Assembly (NCBI GenBank): GCA_021234155.1
Contig: JAJEKV010000031.1
Location: 4,170,835-4,234,834, forward strand
Direction of reading: 5' to 3'
Length of the DNA: 64,000 nucleotides
Source of the DNA: Isoetes taiwanensis
Taxonomy: Eukaryota; Streptophyta; Lycopodiopsida; Isoetales; Isoetaceae
Shown here: positions 1-64,000 of the stretch, in pieces
How positions within the stretch are numbered: the stretch's first letter is position 1
Layout of the letters: each line of letters starts with the position of its first letter
Notes under the pieces: generated by a model
Told to the model about the DNA's origin: nothing
What the model saw: the letters and a program-made list of their open reading frames with translations, nothing else
The model's database searches: none
Translations under genes and position numbers: made by a program

Positions 1-779
1 CGTAACGTAACGGCGGTCGGCTCCTTCGTGGGGTTCATTCTCCTCGTGCTTTCGAACGGGCCCAAGATTGAATTCCGAAGGAGTGTATGAGCTATGGCGT
101 GGAGGGTCATGGGCGCCCGGACCTCCGCCTACTTTGTTCAACAATGACCCGTGGCGCAATGTCCATTTCTCAAGGCGACATCCCGAATTGCAAGGCATTC
201 CACCTATCTTCGGGGTTATCGCCTCGTTGATATCTCGGAGTTCCACGCTCTTCGCCTTCCCCGGCGGATGCGAGGTCCTTTTCCGCCTCTCTTCCGGTGG
301 TGAGAAGAAGATCCGCCCATAACCACGACGGCGAACATTATGCATAGGAAAAGAAGGACGAACCGCATTTACACGCTACATTTAAAAACATTAGAACGTT
401 AAAACATTTTATCCTAGAAAAAATCCATACCAAATCCACACAATGGTGGAGGTGGCGGTGGTGGCGAAGCTAAACCCGAACGACCAACTTCGCCTCTTAA
501 AGGCCTTTGCGGGGTTTAGGGTCACAATAAGGCTACCAAGCCACGCGAAGAAGTAAAGTTGTGAACAATAGATATGCCATCGTGGCCGCATCCCATGGTT
601 CTTTGGACATGTGCAAAAACTTGCAAGTTATTTATATGGAGTGCGATGAATAACATAGTAGGAAAGCAACAAATGTTAGCAACATGGGAAGTTCATTACA
701 AAACATTGGGATTTGAATAATTAAAAGTGTCTTTATATATTTGGTTATTAGACAATTAAAAAATTTAATACTCTTAAAC
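1..779. other. No recognisable gene
   Basis: Only short open stretches on both strands and none that I recognise. The first ~330 bases are GC-richer than what follows, and read in reverse give a proline/arginine-rich stretch of doubtful coding value. It is probably the downstream part of the degenerate element that holds the kinase-like sequence next to it. Confidence 0.4.
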
Positions 780-2126
780 ATGGCAAGATATACAATATTG
801 TATTCATTATTTGAGTTGTGACAACAACAATTTTGACATCTCCAAGGCATCCATGCACTTCATGTGTCGCCTTTGTCTCACAACCATGGTAGAAGATATT
901 CCAACACTTTGTAAGGCTTTCAACAACTTCGAAGCTTTGGGTCGTTGATGAGAATACGCCTTCACGTAGGCACATCATTCTTGTTTTTGCTCCTCCAACT
1001 TGTCAAGACGTCGTTGGTACATATGGGTTGGATTAATCCATTGGGCATTGTTGTTATTATTAAACCACTCCATTCGTCGCGATAGCTTGCACGAAATCCG
1101 TAAAGCATCTCATAAATATATCCCAATGCATAGACATCATGAATTTCGTGTCCCCATACACGATCATCATCCTTTGATTTCTCAAACACGGTTTCCTCTA
1201 ACCATGGATATTTTGCTTGTCCATCCGAAAAGTAAGTACCGACACTTCAACAAGGGACGGCGGCTCTTTGGCGTAAAAATGAATTGCATTGTCCCAATCA
1301 CCAATGGCCACCCACACATTTTGGTACTCATCATCAAAATGTAATTTGACTCTCTTGCAATTAAGCTTTGTGTGAGTGAAGTGGCCTTTGTGGATCTCAA
1401 CGACACCTTCTCGCTAGGGCAAGAGCTATCTCCTCGAACATACCGATATACAACTTCGCATTTTGCTCCTAAGTTCAAGCCTATGTGTTTGTCGGTTCTT
1501 CTTGGCTCTAGCAATTGCATTTGACCATCTTCTAAAACGTGACAAGTTATTAGGTAAATAGTCAAACAAGTGTGCAAGTGTCTCTCCATTCATGAAAGGT
1601 AGAATCACCATTGGCCCTATGGTATCCCCACTAGAGCTAGCAACTTCATATGCAAGTCCAATGGATGTAGCCAAAGCGGGATCTTGCGCTCTTGAAGCGT
1701 ATGTATCTTTGAGCCATCTCATACGCTACGCCCCTATCTTTGCCCTTGAAAACCCATCCACCGTATAGCTCATCATCTTGGAAGGGTTGTGTTCCGTTGA
1801 TCTTGATTTGATACGTGCGATGTGTTGGTTTCTCCTCAATAAGGCGATCACATCCACGGCCTCTACGGGCATGGGATCAACAAAGATTGATGTGTTCATG
1901 TGATTCTCCAAAGAAAAGTGGGCCTTGCTAGGCCCCGCCCACTAGAGCTTCCCCGATGCAAAGCATTTTTAATTACCTCCAACCGACGTGCATTGAGATC
2001 CGCAATGATGTTCTTGTCATCCGTGCACGTCCGCTTCTTTGAGGAATTCCATGAAGCTACCCATTCCTTGACACGAGCCTCGGCATTGGGACTTTTAAAG
2101 CTGCGACCTTTGAATGCTTCAAACAT
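780..2126 (-). pseudogene. Degenerate protein-kinase-like coding region
   Basis: Several minus-strand open segments read in order like a protein kinase domain, broken by frameshifts and stops. From N- to C-terminal: a hinge-like segment PMVILPFMNGETLAHLF (about 1,590-1,660); a catalytic-loop-like segment with HTK where kinases have HRD, then GDWD where they have DFG (about 1,270-1,400); an alphaF-like DVYALGYIYEML (about 1,110-1,150); and a C-lobe end SFEVVESLTKCWN (about 890-940). Both catalytic motifs are replaced, so the ancestor may already have been a pseudokinase, or the changes are decay. The upstream segment (1,896-2,126) is charged and unrecognised. The neighbouring repeats match the 5' region of the CACTA element at 42.3 kb, so this is probably transposon cargo (inference). 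The kinase call rests on motif order only. Confidence 0.5.
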
Positions 2127-2702
2127 GTCTTCGGTTCATCCATGGGGTTTCCAATCATTGGCTTTACATGTGTGTCAAGGAGAGAAGTCAACATTTCTTC
2201 TTGACCTGGCCATTTTGTGCTAACTCAAATTGGCACTTCCTTTTCACATGTCCGACAAAATGGTCGACCACGTTGACCGGTTGCATCTCCCTCCGGGACT
2301 TTCGTTAGCACATATATCTCATTTATGACCATGCGTCTAATCTCACTAATCATTAGTGTCTTCACAAATCGGGGCCATACCTACAAAACCAATTTAGATT
2401 CATTAATCTTGCTTTGTGACTTTTTTCAAACCTTCATTATGAATCTTTACCTACTTTCTTAAGAGTTAGTTTCCCTTTTATTTTTTTTTTTTAAAACCAA
2501 CTATTTAAATTTTTTTTCTTGCTCTTAACCACTCCACATCGGTGTTTCTTTGACATCCCTAACATCTTTAAAAAACAACATTCTTAACTAGAAACCCGAA
2601 AATCAATAATGCAATTTTTTCAAAAACCCCGCCTTTGTCCAATCCCCGTAAAGATTTCTATTTATTGATATATTAATAAAAAATAAACAAACAAGAGTAG
2701 AG
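2127..2702. other. AT-rich spacer without gene
   Basis: A low-complexity, poly-A/T-rich stretch. I see no coding region, RNA gene or clear repeat. It probably corresponds to non-coding or intron sequence 5' of the kinase-like region on the minus strand. Confidence 0.4.
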
Positions 2703-3030
2703 TGAGCTTGGACCCGGAACACCTAGTCTTCTCCACTCAAGGCGGAGCCGACCATGCCCCTTGTCCAAGTCTCCCCAAATTTTTCTAAACTAAATACATT
2801 AATCAATAAAATTACAAGAGTAAACGGTGAGCTTGGACCCGAACACCTAGTCTTCTCCACTCAAGGCGGAGCCGACCATGCCCTTGTCCAAGTCTCCCCA
2901 ATTTTTTCTAAACTAAATACATTAATCAATAAAATTACAAGAGTAAACGGTGAGCTTGGACCCGGAACACCTAGTCTTCTCCACTCAAGGCGGAGCCGAC
3001 CATGCCCTTGTCCAAGTCTCCCCAAGTTTT
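2703..3030. repeat. Three tandem ~122-126 bp repeats
   Basis: A unit starting GAGCTTGGACCCG and containing CACCTAGTCTTCTCCACTC, GCGGAGCCGACCATGCCC and an AT-rich tail is repeated three times with few differences. The core (acccg..catctagtcttctcca..ggagccgaccagtacc) recurs twice at 42,286-42,475 inside the CACTA element. That suggests this region is the 5' part of a related element on the minus strand. Confidence 0.85.
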
Positions 3031-3436
3031 TTTTTAACCTAAATAAAACATTAAAATTTTATTCTCCTACTCAAACTCAAATTCTTACCTAGAATGTCTT
3101 CGAAATAAAAAAATCGATTTCCAAGAGCGACGCATTTTGTTATTAGTGTACATGCAAAAAAATAAAGGCATTCAATAATTAGAAAACTTACATAAATAAA
3201 GAAATAAAAAAAAACAAAAAGACTATTCACGTTGAAAAGATCATTGACATTAAAACTATTTACATTGTTAATTAAAAAGAACGATATATTGACATGTAAA
3301 AAAAAAAAATAAAAAAAAAGGAAGAACATAAAAAGAAGGGGCCTCGTCTTTCAACGACGTCCCCTTCTTGTAATAAAAAATAGAGGAAGAATGGGCCTCG
3401 TCTTTCAACGACGTCCTTCTTCCATGGAAAAAAAAT
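3031..3436. other. AT-rich region with two related hairpins
   Basis: Mostly A/T-rich. Two copies of a core GCCTCGTCTTTCAACGACGT sit at 3,341-3,360 and 3,395-3,414. Each is flanked by its own pair of complementary arms, at 3,333-3,341 with 3,361-3,369, and at 3,385-3,394 with 3,415-3,423. The AACGACGT core resembles the subterminal repeats of the CACTA element further right. No coding region seen. Confidence 0.7.
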
Positions 3437-3603
3437 AGAAGAGGAAGAAGAAGAAGAAGAAGAAGAAGAAGAAGAAGAAGAAGAAGAAGAAGAAGAAGAA
3501 GAAGAAGAAGAAGAAGAAGAAGAAGAAGAAGAAGAAGAAGAAGAAGAAGAAGAAGAAGAAGAAGAAGAAGAAGAAGAAGAAGAAGAAGAAGAAGAAGAAG
3601 AAA
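3437..3603. repeat. (GAA)n microsatellite, about 55 copies
   Basis: An almost pure GAA/TTC tract of roughly 165 bases. Long GAA tracts are polypurine-polypyrimidine and can form intramolecular triplex. This one forms the left edge of a tandem array of ~3.2 kb units that are also separated by GAA tracts. Confidence 0.98.
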
Positions 3604-6600
3604 GCCAAAAAAATAAGAGGCTTAGAAGAAAACAAGAGGCTTAGTTGGTCATTTGACAAAAGAACCTGATTTCTATGGATCAACATTAGAACAATGGGGC
3701 TTTTGGGACACCCTTGGTACACAAGCACTTGATTATTCTGGTCGAGTCAAATTATGGCACATACCTAGTTATGCACAAAAATGTGTGACTAGAAAATAAT
3801 TGTAAAGTGACTTTGGGAGACATTAGAAAATGGCATACTTATTTATGCATTGAGATTGAAGGATGGACCATTACAAAAGCTATGCTTTATGGTTCAAATA
3901 TTTATGCTGAGGCAAATTAATTTTTCTAGAACCATTACGAATGCTTTGGACCACTACAAGTGCTATGGGCAATGGTCAAAATATGTACGATGAGGTAATT
4001 TATTGTTTTCATGACATTACACTTTAATATTTGAAGTATGCTAAGGTTGTTTAAATAAGATAAGGAATCGAGAAGGGAAGCACCTTTTATCCATATATAT
4101 TAGAGGTTATTTCTATAAAGAAATTGGGGCCATGCATGTGTGCCACATGTCACACATAGCTTTATAGCTTTATGATAAGTCCTCCCATGAATTATTTGCT
4201 CCTACGATACTTATGGGGAAGCCGTCTACATTAAATGAGGCACAAGTATTTTTATGAAGGACAATAAGATATGGAGGACCAAAGATAGTATTTTATTATT
4301 ATTCTTAGCTGTAATATATTTTCTCCAGAGTTCTTAGCCGATGGGCTTTGGCGCCATCAAAAACATTTCGTAGAGCCGAACTTAGCCGCTTTTTGTTCTT
4401 AGAGAGGCCGCTTTCTACTCTATGGTGTGGCTTGACTCTGCCACTCTGTTGTTGGAGGACCGAAATGCCTAAAAGGTCTATATATTCATGGAAGCAGATC
4501 ACAACAAGATGGAAACTTTCCTCCAGACAAGCCTTTATGGAAAAATGATGGAAGGATGCAAATGAATCAAACCCAGGAGGCCTACGCCAGGAGCGCCCAT
4601 GTCCAGGTTTCTATAATATTTTTGGCTTTCATTCCATCTTTAGGGAATTGATGCATGTTAAAGCAAATCTTAAAATAGAGATTATGCTTTTCTTAAAAGT
4701 CTGCCTTTATATCCTCAAAATCTGTTTACACATCATTGAATAGATCTGCGTGGATGTCTATTATATTATTTAATCTGGATTATGACCAGCTTATATGGTG
4801 TTTGCTAGACACAATCGATCTATTTATTAGGATAGTGTCTAATGATTCTCATATAAGTTAATCTAGGGTATAAACTTATGTACAAGAACATGCACAAAGG
4901 TAATATTAGTTTACTACTTCCTATCTCATGGTGAAGATCATAAGATGCATTCAAATGCATGCTTGTTAGGTGTTGTGGTTGTAGAACTGTTATTTCATTA
5001 GCTTTTTGCATCTTGAACACATGTTCTATTCCTAATGGGACTGCCCATCAAGTAACCTACGCCGTTTGTGGATCAGACCATAGATAAGAGATGGTAAATA
5101 TGGTTTCTATGCTGGGGTAAGCAGCATGATGGCCCATGTGGGCTCAAATGGATACATAATATTATTTTACAAGTATGTATCTTAGATCCGGTCATACTTG
5201 CTGATTCTTAACCGATATGCACAGGAGTATGGCTGTGGTAGGCAGCCATATACTAGAACGTAATAGAAATTAACACATTTGCATATTTTCACTGATTTGA
5301 AGAGCTCTATTTGCTTAAACTACACCATTCTACTTTATAGAAGAATAGGTGAAGGGCGAAGAGCCATAGTGTCTCACTGCTTACCTGATGACCCATTCTC
5401 CTTTACCCTTTTAAGGCTAATTGGGGTTTTGTTTGGTTACAGGTAACCGAGACTCTATCTCCTGTTCTTTCAAAGTTACAAGGTTAAAAACAAAATGCAA
5501 CTACAAAGGAAATCCACAAAGTTACAAGGTTGCAGCAATAGTGCAACTACAATGGAAATTGATATATGGATATCACATGAAGTCTAGGATGAATAATGAC
5601 TGGATTTATATATGTTTGGTGAGATCTTCCCCTGTATGGATCATTCTACATTCGATTACAAGTTGATTATGCTGAAAATTATATTATTATGCTGAAAATT
5701 ATGATATTATACTGAAAATGTGAGATTGAACACATAAATCGATTACAAGTTTATTATGCTGAAAATTATGATATTATACTGAAAATCTGAGATTGAACAC
5801 ATAATTGCTGATTATCCTTATACTCAAATTTACACTTTGAAAATGTTACTCAATCACTTGTACGTTTGGATATCTTATACAATATGCTTATATTTTGCAA
5901 AGGTTACAATTTATGTTGATTTCAAAATCCAAGGGATTAAGGGTGTGCACGTGGCCTGGTTTTTAACCAGGATGGATATTGGGTAGTTGTTTATATCTTG
6001 AATGAAATTATACCTTGTAAAATCTACACTGTATAATGTATATCTGGATATAAATGTAAATAAGAAGAAATTGTGATTTCCATTTGCTGGAGGTATCTAG
6101 CATGCACGACTACCCTTGATTTCTTGGTAGCACGCGTACTTATAATGACAGGTCTTTATTGTAGGGATTAAAATTCCATATTCTCATGATTTGAAGAATT
6201 TCTGATCACATGCCTTATGCTCCATATTTGTACTAATTGGAATTTGATTGATACCATGTAGTGAGAATCTGAACTTATTGGGCTTGGGATATGGAGAGGT
6301 GGGAGACCTGCATGGCTGTACAAGTTGTTCAAAGCCTAAGTCCATGATGCTGCGTAAAACCAAGCTGTACAACCAGTCTTCTACCTGACTCCTTAGAGGC
6401 ACAATATTAGAGCATGCAGCATACTAAGGGGATAAATCCAGGTGTTGTCTCTCCACATATCCATTTCAGTTTCATGTCTATATATCTATGAAAAATTAGA
6501 TGATCTTATAACAGATTAAAAGTCTGTGGTGGCCCAGTGAGCCAAAAAGATCTTCATAAAGATCTATATATTATATGTAGAATGTTGGCCCATTGTGCCA

Positions 6601-6774
6601 CATTCTTTTTCTAAAAGTATACTTCAAATGAGCATTTGCTGATTGAAGTGGTTTCATGACCAATAAAATATTTTTTCTCGTGTAGGATAGCGGGACCCTT
6701 CTTTTCATAGGAAGGGTCCTGCATCCTTAATCCTGTGAAAAGTTGGTGCCTGCTACCCGAGGGTGGGTTAGTGG
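3604..6774. repeat. ~3.2 kb tandem unit, copy 1
   Basis: Begins GCCAAAAAAATAAGAGGC and ends at GGTGGGTTAGTGG, just before the next GAA tract. Copies 2 and 3 start 3,216 and 6,436 bases later and differ by scattered substitutions and small indels. Short stretches look like exon remnants: a ~50-residue segment with GFWDTLGTQALDYSGRVKLW (about 3,640-3,790) and a segment with CLKGLYIHGSRSQQDGN (clearest in copy 2, about 7,670-7,830). I do not recognise the family. It is probably a gene fragment or non-autonomous element amplified as a block. Confidence 0.9.
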
Positions 6775-6819
6775 GAGAAGAAGAAGAAGAAGAAGAAGAA
6801 GAAGAAGAAGAAGAAGAAA
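6775..6819. repeat. (GAA)n tract between units 1 and 2, about 15 copies
   Basis: A short GAA tract at exactly the junction of tandem units 1 and 2. Confidence 0.97.
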
Positions 6820-9800
6820 GCCAAAAAAATAAGAGGCTTAGAAGAAAACAAGAGGCTTAGTTGGTCATTTGACAAAAGAACCTGATTTCTATGGATCAAC
6901 ATTAGAACAATGGGGCTTTTGGGACACCCTTGGTATACAAGCACTTGATTATTCTGGTCGAGTCAAATTATGGCACATACCTAGTTATGCACAAAAATGT
7001 GTGACTAGAAAATAATTGTAAAGTGACTTTGGGAGACATTAGAAAATGGCATACTTATTTATGCATTGAGATTGAAGGATGGACCATTACAAAAAGCTAT
7101 GCTTTTATGGTTCAAATATTTATGCTGAGGCAAATTAATTTTTCTAGAACCATTACGAATGCTTTGGACCACTACAAGTGCTATGGGCAATGGTCAAAAT
7201 ATGTACGATGAGGTAATTTATTGTTTTCATGACATTACACTTTAATATTTGAAGTATGCTAAGGTTGTTTAAATAAGATAAGGAATCGAGAAGGGAAGCA
7301 CCTTTTATCCATATATATTAGAGGTTATTTCTATAAAGAAATTGGGGCCATGCATGTGTGCCACATGTCACACATAGCTTTATAGCTTTATGATAAGTCC
7401 TCCCATGAATTATTTGCTCCTACGATACTTATGGGGAAGCCGTCTACATTAAATGAGGCACAAGTATTTTTATGAAGGACAATAAGATATGGAGGACCAA
7501 AGATAGTATTTTATTATTATTCTTAGCTGTAATATATTTTCTCCAGAGTTCTTAGCCGATGGGCTTTGGCGCCATCAAAAACATTTCGTAGAGCCGAACT
7601 TAGCCGCTTTTTGTTCTTAGAGAGGCCGCTTTCTACTCTATGGTGTGGCTTGACTCTGCCACTGTTGTTGGAGGACCTAAATGCCTAAAAGGTCTATATA
7701 TTCATGGAAGCAGATCACAACAAGATGGAAACTTTCCTCCAGATAAGCCTTTATGGAAAAATGATGGAAGGATGCAAATGAATCAAACCCAGGAGGCCTA
7801 CGCCAGGAGCGCCCATGTCCAGGTTTCTATAATATTTTTGGCTTTCATTCCATCTTTAGGGAATTGATGCATGTTAAAGCAAATCTTAAAATAGAGATTA
7901 TGCTTTTCTTAAAAGTCTGCCTTTATATCCTCAAAATCTGTTTACACATCATTGAATAGATCTGCGTGGATGTCTATTATATTATTTAATCTGGATTATG
8001 ACCAGCTTATATGGTGCTGCTAGACACACTGATCTATTTATTAGGATAGTGTCTAATGATTCTGCATAAGTTAATCTAGGGTATAAACTTATGTACAAGA
8101 ACATGCACGGTGTAATATTAGCTTACTACTTCCTATCTGCGTGAAGATCATAAGATGCATTCAAATGCATGCTTGTTAGGTGTTGTGGTTGTAGAACCTG
8201 TTATTTCATTAGCTTTTTGCATCTTGAACACATGTTCTATTCCTAATGGGACCGCCCATCAAGTAACCTCTCACGGTTTTGTGGATCAGACCATAGATAA
8301 GAGATGGTAAATATGGTTTCTATGCTGGGGTAAGCAGCATGATGGCCCATGTGGGCGCAAATGGATACATAATATTATTTTACAAGTATGTATCTTAGAT
8401 CTGTACTTGCTGATTCTTAACTGATATGCACAGGAGTATGGCTGTGGTAGGCAGCCATATACTAGAACGTAATAGAAATTAACACATTTGCATATTTTCA
8501 CTGATTTGAAGAGCTCTATTTGCTTAAACTACACCATTCTACTTTATAGAAGAATAGGTGAAGGGCGAAGAGCCATAGTGTCTCACTGCTTACCTGATGA
8601 CCCATTCTCCTTTACCCTTTTAAGGCTAATTGGGGTTTTGTTTGGTTACAGGTAACCGAGACTCTATCTCCTGTTCTTTCAAAGTTACAAGGTTGCAGCA
8701 CAAATGCAACTACAAAGGAAATCCACAAAGTTACAAGGTTGCAGCAATAGTGCAACTACAATGGAAATTGATATATGGATATCACATGAAGTCTAGGATG
8801 AATAATGACTGGATTTATATATGTTTGGTGAGATCTTCCCCTGTATGGATCATTCTACATTCGATTACAAGTTGATTATGCTGAAAATTATATTATTATG
8901 CTGAAAATTATGATATTATACTGAAAATCTGAGATTGAACACATAAATCGATTACAAGTTTATTATGCTGAAAATTATGATATTATACTGAAAATCTGAG
9001 ATTGAACACATAATTGCTGATTATCCTTATACTCAAATTTACACTTTGAAAATGTTACTCAATCACTTGTACGTTTGGATATCTTATACAATATGCTTAT
9101 ATTTTGCAAAGGTTACAATTTATGTTGATTTCAAAATCCAAGGGATTAAGGGTGTGCATGTGGCCTGGTTTTTAACCAGGATGGATATTGGGTAGTTGTT
9201 TATATCTTGAATGAAATTATACCTTGTAAAATCTACAATGTATAATGTATATCTGGATATAAATGTAAATAAGAAGAAATTGTGATTTCCATTTGCTGGA
9301 GGTATCTAGCATGCACGACTACCCTTGATTTCTTGGTAGCACGCGTACTTATAATGACAGGTCTTTATTGTAGGGATTAAAATTCCATATTCTCATGATT
9401 TGAAGAATTTCTGATCACATGCCTTATGCTCCATATTTGTACTAATTGGAATTTGATTGATACCATGTAGTGAGAATCTGAACTTATTGGGCTTGGGATA
9501 TGGAGAGGTGGGAGACCCGCATGGTCGCACAAGTTGTTCAAAGCCTAAGTCCATGATGTTTGCGTAAAAAACCAAGTCACAGTACAACCCGGTCTTCTAC
9601 CCGACTCCTTAGAGGCACAATATTAGAGCATGCAAACATACTAAGGGGATAAATCCAGGTGTTGTCTCTCCACATATCCATTTCAGTTTCATGTCTATAT
9701 ATCTATGAAAAATTAGATGATCTTATAACAGATTAAAAGTCTGTGGTGGCCCAGTGAGCCAAAAAGATCTTCATAAAGATCTATATATTATATGTAGAAT

Positions 9801-9992
9801 GTTGGCCCATTGTGCCACATTCTTTTTCTAAAAGTATACTTCAAATGAGCATTTGCTGATTGAAGTGGTTTCATGACCAATAAAATATTTTTTCTCGTGT
9901 AGGATAGCGGGACCCTTCTTTTCATAGGAAGGGTCCTGCATCCTTAATCCTGTGAAAAGTTGGTGCCTGCTACCCGAGGGTGGGTTAGTGGG
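6820..9992. repeat. ~3.2 kb tandem unit, copy 2
   Basis: Near-identical to copy 1 over its full length, with the same start and end. In the segment at 7,640-7,867 a small indel relative to copies 1 and 3 opens a 75-codon frame (MVWLDSATVVGGPKC onward); copies 1 and 3 open a different frame there. The opposing indels suggest none of the copies is under coding constraint now. Confidence 0.92.
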
Positions 9993-10039
9993 AGAAGAAG
10001 AAGAAGAAGAAGAAGAAGAAGAAGAAGAAGAAGAAGAAA
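9993..10039. repeat. (GAA)n tract between units 2 and 3, about 15 copies
   Basis: GAA tract at the junction of tandem units 2 and 3, similar in length to the tract between units 1 and 2. Confidence 0.97.
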
Positions 10040-12483
10040 GCCAAAAAAATAAGAGGCTTAGAAGAAAACAAGAGGCTTAGTTGGTCATTTGACAAAAGAA
10101 CCTGATTTCTATGGATCAACATTAGAACAATGGGGCTTTTGGGACACCCTTGGTATACAAGCACTTGATTATTCTGGTCGAGTCAAATTATGGCACATAC
10201 CTAGTTATGCACAAAAATGTAAAATAATTGTAAAGTGACTTTGGGAGACATTAGAAAATGGCATACTTATTTATGCATTGAGATTGAAGGATGGACCATT
10301 ACAAAAGCTATGCTTTATGGTTCAAATATTTATGCTGAGGCAAATTAATTTTTCTAGAACCATTACGAATGCTTTGGACCACTACAAGTGCTATGGGCAA
10401 TGGTCAAAATATGTACGATGAGGTAATTTATTGTTTTCATGACATTACACTTTAATATTTGAAGTATGCTAAGGTTGTTTAAATAAGATAAGGAATCGAG
10501 AAGGGAAGCACCTTTTATCCATATATATTAGAGGTTATTTCTATAAAGAAATTGGGGCCATGCATGTGTGCCACATGTCACACATAGCTTTATAGCTTTA
10601 TGATAAGTCCTCCCATGAATTATTTGCTCCTACGATACTTATGGGGAAGCCGTCTACATTAAATGAGGCACAAGTATTTTTTTATGAAGGACAATAAGAT
10701 ATGGAGGACCAAAGATAGTATTTTATTATTATTCTTAGCTGTAATATATTTTCTCCAGAGTTCTTAGCCGATGGGCTTTGGCGCCATCAAAAACATTTCG
10801 TAGAGCCGAACTTAGCCGCTTTTTGTTCTTAGAGAGGCCGCTTTCTACTCTATGGTGTGGCTTGACTCTGCCACTCTGTTGTTGGAGGACCGAAATGCCT
10901 AAAAGGTCTATATATTCATGGAAGCAGATCACAACAAGATGGAAACTTTCCTCCAGACAAGCCTTTATGGAAAAATGATGGAAGGATGCAAATGAATCAA
11001 ACCCAGGAGGCCTACGCCAGGAGCGCCCATGTCCAGGTTTCTATAATATTTTTGGCTTTCATTCCATCTTTAGGGAATTGATGCATGTTAAAGCAAATCT
11101 TAAAATAGAGATTATGCTTTTCTTAAAAGTCTGCCTTTATATCCTCAAAATCTGTTTACACATCATTGAATAGATCTGCGTGGATGTCTATTATATTATT
11201 TAATCTGGATTATGACCAGCTTATATGGTGCTGCTAGACACACTGATCTATTTATTAGGATAGTGTCTAATGATTCTGCATAAGTTAATCTAGGGTATAA
11301 ACTTATGTACAAGAACATGCACAGTGTAATATTCGTTTACTACTTCCTATCTGCGTGAAGATCATAAGATGCATTCAAATGCATGCTTGTTAGGTGTTGT
11401 GGTTGTAGAACTGTTATTTCATTAGCTTTTTGCATCTTGAACACATGTTCTATTCCTAATGGGACTGCCCATCAAGTAACCTACGCCGTTTGTGGATCAG
11501 ACCATAGATAAGAGATGGTAAATATGGTTTCTATGCTGGGGTAAGCAGCATGATGGCCCATGTGGGCGCAAATGGATACATAATATTATTTTACAAGTAT
11601 GTATCTTAGATCTGTACTTGCTGATTCTTAACTGATATGCACAGGAGTATGGCTGTGGTAGGCAGCCATATACTAGAACGTAATAGAAATTAACACATTT
11701 GCATATTTTCACTGATTTGAAGAGCTCTATTTGCTTAAACTACACCATTCTACTTTATAGAAGAATAGGTGAAGGGCGAAGAGCCATAGTGTCTCACTGC
11801 TTACCTGATGACCCATTCTCCTTTACCCTTTTAAGGCTAATTGGGGTTTTGTTTGGTTACAGGTAACCGAGACTCTATCTCCTGTTCTTTCAAAGTTACA
11901 AGGTTGCAGCACAAATGCAACTACAATGGAAATCCACAAAGTTACAAGGTTGCAGCAATAGTGCAACTACAATGGAAATTGATATATGGATATCACATGA
12001 AGTCTAGGATGAATAATGACTGGATTTATATATGTTTGGTGAGATCTTCCCCTGTATGGATCATTCTACATTCGATTACAAGTTGATTATGCTGAAAATT
12101 ATATTATTATGCTGAAAATTATGATATTATACTGAAAATCTGAGATTGAACACATAAATCGATTACAAGTTTATTATGCTGAAAATTATGATATTATACT
12201 GAAAATCTGAGATTGAACACATAATTGCTGATTATCCTTATACTCAAATTTACACTTTGAAAATGTTACTCAATCACTTGTACGTTTGGATATCTTATAC
12301 AATATGCTTATATTTTGCAAAGGTTACAATTTATGTTGATTTCAAAATCCAAGGGATTAAGGGTGTGCATGTGGCCTGGTTTTTAACTAGGATGGATATT
12401 GGGTAGTTGTTTATATCTTGAATGAAATTATACCTTGTAAAATCTACACTGTATAATGTATATCTGGATATAAATGTAAATAA
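10040..12483. repeat. ~3.2 kb tandem unit, copy 3, truncated at its right end
   Basis: Matches copies 1 and 2 up to the phrase AATGTAAATAA, then runs into a long GAA tract. In copies 1 and 2 this same point reads AATAAGAAGAAATTGTG, a natural two-triplet GAA seed. The missing ~700 bases therefore end exactly at an internal GAA seed. A small deletion near 10,220 also distinguishes this copy. Confidence 0.9.
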
Positions 12484-12514
<31 letters not shown>

Positions 12515-12711
12515 AAGAAGAAGAAGAAGAAGAAGAAGAAGAAGAAGAAGAAGAAGAAGAAGAAGAAGAAGAAGAAGAAGAAGAAGAAGAAGAAGAAGAA
12601 GAAGAAGAAGAAGAAGAAGAAGAAGAAGAAGAAGAAGAAGAAGAAGAAGAAGAAGAAGAAGAAGAAGAAGAAGAAGAAGAAGAAGAAGAAGAAGAAGAAG
12701 AAGAAGAAAGA
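12484..12711. repeat. (GAA)n microsatellite, about 75 copies
   Basis: A nearly pure GAA tract of about 225 bases, the longest in the window. It closes the tandem array on the right and is followed by a GA-rich region with scattered further GAA runs. Confidence 0.98.
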
Positions 12712-13265
12712 AGGGGAGATAGGAAAGAAAGATTGAATAGAATGAGAAAGTGGTGAAGAAGAAGAAGAAGAAAATGAATAGAAGATTGGAAGAACGGAAG
12801 ATTAGAAGGAAGAAACCAATGATTGGAAGATGATTGGAAGAAGAAGGAGGAGGATTCGATTCATACTAATAAGAGGCAAAATGGATTGAAGAAAAACAAG
12901 GATGGAAAGAAGAGGAGGATAGAAATGGGATGGATTGAAAACAAACAAGAAAAAATAAGAAGCCCTAAATCTATCAAACAACAAGCCTAATTCAAAAATA
13001 GAGTTGATTGATCCATTTTGATACCTTTGGATGCTTGCTTGAAGCTTGAAAGGACCCAAGGATGATCCGCACCAAAAATCGCCATGAAAAAAACGCTCCT
13101 CCACCGCTTAGAACCAAAAAAACTAGGCGCGAAAAGCCGCTCGCTTTTCGATAAAAAGTTACGGGCGACGCCGCGAACGACGCCGTGGACGCCGCTGAAC
13201 GGCGTCTCATATAGTCGTTAACCGACGCCTATAACGACGCCTTTGTGTTAAACGACGTGCCCTTT
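12712..13265. other. GA-rich region and GACG-type subterminal repeats
   Basis: From 12,712 to about 13,000 the plus strand is strongly purine-biased. At 13,140-13,260 there are several GACGCC/AACGACGCC units resembling the subterminal repeats of the CACTA element at 36.0 and 42.7-43.8 kb. A minus-strand open stretch (12,992-13,210) is arginine/serine-rich with a hydrophobic segment; I do not recognise it. This may be the 5' end of another CACTA-like element reading leftward (inference). Confidence 0.4.
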
Positions 13266-14761
13266 TTATTAAGTTATAATTATAAGTTATTATTATAATT
13301 ATAATTATTATACAAAGAAGGATTATTACCCAGGTGGAGGGTCTGTCATTTATGCAAAGAATCTAACTCGTGAAGTCGCTCTTGAACAGGGATGTTGAAA
13401 GTCCGGTTTGCCTCCACCTCCGGACATTTTTGTGATAGAAAATGTAGAAATCAAACTCAAATTTTTATCTTTTCGACGAACTTAGATGATTAAAAACAGC
13501 TTTTCACCGATGGATCGGAGCTGCAATATTCGATCTGCATAAACAGAGCAGAGAAAAGAGGTGGGCCGTATTTGCGGGAATGACGCCAATGTGTATACCG
13601 ACGTGTCTTTTTTTTTTTATTAAGTTACCAACTTAGATCTATTTGTTTTATTACTTATGTTTTTTATCTATATTGTGGTGGCACAAGATAGACCCTTCAC
13701 CTTAATATAACATATCCTACTCACCTTGAATTTCGAGTTCGAGATATTCAATTTCGTACACTCCATAATGAGTCCATACGAATGTGACCGCCACGGCAAT
13801 TAATTTGTTGTCAGTACCGGATTTGGACAGTTAAGCTATACCTATTCTAGAGCCCGCCCTATGCTTTCATTTGACGACGTTTTGGTTTATAACGACGTGT
13901 CCTTTTTTTTAATTAAGTTATTATTATTAGCAATCTTTTTTTTATAACGATGTTTCGGTTCCAAACGAACGTGTCCTTTTTTTTAAGTTAATATTATTAG
14001 CAACTTAGATTTGTTTCATTACTTATGTATTTTATCTATCCACTTAGATTTCTCTCCATCCTTGTTTATCTATCCACTTTAATAAACCAGACTTGTGCAC
14101 CATTGAGCTTCACTTGCATACTTTCATACTAAATCAAGCTTGCCAATCACTTCAGTCATGACTGTAGCAGTGCAAACATATGGCTCACCAGGTTGCTCTT
14201 CTGCATACAATCTACACAAGGCATGCCCAGCTACAGTCCATGCAAAGCTGCAAGAAGAGCTTCTTTGATTTGCCATATTCTCTCGTGCATGATCACATAC
14301 AACTTCATATATGGTTGCAGCCTCTTCATAGATTACTGCTAAGGGTTGGACCGCGACTTGGGGTTCAACGGCGTCTCACCTTGAATTTCGAGTTCGAGAT
14401 ATTCAATTTCATTACCTCCATAATGAGTCCATATGAATGTGACCGCCACGGCAATTAATTTGTTGTCGATCACCGGATTTGGACGGTTAAGCTATACCCT
14501 ATTCTAGAGCAGCCCTATGCTTTCATTTGACGACTTTTTTGGTTTATATCGACGTGTCCTTTTTTTTTAGTTAATATTATTAGCAACTTAGATTTGTTTC
14601 ATTACTTATGTATTTTATCTATTCTTGTTTATGTATCCACTTAGATTTCTCTCCATCCTTGTTTATCTATCCACTTTAATAAACCGGACTTGTGCACCAT
14701 TGAGCTTCACTTGCATACTTTCATACTAAATCAAGCTTGCCGTACCACTTCGATCGACGTT
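13266..14761. repeat. AT-rich region with ~650 bp tandem duplication
   Basis: A block starting CCTTGAATTTCGAGTTCGAG occurs at about 13,728 and again at about 14,381. Both copies continue through ACGGCAATTAATTTGTTGTC, a GACGACGTTTTGGTTTATA-like segment, and CAAGCTTGCC. The first copy is longer because it contains an extra stretch with TGCATACAATCTACACAAGG. The second copy runs directly into the GC-rich satellite at about 14,760. No convincing gene. Confidence 0.75.
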
Positions 14762-17700
14762 CTCAGTCCATTGGCAGAGTCGATCGCGATTCCGGAGAGG
14801 GAGGTCGCCCGTCCGGCCCCTGGGCCTTGGGAGAGGAAATTTGGGGCAAGCAGCCCCTCGGGGATTTTAGGGTCCCGCTCGGCGTCCAACACCCCAACTC
14901 CACTTCAAGACACGCGGCGCGAAGGTCCCGCCGAACCGACAAGGAGAAGGCCCCCTCAAACGTAAACCCCGTGGGTTGCCGGCTCTAGAAGGGTTTACGT
15001 TTTGGGGCCGAGTCCCGGTCTCAAGCTTAACTTGGGACCTGGCCGGTAGAAGCAGCAGCCGAGAATACGGAGCAAAGGGGAACCGGCGGGCAGAGTTTGG
15101 GCCTTTCCTCCCCTCCCCATTGCGGCAAGTAGAAGTCGGGGCGCTTTTGCGTGGCAAGACATTCGTGAAATTCGCAATTAATGCATTGCACGAAAATAAA
15201 TTCGGTTTTTTGCCACTGGATCCCTAATTCATCTCCAAAAAGACACGCCCAATTTTCGAATTTTCTGGAGAAGGTCTAGGTCAAAGGGGTTAGCATTAGA
15301 ACGGCCGGGGCAGCCCGCTGCGGCAACCGAAATGGGGCACCCTTCCCCAAGTCAAACGAGGCCGACCTTGCGGGGATCCCTCACAAGAGGGGAGAGTCCG
15401 GACCCCGTGAGGCGGGATCCAAAAAAAGTTCCGGGCAGCCCTTCCCCGGCAGCCCCTGGCTGCGCGACGCCAATGACCACCCTCCTGAGCCCGGTTCCCC
15501 TATCCGGCCGCTGGATCCTCCGCTCGGGCCCCCTCTTCGAAGGTCCAAAAGATTCCAGATCGGGTCCGGGAGAACTTGTCAAACCACTGGGCGCCCCGGA
15601 TGTCGGCCTTGTAGAAACCGGGTGACCGCTTTTGTCGTTGGCACCGGGATGCTCCGAATGGCAAATAGACCCCGCCAAATCGTCCGAATGGCGAAATTAC
15701 CCTAGGGAGCAAGTTACACGGCCGGTTTTGCGAAGAAGGAAACACTCACCCTCCACAAGATCCCGCATGCACATCCTAGGCCAATTGACTACGAGTGTGA
15801 TGGAAGTGAGCTACTTTGGCGTTCTTGGAGTTCGGGTCTTCTCGCCACGGAACTTGGTCCCTGTGGCAATGTCGATGTTCTCGAGTCCATTGGCAGAGTT
15901 TCCATCGCTGATTCGGAGAGGGGAGGTCGCCTCGTCCGTCCCCCGTGGCCTTGGGAGAGGAAATTTGGGGCAAGCAGCCCCGAGGGGGATTTTAGGGTCC
16001 AAGGCTCAAGGCCACCAACACCCCAACTCCACTTCAAGACACGGGCGCAAGGTCCCGCCGACCGACAAGGAGAAGGCCTCCAAACGTGAAACCCCGTGGG
16101 CTGCCGTGCTCTAGAAGGGTTTACGCTTTGGGGCCGAAGTCCGGGTCTGCTGCACTTGGGACCTGGCCAGAAGCAAAGAGCCGGTGAATACCGGAGCAAG
16201 GGAACCGACGGAGCGGAGTTTGGGCCTTTCCTCCTCCGATGTGGCAAGTAAAAGTCGGGGCGCTTTGCAAAGTGGCAAGACATTCGAAATTCGCAATTAA
16301 TGCATTGCACGAAAAATAAATTCGGGTTTTGCCACCGGATCCCTAATTCATCTCCAAAGACACGCCCAATTTTGGAATTTTCTGAGAAGGTCTAGGTCAA
16401 AGGGTTAGCATTAGAATCGGTCCGGGCAGCCCGCTGATTGGCATCCGAGCTGGCACCCTTCCCCAAGTCAAACGAGGCCGACCTTGCGGGGATCCCTCAC
16501 AAGAGGGGAGAGTCCTGACCCCGTGAGGGGATCCAAAAGTTCCCCGAGGCAGCCCTTCCCCGGCCGGGCCCCCGGGCTGCACGCTAATGACTACCCTCCC
16601 GGAGCCCTGTTCCCCTATCCGGCCGCTGGATCCTCCGTTCGTGGGCCCCTCTTCGAAGGTCCAAAAGATTCCAGATCGGCCCGGGAGAACTTGTCAAACC
16701 GCCGGCGCCCCGATGTCGGCCTTGTAGAAACCGCATCGTTTTGTCGCTCGGCACCGGGATGCTCGAAATGGCAAATAGACCCGCCAAATCGTCCCGAATG
16801 GCGAAATTACCCTAGGGAGCAAGTTACACTGGGTTTTTGCGAAAGAAGGAAACACTCACCCTCCACCTACGGTATCCCGCATGCACATCCTAGGCCAATT
16901 GACTACAAGTGTGATGGAAATGAGCTACTTTGGCTTCTTGGAGTTCGGGTGGTCTTCCGCCACGGAACTTGGTCCCGTGGCAATGTCGACGCTCCGAGTC
17001 CATTGGCGAAGTCGATCGCGATTCTGGAGAGGGAGGTCGCCTCGTCCCCCCCCGTGGCCTTGGGGAGAGAAATTTGGGGCAAGCAGCCTCCGAGGGGATT
17101 TTAGGGTCCAGCGCTCTGGCGTCAACACCCCAACTCCACTTCAAGACACGCGCAAGGTCCCGCCGACCGACAAGGAGAAGGCCTCCAAACGTAAACCCCG
17201 GGCTGCCGTGCTCTAGAAGGGTTTACGCTTTGGGGCCGAAGTCCCCGGTCTGCTGCACTTGGGACTCTGGTGAAGCAAAGCAGTCGGAGAATACGGAGCA
17301 AGGGGAACCGACGGAGCTGAGTTTGGGCCTTTCCTCCTCCCGATGTGGCAAGTAGAAGTCGGGGGCTTTGAAGGCAAGACATTCAGAATTCGCAATTAAT
17401 GCATTGCGAAAATAAATTCCGGTTTTTTGCCACCGGATCCCTAATTCATCTTCAGCACTACGGCCCAATTTTGAATTTTCGAGAAGGTCTAGGTCAAAGG
17501 GTTAGCATTAGAGCGGTCGGGGCAGCCCGTTGCGAGAACATCCGAGGCTGGCACCTTTCCCCAAGTCAAACGAGGCCGGGACCTTGCGGGGGATCCCTCA
17601 CAAGAGGGGGAGAGTCCGGACCCCGGAGGCGGGATCCAAAAAGTTCCCCGGGCAGCCCTTCCTGGCGGCGCTCCCCGGGGCTGCACGCTTAATGACCACC

Positions 17701-19113
17701 CTCCGGGTTCGGTTCCCCTATCCCGGCCGTTGGATCCTCCGGATTCGGGGCCCCTCTTCGGGAAGGTCCAAAAGATTCCGCATCGGTCCGGAGAACTTGT
17801 CAAACCGCAGGCGTCGATGTCGGCCTTGTAGAAACCGCTTGTTTTGTCGCTCGCACCGGATGCTCCCGAATGGCAAATAGACCTTGCCAAATCGTCCGGA
17901 ATGGCGAAATTACCCTAGGGAGCAAGTTACACCTGGCCGGTTTTGCGAAAGAAGGAAACACTCACGCCCTCCACGACAGTATCCCCGCATGCACATCCTA
18001 GGCCAATTGACTACGGAGTGTGATGGAAGTGAGCTACTTTGGCGCTTCTTGGAGTTCGGGTGGTCTTCGCCACGGAACTTGGTCCCCTGTGGCAATGTCG
18101 ATGTTCGAGTCCATTGGCGCAGTCGGATCGCGATTCCGAGAGGGAGGTCGCCCGTCCGGCCCCCGGGGGCCTTGGGGAGAGGAAATTTGGGGCAAGCAGC
18201 CTCCGGAGGGATTTTAGGGTCCAGCTCAAGGCGTCAACACCCCAACTCCACTTCAAGACAAAGCGCCAAGGTCCCTACCGAATCGACAAGGAGAAGGCCT
18301 CAAACGTAAACCCCCCGGGTTGCCGGGGCTCTAGAAGGGTTTACGTTTTGGGGCCGAGTCCCGTCTGATGCACTTGGGACTGGGACTGTGAAGCGGCGGT
18401 GAGAATACGGAGCAAGGGGAACCGACGGGCCGGAGTTTGGGCCTTTCCTCCTCCCGATGTGGCAAGTAGAAGTCGGGGGCTTTTGCGATGGCAAGACATT
18501 AAGAAATTCGCAATTAATGCATTGCACGAAAATAAATTCGGTTTTTGCCACTGGATCCCTAATTCATCTCCAAAGCCTGCGGCCCAATTTTCGGAATTTT
18601 GAGGAGAAGGTCTAGGTCAAAGGGTTAGCATTAGAATGGTGGGGCAGCCGTTGCGGGGGCATCCGAGCTGGCACCCTTCCCCAAGTCAAACGAGGCCGGA
18701 CCTTGCGGGGATCCCTCACAAGAGGGGAGAGTCCGGACTCGGGGAGGCGGGATCAAAAAGTTCAGAGGCAGCCCTTCCTGGCAGCGCTCCCCTGGGGCTG
18801 CGCTGGCTAATGACCACCCTCCGGGCCGGTTCCCCCTATCCCACCGCTGGATCCTCCGCTCGAGGGCCCCTCTTCGGAAGGTCCAAAGATTCCGGATCGG
18901 TCCTGAGAACTTGTCAAACCGGGCGTCGATGTCGACCTTGTAGCACTGTTTTGTCGTTCGGGCACCGGGATGCTCCGGAATGGCAAATAGACCCCCAAAA
19001 TCGTCCGAATGGCGAAATTACCCTAGGGGAGCAAGTTACACGGTCGGTTTTGGCGAAGAAGGAAACACTCCGCCCTCCACGACGAAGATCCCGCATGCAC
19101 ATCCTAGGCCAAT
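14762..19113. repeat. GC-rich ~1.11 kb satellite array, left part
   Basis: The marker AGTCCATTGG recurs at about 14,764, 15,884, 16,997 and 18,108, and the marker CATGCACATCCTAGGCC near 15,768, 16,880, 17,988 and 19,096. The period is therefore about 1,110-1,120 bases over nearly four copies. Each unit contains GGATCCCTCACAAGAGGGG, GGGTTTACG and TTCGCAATTAATGCATTGC. Copies differ mainly by small indels and substitutions at C/G-rich sites, and no reading frame is conserved between copies, so the many open stretches are not credible genes. The array stops at 19,113 where the 12.3 kb element begins. Confidence 0.95.
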
Positions 19114-19145
19114 AACCATCATTCAATTAAATTGGGATTATGTCT
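19110..19145. repeat. Left TSD (CAAT) and 32 bp terminal inverted repeat
   Basis: CAAT at 19,110-19,113 is followed by AACCATCATTCAATTAAATT and 12 more bases that match the right end exactly in reverse complement. After 19,145 the two ends diverge. Confidence 0.95.
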
Positions 19146-21262
19146 ATTCCAAAATCAGCCAGATAAGCATTTTATTGACCATTATATTGAATTAACCACA
19201 CTTTTGCATGTGTTCATTTTTAGGCCGGAATATGCATTTTATGTGAAAATGCAAAGGCATTCAAATATTGATGCAAATGACCCATATTATGACGAATGAA
19301 TGTAGGTTGAAAAAGCGTGAAATTGCCTATTAATTCGCGCACATTCACGGACGACAACGAAATCTAAACAATGAAATTGTAAAGCTTTTTACGAGTAAAT
19401 AACAACAAGCAAGTTGCTACAAAGCGAGAGATTTTAAATGGTTCAAATCGCGGCGTTGCTTGGCATAAATAACGCATTACAATAGAACATAAACTACAAA
19501 AACTAATCGATTCATCGTCCTCGAGGAGCTGCGGCGGTCCACGAGATCACGTCGATCATGAACAAACCATGCTCGGATTCCATATAAGATGGATTACAAC
19601 ATCAAAGGGATCGGGATAGAAGCGGGCCGGGATTCATAGCGACATCAAGCCGATCCACGAAGTTCTATTTCTAGCTCAGCGGCACCTGCGACCGCAGAGG
19701 TCCGCATGGTTCATCTTGCGGGTAATAGAATGTGCCATAATAACAAGGAGAAGGCGAGACCGGGCGATTCGAGGGGCTATTTCATGCATACCTATTTATA
19801 CACACCAAAATTATTGGCGGTATATACCTACAAATTATTGCAAGTATAACAAACCGTTACCGTAATATAAAAAATAATATCATTACCACAAACCAATAAT
19901 CTTTGATAAAAGAACACAATATATATTCAAAACCTTTAGGTATAAAGTATATTTCATATTCAAAACTTTTTGGAAAGTGTATTTCACAATATACATATAT
20001 ATCAAAAAAGTTCCCTTTCTAGGGCGATTTTCTCAAGTTCCCTGTCAATTTCCCACTGTCCGGATCAAGGTGTGGGTATAGTGTGTGTATCTCTTCGACC
20101 GTTTTTCTGAAGCTATTTCTTGCGGGACACTAACAAAGCGCGAGGAAGTCATCATTGTCAAAATCTTGAGGATGATAGGATGGCGGATTCAATGGCTGGT
20201 GGACTGATTGAAGCAACACTTTAGAAGCGTCATCATCCACAATGATTATGCCTTCCTTATCCTCAACACCTAGGGCATCCATCATGTTGCGCAAGCATTT
20301 CACAAATATCTTTTTACACATGGGTTCTTTAGGGTTTGTGAATGAAGCACATTTGCTTTGATCCCGGATGGGCCTTAATTTCTATTTAGCTTCGAGCACT
20401 ACTTTCAAAACATCCTGTATATTTCTATGCTCCATGGATGACCAAATTGCTACTACAAAATGGTGAAGGCACGGTCCAACATCTCCTTCGGATAAGGTAG
20501 CGGGTAAACATATTTGATGCGTGTCTCAAATGGTTGTTGCGCATACCATGACTTTTCAAACGTTGCTTTAGGTAACGTTCTACATAGCACACCATTCAAA
20601 TCAAAGACCGGTTACTTTTGGGGAAGCCAAATCATTTACGTAAGGAGAACAATAGCGTATGAGATGAAAGAAATGGAAAACAAAAGCGGCGCCGGTAGCG
20701 ATTTCATGAATGATGCATGTCAACATAATTCAAAAGTATGCTCTAGGAAACTCCAAATCGCGCGGTAGCGATTTCTATAAGCTTCTAGTTTGAAAAATGC
20801 ATGGATATCAAAAAGGAATATTGTCCGCGATACCTTTTAGTCTTCATCATTCCCCGTTCTCTTCATCCCTTGCATCTTTATTACGAATTGCCTCCGTGCG
20901 CTAGAAGCACCAACCACATCGGTTGAGATCGTATAGTGTGAACTTCACGCTTGATAGTTCATTACTCTTTACGCTAACCCGGCTAGTGTTATCAGATTTG
21001 GAGTCCTTCATCATCAAGATTGTTATTATCATCATCCTTGGCATTGTCATCTTGGTCTATATTTTTTCGGGGCCAAGAATGTTCCACGGGCATGTCGATA
21101 GGTACTTGGTGATCGGGCTGCTTCGTCCATGTCATCCATGAAGTTGGTGCCACGCAATGCACGTCTCGGACTCTCCCGTTCCTTAAGCAAATCTGAAGGT
21201 ATTTCGGCCTTGAGCTAGAAGCTTTGTTTTTTACTTTCAGATTGGTCCCCTAGGGGCTTCCT
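19146..21262. other. Element interior, mostly non-coding with unrecognised short open stretches
   Basis: AT-rich sequence with a GC-richer patch at 19.5-19.75 kb. Minus strand 20,130-20,321 is open (contains DALGVEDKEGIIIVDDDASK), possibly a terminal exon of the cargo gene to its right. Two copies of the semi-palindromic motif discussed in the findings lie at 20,682-20,704 and 20,755-20,774. No confident gene. Confidence 0.35.
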
Positions 21263-22341
21263 CTAGTACTTTCTCAAAGAAGAGGTCCAAAAATTTCTGG
21301 CTCGATCATCCGGAGACGACGCTCGGCATTTCCTTGCTAACTTCAAAGCTTCTCTACCGATGTAACCTCCAACGTGAAGTTCCCGACAAGTTGTTCCCAA
21401 TGGACAAAATGCTTCAATGAGATCTTGGGAAAGATCCATAGAGAACCCGTTCTTGTTTAGCTTCCCCTTATGTGAAGTTAGGAGCTCATACTTAATGTGG
21501 CCCACAAGAACTGGGTGATCCTCGTTTTCTTCCTCATCCTCCTCTTCCTCCTCTAACTCTTCCCGCGACCTTGACAGGACTTCCCCTTGTCTTCTTGCTC
21601 CGGATAGAAGGCGTTTCGCGAGATCGTTCATCTAGCCCGATAACCTTTGCCATGCTAGTTTCTCTCCATCTGCTTTTCCCTTAAGCCTTTCATATTCCTT
21701 ATCATCCATAATGGCTATCATAATAATAAGCACATGAGAAAAGTTTACTTTAACATCTTTGAAGTCAACGTCCTTGGTTTCATCTATGAGGATCGCTGTC
21801 GTATGACTTTCCGCGCATTCTAAGTCATTTGCGGCACTTAGAGCATATGCATAGGACATGTCGGAGGGACATATAGTGACGATTGTGTAATGCATTTCTG
21901 TCGTGCAACCACTTTGCATATGTTGAAGAGCGTATTATAGTCTTCAAGTGACCATCACGGCGCCTCGACTATCAAGCACGAAGAGTGTGATATCATGAGG
22001 ACCTTCACCCACTTCGGCAAGGCACACTTGAAACCGTGGACACTTGATAAAAAATGTGGATTCCGTCTCCGAGTGCACGCTTCACCAACGCGACTTTTCG
22101 TTTCAAAGTCGGATGCAACTTTTGTGTGAATTCCAGATCTTTGCAACGTTCTTCAACCTGGCGCTTGACAAAGTCCTTGGACCAAAATACATACTTCTTT
22201 AGGTCGTCGTTGGAGGCGTTATACTTTTGCATTAGTCCTAACTCCAGACAATCCACCACTCGATGTAAGCCTTTGCAATTCCTCACCAACGCCTTCTTGA
22301 GCACTCTAATATTCTTCACTCGTTCGTCATGCATCTTCAAA
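21263..22341 (-). pseudogene. Cargo pseudogene, possibly DNA-methyltransferase-like
   Basis: Successive minus-strand segments in different frames: a charged N-terminal part (22,005-22,341), a middle segment with DITLFVLDSRGAV (about 21,960-22,010), a part with AILIDETKDVDFKDVKVNF (21,632-21,919), and a C-terminal part (21,263-21,631) with an acidic linker. The last contains DLIEAFCPLGTTCRELHVGG followed by YIGREALKLARKC. This resembles the motif I region of permuted N4/N6 DNA methyltransferases, where a helix and 'PG-T-V-D-F-G-G' precede 'A-x-x-x-G-R-x'. The expected Asp is not present as such, and no DPPY/NPPY motif was found. The family assignment is tentative; the state as a frameshifted pseudogene is clear. 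Confidence 0.35.
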
Positions 22342-23906
22342 GGATTCCATAGCCTTTGTTCTTTGAGGTTTTCTTGTAAAGGATTTCCTTTTTGATTAAC
22401 CTATCCAAGACTGAGATGAGTTCTTGATCTTCTAATCCACAGGCCTTCCTCATCTACGTTTGTATGGATATCAAAATTGATGTGTCAACACGAGGAAATC
22501 TTCCTTGTGAATCGGCAACTTCTTCTCCACGTGGGCGTCCCGAATTCATTCCATTTCTCCCATCACGGGATCACGAAGCAAAAACTATCTTGCGGGCATC
22601 CTTGGGCACGGTTGGTTCTTGGCGGACATCACCCTTTTCATCTCCTTTTTTTTTTTGATCTGGTGCTCTTGTTCTTGTCACGTATTATAGTCCGACTAAG
22701 TGTCCTTTCCGGCAACTTGAATTGGTAGCTTTTGGGTATGCCCCGTGCGGTAGGCATTGGCTTCCCATATTCAATCCAGTTCCGGAGCATGCGAAGTTGC
22801 TCTATATAGGGATCTGCAAGGAATAACCGTTAGCTTTATAATCATGAATTCAAACAATCCTTCTAGTTTATAATCGCACCCGCTTCGATTTCATATTAGA
22901 AGGCAAATCAGCGTGCGATTTGCCTAAATAGCAAAGGGTTTTTGAAATAGTAGATGGTTCTAGTCGTATAAGCAAATCGGCGCTGGCGATTTTATATTAG
23001 AATACAAATTAGCGTGGCTCAACTTGTATTCTAATATAAAATCGCCGGTATATTTGCTTATTTGCGAAACGTCTACCATCGAGAACCCATTGCCTTCTAC
23101 TATGAAATCGGCGCTGGCGATTTGGTATCTGAAAAATAAAAATGTGGGAAGAGAATTACCTTTTGTATAGGAAAGTTTTTCCCATGTCATTTAGGAGTCG
23201 CTTATTTTGACTAGTTCGGCGGTGTTGTTGACCCGCTTCGAGAACCCGGCGGTTTCGGCGAGAATCACGACTTATAGAACAACCGATTCCCGGTATCTTT
23301 GTGCCTTCTTGATGAGAATCTTCTAGGCCTCTATTGAATCTTTGGCCATCTATTATCATAAAATGTATGTGCGGGTTCTCGATGAAGTCCTCCGCTTGCT
23401 CCGGATGATTACCTTTTTGTTACGGTATCGTAAGGCACTACATCTGCGGGCATTGGCACCTGCCACGGATTTTCGATCATCTTTGTTCAATATCTCCAAG
23501 GAGTCTTTGCTTGTCATACCTTACTGGCGATATAAATAGCTTTAGTGGACTGAAAAGCTGTCCCGTTATTTGGATGTGTGAAGGCTGAGGCCCGTGGATA
23601 CTTGTCGGCATATTTCTTCGGTTTGCTCATTGCCTCCAAGCTGCACGGCCTTGTCATCGTCACTTGTAAGGCCTGCTTTGTCATACGTAGTTTCCACGCC
23701 TCTAGAGCTAGCTTCTTCCTTGTCCTTCAGCGCACGTAAGTAGACACTTGCCCGGGGCTCGTGCTAATGGCTCGTCGAGCAGTATAAGCCCCCTCGCATA
23801 TTCTTATAGGAGTCAATGGCTCGCCACTGTCCGACCAAATTTGAAGAGGTTATCGGCCATGTCGTGCGATCTTAAAGCGGTCTCTTTAAAAGAGCTCGCC
23901 TTTGCA
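22342..23906. other. Non-coding element interior with foldback hairpin
   Basis: Scattered short open stretches on both strands that I cannot assemble. At 22,971-23,060 there is a strong foldback whose inner 23 bp arms (22,985-23,007 and 23,024-23,046) are perfectly complementary. Copies of the AAATCGGCGCTGGCGATTT motif are at 22,974-22,993 and 23,104-23,123. Confidence 0.5.
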
Positions 23907-24405
23907 TCAATTGATCTTCTTTAGGCTTTTCTTATGTTTTTGGCCCACTTCAACTAGCCGCGAAACGAAAGAATCGTCACATGCTTCACATGTAATAAGA
24001 ATTCCCTGCTTCTTCATTTGATCTATCTCTCTTAACCTTGACATGAATATGAGGTCTATCTTCCCACCAGTTTTGAATATCTCCACATACCATTCTGACC
24101 CCTCTATAAGATCTTCTTCTGGACATGGAGGTTCTACCTGAGCCTTTATTATTCCAGATGTATCTTCTAACGTCAATACATGCAGGTCTGCAGGTCTGTA
24201 ACAGTAACATCTTCTTCTGTCCTTTGCCTTTTCTGGACTGTAGAGGTCTCGCCTTGCTTGGTCCTCCCTCTTTTGATTGTCTTTTGTGATCCTGTGAAAT
24301 TACAGCACATGGGTTAATCTTTTTATGCTCAAATAAATGCTGTCGACACATATGCAACAAAAACGCGCTTGGCGCGATTTGAAAATGAATACACAGCAAG
24401 TTCAT
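23907..24405 (-). pseudogene. Unrecognised cargo coding fragment
   Basis: An 89-codon open segment on the minus strand contains HVLTLEDTSGIIKAQVE-like sequence (with a CTG-rich repeat AGGTCTGCAGGTCTG just upstream) and ends with SRLVEVGQKHKKSLKKIN. A second frame over 23,986-24,405 supplies a lysine/arginine-rich lead with REDQARRDLYSPEKAKD-like content, so a frameshift probably separates the two. Amino-acid composition looks protein-like, but I do not recognise a family. It may belong to the same cargo gene as the methyltransferase-like fragment. Confidence 0.3.
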
Positions 24406-25573
24406 TTAGTTTATTGGGGTCAGGAGCCAGGCGCGTTTTGTCCCAGTCAAAATGCAACAAATACGCGCTTGGCGTTTTAAAGTGACACGAAAGATAAAGA
24501 AACTAATGTAATGCCTAATTAAAAGCTGCTGCGCCGGCGTTTTGTCCGAATCAAAATGCTTTCGGGGACACAACTAACTATAAAATGCAACTTAAAGAGT
24601 TGAATCTTCATCAGAGGACACAACTAACTATAAAAAACACAACTAGCTACTGACACTGTTCAGCTAAGTATACAAGCTTCAAGCAACACATACAGAATTA
24701 AAGTACACATTAAGCATTTGTTTCCATACATTTTTGGGACATATGAACTCAAACATTAGAGGACACATGCTTCTTATTGGATAATAACTTTCTGAGAAAA
24801 ACATCCTAAAAACCCTAACAAAAAAGGGACCGCAGAGATCAATTCTGAGAAAAAAAGCAGATCAATTACGAGGCTTGTTGGATTTGTGCTTTCTCGTGTT
24901 CGACCTCCGGGCTTTGCATTTGTGCTTTGACTGTCGCCCACCTCTACCAGGCGCCTCGGCGGCGGTACCCGCCGATCCTCTAGGCGCCATTGAACTGCAA
25001 GTCGCGGATAGTATGAGGCTGGGATTTTGGTTTAAACTTATATGTATGCGTTCATAATCTTGGCCGTCAGATTTAAAACCGTAAATTCAAATTCGCGTCC
25101 TTTTAAATTTATACCGCCTTAATTAACCGCCCGTCCCGCTCATTTACAAATTTAAAATTGTGTTTTTCTTTTTAGTGCAATTTCAAGAACCATTAATTAT
25201 TAATTTCAAGAAACGCATATGTGGCAATCTACTACCACCTAATCGGCCACCTACTATCAGAGCGCCCAAGATCATTCCTACTATCAGAGCGCCCAAGATC
25301 ATTCCTACTATCAGAGCGCCCAAGAACAATCTTCTATCAAAGCGCCTACAATCCCATTCGATCGAGCCGCCTTCAATCCCATTCGATGTCTGCTGAACTA
25401 TGGTGAGTGTGATTCCATTCCGAATGCATTCTCTTGTTCTCTATTTTTCGTCCTCTATTTTTTCCAATGAATTCTGGTTCTTTATCGATTAATGGAGAAG
25501 AATGCTATCTTTTTAACAAAGAAACTTGAAGCGTAGTAGGCTTATGTAAAATCGAGATCCGAATCCAAATTCA
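24406..25573. other. Non-coding interior with short repeats
   Basis: Contains semi-palindromic GCGC motifs at about 24,359-24,380, 24,427-24,439, 24,460-24,479 and 24,526-24,543. A 27 bp tandem repeat (CTATCAGAGCGCCCAAGATC core) runs three times at 25,253-25,335. A possible exon end with donor ATGTCTGCTGAACTATG|GTGAG lies near 25,385-25,402. Confidence 0.45.
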
Positions 25574-25731
25574 ATGTGTCATGGTGTTCCTCTTGGAAAC
25601 AGTTTCTGTAAGATTTCCATTATAAACTGCAATTATGAAGATGAGGCTCTTCCAAGAAGACATCCCGGTGGCGATACGGTTGGTGAAAGTGTGGGCACAT
25701 TTGTAGCATGGCCAAAAGAACGTCACGAAAA
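25574..25731 (+). pseudogene. Exon-like fragment resembling a CACTA-associated DUF8039-type domain
   Basis: The plus strand reads SFCKISIINCNYEDEALPRR followed by HPGGDTVGESVGTFVAWPKE. It then reaches a good splice donor AAAAAG|GTATGT at about 25,732. The pattern 'hydrophobic-x-V-x...LP-x-P...G-x-x-G-x-F-V-x-WP' is typical of a domain common in plant CACTA-type transposon proteins (I associate it with DUF8039). If right, the plus-strand reading direction matches the transposase remnants at 28.2-31.2 kb. I am not sure of the family name. Confidence 0.4.
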
Positions 25732-25916
25732 AGGTATGTATATTTGGATATTCAAAAAAAAAAAAAGAATATATCATATCATCTGCGTGATGTTGTGAAC
25801 TTTGAATTCTGTGATGGTCTTTAGCGGAGTCTTATCAACCCCATGAAACTACACATTAATGAAAATATGTAGTTTCTTGGGGTTGGTCATCTTGGCTGGA
25901 GGGCATCCACGAGGAT

Positions 25917-26453
25917 TCAATGTTTTCGACATTGCATATAAAAAAAATAAACTAATGACGAGAAAAGTATAGTGCAAAATTGCGCCCGGTAGCGGTTTGT
26001 ATTCATATTCAAAAAGTTATGTACATTTCTTCTTACGCAAAAATGCGCCAGGTAGTAATTCTTTCTATCTCTACAATATGTCACACGGGCCCACTTCATC
26101 TGCCCAATCCCATGAAAGTCCCACCGAACCACCACGATATGGCAGGATCCTCATCTTCCCCTGGGATGTCGAGTCTCCAAACCCGAGTGTTGTATCGATC
26201 CCCGATACTATAAATCAAATCCTTGTACTTATTTGTTGGCATGAGCCTTACTAAGAGCATGAGGAGTCCGATATGTCCATAGATGCGATGGAAGTGTACC
26301 CATGGCCCACGATACAGTACGTCTAATGGATTCTCCAACTCTCTTTGAACGTTTTGAACAAAGACACTCAAGTAATATCTTGTCACGGGTCGAGTTGATG
26401 GTCGCCCCGGGAACTAGAACCAACCGGTGTATTTGAACCAGCCCGGTGTCCAT
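25917..26453 (-). pseudogene. Unrecognised minus-strand coding fragment
   Basis: Two overlapping open frames (26,096-26,386 and 26,229-26,453) appear to be one frameshifted reading. The better one contains PLDVLYRGPWVHFHRIYGH and DLIYSIGDRYNTRVWRLDIP. It looks protein-like but unknown. Copies of the semi-palindromic motif flank it (25,977-26,000; 26,038-26,060; 26,515-26,534). Confidence 0.25.
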
Positions 26454-28221
26454 GCATAAGGAAAATCCATGGCACTAGAACGAGAGAAAGTAATTAGCCG
26501 GAGGATCTATTTCACACGCGCGCTGGCGCGATTTGTATAGAGCCGTATGAAATTGAAATGCCAAACTAAAAACGTGCCGGGCGCAATTTGATTAACCTAG
26601 TGGAAAACGTAACCCAAAAATAGAAATCGCCAAGCGCGATTTCTCCCATTCCAACATATTATTCTAACAAAATGCATAATGCGAGAATGCGGAATGCGAA
26701 ATTCAAAATATAAAGCCGGTATTAGTTCATTGTTTAGTTCATTGTTTTAGTTCATTATTTAGAAGCGGATAGAGGAAGAGCTAGTGAAGATCTATGATCT
26801 ATGATATCATAGATCATAGAGCAAGATCATAGAGCGGATATGATCTATGATCATTATTTACTTCATTATTTCAGATCATTAATTAGAACGGATAGAGGAA
26901 GAGCTTCGTGAAATAGAATACCTTCATTATTTTAGATCATTAATTAGAAACGGATAGAGGAAGAGCTAGTGAAATAGAATAAGAGCAGATCATATAGGCA
27001 AGATCCGCGAACAAGATCATAGAGCGGGATATTACGATTCATGTAAAAGTAACTCGATTAAGCGATTAAATTAATTGTGGTAAATATCTTGATGCATGTA
27101 AAAGTAAATAACATGCTTTTACGTAAAATAACTAAAAGAATGAGAGATACTAACCTATTTGTGTTTACATGCAGAAATTGAGCCTTTGACTTCGAAAGAA
27201 ATCAAAAAGATCGAAAACCAAAGTAATAGCGACTAGAAGCCGAAGTAGCTTTAACACAAAAAACCAAAGTTATTCAAAGTCGGAGATTGTACAGAGCCGA
27301 AAAACCTTGGAGAATTCTGCCTACAAACCTTGGAGCCGAAAACAACTTTGAGCCGAAAACCCTAAGCTCGAAAAAGCCGAAGCTTAAAGCATATAGAAGC
27401 CGAAGTTTAAAGAAGATAGAAGTCGAAAAGTCGAGATTGATGCGATATAGAAGCCGAGAAGCAAATAGAATTCGGATTGAAGCGCATTGAAGTGTCTAGA
27501 TAGCCGATTGAAGCGTATAGATAGCCAGAAAAGCTCGAAAGCGTATAGCCTAAAAGCTCGAAAGCGATAGTCTAAAAGTCGGCGTAATGAAGTAGATAGA
27601 TAGATCGAAAGGATAATATCAAAAAGCTCACGTAAAAGCGGCGGAGTTCGAAGCACGCCAGAGTTCAAAGCGCACTGTAGTTTGAAGTTCGAAGAAGAGA
27701 GACGTAAAAGCGGAAAAGTGGGAAAGGGATTGTAAATCGGAAATAATAATCGCTTTAAAATTTCGCATCACTTACAATAATAACTACTAACATTTATTGC
27801 AAGGGTTATATAAGTTATAAGATTTAAGGTTAATAGTTTTAAGGTTTATAAGTTAAGGTTATTAGTTAAGGTTAATATTTTTAAGTTCATAAATAAGGTT
27901 ATAAGTTTAAAAGTTTATGAATTTGAATTTAGAAGTTTTAAGTTTTAGAAGTTTTAGGCTAAGGTTATATTTATTGAAGGTTAGAAGTTTTAACCTTACA
28001 ACTTCTAACCTTAAAAGTGCTAACCTAAAGCCTTAAAGTTGTTTTAAGGTTACAACATTAAAGGTTATTATAAGTTAATATATTATAGGTAAACTTATTA
28101 TTATTATAGATTAAGTTATTATAGGTTATTAAGGTTATTATTAAGGTTAACTTTCATTTAAGAACATGTTAGGGAGATGTTATTTGGATATGCTAACTTA
28201 CTATAGGTTTTATTTATTTTA
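26454..28221. other. Low-complexity interior of the element
   Basis: 26.76-27.01 kb holds repeats of GGATAGAGGAAGAGCTAGTG and a perfect 30 bp palindrome (26,791-26,820). 27.2-27.7 kb is a degenerate array of GAAGCCGAA-like words. 27.8-28.2 kb is an array of TTAAGGTTATAAGTT-like words with a 13 bp-arm hairpin (27,977-28,012). No gene. Confidence 0.6.
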
Positions 28222-31178
28222 GGTCAATGGCATGCAAAATGCTAAATCCCCAAGGCCCCAATGATGGTGATCAAGGCAAAGAAAAATCCCCAACTAATGA
28301 AGATGACAAAGATGATGGGAAAGGAAAAGGAAAAGACCAGAAATGAAAAGGATGAAGATGACAAAGATCATGGCAAAGGAAAGGAAAAGACCTCAAATGA
28401 AAAGGATGATGCCACAGAAAGGAAATTGTACTTTATACTAGGGTCGATTGGAAAAACAAAAGGTCAAGATCCCGCATGCATGCAAATGTAGAGGCAAGGG
28501 AGAAGGGATTATTGTTCTAGCAGATCCTATCAATGCAAAGTGAATGATGAAAGATTAGGGGAGGACGAGGTTAGGTGTGGCAATCTCAAAATTATATGAC
28601 AATTGGAAGGAAAAGGGTTCGGGCAAACAAGAATGCCTAGCTTGTGTGAAGCAACTAGAGGTTCCAACTATTGTTGCATGGCCTAGGGACGATATTCAAG
28701 CTGGAGGGGAACTACACGTTTCCTATAGATGTAGAACCATTGTCAATAATGTTTACACGATGTAGCAAGAGGCCACTTCCAACTTTCAAAAATTATCCCA
28801 CCAAAAGATGTAAGTCGATTATGATTGTTCTCCAAGCCACGATCAAAGGTTAGAGGAAGTGAATGTTGTTGGGCCTCCCAGATTAGAATGTTCACAATAG
28901 AAGAGATGGTGGTAGCAAGAGCTACATATCGAGGAACATAAGTGTGATAGCGGGAGGAATTTCATGTACACCATATTTGGCTATGCAATTCGGATGAAAG
29001 ATCAAAGAAGAAAAGATTCCCATTGAATGGAAAGTGGATATGTTCAAAAGCATGGATGGCTATACATGGAATTCCAACCTCTTCTTAGCACAACCGCAAA
29101 AGAGACATGAAAATGGTAGTAAAATTGCATTGCATGGGAACAATGGCACAGTAAGGCCTACCTCAAGAACTATAGTTTTTAAAGGAAATATTTGAAAGAT
29201 ATGTGGATTTCAATGCGAGAAAACATGCCACATAAGAGTAAGAAGGATGAGCAGGGGTAGAGTTATTGTTGAAAAGAGATTGCCATCCCATTGTACCCGA
29301 GAAAGAGCATATTAGAGGAAATAAATGCATTGCTTGGGAACTTGGAGTGGCCTCTATATCCAGCCAGTTTTTAGTAGGCTATGGAATAGGCATTTCAAGC
29401 ATGTGACCATAGCAACTTCAAACAACTTTGCCAAGTGCAATTTATGTGCCAAGCTGAAGGAGACACTAGATAAGACGTGCAACCAAGTCTAAGGGCAAAG
29501 ATAAAGGGAACATATGAAGGACCATATGACAGATCAACTTATTGGATGTGGAGGACCTTATCCGCAATGGAACCTAATAACTATCTATGTATTATACATG
29601 ATAAAATGGACCAACGAAGACTTGTCTTCCACAATTCAAAATACATTCCTAAGTCATGTGGAAGATCATACCCTTTGCAGATTTCAATGACTGGGGCAAT
29701 ATTGCATGGGCAGTCTCAGACCTATTATGGCCATTTCAGTTTAGAGTTGTGGAGTGATGGTCCAGATTTTCACATTGGGAGTATCATGAGGTGTTTAAGA
29801 AACTATGAGAAGGGTTACAATGGTCACCTCTGAGGATCCTACAAACTAGCCGGGCACTACATAGTGCATTGTTGGATGGAACCCCTAATAGTATTGAAAA
29901 GTTTAGCAAGGCAAGATTTAGGAGGAATGGACCTAATGAACATGTTGGAGCTTCAACATCTCGTGCTAAACCTCGAGATCTGCTTGAGAAAGTTCCTCTT
30001 GCAACTAGATAATTGTGCTGGTCAAAATAAGAACAGGTGGATGTTTTCTTTCCTATCCTACTTAACAGCTGTGGGTGTTTTTGAAAGAGTCAATTTGGGG
30101 TTCCTAATGCCCGGACATACTCATGAGGATGTGGATGCATTGTTTGGAAAATATAGTCATGTATTGAGGCAATAGACAGTTACCAACTTTCCCAGGCTAT
30201 TGGAAATATTTCATGGATGTACAAATCCATCTCCTATAGGATCTATCATAGAAGAAGTGCCTGATTGGAAGAGTTTTGTGGATGGTTATGCTCTCGACAT
30301 GGAAGGTCATTCTAGACCTCTTCAATTCACTTTTTGGGTGAGAGAAGGGATTCCAATCATGCAATGGAAAATGAGACCTTCAGAGGAGAAGTGGAGAGGT
30401 GGGGCAGAAATTTGGCCTTGAGGGATGCAAATGGCAAGCCTATGATACCTCCTGGTCAACCAAAAGCTCTAAAACCAACTGAAGAAGTCAAGCAATTGGG
30501 ATTGACTAAGGATGGCATCAATGACTACATCAAGCATTGGCAAACTAATTCAGATGACACAAATCGTGCATTGATAGATTATTGGAAGAAGGTGATCAAC
30601 TTGTTGGATGAGGTAGACACATCCTCTGAAGAGCTGAAAGAAGGGTGGTTCCCTAAAAGTAAGTGGAAAACATTAGGCTGGTCTTGTGAAGATGATGGTA
30701 CCATTAGTAGCATTGTGAAGGCATATGCTCCTCCTCAATCGATAAACACTATGTTGGTCCTAAGAAGGATAGGCCAAAATATCTAGGCATGGATTCTTAT
30801 GAACCTTCTCTGGCGTGGAGTGCAACCAATTTGTAGTAGTAAAACCAGCCAGATCTAGAGACCTATCCAAAGTGGTTGGGATGGACTATCTCGGATATTT
30901 GCAAAGAAAGAAGGTGATGTTAACTTCAATAAGGTGCGGCGTGGAATGGTGGTGTCGATTACATCAGTTGAGTAATGTCACCGATAAAGAAAGATATTGA
31001 TTGTTGGACAAAGAGGTGGAGGAGAAATCCAAGTGATCCCGATCTTTGGCTAGACATTGAAACCGTATTGTACTCGTGGACTCCAAAAACTATTCCTAGT
31101 AAAACAGCGAGAGTTACAATACCTCAGGATGTAAGGAATAAGGTTCTCATATCCTTGGGGATGCTAGTGGAAAAATGA
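28222..31178 (+). pseudogene. Decayed transposase with DNCAGQNKN...GHTHEDVD core
   Basis: Starts after a plausible acceptor (TTTATTTTAG|GTCAATGGC) with MACKMLNPQGPN and a lysine/aspartate-rich tail. It continues through many frameshifts. Recognisable segments are 29,477-29,833 (PLQISMTGAILHGQSQTYYG), 29,864-30,175 and 30,200-30,786. The second holds LQLDNCAGQNKNRW and FLMPGHTHEDVDALFGKYS. The third holds IIEEVPDWKSFVDGY and LQFTFWVREGIPIMQWKM. The conserved D...QNKN...GHT..D spacing fits an RNase-H-like DDE transposase core found widely in plants and other eukaryotes (I believe the DUF7869 type). It is the best candidate for the enzyme that mobilised the 12.3 kb element. At least four frame changes make it non-functional. 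Confidence 0.7.
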
Positions 31179-31398
31179 AAAACAATTACTATGTATCTTT
31201 TCTACAGTTAATAAAAGTTGTGTACTACTTGAGTTCCATGATATATGATTTTGTAATTAGAAGTTAAGGTGTGAGTTTATATTCCCGTGTGTGATTATAT
31301 GTTAACGTCTATTCTAGTCTAAGGGCAACAAAGTTACTAAAAAAGTGAATTTAACAAAGTTACTAAAAAAGTGCAATATAAAATTTATCCCAAAATTA

Positions 31399-31434
31399 AG
31401 ACATAATCCCAATTTAATTGAATGATGGTTCAAT
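31399..31434. repeat. Right 32 bp terminal inverted repeat and TSD (CAAT)
   Basis: Reverse complement of the left end, finishing AATTGAATGATGGTT at 31,430 and followed by CAAT. Just inside, a 26 bp phrase AACAAAGTTACTAAAAAAGT is repeated twice (about 31,328-31,373). Confidence 0.95.
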
Positions 31435-34400
31435 TGACTACGAGTGTGATGGAAGTGAGCTACTTTGGCGCTTCTTGGAGTTCGGGTGGTCTTCTGGCCA
31501 CGGAACTTGGTCCTCAGGGCAATGTCGACGTTCTGAGTCCATTGGCAGAGTCAGATCGCGATTCCGGAGAGGGGAGGTCGCCCGTCCGTCCCCAGGGCCT
31601 TGGGGAGAGGAAATTTGGGGCAAGCAGCCTCCGGAGGGATTTTAGGGTCCGCGCTCTGGCGTCAACACCCCAACTCCACTTCAAGACACGGCGCAAGGTC
31701 CCGGCCGAATCTGACAAGGAGAGGGCCTCCGAAACGTAAACCCTGTGGGTTGCCAGGCTCTAGAAGGGTTTACGTTTTGGGGGCCGAGTCCTGGTCTGTT
31801 GCACTTGGGACCTGCCGGAAGCGGCAGCGAGAGAATAAGACAAGGGGAACCCAGCGGAGCGGAGTTTGGGCCTTTCCTCCTCCCGATGTGGCAAGTAGAA
31901 GTCGGGGCAAAGGCGCTTGATGGCAAGACATTCGTAAATTCGCAATTAATGCATTGCACGAAAATAAATTCCGGTTTTTTGCCAGCTGGATCCCTAATTC
32001 ATCTCCAGCACACGGCCCAATTTTCGGAATTTTCGGAGAAGGTCTAGGTCAAAGGGTTAGCATTAGAACGGTCGGGGCAGCCCGTTGCAGGGCAACCGAG
32101 CTGGCACCCTTCCCCAAGTCAAACGAGGCCAGGACCTTGCAGGGATCCCTCACAAGAGGGGAGAGTCCGGACCCCAGGAGGCGGGATCCAAAAAGTTCCG
32201 AGGCAGCCCTTCTGGCCGCTCCCGAGGCCTTCACGCTAATGACCACCCTCCCGGCCCGGTTCCCCTATCCAACCAGTTGGATCCTCCGTTCAGGGGCCCC
32301 TCTTGGGAAGGTCCAAAAGATTCCAGATCGGTCCGGAGAACTTGTCAAACGCGGAAATCCCCCGATGTCGGCCTTGTAGAAACCGCACTGTTTTGTCGTT
32401 CGGGCACCGGGGATGCTCCGGAATGGCAAATAGACCCTGCCAAATCGTCCGGAATGGCGAAATTACCCTAGGGAGCAAGTTACACGGTCGGTTTTGCGAA
32501 AGAAGGAAACACTCACGCCCTCCACGACAGTATCCCGCATGCACATCCTAGGCCAATTGACTACGAGTGTGATGGAAGTGAGCTACTTTGGCTTCTTGGA
32601 GTTGGGGTGGTCTTCTGGCCACGAACTTGGTCCCCGTGGGCAATGTCGGCGCTCGAGTCCATTGGCGAGTCAGATCGCGATTCTCGGAGAGGGAGGTCGC
32701 CCGTCCCGTCCCCTGGGCCTTGGGGAGAGGAAATTTGGGGCAAGCGACCTCGAGAGGATTTTAGGGTCCGGGGCTCTGGCGTCAACACCCCAACTCCACT
32801 TCAAGACACCTGCCAAGGTCCCGGCCGAATCGACAAGGAGAGGGCCTCCTCAAACGTAAACCACAATGGGTTGCCGGGCTCTAGAAGGTTTTACGTTTTG
32901 GGGGCGAGTCCTGGTCTGTTGCACTTGGGACACGGCCGGAAGCGGCAATTAGAATCTGGACAAGGGGAACCGGACGGGGCAGAGTTTGGGCCTTTCCTCC
33001 TCCCCGATGTGGCAAGTAGAAGTCGGGGGCTTTTGCGATGTGGCAAGACATTAAGTAAATTCGCAATTAATGCATTGCCGAAAATAAATTCGGTTTTGCC
33101 AGCTGGATCCCTAATTCATCTCCAGCACACGGCCCAATTTTTGGAATTTTCGGAGAAGGTCTAGGTCAAAGGGTTAGCATTAGAACGGTCGGGGCAGCCG
33201 TTGCGGGGACCAAATGGGCACCCTTCCCCAAGTCAAGCGAGGCCAGGGGACCTTGCGGGGATCCCTCACAAGAGGGGAGAGTCCCACCCCGGAGGCGGGA
33301 TCCAAAAAAGTTCCCGAGGCCGCCCTTCCTGGCAGCGCCCCCCGGGGCTGCACGCTAATGACCACCCTCCCGGGGCCCGGTTCCCCTATCCCACCGCTGG
33401 ATCCTCCGCTTCGGGGCCCCTCTTGGGAAGGTCCAAAAGATTCCAGATCGGTCCGGAGAACTTGTCAAACCACGGGCCCCGATGTCGGCCTTGTAGAAAC
33501 CCGCCTTCAAGCTTTTGTCGTTCGGGCACCGGGGATGCTCCGGAATGGCAAATAGACCCTGCCAAATCGTCCGGAATGGCGAAATTACCCTAGGGAGCAA
33601 GTTACACGGTCGGTTTTGCGAAAGAAGGAAACACTCACGCCCTCCACGACAGTATCCCGCATGCACATCCTAGGCCAATTGACTACGAGTGTGATGGAAG
33701 TGAGCTACTTTGGCGCTTCTTGGAGTTCGGGTGGTCTTCTGGCCACGGAACTTGGTCCCCAGGGCAATGTCGACGTTCTGAGTCCATTGGCAGAGTCAGA
33801 TCGCGATTCCGGAGAGGGGAGGTCGCCCGTCCGTCCCCAGGGCCTTGGGGAGAGGAAATTTGGGGCAAGCAGCCTCCGGAGGGATTTTAGGGTCCAGCCT
33901 CAAGGCCAACACCCCAACTCCACTTCAAGACACGGCGCAGTCCCGCCCGAATCGACAAGGAGAGGGCCTCCGGCGTAAACCCCAGTGGGTTGCCGGGCTC
34001 TAGAAGGGTTTACGTTTGGGGCCGAAGTCCCGGCCTTCTGGCCACGGAACTTGTTCCCCAGGGCAATGTCGGCATTCTGAGTCCATTGGCAGAGCCAAAT
34101 CGCGGTTCCGGTGAGGGGAGGTTGCCCGTCCTTCCCCAGGGCCTTGGGGAGAGGAAATTCGGGGCAAGCAGCTTCCGGAGGGATTTTAGTGTCCGCGCTC
34201 TGGCGTCAACACCCCAACTCCACTTCAAGACATGGCGCAAAGTCCCGGCCGAATCTGACAAGGAGAGGGCCTCCGAAACGTAAACCCTGTGGGTTGCCAG
34301 GCTCTAGAAGGGTTTACGTTTTGGGGGCAGTCCCGGTCTTCGCCACGGAACTTGGTTTCGAGCAATGTCAATGTTCTGAGTCCATTGGCGAGCCAAATCG

Positions 34401-34945
34401 TGGTTCCTGGAGAGGGAGGTTGCCCGCTCTTCCCGGGGCCTTAGGGAGAGGAAATTTGGGGAAAGCAGCCTCCGGAGGGATTTTAGGGTCCGCGCTCTGG
34501 CGTCAACACCCCAACTCCACTTCAAGACACGTCGCTAGGTCCCGGCCGAATCTGACAAGGAGAGGGCCTCCGAAACGTAAACCCTGTGAGTTGCCAGGCT
34601 CTAGAAGGGTTTACGTTTTGGGGGCCGAGTCCTGGTCTGTTGCAGTTGGAACGTGGCCGAGAAGTCTGTCGGTGAACGCATAGCAAGGGGAACTTTACGG
34701 ACGGAGTTTGGACCTGTCCTCCTCCCGATGTGGCAATTAGAAGTCGGGGGGCGCTTTTGCAGTGGCAACACACGATTAAATTCGTAATTAATGCATTGCA
34801 CGAAAATAAATTCTGATTTTTTGCCAGCTGGATCCCTAATTCATCTCCAGCACACGGCCCAATTTTCGGAATTTTTGGAGAAGGTCTAGGTCAAAGGGTT
34901 AGCATTAGAACCGTCGGGGCAGCCCGTTGCGAGGCAACCGAGCTG
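31431..34945. repeat. GC-rich ~1.11 kb satellite array, right part
   Basis: Continues exactly where the left part stops. AGTCCATTGG recurs at about 31,535, 32,657, 33,781, 34,079 and 34,378. The first steps are ~1,120 bases; the last two are ~298 bases and lack about 820 bases of the unit, being joined from GGGGCCGA(A)GTCCCGG directly to the next GCCACGGAACTTG. The last unit then runs nearly full length to 34,945. No reading frame is shared between copies. Confidence 0.95.
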
Positions 34946-35338
34946 ATTTGGAAGATTTGGAAGATGCAGTTGACTTCAAGCCACAAAGAAACATAAATTT
35001 AGTGGCTGCTTCTATCGGTCGGGTTGGAGAAAAATCCAAGCTTGACCGTCCATCTAAACTTCTAAGAATGTGCATTTGAAAGATTTAGAACATGGAAGTG
35101 TCCCATTTGTAAGAGCTACAGGAGAGTCCAAACCACAAATAATCTCAGAAGCTGGTTCTACCAGTCCAAGTCGAAATGTCGCAGAAACCTCAGGCTCCGA
35201 AATGGCAAATCGAACTGAAGAAGGCGATATCCAACAGAAGAATGCAAAATATCTTCAAGAATCCTTCAGATCATGTTCATGCATATGTATCAATGCTAGA
35301 TTGTACCCAAGAGAAAATATAACAATGTACAAAACATA
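34946..35338 (+). pseudogene. Truncated gene fragment abutting the satellite
   Basis: Coding-like sequence begins at the satellite border with DLEDLEDAVDFKPQRN and continues SIGRVGEKSKLDRPSKLLRM. After a one-base frame change it goes on with HLKDLEHGSVPFVRATGES and ends MYKT-stop. It is rich in Ser/Glu/Lys, like a disordered C-terminal region. I do not recognise it. The lack of any start and the abrupt junction indicate a 3' gene piece cut off by the repeat array. Confidence 0.45.
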
Positions 35339-35356
35339 GGTTTATTGAACAAAAGA

Positions 35357-35892
35357 TCACTTGAACAATTCAGCATACTCCTCCTGAGCTTGGCTTATGG
35401 TTTCTATCGTGAAGTCCTCCACTTGTCCATCCCCTTTGAACCATAGCTCCATGTCAAGTATGTGCAGCGTCGACCATGCATATGTCGGCGCTAGTATCAT
35501 GTTAATCTTTGTTTTTCTGTGGTGCTTCCAAACCCTGACCATCTTTTCAAGAAGCACCCTCATCATGCTAGGCAGCTCACTGGTTCCTAGCAATTTGGTC
35601 AGTGCCTTCTCACCAATCACATACTTCTTTAACACTTTCATCCGATGGATCGTTGTTTCATAGTCCTCATCTTCGAGTGGAGGAGGGGGTTCACGGAGGA
35701 TTCCCTTCCTTCTCATGCCCTCGACGGCTCCTACACCAAGCTATAGATTAGAAAATAGATAAAATACAATAAAGTGTATAAACTACAGAGTGTAGCCTTA
35801 CTTGTGAAGACAGGTTCCATATCTCTCTGCTCTTGAATCCTCATCTCCTCCTGAATCTGGTTCAAGCGTCGAAGCATACCTTCCATGGCCAT
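35357..35892 (-). CDS. Small two-exon gene of unknown function
   Basis: Exon 1 (35,892-35,802) starts MAMEGMLRRLNQIQEEMRIQ. The donor CACAA|GTAAGG and acceptor TGTAG|GAGCC join it in frame to exon 2 (35,730-35,357). Exon 2 reads through RKGILREPPPPLEDEDYETT to YAELFK-stop. The product is 154 residues: a short coiled-coil-like start, a proline patch, then a basic helical segment with VLKKYVIGEKALTKLL. An alternative upstream start at 35,976 would add a hydrophobic lead; I prefer the ATG at 35,892 because it gives a soluble N-terminus. I do not recognise a family. It lies at the edge of the CACTA element and could be an element-encoded second protein or a host gene. Confidence 0.45.
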
Positions 35893-36029
35893 GTATCCCC
35901 AAAGCAATAAAGAAAAACTCTCACAATAAGCGCAATGAAAAACTAGGATCAGGGATGGATCGTTCGCAATACTCAAATCATAAAAGAAATGGGAAAAATG
36001 AAAGCCGGCCGATGACTTTTAAAGAACAG

Positions 36030-36125
36030 AGACGTCGTTTTAAGACGTATAGACGTCGTTTAACGACGTTTAAAGGTCGTTTAACGACGTCTATAACGAC
36101 GTTCTCGGGTATAACGACGTCGTAC
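36030..36125. repeat. Subterminal GACGTCGTTTAACGACG repeats, left block
   Basis: At least five short direct and inverted units built from ACGTCGTTTAACGACGT within ~95 bases. CACTA transposases bind such subterminal repeats. Their match to the block next to the 43,863 terminus supports this being the opposite end of the same element. Confidence 0.8.
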
Positions 36126-37119
36126 GAAATTTGTTTTGTTTTCGTATGCTGAGATGCCATATATATTGCCCTATTAGTCCTCCAGCTTCTCCGCCGCCCT
36201 CCGTCCTCTGCTCCTGCGCCCTCCAGCTTCCTCCTCCTCCTCCTTCGTCGGAGCTCCTCACCTACATCTGCCATGGCCGCTTCTCCCCGATGCATGCCCG
36301 CTTGATGCCGCACTGGAGGCCGTCGCGGCGCTGCTGGAGCACTGAATCGCCTCCTCCGGTCGAAAGTGGCTAGAGACGAACCTAACCCAAGAAAGGCCGG
36401 AGTTCAAGCAAGCCATGACAAAGCTGCGTGATAGGGGGCAAGAAAGACCTCGCTCGCATTACTGGGAGGCCGGAACCTTCCCTCAATACAGGCTCGAGTG
36501 CCTGAAGAAATGCATGGTGAGCTCGTTGTGCTTGGCCCGTATGCTAGAGGATAGGGGCCTTTGGGAAGGGAAACATTTGCTGAAGCCCTACTTTCAAAAG
36601 TTGCACCCGGACCAACCCGGGGCATGCGGGGAAGTGCTCGTACATGAATTCCTTGGGGGAAATGTGACACCACGGAGGGCTTGGATTCCATGCCGGGAGG
36701 CTTGTTCGACGGGGTGGAGGAAATCACCGTCGAGCACCTTCGAGCCTGCGAGTGGATCCTGCACCGATGCTGATATATACCGCTAGATGTGCACCGCATC
36801 CACTTTGTTTTGTGTATTTGAATTGTGTATGGGTTTTTTATATGAATTTTGTATTTTGAAGGGAATACATATATGATTTTTGTATATGAATCTTGCATTT
36901 TGAAGGGAATCTTCACATTTTATGATTAATTAAACATAAAGCGTGTACTCAATCTGTATGTAGAACTGCCCGATGACGGCTTGCAAGCCATAGGTCTATA
37001 CTAGGATGTCAATTAACTTGGCATAAATGTCTATGATAACTTCGAAGTTGCAATACTAATGTTGCCTAATATGGTTTGTAGTATACACAAATTCGCATGC
37101 CAAAGTATTTTCTTATTCA
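36126..37119 (+). other. Unrecognised coding-like segment inside the CACTA element
   Basis: 36,415-36,786 is open on the plus strand and reads EAGTFPQYRLECLKKCM, LEDRGLWEGKHLLKPYF and HPDQPGACGEVLVHEFLGG. A frame change after GNVTPRR would continue EGLDSMPGGLFDGVEEITVE. The composition is convincing for protein but I cannot name a family. It opposes the transposase, so it may be captured host sequence. The flanks (36.13-36.37 kb, proline-rich, and 36.8-37.1 kb, AT-rich) show nothing else. Confidence 0.3.
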
Positions 37120-37319
37120 TATGTGGGAAGAAAATATAATCATAATAAAGTAATGAAGGTTCAATCGATGGTAGTCTTCTATCATGACAATAGTCTGCCC
37201 CCCAACCTCCCTATTCGGCCCATCTCTTCTTCACCTTCAAATATCTTGCGGGGGCGAGCCTTACATGGAACTACTGAACCACCACCGATCTTGCAAAGGA
37301 TCTGGAAACGAAGGTGACC

Positions 37320-40300
37320 TACAAAACCTCTATTACATTAGTTCCTTTGTTAATGACATATATAAATTTTATTGCATCCAAGTAAACATACTTGTTCACA
37401 TTGCTCAACCCTCACGGTGTGTCTTGACCACGATACCGAAGCGAGTTGAATCTAGTGAATCTGAGGCCACTCGGATCTTTGCGTGTCGTGGCATGAGCAC
37501 CAATACACACAAGATCAAACCATTCGGCATCAAACAACATTTTTTGAATGCACTACCGACATCAACCTCCATGATAGTCTTTATAGTACCAATCCATTCC
37601 AACATTGCCTCGATTGGGTTTGGGTCTGCACTACCGGTCGGCAAACTGTACTAAACTTTGCTGATATACCACAATCATAAGTCGTTTGCCATGATCCACA
37701 CTTTGTCGTCGAAAGTGAGCACCGAAAGACCATATTGATGCATATGAATTATACTACAAAGTAAAGGAACAAATGTTCAAAATAACGAACGAAACTTCGT
37801 GAATTATATGCTATTAAGTTGCACTTACAAATAGTGACACGCCTTTAGCATATGCAAATTCTTCGCTAGAAACATGTTCATACGTTGCCTTGCCATCTCT
37901 AGTTGTTCGAGCAGCCATTTATTGTTTATCTCACTTGGCGGGACCCTAGATGATCCGGAAGTGGTTGTTTCGCGATTCTTTTGTCGATAAGCGTCTTCTC
38001 TCCTCATCTCTCTTTATTTTTTTCTTCCTCGTATTTTTTTATCCATTTCTCCATGGGAGTGGAGTTGTAGATGAGAAACTTATTGACTTTTTGCTGTTCT
38101 TCTAGTGTGAACAATTTCTTACGTGGTCTTCCTTCGGGAACTTCTCCAATTATAGTTGGAGTGTCTTCATCGGTCCATAATCGTGGAGCATTGGGGTGTA
38201 GATCGGCCAAGAACTCGGTGACATAGAATAATGACTCTCGTGCTAACCAACCCTCGGCCATGCAACCCTCTGGCCTTGCCTTCTGACGTCATTTAAGTCC
38301 TTGAGGACCTTCGAGGCGTTCTATAAAAAACATCCATCTAGGATTTGTTGTGCCTGCAAGCTCTACTTCGTCCACTAAATGCACTAGTAAGTGAGTTTGT
38401 ATGTCCAGAAAACTTGTTGGGAATTCTTTCTCTAGCATACAACATGCCTCAACGACCTTAGTTCGCATGTCCGCAATTTCATTTGTCGGTATCTCCTTCC
38501 TTGTAATCCATCTAAATATCATTTAAGAAAGAAAAAAGTTAAGTGAGAGTTCAGCATCGAGTGTTTTCTAAATCCGTACGAACCTGGAAAACTCTGATAG
38601 GAGACATATTGCACGTAGTGGACCGTCGGCGAGACGACCCCTCAGAACAATAGGCATAACAAACTGCAACATCTTATGCCAATCATGAGATTTCAACCCA
38701 GTTAACTCCCCTTCGTTAGAGAAACAATTACATAGCGAATGCATATATCTGTCGAGTCTTTATTGCCTTGATAAAGCTTCTCGAGCGGGTTTCATACATT
38801 TTCTAGGCACGATCCAATCCACTTGTGGCCTTATTCCTTCTTCGACATTTAACCATACTTTAGATTTTGATCCAGCTTCTTGTAGATCTTCTCGTGCTGC
38901 ATCTGTGTCCTTACGTCCGGTGACATGCTTCCAAATAGACGCCGAAACGTTTTTAAAGATGTGCATGGGATCAAGAAGATGATGGATCTTCAATTCTGTC
39001 CAATAGGGTAGAAGGAAGAAGGATGCTTTCCACTTCATTCCCTTAACCTTATTTCCTTCAGCGGCATCCCACATGTTACCCCAATCTCTCATTGTCAACC
39101 TTTTGGGAGGCTCTTCAGTGCAATGTTTTTCTCTTGGACCTACGTATCGAAGTCGATTTTCCATTGGCAGATATCTCTTGAAGTTTGCATAGACATTTTT
39201 GTGCAATGCCGTTGGCCGTGGCGAGTTCAACTGTTCAAACCCACACAAGTGACATGCCGCATATCCGGACACTTGGAGTCCGTGAGAGTTCATACAAACC
39301 AGGGCCAATCGCTTGTTGTCCACATTAAGATTGCTCTCAAGGTAAATCTTCGTTCAACACGAAGTTCTCTTGAGACATCGTAAACTTCAATACCTTCACT
39401 CCACAATGTCAGAAGCTCATCAATAACTATTTTCAGATATGGATCTAGACTTTCCGGCTTCTTCGGTCCTGGAACTAATAGTACTACCATTAAATGGCTA
39501 GTCTTCATGAGTAACCACGGTGGTAAATTATAGTTGATCAACACTACTGGCCAAGTTGACCACGCGGCTGATTGACGTCCATAAGGATTAACACCATCCG
39601 TTGCCAACCCTAATCTGAGATTTCGTGGCTCTCTTCCAAATTCCGCCATGTTTCATCAATATGCTTCCATTGCTTGCGGTCACTAACCACGCGGAGTACA
39701 TTGTCACTCGGCGGCGCGTAGCGGCACACCAACCCATGAGCGAAGCTAGAGATTCACATCGAAACAATAGCCTTATCACGAGGGATCAATGGAAAGTAGC
39801 GAACCACCTTCATCGGGACGGTCTTTCCCTTGGCATCTGCATTGTACCTAGAGGCACCACATTTAGGGCATGTTTCTGTGTTCTTGTAGATGTCATCCGG
39901 ATAATATACCATGCAATCATTTGGACAAGCGTGAATCTTATGGTAGCCTAAACCGATGGCTGCCAATATATTTTTTATTTCGGTCGACTTTTGGGCATAG
40001 TGTTCCCTTGTGGGAGTATTTTCTCTTGCAATAACACTTATATAAAACAGGACCTTTTACGTATACATTCAACTACAAATTCAATAAGTCAAGTGATTGC
40101 AATTGTACTTACTCTAACAAAGCCGTAACAATCGGCATTGCTCCATTTGAATTTGGCTTGAAGGTTTAATATCAATAAAGATGTCGTCAATCTAGATATG
40201 CTTGCACTGGATATAATGCTTTATCGCCTCCTCCAATAAAACGTGATCTTCATGACCATCGTTAGGAGTATTTATATCGTCATCTAGGTCGTTTATCGAA

Positions 40301-40560
40301 GATTGGGCCAAATGCATCTAACATGTCGGCTATGGGTTCCTCAACTTCCATGAAGTCGTCCATAGGGGCATTGTCATCATCTTCATCATCGTATTCTGTT
40401 CATCTTCATCATTGTACTCTTCATTATCGTTGTGCCCATGTTTGTACCATCTTTGCTCAATGTATTCTAATTCTGCGCTATCCGCAATGACTTTTGATGT
40501 CGCCAATTCAATGCGGCTTGGATGTGGTCTTATATCCACTTGCCTACCTACCCGTCGGTT
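37320..40560 (-). pseudogene. CACTA TNP2-type transposase, frameshifted
   Basis: Segments in order on the minus strand: acidic N-terminal part (40,330-40,539); zinc-binding region GYHKIHACPNDCMVYYPDD with CPKCGASRYN (39,754-39,966); transposase_21 core with LGLATDGVNPYG, INYNLPPWLLMK, LLVPGPKKPESLDPYL and DELLTLWSEGIEVYD (39,290-39,649); HHLLDPMHIFKNVSASIWK (38,760-39,323); DUF4218-type WMFFIERLEG (38,289-38,522); GWLARESLFYVTEFL (38,004-38,261); and DUF4216-type MLFDAEWFDL with TRFNSLRYRGQDTP (about 37,400-37,600). This order is that of plant TNP2-like proteins. Several frame changes and at least two in-frame stops in the DUF4216 part indicate a decayed gene, although some breaks may be introns. 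It would bind element ends in the nucleus and catalyse cut-and-paste transposition. Confidence 0.85.
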
Positions 40561-40777
40561 AAACGAAATATATGCGTGATTGATACATACATTGAGAGCC
40601 CGTGTTTGTTAAATTTTAGGCATTTAATAACGAATCGAAATATAAAATTTTATGTCATAATCAAAGCATATATTGAAGATATAATACACATTTATCTTCA
40701 ATATGTGCAATCTCATTCCAAGAGAAGAAGAAGAAGAATTCAAGAAGAAGAAGAAAAATGGTGCATTCCGACAAAAA

Positions 40778-41647
40778 TTATATGAGTAATTTGAGTACAT
40801 CATCAAAGGACCTCCTCGGTATTGGTCTACCGTATTCATATTCAATGAACAATTCATCACCAATACACAAAGTTTTTATAGCATAAACCATGATATATCT
40901 CCCAATCAATTTTACGGCTAAAAAATCTTCTTGGTCTTTGTTTGCCTCGACAAATTCCCAATTGGTAGCTTCAGGATTCTCGATAGAGCTATTAATAAAA
41001 GCGACAAGGTTTCCATGCAACGAGGGGCGACCATCAATATATGTGAAGCTTGCGTGAGTCAACGGGCTTGGATATTGTTAGAGTGCATTTGAATTTAGGC
41101 CATAGATGAGCATGCCCATCGATGCTTACTCAATTTATGCCAAGTGTCCGAGTTATATTCGGGACCTACATATGGCATTAAAGGAACGATCGTACCATCT
41201 TTGACTTTCACACTAGTCATAATATATAATCCCGGCCAAAGACCGGGGACCCGACTATTTTTAATCATGTCTTGCCTACCCCAATATGTAAATTGCTCCC
41301 CATAAATAATTGGCTTGCCTCTAGGCCATGCATTGAATTTCTTCGATCTTTATCTCAGAAGGGCTTGGACCAAATGGACTAGTGAAGGTGGAAGATTATT
41401 TTCTTCGACATGATCTAGTACATTCCAATTTTGATGAACATTGTCATTCCCTCCAATCTTGGCAACGGCCATTGCACGACGAGTTCTATCACGTAATGGG
41501 ATACTCTTTGAGGAAGTTGATGGCTTTCTTTTTGTAGGGTTTTCTATGAGCGCATTCATAGTATCAACATCATCTACTTCCAATGACAACATAACCCCAA
41601 AATCTATATCTTTGCTTGAGCTCACTTCATTCTCAATTTCTTCCTAA
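40778..41647 (-). pseudogene. SET-domain-like coding region carried by the CACTA element
   Basis: Exon-like segment 41,350-41,625 (SSKDIDFGVMLSLEVDD to PPSLVHLVQALL) is followed by KKFNAWPRGKPIIYGEQF, then SRVPGLWPGLYIMTSVKVK, TIVPLMPYVGPEYNSDTW and, after a frameshift near 41,090, YIDGRPSLHGNLVAFINSS and CIGDELFIEYEYG. This is the order of a SET methyltransferase domain: GxGLxA-like start, YVG turn, GNxxxFINxS, then GDELxxxY. The NHS motif reads NSS and the GLGLFA-type motif is altered, so activity is doubtful even before the frameshift. SET domains methylate lysines, usually on histones. Cargo or a regular part of this element family: not decidable here. Confidence 0.6.
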
Positions 41648-41699
41648 CAAAATACAAGCAAACTAAGTTAAGACATCGATTCAAGTACATGAGAGTAGT

Positions 41700-42135
41700 T
41701 GATTCGAGTTCATAAGATTCGTGTATTATACCTCGTTGGAATACCCCACATGTGCGTCCCGAAACCTTTGGATTTGTCGGGCATTCACCATATTTGTCAA
41801 CATGGTCGGTGGGCGGTCTTTCTCATCCGTTTTATTTGTCCTTTGCACATCGAACAATTGCAATATAACCGCCTCTGTCAAGTACAAGCTAAAAAAAAAA
41901 AAAAAAACATCAAGATATAAAGTTAACTAATCATTCGAAACATGTTTATGGTACATACATCGGCGGCATTCATTTCATGCACACCACCCCAGCCTCTAGG
42001 AAGACTAGGTCCACTGGGTCTAATTGGACTATTTGTGGCAATTGTTGGGGTAACATTCTTGCGCAAGTCGCCATGTAACTTTCTCAAAGCTTTCTGTCTC
42101 ACTTTACGTTCAAATTCCTTCTGACGTTCGTCCAT
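41700..42135 (-). pseudogene. Upstream exons of the CACTA element gene
   Basis: 42,135-41,940 reads MDERQKEFERKVRQKALRKL and PSGPSLPRGWGGVHEMNAAD. The next segment (about 41,900-41,710) contains LYCNCSMCKGQIKRMR or, in another frame, MVNARQIQRFRDAHVGY. A CxC-x2-C pattern followed by basic residues fits the zinc-knuckle-like N-terminal exon of some CACTA proteins. Frame breaks prevent a firm model. Confidence 0.35.
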
Positions 42136-42285
42136 GTTGTTTTTCTAGTAAACAATAAAAATATTAATAAAAAACCATGTAATAATATAATAAATATAAA
42201 TATCCATGTTTTTTTCATGATTTTATCAGATGTTTATTCTTAAGATTCAGATTCATACAACGTTTATGATATTTAGAAAGCATTT

Positions 42286-42475
42286 AGCCTGAACCCGATA
42301 CATCTAGTCCTCTCCATTTGAAATGGAGTCGACCAGTACCTTATATTCACGCAACCTTTCAAATCTTTTGTAATCTATGAAGATTGAAACTTCTGTTCTG
42401 AGGTGCATAAACCCGATACATCTAGTCTTCTCCATTCGGGATGGAGCCGACCAGTACCTTGATCATGCATCCCTC
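42286..42475. repeat. Two copies of a CCCGATACATCTAGTC...GGAGCCGACCAGTACC repeat
   Basis: Two ~50 bp copies about 120 bases apart. The middle forms a small inverted repeat (CTCCATTTGAAATGGAG in one, CTCCATTCGGGATGGAG in the other). Homologous to the three repeats at 2,703-3,030. Confidence 0.85.
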
Positions 42476-42654
42476 AAGTTTTTAACATACTTTCAAGATT
42501 CAATCTTCTAATCTATTAGCATTTGGAGGTGTTTAACTCTAACACAAAGATTAAAGCAGAGATCTTACCTTATGAAGACCCACGGCGCAAAAAATCCAAA
42601 CAAACGAAAGTGAAAATAACAAATGTAAATAACCCGAAGGTAGGGTTCCCGCCA

Positions 42655-43863
42655 TATTTGACGTCGTTTATCGACGTCGTGTGACGTCGTTTAACGGCGT
42701 AAAGCCGCGTCGTCGACACCTAGGCATGCCACATCGACTTTGCGGCCGTCGATGCCCCCTCATATGCCACGTCGGATGATCATAACGCGTCATTTAACGG
42801 CGTCAAATGATCATAACGCCGTTAAACGACCAACCGCGTGATTGTTTAACATAACGTAAAACAACATACAATACAAATAACACAAATAAATAAAAATAAT
42901 GATTGTTCCCATTCATAAAATAAGCTTATACAACGACAACACAAATAGATAAAAAAACTTATTGTTTCCGTTCATAAAAAAAGCTTATACATTACTTATG
43001 TCCATCCCGAGGGCGTGGCGGTTTGATGCAACCATTTGCATCATTATCCCGCACCATTAATGTCGTTTTCTCTTTGTTTGGCTCGGTGAGCCATTCTACC
43101 GATCGTTCCCCGCATGGAACGCCCGGATGTTAGTGCAATCGAAGCTCCTTTTCACTCATCTTTGCCACGATGGTGAAGGGAGGGTTCTCGCCGAGGAGAA
43201 GCGGGGGGTTCTTTGGAGTTGTCTTCCCTTGGAGGAGGAGGATTACCGCTAGAAGGAACATATCGCTAAGGTGGTCTTCAAACTACTTGGGACCATTATA
43301 GCAAGATAGGGAAGAACACTCAAAAATAAGAATAATAAAGGCGACTCTTTTGATGGATCCACTTATAACGTGGATGTAGGGTTAGGGTTAGGGTTAGGGT
43401 TTTTATTTGGCAAAAAAAAAAGTGGTTCTTATTTTCCTCACGTGTCACGTCGTTTAACGGCGTTTAAAGTGGCGATGTCCACGCATGCAGGCGAGGCAGC
43501 TTTGCACCGGCACCATGCCACGCAGGCGGATGTGACACGTCGGCGTTGTAACGTCGTTCAACGGCGGCGCGCAATGCTGTCTTGACACGCAGCCGCCAAA
43601 CCCGGCAACTGCCCATTTCCACGCATGACGCAGGGCGTCGGCTTTCTGTGAAGCGTCGTTGAACGGCGTTTAGGCGGCGTGTTTGACCGCCGGCCCGCGC
43701 CGGCTTTGCCGGCGGTACCCATGCCAGGCAGGCAAATCCGACACGTCAGCCCTGATGACCGTCGTTGAACGACGTCGAAACGACGTTGAACGACGACGAT
43801 CCGTCGTTCATCGACGACGCGACGTCGTTGGACGTCGACGATCCCTTGTAGTGATCCAACAGC
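42655..43863. repeat. Subterminal GACGTCG repeats and CACTA terminus
   Basis: Dense ACGTCGTTTAACGGCGT / GACGTCGTTGAACGACG units at 42,660-42,840 and 43,440-43,850, ending in CTTGTAGTG. Between them (42.84-43.44 kb) is AT-rich non-coding sequence with a duplicated CATTCATAAAATAAGCTTAT-like phrase and a short TTAGGG run (43,376-43,402). No gene. Confidence 0.85.
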
Positions 43864-45165
43864 ACAGGGATCCAACTGGGCTAATTCCATTAATGTTTCG
43901 TTAGCATTGTTTGCCCTCTAATGATATGATTGTAGCAAGAGGTCAACATGAAGTTGTTTTATCCACACTCTTGATGCACTTGGATCGATGTCCATGCAAA
44001 ACAAATCTACATTTAAGGCCCCAAGGTGATAATATCGACAATAATGTCTCAATAGTGTAGTCTCGACATGCACATCTCTATAAAGAACAACCATTGACTA
44101 ATGAGTGGTATGCTCATACATGGTAAGGATAGAACATTAACAATTTGCTTTCCAACCACTAGCTTAAATATTGGAAATAGTTTCTTTAATTTGTCCATCC
44201 TTTGGCCCTAATTTCTACAACAAAGGCTATTTTGTCTGTAGTGAATAAACAAAAACCATAATTACCTCCTCCCCCAAAAAAAAAAGGAGAATAAACAAAT
44301 AAATAAGTAAAATATTGGGTAGCTAAATAAGAAAAGGGGGAAGAAGGGAACTTGTCAATGTTTATTGCATATGTTAAATCTAGGTGGCCTACATGATCTT
44401 AAATCTATTTATGTTTTCAAGTACATGTTTGTATTGGAAAAGCATCACTCACTCTCTTTGACTCAATCACTTGGATGTCAGATCTTTACGTACATGACTA
44501 AGCGCATTTAGATGTTGACCTTCTAATGAATAGGAAAAACAAGGACCACTCACTCTCTTTGACTCAATCACCTGGATGTCGATCTTTACGTACATGACTA
44601 AGTGCATTTAGATGTTCACCTTTTAATGAATAGGAAAGAACAAGATAATCACATTCATTTCAGTTGTAAGTCACTCTGTTGATACCAATAACATTATTGA
44701 ATGCCATGAATGCAACATGAGACCTTGACTTGTCTCGATAGACATGACCTATAGTTGGATAAATACAAACCTTTAAGATATTATTTTGATATTTTTACAT
44801 GTGAATTGTTAATATTTGTATTAGCTAACAGAAAAACAAAAACACGATGTAGACTTGTGCTTATCATGTGTTGTAGAAAGAAAGCGAATTGATTCTAACT
44901 TCTATTTAGAATTCTCAATTCCACATCGATACACATGTAGCTTGTTTAAGTGGATGTTGGACAAAATAGGAATGAATACTGCACTTCAATGCATTGGTCA
45001 GTGTTAGGACATTAAACCCGCCACATCCAAAATCACGTATTCGAAATTGACCATCATCACACGAAGCTGATCTAGATTGGCTTTCTATGATTCATATAAT
45101 GTATAGTTAATGTTACATATACTATTATTATCAATTGCAATATTCCTTTGCATCATTTTATCGTT
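43864..45165. other. Intergenic, with one ~101 bp tandem duplication
   Basis: A segment starting CACTCACTCTCTTTGACTCA occurs at 44,446 and again at 44,547, with about seven differences. Nothing else is recognisable. This is the 3' flank of the peroxidase gene; no clear polyadenylation signal can be singled out. Confidence 0.6.
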
Positions 45166-46508
45166 TCAGACTGCAGCAAATCCAACAGCAGAATTAGCAA
45201 CAGAGCAATTCTTCCTGATCTGGCCCTGGGTACCAGTCAAAATTCCAAGATTGCCCATCTTGATCAAGGAAGCCACAAACTGGTTATAAAAATCAGTCTG
45301 ATATCTGAACCGATTGACCAGCGAATTGGTTCTAGAATCAAAAAACAGTTCTTGGTCTGAGTTAAGCAGACCCTTTCCAATTGCCAGAAGATCATAATAT
45401 TTACTGTCAAATGCAAGGGGGGTTTCATCGTCCAGATTTGCAGTGTTTCTGGATGAAGCATGAGGGCAGATGTGGAGAAGCTTGTGTGCATAGTTTGGAT
45501 TTAATGTGGGGTCGATAGTAGGGCGAAGGCGCGATCGGAATGCGCCGCAGTGCGCGTGGCCTACGGTGTGAGCTCCTGGATTAAGCATTTGATGAGGAAA
45601 AGTGTTGTGTTAGTTTCAGGTAGTCATTAAGTTATGTTCTAGATCATCACATTACCTGATAATGCTACCAGGTCTGTTACATCCAAGCCTTGGTTAGCAA
45701 AAGATTGAATGAGTTGAGTAACGTTGAAACTAGGGGGTGGAAGATTGGCACTGACTGTAGCTGCTGATGCAAATGTTGCACTGTCTCTTCTGCCTGTAGG
45801 GATTGGAATAGCAGGTCCATAAGCCTACACACAAAAAGAAACAAAAAAATCATCTCAACTCTCATGAAGTACCAACTTTTGCAATTTATTTGTTAAGTAC
45901 TTTCACTTGCTTTCACTTGAGTTATTGAGTTAAACACTGTTTCAAAATGAAGGGAAGTTACTTATTAAGATATGTAAAGAATTTTCTGGTTGTGTACCAG
46001 TTCTATGGAGTCCATAGTAGCCAGTGCTATGATATCTGCACATGATACTATTCCAGGGCAAGCATTCTCAGCTTTTGCCTTGATATCCTCAACAATTTGA
46101 ATGGCGTTTTTCCTCAGGGTCAAATTGGGCCCGGCTTGTTTTTCAGATGGGTTGCTAGAGGTGCCATCTAGCAAGACGGATGCATCACAACCCTGATACA
46201 AGACTAAACTGATGAATAAAACAACAAGAACAACATATGGATATATTTGACAAGAATACCTGAACAAAACAGTCGTGGTAGAAAAGCCTGAGCAGCCCTG
46301 CAACTTCCGAGGGATCATTCTGCATATATGAGTTAACAACAGAATAGACTATAGAATCTAATCTGGGGCATGATTTTTGGTAGAAATCAATCTCCAATTC
46401 AGTAGCAAGGCGAGCATTCTCACTATTTCCTGATGCTAGAGAAGGCAGCAAGAATAGCAGAGCGGCCAGAGCACATATCATAGCCATGCAGGAACCATTC
46501 AGGGCCAA
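45166..46508 (-). CDS. Class III secretory peroxidase
   Basis: Four exons with GT-AG introns: 46,508-46,260; 46,192-45,998; 45,824-45,656; 45,575-45,166, joining in frame to 340 residues, a normal length. It oxidises phenolic substrates with H2O2 in the cell wall or apoplast (lignification, wall cross-linking, defence). A hydrophobic signal peptide (ALAALLFLLPSLASG) is followed by LLRLFYHDCFVQ|GCDASVLLDG with the distal Arg and His, CPGIVSCADIIALAT, and the proximal haem His in DLVALSG|AHTVGHAHC. All eight structural cysteines (SCP, HDC, GCD, ACP, SCAD, AHC, HICP, KNC) are present. There are three N-glycosylation sites (NLT, NVT, NCS). The three-intron layout is the ancestral one for plant class III peroxidases. 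The usual His-Phe before the distal His is Phe-Tyr. No breaks seen; likely functional. Confidence 0.95.
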
Positions 46509-46520
46509 ACCCTAAACCCT
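46505..46520. promoter_or_regulatory. Telo-box-like AAACCCTAAACCC in the peroxidase leader
   Basis: AAACCCTAAACCC on the plus strand directly before the start codon. In plants the telo-box AAACCCTAA near transcription starts is a known binding site for TRB/Pur-alpha-type factors. Whether it acts here is inference. Confidence 0.4.
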
Positions 46521-46551
46521 TTTCTTTTCTGCTCGAATTCTTCCTCTAGGC

Positions 46552-46561
46552 TTTATAATAC
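46552..46561 (-). promoter_or_regulatory. TATA box of the peroxidase gene
   Basis: Minus-strand TATTATAAAG lies about 45-50 bases upstream of the ATG at 46,508, followed by a purine-rich short leader. Position and sequence fit a plant TATA element with a short 5' UTR. Confidence 0.6.
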
Positions 46562-46735
46562 ACTATCTTGAGTTCACAGGCAGCCTTGCATGCCCAAAAT
46601 CGGCCAGAATAGGCCTTGATTCGATCCAGAGCCATGCTCTGGAGCTCAACTCTAAGATCTGGCAGCCGGATTTGCTTCCACGATTCGTTTCTCTGATATA
46701 AATCAGTTTTGAAGATCCAATAAATATTTTGATGC

Positions 46736-46741
46736 CACGTG
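46736..46741. promoter_or_regulatory. G-box (GCCACGTGCA) between divergent genes
   Basis: A perfect CACGTG core in GCCACGTGCA context, about 175 bases upstream of the peroxidase TATA and about 65 bases before the plus-strand ATG at 46,804. G-boxes bind bZIP/bHLH factors; its position could serve either gene. Confidence 0.4.
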
Positions 46742-46803
46742 CACCTTTAATAAACATTAAACCCTATAGCTAACATTGCTTCCCAAAAGATCACGAACCA
46801 AAT

Positions 46804-47776
46804 ATGAATTCGCCATTGCCGCCTTTGAATTCTCAACTCTCTTCTTCAAATCCATTACTTCATTTTGAAAATTTTCTTCAGTGTTTGCATCAACGTTTGA
46901 AGGTTTCAAATACGTTGTTTGAAAGGCTATTCATCAGGACGTGTTTGAAAGCTATGACAACAGTGCAAAAGAGAATACCATATTAAGGTTCGTGACCTGT
47001 TGTTTTTGGGACTTCAGTAAAAATTAGTACAGTCAATTGTTTATCTAATTTATTCAATATTCTAATTTAGCGTCTCTTTGTGTTTTAGAGATGTCGAGAT
47101 ATTGGAGGAATGGATTTCTATTGCAGAACATGATGTGAACAAGCTGACTATCGAACTGCAACTAAGTGACGAAAGGTGCAGTGTCATCAAAGAAAATATT
47201 AAAGGTTTAGAAGCTAGGCAGGTTAGTGTGGCCAATGAGATTAAGAAGTACCAAGATTTGTGCACAAAGCTCTCAAGTGCAGCGAAGGAGGGTGTTGAGG
47301 CAGTAATTGACTTGCAAGAAAGAGATCTAGAAGAATTGGGTCTAGCTTTGAAGCAAGCTCTCGATGACTTACTGAATTCAGAGATTTCTAGAGATGTCGA
47401 GTTGGAGCAGCTAAACAAATTGAGGCCCTGCCTTATGAGGCTGTTGGCATCTCGATCCAGCATGTGCAAACCTTTTGAGTTCGATCCTTGTTTGCCTACC
47501 CAAACACCGGTCGTTGTTCATAGTATGAAGGAAGATTTGAGCATTAATTTGAATGAAACATGCCCATTTTGTAACAGGTCACTGACATTGGATGATATGC
47601 TCTTGCCAATCATTATTGTGGAGTGTAGACATGCATATCATGTGGCATGTTGCGTAGTGCATTTCAGGTAGCATCTTCCCATGCCATTATTTTCTGAATG
47701 AATTTTTCTAACAGTGTTTTTCTTTTGCAGTTGCTCTACAATATGTTGTTATACCGATTGTGGATATAACATGTAA
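46804..47776 (+). pseudogene. Coiled-coil protein with C-terminal RING-like zinc motif, one frameshift
   Basis: Exon 1 (46,804-46,987) starts MNSPLPPLNSQLSS; exon 2 is 47,089-47,667; exon 3 is 47,731-47,776. All junctions have GT-AG sites (TTAAG|GTTCG, TTTTAG|AGATG; TTCAG|GTAGC, TTGCAG|TTGC). Exon 2 is heptad-like and charged (DVEILEEWISIAEHDVNKLT onward), predicting a long coiled coil. It is followed by CPFCNRSL, CRHAYHVACC and, across the last intron, CSTICCYTDC, a RING-type C-x2-C...C-x-H-x2-H-x3-C...C arrangement. RING proteins are usually ubiquitin ligases. Exon 1 is in the wrong frame by one base relative to exon 2; reading FESYDNSAKENTILR would fit. This is either a real mutation, a wrong exon 1 model or a sequencing error. 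Confidence 0.6.
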
Positions 47777-48539
47777 AAATCATGGCTGTCTTTTCTTGGA
47801 TTAAAGGGATGCCAGGAGTCCAACATTAGCATAACCCTAGATTCGCACGGTTGGTTGTATTCATTATTTTCAGCTCACACAAGATAACTTAATGAATGTT
47901 ACTTGCATATGGAAATAGAGAAATCGAGAATGAAAGGTGTTAGCTCTACCCCGGCATCCATATGATATCCCAAGGAACATAAACTTATGCCGAGACGTTT
48001 GAGCACTGCATTAACAACTGGGAAGGGTGCTATGGACATTATTTCTTACAAAGAGCAGAAGGACAATGATGGTAACAAATCTAAAAATGTTTTCTAATGT
48101 GCAGGATTTATTGTAGCTTCTAAAAAGCATGATCATGTATATGTTCTTCACATTTGCAAAACACAGATAGTCAAGGACAATCAGCAACTGGTTTGGAATT
48201 GCACGATAGATGTACAACTCTGAATGTCTTTTGAGCCAAACACTGCAATCTTGAGTCATCCAGGTAATTATATGTTCAAATGGACTAGCTTTTCAAATGT
48301 TGTTGCATAGCAATGATTTTTTATTTATGTACATCTAGATATTCAAGGCCACTCATCAAAGATAGGTACTGCTGTGGAAGCTAAAGGTAAAAACAAAGAG
48401 TTGATATTTCACGAAGAGAATGAGCCAAAGATGACAATGATATCACAAGGTAATGCATGTTTGGACAAACTAGGTTTCTGCAAAACTTATGTGTTTGTTA
48501 TTACATGTTGTCAATTTAGCTTTCTGTAATGCTTGTAGA
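47777..48539 (+). other. Possible further 5' exons of the FCP1-like gene
   Basis: Short open pieces occur on the plus strand but I cannot link them by convincing splice sites. No repeat or RNA gene seen. The FCP1-like gene to the right must have its first exons here if it is separate from the RING-like gene. Confidence 0.3.
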
Positions 48540-49568
48540 GTTAAAGAGACCGCAACATGCGAAAGATGTGAGCGACACTGCTTCATCACCTTGTGGAAAT
48601 AAACTGAATGTGGGCGCTTAAACATGTTGTCAATGGGAAGGGTACTTTGTGTCAATCAAAGTTTGTTGGTGCAGCAGACGATAATAAGGCCATTGAAACC
48701 CATGGTAGTCTTCCCATTTCATCATGTAGTCCAGTTGTGAAGACAAAGAAGGAGACATCTCATCGAACACAATCACAAGAATCTGTTTCACCTGGTAATT
48801 CTTTGTTATTTTTGTATGAAGTGTCTCGTAGAGCATTTCCTTCCAGGAAATGCAAGGGCACTAATGGCTGCAAGGAAGAAAATTAGACGTAGCGAAGTAT
48901 TTAGCAGCCCTTCCAAGTCTCCATGTACCAAAAGGATGAAGTCGCATAAAAAGCTTTTGATTTTTGAGCTAGATGGAGTTTTGCTGAAGCTATTTGAGAA
49001 TACTGAGCCATTGCCAAGTTGTGTCATGGATGGTGCAGAACTAAAGCACCTTAATCACACAAAGATAGTTGAAGGCTAAGGAGCTTCTAGAGTGGTGCAA
49101 GGATAACTTCAAGATTGGCATTTGGACAACAATGAGCAGCACTGCAACTAATCTTATTCTGAATCAAATGTTTGAAAAAGCTGTTCGAGAAAGCTTACAG
49201 TTTACATGGTCTTCAGGTAAGTGCACAAATATGGCATTCAAAGTTGATAGAAGCCTATTTTGTTGAAGGAGTTGAGCAAGGTTTATTCTGAAATGAAGGG
49301 AGCATGGATGCATCATCACACATTGCTAATCGATGATATGTTGTACCGTGGTTTTAAGAACAGTCCACATACGATGGTATGCCCTAACACTTATCAACCA
49401 TCTAGAAGAGATGGTAACTTCTTGGCTGAACATCTAAAACCATGGCTGGAAGGACTGTTAGAAGCTGAGAATGTGGAAGTGTATGTTCAGGCCAATCCAT
49501 TAACTAACTTTCTGGATAAGGCTTCCAAGAAAGCCATTGATACTCTGAAGAAATACAAGTATTACTGA
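48540..49568 (+). pseudogene. FCP1/NLI-type HAD phosphatase-like gene with frameshifts
   Basis: An exon beginning after TTGTAG at 48,540 (ELKRPQHAKDVSDTASSP) runs to SVSPG; donor CACCTG|GTAATT and acceptor CTTCCAG|GAAATG join it in frame to the last exon at 48,847. The last exon has a basic stretch (MAARKKIRRSEVF), then KKLLIFELDGVLL, AKELLEWCKDNFKIGIWTT, SLQFTWSSGKCTNMAF, KPILLKELSKVYSE, HTLLIDDMLYRGFKNSPH and a C-terminal YKYY-stop. This is the FCP1-homology order found in phosphatases of the RNA polymerase II C-terminal domain and their relatives. The catalytic DxDxV reads ELDGV, with Glu in place of the nucleophilic Asp. One-base frameshifts occur near 48,618, 49,076 and 49,252. Plant relatives without the nucleophile may have non-catalytic roles, but the frameshifts suggest a recent pseudogene or an unpolished assembly. 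Confidence 0.75.
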
Positions 49569-49919
49569 CATTTATCCTGTTGTAATTGCTTCAGTTTATT
49601 CAATATAACTCTTTCTCACTTTACATTCTTTCTGATTTTGCTTTTATCAGATTACAATGTAACGTGATTTGTTATTGATTTGGAATCATTGTATTGATAT
49701 TGATGCATTTCCTGTAAACATTGTATGTTACTCTCAAACCAGAGATTTCAAAATCATTCATTGCATTTGTTTATGCAATTGTTTCTGCACTTTGTTCATT
49801 AGATTGAAATAGATAGAATAGATTGTGCAATTGAATATGCAATTGATAACTAACATTGTATGTTATTCTCAAACCACAGATTTCAAAATGCCTTGGATGC
49901 ATTTGTGGATGCAATTGTT
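49569..49919. other. Probable 3' UTR and intergenic sequence
   Basis: T-rich sequence after the FCP1-like stop codon, with repeated phrases (AACATTGTATGTTA, CTCAAACCA.AGATTTCAAA at about 49,717-49,755 and 49,853-49,890) showing a ~136 bp tandem duplication. Confidence 0.5.
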
Positions 49920-50062
49920 TCTGCACTTTCTGCACTTTGTTTATGCAATTTGTTCATTGCATTTGTTTATGCAATTTGTTCATTGCATTTGTTTATGCAA
50001 TTTGTTCATTGCATTTGTTTATGCATTTGTTTATGCATTTGTTTATGCATTTGTTTCTGCAC
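49920..50062. repeat. Minisatellite of TGCATTTGTTTATGCAATTT words
   Basis: A ~27 bp unit (TTTGTTTATGCAATTTGTTCATTGCA) is repeated about three times, then collapses into a 12 bp unit (TTTGTTTATGCA) repeated about four times. The open frames across it are repeat artefacts. Confidence 0.9.
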
Positions 50063-50412
50063 TATCTATTTGCACAGCACCAGCGAACTATTATTGTGTT
50101 AAAATCAAAGTTAAACCTGGAGGATCAACTCAGGGTTTAGGGTTGAGGGAGAAATATTGCATGCAGGTATAAAAATACAGAACAGTTCATGGGAGAAACA
50201 GTAATATATTATCATAATATGTATCAAGTGTTTACATTTGGAATCATAAGTTACTCATTCAAGAGCTTACAGGATAAAGTTCACTTAGAAAAGCCTTAAA
50301 TCCAAAACTTCTTTACACAAAAAATATCATTTACACAAAAATTTGTCCAGGTAGCCGAGAAAGCCATATATCCAGGTAGCCGAGAAATCCATAGAGCCGA
50401 GAAGATAGAAGT
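50063..50412. other. Intergenic
   Basis: AT-rich, with a short duplicated CAGGTAGCCGAGAAA.CCATA phrase at about 50,348-50,395. No gene seen. Confidence 0.4.
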
Positions 50413-50745
50413 TCATGAACGCGAAGGCATCATCAGCTGAACATGAAGGTCATCGCCAGAAGCTTCAATGTGCATCTCCAGAAGGCGTTCATCAGTTGCA
50501 TGCACACGGTCTATCCACTGCTGGACCTTAGATGAGACTGCAGCTCCTTTTCTTTGCAGCCGATTCACCTCCAGACAAGAGAATTTGGCCACAATCTTCA
50601 GTTTAGTGCCCTCGCGACGGTGGCTGGAAGCAACGGACTCCTCCATTGGCACCCTGGCAGTAAACTTGATCCTCGCCATAGAAGAGTGATCGTTCCTGTT
50701 GCAACGAAGAGTGAAAATGAAGAGTGAACGATCCTGCTGCTGCAT
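50413..50745 (-). CDS. Small hypothetical protein
   Basis: A 110-codon frame; an internal ATG (about 50,679) begins MARIKFTARVPMEESV and continues KLKIVAKFSCLEVNRLQRKG, WIDRVHATDERLLEMHIEA and ASGDDLHVQLMMPSRS-stop. Composition is protein-like, basic, with a beta-rich feel and no membrane segment. The MARIKFTAR start only superficially resembles a histone H3 tail. I do not recognise it; it could be an exon or remnant of a transposon gene. Confidence 0.35.
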   Translation of the reverse strand: MQQQDRSLFIFTLRCNRNDHSSMARIKFTARVPMEESVASSHRREGTKLKIVAKFSCLEVNRLQRKGAAVSSKVQQWIDRVHATDERLLEMHIEASGDDLHVQLMMPSRS

Positions 50746-50779
50746 GCAAACTTAAAAGCACGCCTCAAAAGTCGAGCCC

Positions 50780-51300
50780 AACATTAGTATGGGGTGTTGG
50801 GGTATTTTATGAAAGCACCCCATATCGAATGTTCTATATGGGTGTTTTCATAAAATATGTTCTAGGCCTAATGTTCTATATAAGGATATTGGGTGTTACC
50901 CAATTTTGGGATATTGGATCTAGGCAGTTAAAAGATGCCTTGGATGGTATGCAAATGATTTAGATCCCATCCCCATTACAATATGCCTTGGTTTCGTACT
51001 CTCAGTATACTCTCAGTATGCCTTGGTTTCTAAGCAGCATACTCTCAGTACCATATATATTATCCTCCACAGTAGACTCGAGTTTGATGAACTTGATGCT
51101 GCAAGTATAGTGTCTTGCATACTTTGTTGTATTTAACAATATACAAATGCAAGTATAGTGTCCTGCATACAATTTATTAGCAAGAAGTAAAAAGCTAACT
51201 TCATAACTTCCATCAAGAACATATGTTCTACGAAAACAAAGATGGAATGTTCTAATAATATGGGGTGTTTTATGAAAGCACCCCATATCGAAATTTTGGA
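50780..51300. repeat. Foldback element-like sequence with two hairpins
   Basis: 50,802-50,825 and 50,836-50,859 form a 24 bp imperfect hairpin (GTATTTTATGAAAGCACCCC against its complement). 51,258-51,267 and 51,279-51,288 form a perfect 10 bp hairpin (ATATGGGGTG / CACCCCATAT). Both contain the phrase TTTTATGAAAGCACCCCATA, about 470 bases apart. This may be a MITE-like element; no terminal duplication could be confirmed. Confidence 0.55.
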
Positions 51301-51495
51301 AAACACCCGAAATTCAGATGTTGGTGAACTATTGTGCATGTTCATTATGGTCAAAATGGTCATTATGCTCAAAAGAATGTTCACAATTTGCAAAGCAATG
51401 TGCATATTCATTATGCAAAGCAATGGTCACAATTATATTTATTATGGTAACAATTGAAAATCCAAAAATCTGCAAAAGGAATGGATACCCATGGC
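51301..51495. other. AT-rich spacer
   Basis: A short tandemly patterned stretch (CATTATGGTCAAAATGGTCA, then CAAAGCAATG words). No gene. Confidence 0.4.
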
Positions 51496-51900
51496 AACCA
51501 CTACAGCCATTTAGGGTTCGAAGGGGGTGGACTTTTCGAACTCAAAAGGGTGTGTGAGGAATGGATCTTCATGGCAGGGGTTGGGCTCCTGCCATGAGGA
51601 CCCAATCCAACTTCAAATTGAAAACAACTACCTTATATATGCCTACTTTTTTTAAGACATAAGCATGTGGGATATTTCAACCACTATAGGCATTTAGGCA
51701 TTTAGGGTTCGAAGAGGATGGAGTTAGGGTTCGAAGAGGGTGGAGTTTTCGAACTCAAAAGGGTGGGTGAGGAATGGATCCATGTGGAAAGGGTTGGGCT
51801 CTTCCCACATGGACCCAATCCAACTTCAAATTGAAAACAAATACCTTATATATGACTATTTTTTTTAAGACCTAAGCATGTGGGATATTTCAACCACTAC
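51496..51900. repeat. Tandem pair of ~200-215 bp repeats, each with a central hairpin
   Basis: Both copies start at GGCATTTAGGGTTCGAAG and run through TTTTCGAACTCAAAAGGGTG, a hairpin, GACCCAATCCAACTTC, and TGGGATATTTCAACCACTA. Hairpin 1: arms 51,569-51,578 and 51,588-51,597 (TCATGGCAGG/CCTGCCATGA). Hairpin 2: arms 51,780-51,789 and 51,802-51,812 (CCATGTGGAA/TTCCCACATGG, one bulged C). The loop GGTTGGGCT is the same in both. Confidence 0.9.
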
Positions 51901-52569
51901 AAAACAAACAACAAACTTTGTGGCAAGCTGCACCTTTTGCCTGATTTCCTTTATGGCCTGGACAAAGTTTCGTTATCACAAGGAAAACTATAGAAATGAA
52001 AGTTATTGTAGTGGAGCAATACACCATCTTAGCTACTTATCATCCTTCTCTCCCTGCTGCAGTCAACACAAGATAATGGACAATCTCTCCCTGCTGCAGC
52101 CAACAAAAGCTAATAGACAAAGCAATGCAAATGAAAAACTTCAAACTAAAACAGTGATAATACAATTTTGCATCCCAAAACAGAGCAGGGATATTTCTTT
52201 GTATTCAAGCTGCAATTGACAGTACAGTACAAGTCCAAGTTGGACATTCAAATATTCAAATAATCGTTTGCTGATGATGCAACATCAAGCAACAATAAGA
52301 TTTACAATAAGGCCTATTTCCAGGTGAATGCTTCAACTTCACAATGTAGATTCTTCAACACTGCGTGTAACTTCTGTAACTGTAATAATTGTATATCTCC
52401 CATGTAGCAGCAAATAATATGCTCAGTGAACTCATAGAAGGTAGAGTCTTCTTAAACCTGCAACAAATAATGGTACAGTAAAGTCTCAATGCAATGCATG
52501 GAAGAAGAATTAAATCTGTATTATGTACAAGTACCTTTGTCTTCAAGAAGCAGCCTTCCACATTTACTG
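51901..52569. other. 3' region of the transposase gene
   Basis: No independent gene. A phrase ATCTCTCCCTGCTGCAG.CAACA recurs imperfectly at 52,048-52,110. This is probably non-coding sequence downstream of the minus-strand transposase. Confidence 0.4.
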
Positions 52570-55500
52570 TTAGTCTTCATCATCACTTAACACATCAGGA
52601 AGATTGTCTAAAATTTTCTCACTATCAGCTTCATTGAGTGTGTATATAACTTTGTTTCCCTTCAGCCGATGTTTTGCTTGTGGCATAGCCAACTTAATTC
52701 CACAAACTTGAGTGGCGTACACTATTGCATTTGGCTGATCAGAGCATAAAACATAGCTGGTTTGTGATCTTGCTGCCTTTTTAAAGTAAATACCGTCAAG
52801 GAGCTCCTCTCCTGGATAAAATGTTTGGCCATTGACCTCAAAGGCTTCCTTAACAACATACTTAGTCTTTGTGCATTTCATCATCCAAAATAATGCCCCC
52901 TCTTCATTATCCTTTGGTGCAGCAATTGCAAAATTGTCGTCCACTCTTATATCATTTGTCAAAATAGTTGATTGTATGGAAAACCTGGCTCTTTCAGATT
53001 TGCGTTGCTCAAATTCATCAGCCAATGCCTTGCTTGGTACAACTGTAACAAGCTCCCAATTATCTACATAATCCTTGTTCATGCATTTCTCCCATTTCAC
53101 ATCTAAGCAATTTACACAAAAGCAAGATAAATGTCTTACATTCAATTGGGTAGGGCATTCTAGATTGAATCCATGAACAGAATGAATGTTCCTTGTGTCT
53201 TCTATAGTCTCTGCTGCCCAAAGGTTCTTTCTATTTACCCCCTCCACTTCCCAAAACCATCTTCTGACTGATTTCCTTTTCAAACTAGAAGATGGAGCAG
53301 TAAAAGCAAAGCCCTCCTTGGCTACGTTGACTATATCAGTTGCACCTTCAATTTTTAAAGATGATTGTCTCTTCATCAATTCCCTCAACCACCATTTTAA
53401 TTCTGCACCTTTACCATCATGCTCGCCTTTACCATGGTTCGAGCCAAAAAAATTCCACATCATCTCAATTTGTGTGTCATGTGAGTAACGTCCGACAAAA
53501 TAGAATGGTCTTGCTGCTTTGAATTGTGATGCTGCTCCATCTGAAAAGACCCAATGTTTATTTGGATCCATGCCCTGTTGTTTCATAAAGTCATAATGCA
53601 TCATAAAAGCGTGTTGAACAAACAATGTATCGTGCTTTTTATCATCAGATATAATATAATAATGAGTGTCTTTTATCATATCACCTGACACAGAGTCTAC
53701 ATAGTATGTAATATGCACTAAGATAGTAACCTGTTTAGTAGTCCAATATCTGCGGTGAACTTGGTTCTCAGAGGCGAATAGAAAAATTCTCAAAGAAAAT
53801 CGACCAATCGACACAAGAATGCCGGGAGGAAGGTTTTCAAGCGGTTCCTTGAATTGCTTTGCTTGCCACTTATGCCCTAAACTATGCAAAGGAAACTTAG
53901 CCAACTTTGTCAATCAATTTATGCGTAAACATTAGGGGTTCATCTCTTTCCACAAACGCTTAAGTACTTTCTTCGGTTTTCCCCACTTATCCTTACCACC
54001 TTCCTCGTAATCCCAATACTCCCAACTAATAGATCCTTGGTCTGATAACTCTAATGGACATATCGGTAGCTGGGATATACCACAATTGCTACAAAGCCCA
54101 TATATGCAATCTTTTTTGTGAAATTCTTGATTTTCTTCCCTTGGGCAAAGGATAGACTGCCATAGCTCTGTAGTTGTTTTATATTTCTTCGTCCTAGCAA
54201 TACAAATGTCTTGTTCCATACACTGACATACTCCACATGCACAACTACAAGAATTCACATGCTGGTCCCTCAACTTATTAAAACCATCTAACAACATTTG
54301 CAACCTCACATGATGTATGCAGCAGCAAGAGTTAAATTGCTTCAATTTCAGTACATACCATGGCTTTAATTTCTCAAATGCCCTTTGATGGATCTTCACC
54401 TCTGGATATTGCTCTTTGAATTTAAGAAATAGTTCAGACTGCATAACAAAGTCGTAGTGAGTTCATATTCATGGTCTACATATAAGAAAGAGCCCATAAA
54501 TAACAACTAAAGCTATAACTAGTACACAACAAAGCTCATGCAACTCTAGTTGCACTGCATTTGCAACTAGAACTACAACACCAACTACAACTATCATACA
54601 TTTGCATTTGCAACTGGAACTGAAACAACAACTACCACTATTAATCGGGGATCATTATCACTTTTAATCAGTAACTATTTGTAAATATGACCTGCACCTG
54701 TAACTGATTGAAACATGACTATAACTAATCAGCTATTTTGGATTTTGCAACTATTGTCCGATTTTGAACTAATCAGAGCTAGTTTCTAACTCAACCATTG
54801 TCCGACCGTAGAATCGCTATTGGGAGTATAAGTCGTGGACTGAACACTCAGAACCTACTAGTCTACTCCAACTACAACTTCAAAGTAGGAGCTACAATTT
54901 CAGGATTGGAACTAAAACTTGAACTATAACATGATCTCTACCATACAAGAACTTGGAACTCTAACTACTCATAATGTAGTCTGCAACTACTACTATCATC
55001 TTTCACAAATAACAAATTAAAGAAAAAAAACAAATGTCGTACAAACATATAAAATCTAACCAAGCAACTTGCATTAATCAGAATTTATAAATTTTTTTCA
55101 ATATAGAAAAAGGAAGGAAGGAATGAACCTGTGTATCCGCCAAATAATGTGTGGCATGTTCTTGTTTAATATTCTTTGCCAGCCTTTTGTATCTCACATC
55201 CTTTGCATTCGGTGAAACCCTTGTATTTGCATCCCAAAATTCATGAACCAGCTCAATGACATCATCTGTAATCGAACCGAACCTCTTGGATCTTCTGTAA
55301 AAGACCCACCCAGCTTTATCAACATGCACTTGTTTGTGCTTATCTATTGCCATTGCAATATTTCTCGAATGGACTCCCAAAACTTTACCCAAGTTTCTCT
55401 TACTAATAGTCTTACTTGTGCAACCACCATCTCCAATAGCCATTGCAAGTACGCTTTTTTTCGCTGCCATGGAGTCTATGCTTGTAGAAGATTTTACGGA

Positions 55501-55860
55501 CTGAATGTTTCCTCTAATGTTACCAACCAACTGATTTTTCACCTCCATATTCCTGAATTCTTCACCAAGAAACTCTCTAACTTCTTTATCTTTCATGAAA
55601 TCACTCAAAACTTCTCTTTTCTCTTCAGTGTCCATTTTAGATGTATTTCTAACGAATGAAAACACTATATTCTCCACAATTTTACTCCTGCGAATGTTCC
55701 TTTGGCTGACACAACAAGAACTCTCTTGTAGAGTAGCTTGTTTTTCCTCTTTTCTTCGCTTTCGTTGCCTTCTCTTTTTTAAAGTCTCTTGCTCTGATGT
55801 CCTCTTCTTTTTTCCCTTTGAATTGTTCACATTTGTGTCTTCCATAGCTATGTTCATCAA
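52570..55860 (-). pseudogene. DDE-like transposase (DGAASQFK / FFGSNHGKGEHDGKG type)
   Basis: N-terminal exon 55,860-55,078: basic NLS-like start (KKKRTSEQETLKKRRQRKRR), then FGSITDDVIELVHEFWDANT. Next 54,444-53,932: FKEQYPEVKIHQRAFEKLKP and cysteine-rich CSCACGVCQC. Then 53,913-52,570 (447 codons): LPPGILVSIGRFSLRIF, KQVTILVHITYYVD, WVFSDGAASQFKAARPFYF, WNFFGSNHGKGEHDGKGAEL and an acidic end. The last two pieces are in the same frame, separated by only two stops (TAA, TGA) within 21 bases, so one long protein has been interrupted very recently. The D...QFK...HGK..DG pattern marks a transposase-like family seen in plants and invertebrate animals; I cannot give a firm superfamily name. Where relatives would be expected to have a DFS motif, this copy reads RFS. 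No terminal repeats identified. Confidence 0.65.
54445..55077 (-). other. Intron of the transposase gene
   Basis: No open frame. The sequence is an unusual run of short near-repeats of ACTACAACTA/ACAACTAGAACT words (54,490-54,980), giving a CAACT-rich low-complexity tract. Confidence 0.5.
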
Positions 55861-55949
55861 AAGAAATCTGATAACAAGAAGCTATTTCTCTGTGGTCTCA
55901 ATCTGGTAACAAAGAAGCTCGAATTTTCCTAATTCCTCTTCATACTTTC

Positions 55950-58413
55950 TCATGTTACTGGTCTGATACCAAAGACAAGATTGGATGTACTCGTAATTGA
56001 GTTTTTGTAAAATAAAATCTGAAAGAAAGTAGTTTTTTTTGCCTTACTTCTTGGGGTGCGGTTGCAGTGATGGTATCGATTTTGCATGCCTTGCTTTATG
56101 TGATCTTTCCCTTCCCTGATACAAACATGAGATCGTCTCCTCTCCTGGCATCGGGTTCTTGGAAAAAAGCCAATCAAGTTTCTTGGAACTATTTTTTGAA
56201 AATTCCCTACGTGGCGGTGGTTGCGATAAGAGCCAAACGAATTTAGTAATAGGGACGACCTACTTTTCAAACTATTTTTGGGGGGACAGGGGGGACAACC
56301 TAAATGAGACATTACATTGTGCTTTAACCCATATGATGAGTCAAACAAGGATGTTGCCTCTTGTAAAAGCATTCCTGATGAAGAAAGAGACAAATATAAG
56401 AAAATGGCAAGTGATATAGATGCTGCAAAAGCTAGGAAAGCAAAAAAGCTTTTTGGTTCATCTCCTATTCTTGAAGGTGGCACGTCTTCCTCTAGAAAAA
56501 GGACTCCAAATATAGGTACTTCTGATGTGCATCCTTCTCCTGCTTCTGGAAGTAATAATTTGCAATCTTATTTTAAGAGACCAGCTAGTAGTTGTTCTCT
56601 ACAATGTCTACTTCTCATATTTCAAAGAGATTTAAGCAACAAGATATAGTGGCTATGGCTATGCTTAATAAATCAAAGAAGAAAGAGGTAGATGCTGCTT
56701 TTTTTAGGGCTTTCTATACTAACCATATCCCATTCCGCACAAGAGACACTGAGTAAAGCTATTGGATATGGACCTGCGTATAGATTGCTTAATCGTAAGC
56801 AAGTTGCGAGTGCATTCCTCAAAGAAGAGAAGGAGAGGCTTAGCGAAAAGAGCTTTTGCGAAATGCACATGAAACTTGGAAGTGGTATGGAGCCACTATC
56901 ACTTGAGATGGATGGACAGATGATTGTTCTCCTTGTGCACAAGGTATTGTTGTTTATTCCTGTGGCGAGGTTTATTTCTTGAAATCATATGATGTAAGTT
57001 TGGGAAAGAAAGCAGAGGATCTTGTTACTATATGGAAAGAGGCAGTTGAATTTGTAAGCCCTGACAATGTCATACAATTTATGGGCGATGATGAGAACAA
57101 TAATAGATGTGCTGTAAGGATGTTACAGGACCAATATCCTCACATATGCTTCAGCCCTTGCATTGCTCATTGTATCAATAATATGATGAAGGATATTGAT
57201 AATCTTGATTGGTGTGCTCAATTATCCAGAAAGAAAAAAAAAATAGTTGTTTTTGTAAGCTCACATACTAAGACTTTAGCTATGTTTCACAGGATTAGCA
57301 AGAAAAAAAAATTGGTGAAATTCTGTGACACTCGCTTTGGTTATAATTTCCTAATGTTGGAGCGCCCCATAGAGTGTAAAGATTTCATTCGCCATTATTT
57401 ACGGATTCCTCATTTATTTGTTTGTCAAAGGCACGCTTTGACACAGGTTTGGAAGCAATTTCCATCACTTTTGATGAATCCTTCTGGAATGATGCAAAAT
57501 ATCTTGGATGCATTGGTGCTAGAATGACTAAATTACTTCGTCTTGTTGATGGATTGGAACCTTGCATTGGTAAAGTATATGAAGGGTTGGATCATATGAC
57601 TGCATACATACAGAGTATAGTTCAGGATAGTACAAGGATTGGTGATTTGGAAGAGATATGCACTAATAGGTGGACAACCTATCATTCTGATATGCATTGT
57701 GCCGCATTTGTCCTTGATCTGGATTTTCATGAAAATAAGAAACGGACAACGAGGTTTCTCAGGGCTGGTCTAATACATTAATGAGTCTAGTTCCTGATAA
57801 GGAGCAGCGGCGAAAAATAAGAGCGGAGTTGCCCATGCACAGGAATCTAGAAAAAGTTTCTTTGCTTGTAGTGATGCTATGGATGATATGAAGCACATTG
57901 ATGTTGTGGAGTAGTGGAAAAACTATTGGGTCATCTACTCCACTATTGAAGACATTGGCAACTCGGATATTGAACCAAAATGCAGCTTCTTCTCCAGTAA
58001 AACTAATCTTTAATAGATTTGGTCATATTCATAGCAAGAACCGCGGGCGGCTTGGAGTCCAAAGATTGAATGGTCTTGTAATCTGCAGTTGATAACAAAG
58101 ACAATGAACCAAGTTTTAAAAAAGTATTCGGTATCTCTTGGGTGGATGGACGATGAAGAAAATGATGAGGAAGACGAAGATGGTCTTCGAAGATTTCCAA
58201 GAACTTTCAGATGGAGAAGAATCTAACCATGATTATCCTATTGTTATAGATTTTGGTTTTGAGAACGCTGAGAAGAACAATGAAGCAAACAATAGTGTTA
58301 AAGAGGAGGATAATCATGGAGAGAACGAAATTGACAATGATATCGAAGAATCAGAAGATGAAGAACTTGAAGGGATACGATCACGAACACGTAACATGGC
58401 TTCTATGTATTGA
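55950..58413 (+). pseudogene. hAT-superfamily transposase remnant
   Basis: Plus-strand segments in order: BED-finger-like NSLRGGGCDKSQTNLVIG (about 56,195-56,255); linker with PNIGTSDVHPSPASGSNN (56,317-56,649); 56,692-56,982; DUF659-like VSPDNVIQFMGDDENNNRCA, DQYPHICFSPCIAHCINNMM and KFCDTRFGYNFLMLER (56,979-57,527); EICTNRWTTYHSDMHC (57,422-57,781); and the C-terminal dimerisation region LKTLATRILNQNAASSPVKL, FGHIHSKNRGRLGVQRLNGL (57,898-58,092), followed by an acidic tail. This is the standard order for plant hAT proteins of the DUF659/dimerisation type. At least five frame breaks make it a pseudogene. Eight-base target duplications were not found. Confidence 0.8.
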
Positions 58414-60031
58414 GTAAGTATCTTGCTTGCCATTACTTGTTTATGAAAGATTAAATTGCTTTGTGTCTATTTAATATGCCTTTAGGTTCTTGGTGGTGCG
58501 CTTATTCATTGGATGCTTCAAAAGTTTTTTGAGATCACAAGTGCTAGTATGAACATGAAATAGTTTGTATTTCTTAAGCCCAAACCCTTTTTATGTTAGT
58601 TTATGAATTGTTGCTTAAATCACTTCTACAAACATTCATTATTGCATATTACTAGAAAAAGTGCCCAATGTTGCTGGGCTTTTCTTTGAGCATAACTCAA
58701 ATGCTAATATTAATTGAAAGTAGTGGTTAGTGTTTATTTGAAGACGTTTAGTCTACCCCAACAAAAGTTAAAAGTATATCAAAGGTAACTTTTGATTATT
58801 TAAAGTATCAAACCTTTTTATGATGAAGTTGTGAATGTAGTTAACTCAAGATGTGAATGAGTTGCTTTAAAGAAAATGCATGTGACTTCTAGAACCCCAA
58901 CTGTGCAAAAATTCTCTCTCTCTCAAAACTGTTAAAGCAAAGCACAAAGACTACATCAAGTTCAAAGTTCTTTATTAAATATAGGATTCATACGAACATA
59001 TCGTATTTTTTGAATCTCCGCAATATGACTGTGTAAAAGCATAGTTAAATCTTTTTGAAGCCACATAAGCACCCTTGCTTCAGTGCATATACCTAGGACC
59101 AAAATCACAATACAGTTCAAACATCCATGTATTCATGTGCATTAACTATATATGTTACTTATCATTTCCTAGATTATTTTTAAACTTTTTGATCTTGTAG
59201 CTTCCTCGAGCATGGAAACTAAGGCTATACAACTATAAAAATAAATTTGTCAATGCCAAACTTAGGTATACATCTTATTTGTATATGGTAGCACCATAAA
59301 CTATGGTACGGCCGAATGTAACTACCTTTTCATCTTATCTTATCTTATCTTATCTTTATTCTATTCTATTTAAGTTTAGCCTGAAAAAGTTTTACCAATG
59401 GTCCAGAAAAGGACTCTTGTGCTAAACCACTAACACAAGACTACCTTATGAGTTTCTTTTCCTTTTGGTGGAGATTTTGAAGGAACAATTAAGGTTCTTT
59501 ATCAATTGTAAAAGTTTATTACACATTGTCGATGGCATCATAGATTTAAGTTCCTATATAAAATAACCTACAACCCATCGTATGCTTGAGTAGAAAAATT
59601 ACAACTTATGGCCTCCACGTTTGAATGTTGTCCTACTTGTTTAGACCAATTAGCTTCACTTCAACCAACTCTACTGTTTTAGAGTGTGTGACATGTATGC
59701 ATAATACCCAACAATTCCAAGAAATAAAGCAAAATTGCCCTTGGTAAGCAACAATAATTAAAATGGAAATCATAGCATGCACAACCACTTTTCCATGCAG
59801 TTTTGACATTCTACATATCATAAATTGTTAAATTTTTGATGAATTATTCACTTTAATACCTCGATTAAATAGTAGCTTAGTGAGAAAAAAAATAAATCAA
59901 CCAATGTAGCATACCATCAAATGTATAATAACCTTAGATCTCCATTGTCGGGCATAAAACTGGCAAATGTAAAATGGCTCTCCTTCTTCCCAAGCTTACA
60001 ACCATTTCAATGCAAGAGTATTGCAGTGTAA
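58414..60031. other. AT-rich intergenic sequence
   Basis: No gene or RNA recognised. A short (TCTTA)n run lies at 59,332-59,356. Confidence 0.5.
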
Positions 60032-60275
60032 AATATATATATATATATATATTTTTTTTTTGAAGGAACGAGATGATTTTTTCATTAATTAAGGAAAAAC
60101 ATACAAAATCCTGTTAAGTCCCATCGAGGCTTAACAAGGCACAATATGATAGTAGGTGACAATATAATTATCCACACAGATGTTTATAAAAGTATCCGGC
60201 CAGAATAAGCTTGAAGATATGAAGATTCTTCACAGCAGCAAATGTATCAAAATAGGTAGCCACTTTTGCAAGAAT

Positions 60276-60945
60276 TCACATAGAACGCCCGAGCATGTTG
60301 GTGAATAGAAAAAGAGATGCATCCCTGTATTGCCCTTTTGTTGTCTCTACTAAAACCTGCACATACAAACAGAAATATTGCAATCATAAAGAGGCCATAG
60401 TGCTGACTTTTGCTAAGATCCTTGTTGATGGGATGGTAGGAATAATGGGGCAATTGGGGTCATCAGACTGGAAGAGGATATTGAAGCGGGTTGTGAAATT
60501 ACTAGTTGTATCCAGAGTGTATGAGTATTCTTTCCACAACTGGTCTCTGATCAGTCTATAATAATCTTGCTGTACCATGAGCAGAATAAGATTGCCATAA
60601 GCATCAGCTAGCATCCTGTGCGTATAGTATAGTTCTCTGTATCTCAAGAATTGCCTTTCTGTAAATTCCTGGTGATGCTTTTCCATGAACCTAAATAAGT
60701 AGACTGTTTGCATCACTTCTCTTGAGAAGATTGAAGCCCATAACCTTTCCGATTTTGTCCTAACCTCCTCATCATCTACTACCTGCTTATGTGTCCAATG
60801 ATTATGTGGAGGATAGCAGACTTGATGCTCATGTATTCTGTGTTCACCATATCTGGCCACTTCATTTCTCAAAGAGGCCCCATCCTTAGTGACAAAGTAT
60901 CTGTTTGTATGTGGACCTCTGCATAACTCCATGTATCCTAAGCAA
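60276..60945 (-). CDS. Unrecognised ORF in the LINE 3' region, possibly two exons
   Basis: Starts after a polypyrimidine tract and acceptor TTTTTTTGCTTAG|GATAC only seven bases after the LINE ORF2 stop. It reads GYMELCRGPHTNRYFVTKDG, YGEHRIHEHQVCYPPHNHW, FSREVMQTVYLFRFMEKHH, YRELYYTHRMLADAYGNL and SDDPNCPIIPTIPSTRILAK (60,945-60,408). A possible intron (AAAA|GTCAGC ... GTGCAG|GTTTT) then joins in frame to VLVETTKGQYRDASLFLFTN ... GRSM-stop at 60,276. About 206 residues in all, with no family I recognise. Its position between ORF2 and the poly(A) tail suggests LINE 3' transduction, a captured host exon, or an element-specific protein. Confidence 0.35.
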
Positions 60946-60951
60946 AAAAAC

Positions 60952-62979
60952 TCAGTTAGCATTTGTAAATGTGAGCCTGGAAATGAACAAAAGATGATAC
61001 CCCACAAATTCACCAATTTGATCCCAACACCTGTCATAATTGTCAGCAAATAATTTCCTATGTGCAGTAGCACAAAGCTCAATGTCATACTTAATATGCA
61101 ATTTGATCCATGTAATAGAAAACCTTTTTTTGCCATATAAACATCTATTTCTGGATTTCCAAATATTCCAAAGGCATAAATAAACAATAATGTTTTTGTA
61201 AGTGTCTTGTCCATGTAAGAGATTGATTATAGAAGATCTATCAAAGTTACCAAAATTTCTATTGATCCAAGACCACAAGGAATCCAACTTAGAACAGAAA
61301 AAGATATGTTCAAAATCCTCAACATTATTACAGTTTAGAGGGCAATTGGGAGACACATTAGGATTCCTGCTGTTAATAACCTGAAGGCAAGGAACACTTT
61401 TGTTTGCAATGAGCCAAATGAAGAAGGAAACCTTTTTTGCAACATAAGAATTCCAAACATTTTTTATAATGAATTTGGTAGCAGTAGGATCAATTCCCCA
61501 AACACTGGAAGATTTGGGAGGATGAGGACACTGATGTATGAAATTATAGACATCCTTTACCTTATAGCACTTCTTCTTATTTAAACACCAATCCAAATTA
61601 CTATGCAGGATCTGATTAATATTGGAATTTCCCACAATATTCCTGATGTGTTTGTAAATTTTTTTATCAGTTTGAGAGCCCCTAATAGAAGCTTTGAGAT
61701 TAGACCAGGTTACCCATCTGTTATTCTGCCACAGATCTCCCAGATTAATGATACCATAAGAACTCCACTTTTTGTATATTTGAGGGTGCTTTAGAGCAAG
61801 CACATGGTTTGGATGATCCTTAAAAGTAGGAGACCAAAAAATGGACATAGCAGAATGAAAACATATATCTTGCTCATATTTGAATGCCGAGAAAATATTA
61901 TTCCAAGCCTTCATAATATTCCTCATAAGAGGAGACATGTTTGATGCCAAGGAGACTTCACAAAAGGCAGAATTCGGCAGCTCATGGAAGACTGAGGGAT
62001 GACCCAGGGGAGAACTCTCCTTAAGCCAATATCTAATGAATTTGGAGGCAGCACTATTAGAACCACTGAGGGCTTTCCAAACAAACTTTCCAGCAAGAGC
62101 TTGAGCTTGTTTATGAATGTCTTTACATGCTAGACCACCCTCTTTCTTCTTCATGGTGATTGTGTTCCAATTGACTAAGTTGTTGCCATTCCATATAAAA
62201 TTCCTTATGATCTTCTCAATCTGTTTATAGACACAGGCAGGAGCCACAAGGGCAGTGGAGAAATAAATATGGGAGCTGGTGAGAACTTGATTAGCAATTA
62301 CCACTCGACCAGCCAGAGATAGAGAATTTCTGTATGTATGAAGTTTAGCTCTAATTTTCTCAACAATAGGAGACCACAGACCAGAGAGATTTGAATTTAA
62401 AGATAAAGGCATTCCCAAAAGTTTGGTAACTTCAGAGGTTTTAATAACTTTAATCCCAGGCACATTTATGTCATCATCACCAATAATAACACATTTAGAT
62501 AAATTAAGATCCACACCTGAGGCTGCACTAAATTGGCTCAAGATATCCATAAAAAGATTAATATTATCATCCTTATTTTCCAGGAAGCAGAAAGTGTCAT
62601 CAGCATATTGGTGGATGCAAATAGACTCAGTGGATTTTGGGAGCTTTAGCCCAGTCAAATTTCCAACATTTTGATGATGCAGGACAGCCTTAGTCAGCAA
62701 CTCAGCCACTACAATGAATAAATAGGGAGCCAAAGGACAACCTTGTCTGACCCCCCTCTCCAAAGGAAAAAAAGGACTAGGTGAACCATTAATTAGAATT
62801 GCTGAACTTGATCTAAGATTCAGACCATTGATTAACTGGATGACTTTATCATGAAAACCGAGTTTTTCCATAGCATATTCAATGAACTCCCATCTAATGT
62901 TATCAAAGGCTCTTTTAAAATCTAACTTAAGAAGAACACAGTTTTGATTCGAGATTTTATTCCAATGCAACCCTTCCAT
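60952..62979 (-). CDS. LINE ORF2, reverse transcriptase C-terminal two thirds
   Basis: 675 codons with the RT palm motifs: LLKLDFKRAFDNIRWEFIEY (motif A), RGVRQGCPLAPYLFIVVAEL (motif B) and CIHQYADDTFCFLENKDD (motif C, YADD). Then the plant-LINE thumb region with FIWNGNNLVNWNTITMKKKE, and a zf-RVT-like C-terminal CPLNCNNVEDFEHIFFCSKL followed by LCLWNIWKSRNRCLYG. The protein would reverse-transcribe the element RNA at the nicked target. This long segment is uninterrupted, but a frameshift and stops near 63,000-63,095 separate it from the N-terminal part, so the element is probably dead. Confidence 0.9.
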   Translation of the reverse strand: MEGLHWNKISNQNCVLLKLDFKRAFDNIRWEFIEYAMEKLGFHDKVIQLINGLNLRSSSAILINGSPSPFFPLERGVRQGCPLAPYLFIVVAELLTKAVLHHQNVGNLTGLKLPKSTESICIHQYADDTFCFLENKDDNINLFMDILSQFSAASGVDLNLSKCVIIGDDDINVPGIKVIKTSEVTKLLGMPLSLNSNLSGLWSPIVEKIRAKLHTYRNSLSLAGRVVIANQVLTSSHIYFSTALVAPACVYKQIEKIIRNFIWNGNNLVNWNTITMKKKEGGLACKDIHKQAQALAGKFVWKALSGSNSAASKFIRYWLKESSPLGHPSVFHELPNSAFCEVSLASNMSPLMRNIMKAWNNIFSAFKYEQDICFHSAMSIFWSPTFKDHPNHVLALKHPQIYKKWSSYGIINLGDLWQNNRWVTWSNLKASIRGSQTDKKIYKHIRNIVGNSNINQILHSNLDWCLNKKKCYKVKDVYNFIHQCPHPPKSSSVWGIDPTATKFIIKNVWNSYVAKKVSFFIWLIANKSVPCLQVINSRNPNVSPNCPLNCNNVEDFEHIFFCSKLDSLWSWINRNFGNFDRSSIINLLHGQDTYKNIIVYLCLWNIWKSRNRCLYGKKRFSITWIKLHIKYDIELCATAHRKLFADNYDRCWDQIGEFVGYHLLFISRLTFTNAN

Positions 62980-63094
62980 GGCAGCAATATAGTTCTCAAG
63001 AATAAACCTATTAGGAAGAAAAGCACTCTGATTTCTCTAATGTCTGATTCAAAGATAATCTTTGATTCTTGAGGCAATAATTTTGGCAATGATC

Positions 63095-63964
63095 TTATAG
63101 GTGGTATTGGTTAAAGATATTGGTCTCGGTCGAGAAAACCCAAAGAGGCTTGTCCACTTTAGGGATTAAAGAGATAAATCCACTAGCTATAGAAGGATGA
63201 AGATGCTTAGCTTCCCAAAAGCCTCTTATGAAATGCATGAAGTCATACTGGATTAAATCCCAAAATTCTAAAAAGAATTCTGGAGGAAATCCATCAGGAC
63301 CAGGAGATTTACCATGTTTAAAGCTCTTGAGAATTGATAAAACTTCATCAGGGCTAGGAACATCTGAAAGGGCAATATCCATTTGATTGTGATCATTTGG
63401 AATAATGGAGTCAATCAAATCAATGAATTTCTTGGCATTATTGTCCATAGAGATATCAGAAATGATGCTTTTTGAAAACAGGTCAGAATATTTAGAATGG
63501 AAATAATTAGTGATATCACAGGGATTATTCAAAACCAGACCAGAATCATTAGTAATTTCATTGATAGAGCTCTTATTCTGTCTTGCCTTGGCAATTCTAA
63601 AGAAAAAATTCGTGCTACCAGAGTCCATGTCATTCGTGTATTTAATTTTTGATCTGACTGCTGCCCCTTTGGCCTCAAATTCCTCAATAATCCTAATCTT
63701 TATTTCAAGATTTTCCTCTTGGAGATGTAAAGAAGAATTGAAAGGATCCTCACTTAAAGCCAACCTCACATCTCTCATATGCTGAAGAAGAATGTTTTTT
63801 TCCCTGACTTTATCAGATTTTAGCTTTTTAGACCATTCTTTAATCCAAGATTTGGAGGCCTTAAGATTCGAATAGAAACCCTTCATGGACATGGATTCTG
63901 TAACTCTAGGAAGGCTAGAGTAGAATCCCCTGAACTCTTGACAGAATAAGGTGTTTTGAAGCAA
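63095..63964 (-). pseudogene. LINE ORF2, segment between endonuclease and RT
   Basis: 289 codons, cut off by the stop/frame break at 63,095. Contains FRIAKARQNKSSINEITND, the linker typical of plant L1 ORF2, and GKSPGPDGFPPEFFLEFWDL, the conserved PDG entry motif of the RT domain. In another frame the sequence then continues RPISLTNTTYKIIAKIIASR and, after a further break, FLPNRFILENYIAAMEG, reaching the downstream RT segment. The endonuclease domain lies beyond the window. Confidence 0.85.
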
Positions 63965-64000
63965 ACTGGAGTTGAACTTGTAAGGAATGTTACCAGATCT

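Follow-up and report, generated by a model that had tools for sequence, protein, structure and literature searches.

A Probable Cut-and-Paste Transposon Family with a Putative DUF7869 Transposase and a Divergent Accessory Gene in Isoetes taiwanensis

Results

The 64,000-nucleotide stretch of the Isoetes taiwanensis genome that we analyzed (the window) contains what is very probably a cut-and-paste DNA transposon from a very abundant family. This element encodes a DUF7869-containing transposase together with a divergently oriented accessory gene and sits in a satellite array. In the mechanism that we propose, the transposase would bind the 32-bp ends of the element, excise it through a D-D-E/D site of the RNase H type, and integrate it where the target has been cut with a stagger of 4 bp, which would give rise to 4-bp duplications of varied sequence. 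The divergently transcribed accessory gene encodes a protein in which a middle region separates a DGQH (ParB/DndB-like) module from an FCP1/NIF-like phosphatase domain; this protein may act on the DNA or chromatin of the element, for example by end binding or counter-silencing. The copy in the window was inserted into one unit of the satellite array.

The element spans positions 19114-31430 (12,317 bp) and is bounded by perfect 32-bp terminal inverted repeats (TIRs) at 19114..19145 (+) and 31399..31430 (-), so that its termini read AACC...GGTT. Both ends are flanked by the target site duplication (TSD) CAAT, at 19110..19113 on the left and 31431..31434 on the right, and this duplication can be neither extended nor shifted. 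With up to 3 mismatches allowed, the 32-bp end has no third site in the whole window, and it occurs in none of 100 shuffled sequences. Subterminal short repeats common to both ends were not found at 10 bp.

The host satellite extends from about 14754 to 34945, is GC-rich (about 58% GC), and consists of units of about 1.1 kb, which are about 85-89% alike when whole. The phrase GGCCAATTGAC occurs in this array at 15779, 16893, 18001, 32551, and 33673, all five times exactly in a search that allowed 1 mismatch. When the flanks of the element are joined with a single CAAT, they align through GGCCAATTGAC without a gap to each of these five intact units. In the assembly, the element thus genuinely interrupts a single satellite unit. 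Taken together, the shuffled controls, the empty-site match, and the end sequences and TSDs found elsewhere in the genome (see below) eliminate chance or misassembly as the source of the ends. The original prediction of perfect inverted ends, a CAAT duplication, and a satellite phrase restored by removal of the element therefore holds in all three parts.

We then counted the ends across the assembly (1,658,258,908 bases in 1,110 contigs). The 32-mer has 685 + 685 = 1,370 exact matches; allowing up to 3 mismatches raises the count to 1,718 + 1,709 = 3,427. Read backwards, as a control, the same 32-mer has 0. If two near-exact ends make one element, the family comprises some 1,700 elements, which is an estimate only because nested, broken, and solo ends are unsorted. 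A search with both ends, as originally recommended, thus reveals a very abundant family. The flanking tetramers were tabulated for 20 inverted pairs with exact ends 12-24 kb apart, chosen by eye among the first 100 listed places. An exact 4-bp duplication, and none longer, is present in 18 of these 20 pairs. A 21st pair (C1028:10136281-10149351; 13,071 bp), the right end of which has 1 mismatch, is flanked by TAAT on both sides. An exact 4-bp duplication, as in the window, is hence present at 19 of 21 other end pairs, the exceptions being one pair each on C284 and C24 (2/21). The 19 TSDs represent 17 different tetramers, among them CCTC, GTAG, and ATGC; none is TTAA.

These data exclude a number of superfamilies. 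The TSDs of hAT and CACTA elements are 8 and 3 bp long, and those of Mutator, PIF/Harbinger, and Tc1/mariner elements 7-12, 3, and 2 bp. All five are incompatible with a TSD of exactly 4 bp and none longer, just as the TTAA-specific piggyBac and Kolobok are with the 17 tetramers observed. The expectation that this large element with a 4-bp TSD lies outside the common plant superfamilies is confirmed by these lengths.

Ten full-length copies that we retrieved (12,038-12,482 bp) are all collinear with the element in the window. Their right halves are 85-94% identical to it in most bins. The left halves are 87-92% identical in the copies from C85, C113, C246, C170, and C74 and about 69-80% identical in the other five. 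Two classes of left halves on similar right halves (L081-L098) suggest that modules have been exchanged between elements.

The right half of the element carries the transposase gene on the plus strand (28226..31175), which was delimited by alignment with a 784-aa open frame (L068) and is interrupted in the assembly. Its core (29474..30418, +) matches DUF7869 (Pfam PF25273) with 131 bits (E = 5e-38) when the stretch is read through two in-frame stops. Three acidic residues stand out: a first D in HDKMDQ (29600), a second D in LDNCAGQNKN (30008), and an E in GHTHEDVD (30125), with 38 residues between the second D and the E in the window copy. All three motifs are conserved in an alignment of ten long open transposase frames (up to 807 aa), except that the first D is replaced by N in one member and that L068 has an extra residue inside GHTHED-VD. 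DUF7869 is found in all ten, with scores of 126-131 bits for the transposase core. The predicted transposase of the QNKN/GHT type is confirmed by these motifs and by its DUF7869 core.

We searched the genome with this core; of 13,156 first-look candidates, 126 yielded a total of at least 143 scored matches. At 26 of 30 transposase loci, that of the window included, a 32-bp end with 2 or fewer mismatches lies downstream of the core; at the other 4, no TIR was found within the extracted stretch. In all 15 pairs of transposases with dS above 0.2, dN/dS is 0.10-0.18, and in the six closest pairs it is 0.25-1.13. Pfam assigns no function to DUF7869, which here sits inside elements bounded by TIRs and TSDs. 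From these sequence comparisons we conclude that DUF7869 is likely the catalytic region of the transposase. The three residues may form a D-D-E/D site in an RNase H fold; this fold is only inferred because DUF7869 has no relative in the PDB by sequence (a search with the transposase profile gave one chance-level match, E = 0.84).

Other searches for relatives of the transposase gave little. Six of the ten aligned members match Mut7-C, with a best E of 0.013, which is below the cutoff and was treated as chance. Relatives were not confirmed in the viral_contigs and genome_contigs collections, and searches for phage relatives of the transposase or of the DGQH exon (see below) gave no match. No paper that names DUF7869 was found in the literature searched. 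A separate search by motif and accession matched 36 papers; the 20 listed were all accidental hits on the string GHTHED.

The window contains further coding sequences. A second transposase-like gene on the minus strand (52570-55881) has long open pieces with the motifs DGAASQFK and HGKGEHDGKG, no match in Pfam or NCBIfam, and no similarity to the DUF7869 transposase. Pieces of a CACTA-type (tnp2) transposase (Pfam Transposase_21) lie at 38760-39652 (-), and a hAT-type piece (DUF659) lies at 56907-57527 (+). Pieces of a class III-type peroxidase gene lie at 45166-46348 (-), with the Pfam peroxidase match on 45166-45609. Along with a LINE (see below), the peroxidase, CACTA, and hAT pieces point to a plant host.

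We turned to the question as to whether the interrupted frames reflect broken genes or assembly errors. The window copy and ten others were compared with L068 over 2,352 bp. These 11 copies are 94-96% identical to L068 and contain 19-49 frame-shifting gaps each, with only 0-3 in-frame stops. Many indels recur at identical sites across several copies. Altogether, the transposase genes of these copies have 370 indels of 1-2 bp. No less than 51.4% of them are at most 3 bp away from CAG or CTG, as compared to 9.1% of positions (5.6-fold). CCG/CGG is enriched 3.6-fold, and the control motifs GAG, GAC, AAG, and TCA give factors of 0.9, 1.2, 0.55, and 0.8. Plant transposons are methylated in the CHG context, and nanopore errors are known to arise where methylation is left unmodelled. 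For these reasons, we think that most of the frameshifts are assembly errors, as would arise from basecalling at methylated CHG sites, and that the window copy may not be dead. Two further observations support a methylation error: indels in the left half of the element are 3.4-fold in excess at CAG/CTG, and a LINE reverse transcriptase with a zf-RVT domain (60952-63036, -) has remained open over 694 aa. Two others oppose it. Indels in the satellite have no clear excess at CAG/CTG (1.1-1.2-fold; CCG/CGG, 1.6-1.7), and the 24 indels in the 3.2 kb array of the window are 0.6-fold at CAG, 5-fold at CCG, and 4-fold at the control motif GAG. This tandem array (3557-12489) has a unit of roughly 3.2 kb, is about 98% identical, and contains AGA/AAG runs. 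In the satellite, small indels (0.059-0.064 per base) outnumber substitutions (0.051-0.055), and this surplus may be sequencing error, too.

The same frameshifts could be real and older than the last jump, in which case the window copy would be truly dead, non-autonomous, and moved in trans by intact relatives. Indeed, this copy has perfect ends while its frame, relative to L068, is shifted by 35 gaps and interrupted by 3 in-frame stops, and 21 of the 35 gap events are shared in place and size with at least one of the ten other copies. Giant elements of Ectocarpus are also described as frequently having a pseudogenized transposase (PMC12477816). We nevertheless consider a dead copy unlikely, given the concentration of small indels at CAG/CTG, the paucity of in-frame stops at 4-6% divergence, and the recurrence at the same CHG sites, which is what a systematic error produces. 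The CAG/CTG enrichment also led us to drop two arguments, namely that shared frameshifts prove mobilization in trans and that disablements next to perfect ends can date the insertion. With assembly error as the preferred reading, the original prediction of "transposase remnants" was right about the transposase and may be wrong about its being a remnant.

The accessory gene runs on the minus strand, divergently from the transposase. Between the two genes lies a region that contains short tandem repeats (24314..28222), the boundaries of which are approximate since they derive from ORF positions. The upstream exon contains the DGQH module (23144..23804, -), which we located by tblastn with an exon from C290. 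Its likeness to ParB/DndB is weak: two copies match DndB in Pfam with 14-17 bits, below the cutoff of 29.1, and the open copy on C1028 (L099) has no such match. The best PDB hit to this exon has an E of 1.1. The middle exons (21647..22793, -; tblastn with exons from C170 and C258) encode a region that by eye resembles an N4/N6 DNA methyltransferase, with no match to a methyltransferase family in Pfam scans. The FCP1/NIF-like phosphatase domain lies in pieces at 20133..20611 (-). Joined, these pieces match Pfam NIF with 29.0 bits (cutoff, 21.8). In the open copy on C1028, the most downstream exon (L099:361-1056) reaches 60.6 bits over positions 1-159 of the 160 in the profile. PDB matches to this domain are weak, the best being UBLCP1 (E = 0.11).

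All ten full-length copies contain the accessory gene, which is open in many copies. The 13,071-bp element on C1028 combines a 784-aa open transposase frame with open accessory exons. Genome searches gave at least 150 scored matches each for the DGQH module (5,038 candidates) and for NIF (5,899 candidates). Among the matches listed (125 transposase, 150 DGQH), all 18 transposase/DGQH pairs within 15 kb are arranged head-to-head, as compared to 0.34 expected. We examined 55 of the 150 NIF matches listed; 48 of them lie within 6 kb downstream of a DGQH match and share its strand. For the DGQH exons of C1028 and C290, the sole measurable pair, dN is 0.11 and dS 2.1 (saturated), which corresponds to a dN/dS of about 0.05; two other pairs are saturated, and the ratio is not computable. 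Because of its presence in all ten copies, the fixed head-to-head order, and this low dN/dS, the accessory gene is, judging from its sequence, a maintained, standing part of the family rather than chance cargo. What was predicted as opposite-strand cargo is therefore better described as a constant component.

NIF-like phosphatases are ordinary eukaryotic proteins, and gene capture by plant elements is on record in parts of the literature. One could therefore imagine that the opposite-strand gene is a chance assembly of captured host gene fragments, as in Pack-TYPE elements. We regard this as very improbable in view of the ten out of ten copies, the fixed order and orientation, the open frames, and the dN/dS of the pair measured. 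As to the function of a maintained gene, we suggest, by analogy to a proposal for Ectocarpus, that its protein acts on the DNA or chromatin of the element itself; it may help the element to manage its own movement or silencing.

Discussion

Where does this transposase belong? Sola elements are described as duplicating 4 bp of target and having TIRs of 11-1124 bp; most are 2-9 kb long, some over 15 kb, and they are known from a moss and seemingly uncommon in flowering plants (PMC10741241). Our element has a 4-bp TSD, and its 32-bp TIRs and 12.3 kb length fall within these published ranges. It appears to work like Sola1, to which it may belong, as compared by description only. Its transposase could instead be unrelated to Sola and represent a superfamily of its own, as yet without a name, that produces 4-bp TSDs. 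This is a serious possibility, to which we assign slightly less than even weight: no named transposase family in Pfam or NCBIfam scored for this protein, and the literature search found no paper that mentions DUF7869, but TSD length, element size, TIR length, and the opposite-strand gene all fit the descriptions of Sola (PMC10741241, PMC3627910, PMC12477816). A Ginger-type element would account for the TSD and the host, as Ginger has 4-6 bp TSDs and occurs in plants (PMC10741241). We exclude this assignment, the probability of which is close to nil, by termini and domains: the ends are AACC...GGTT instead of TG...CA, the TIRs measure 32 bp rather than 40-270, and Pfam scans detect no integrase domain.

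If our interpretation is correct, DUF7869 would be the catalytic domain of a transposase, and ends, TSDs, and selection would link a Pfam domain of unknown function to transposition. We tentatively entertain a broader picture, in which giant transposons of one superfamily, which may be distinct from Sola, abound in a land plant and are perhaps still active there. They would carry their own DNA or chromatin regulator (DGQH plus FCP1/NIF-like), which lets elements of 12-13 kb evade silencing or keep it in check although their end pairs number more than a thousand. The ParB-like genes that accompany the transposase in giant transposons of algae would then have a land-plant counterpart with an added phosphatase-like domain. 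The family would also illustrate that a large and very abundant group of elements can look dead through motif-specific assembly errors, which matters whenever the activity of transposons is assessed from genomes of this kind.

The closest published design that we found is Sola1-1_Ec32 of Ectocarpus. As described (PMC12477816), this is also a giant element of a superfamily with 4-bp TSDs, with an accessory gene on the strand opposite to the transposase; the accessory gene encodes a ParB-like DNA-binding domain, and the transposase genes often look broken. In contrast to the 12-13 kb elements of Isoetes taiwanensis, Sola1-1_Ec32 measures 21.5 kb, and its protein has a DNA methyltransferase domain where we see a likeness by eye without support from Pfam. 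The FCP1/NIF-like domain is, by comparison of descriptions, an addition of the Isoetes taiwanensis family (PMC12477816). The Sola superfamily at large shares the 4-bp TSDs and includes our TIR and total lengths in its range, and Sola2 of amoebozoa also carries an extra gene, in that case Fanzor1; the TSDs described for Sola2 are AT-rich, unlike CCTC, GTAG, and ATGC among ours (PMC10741241, PMC9033089, PMC3627910). Ginger and GingerRoot share TIRs and 4-bp TSDs with our family and differ from it in their termini and in the integrase domain that our element lacks (PMC10741241, PMC2836005).
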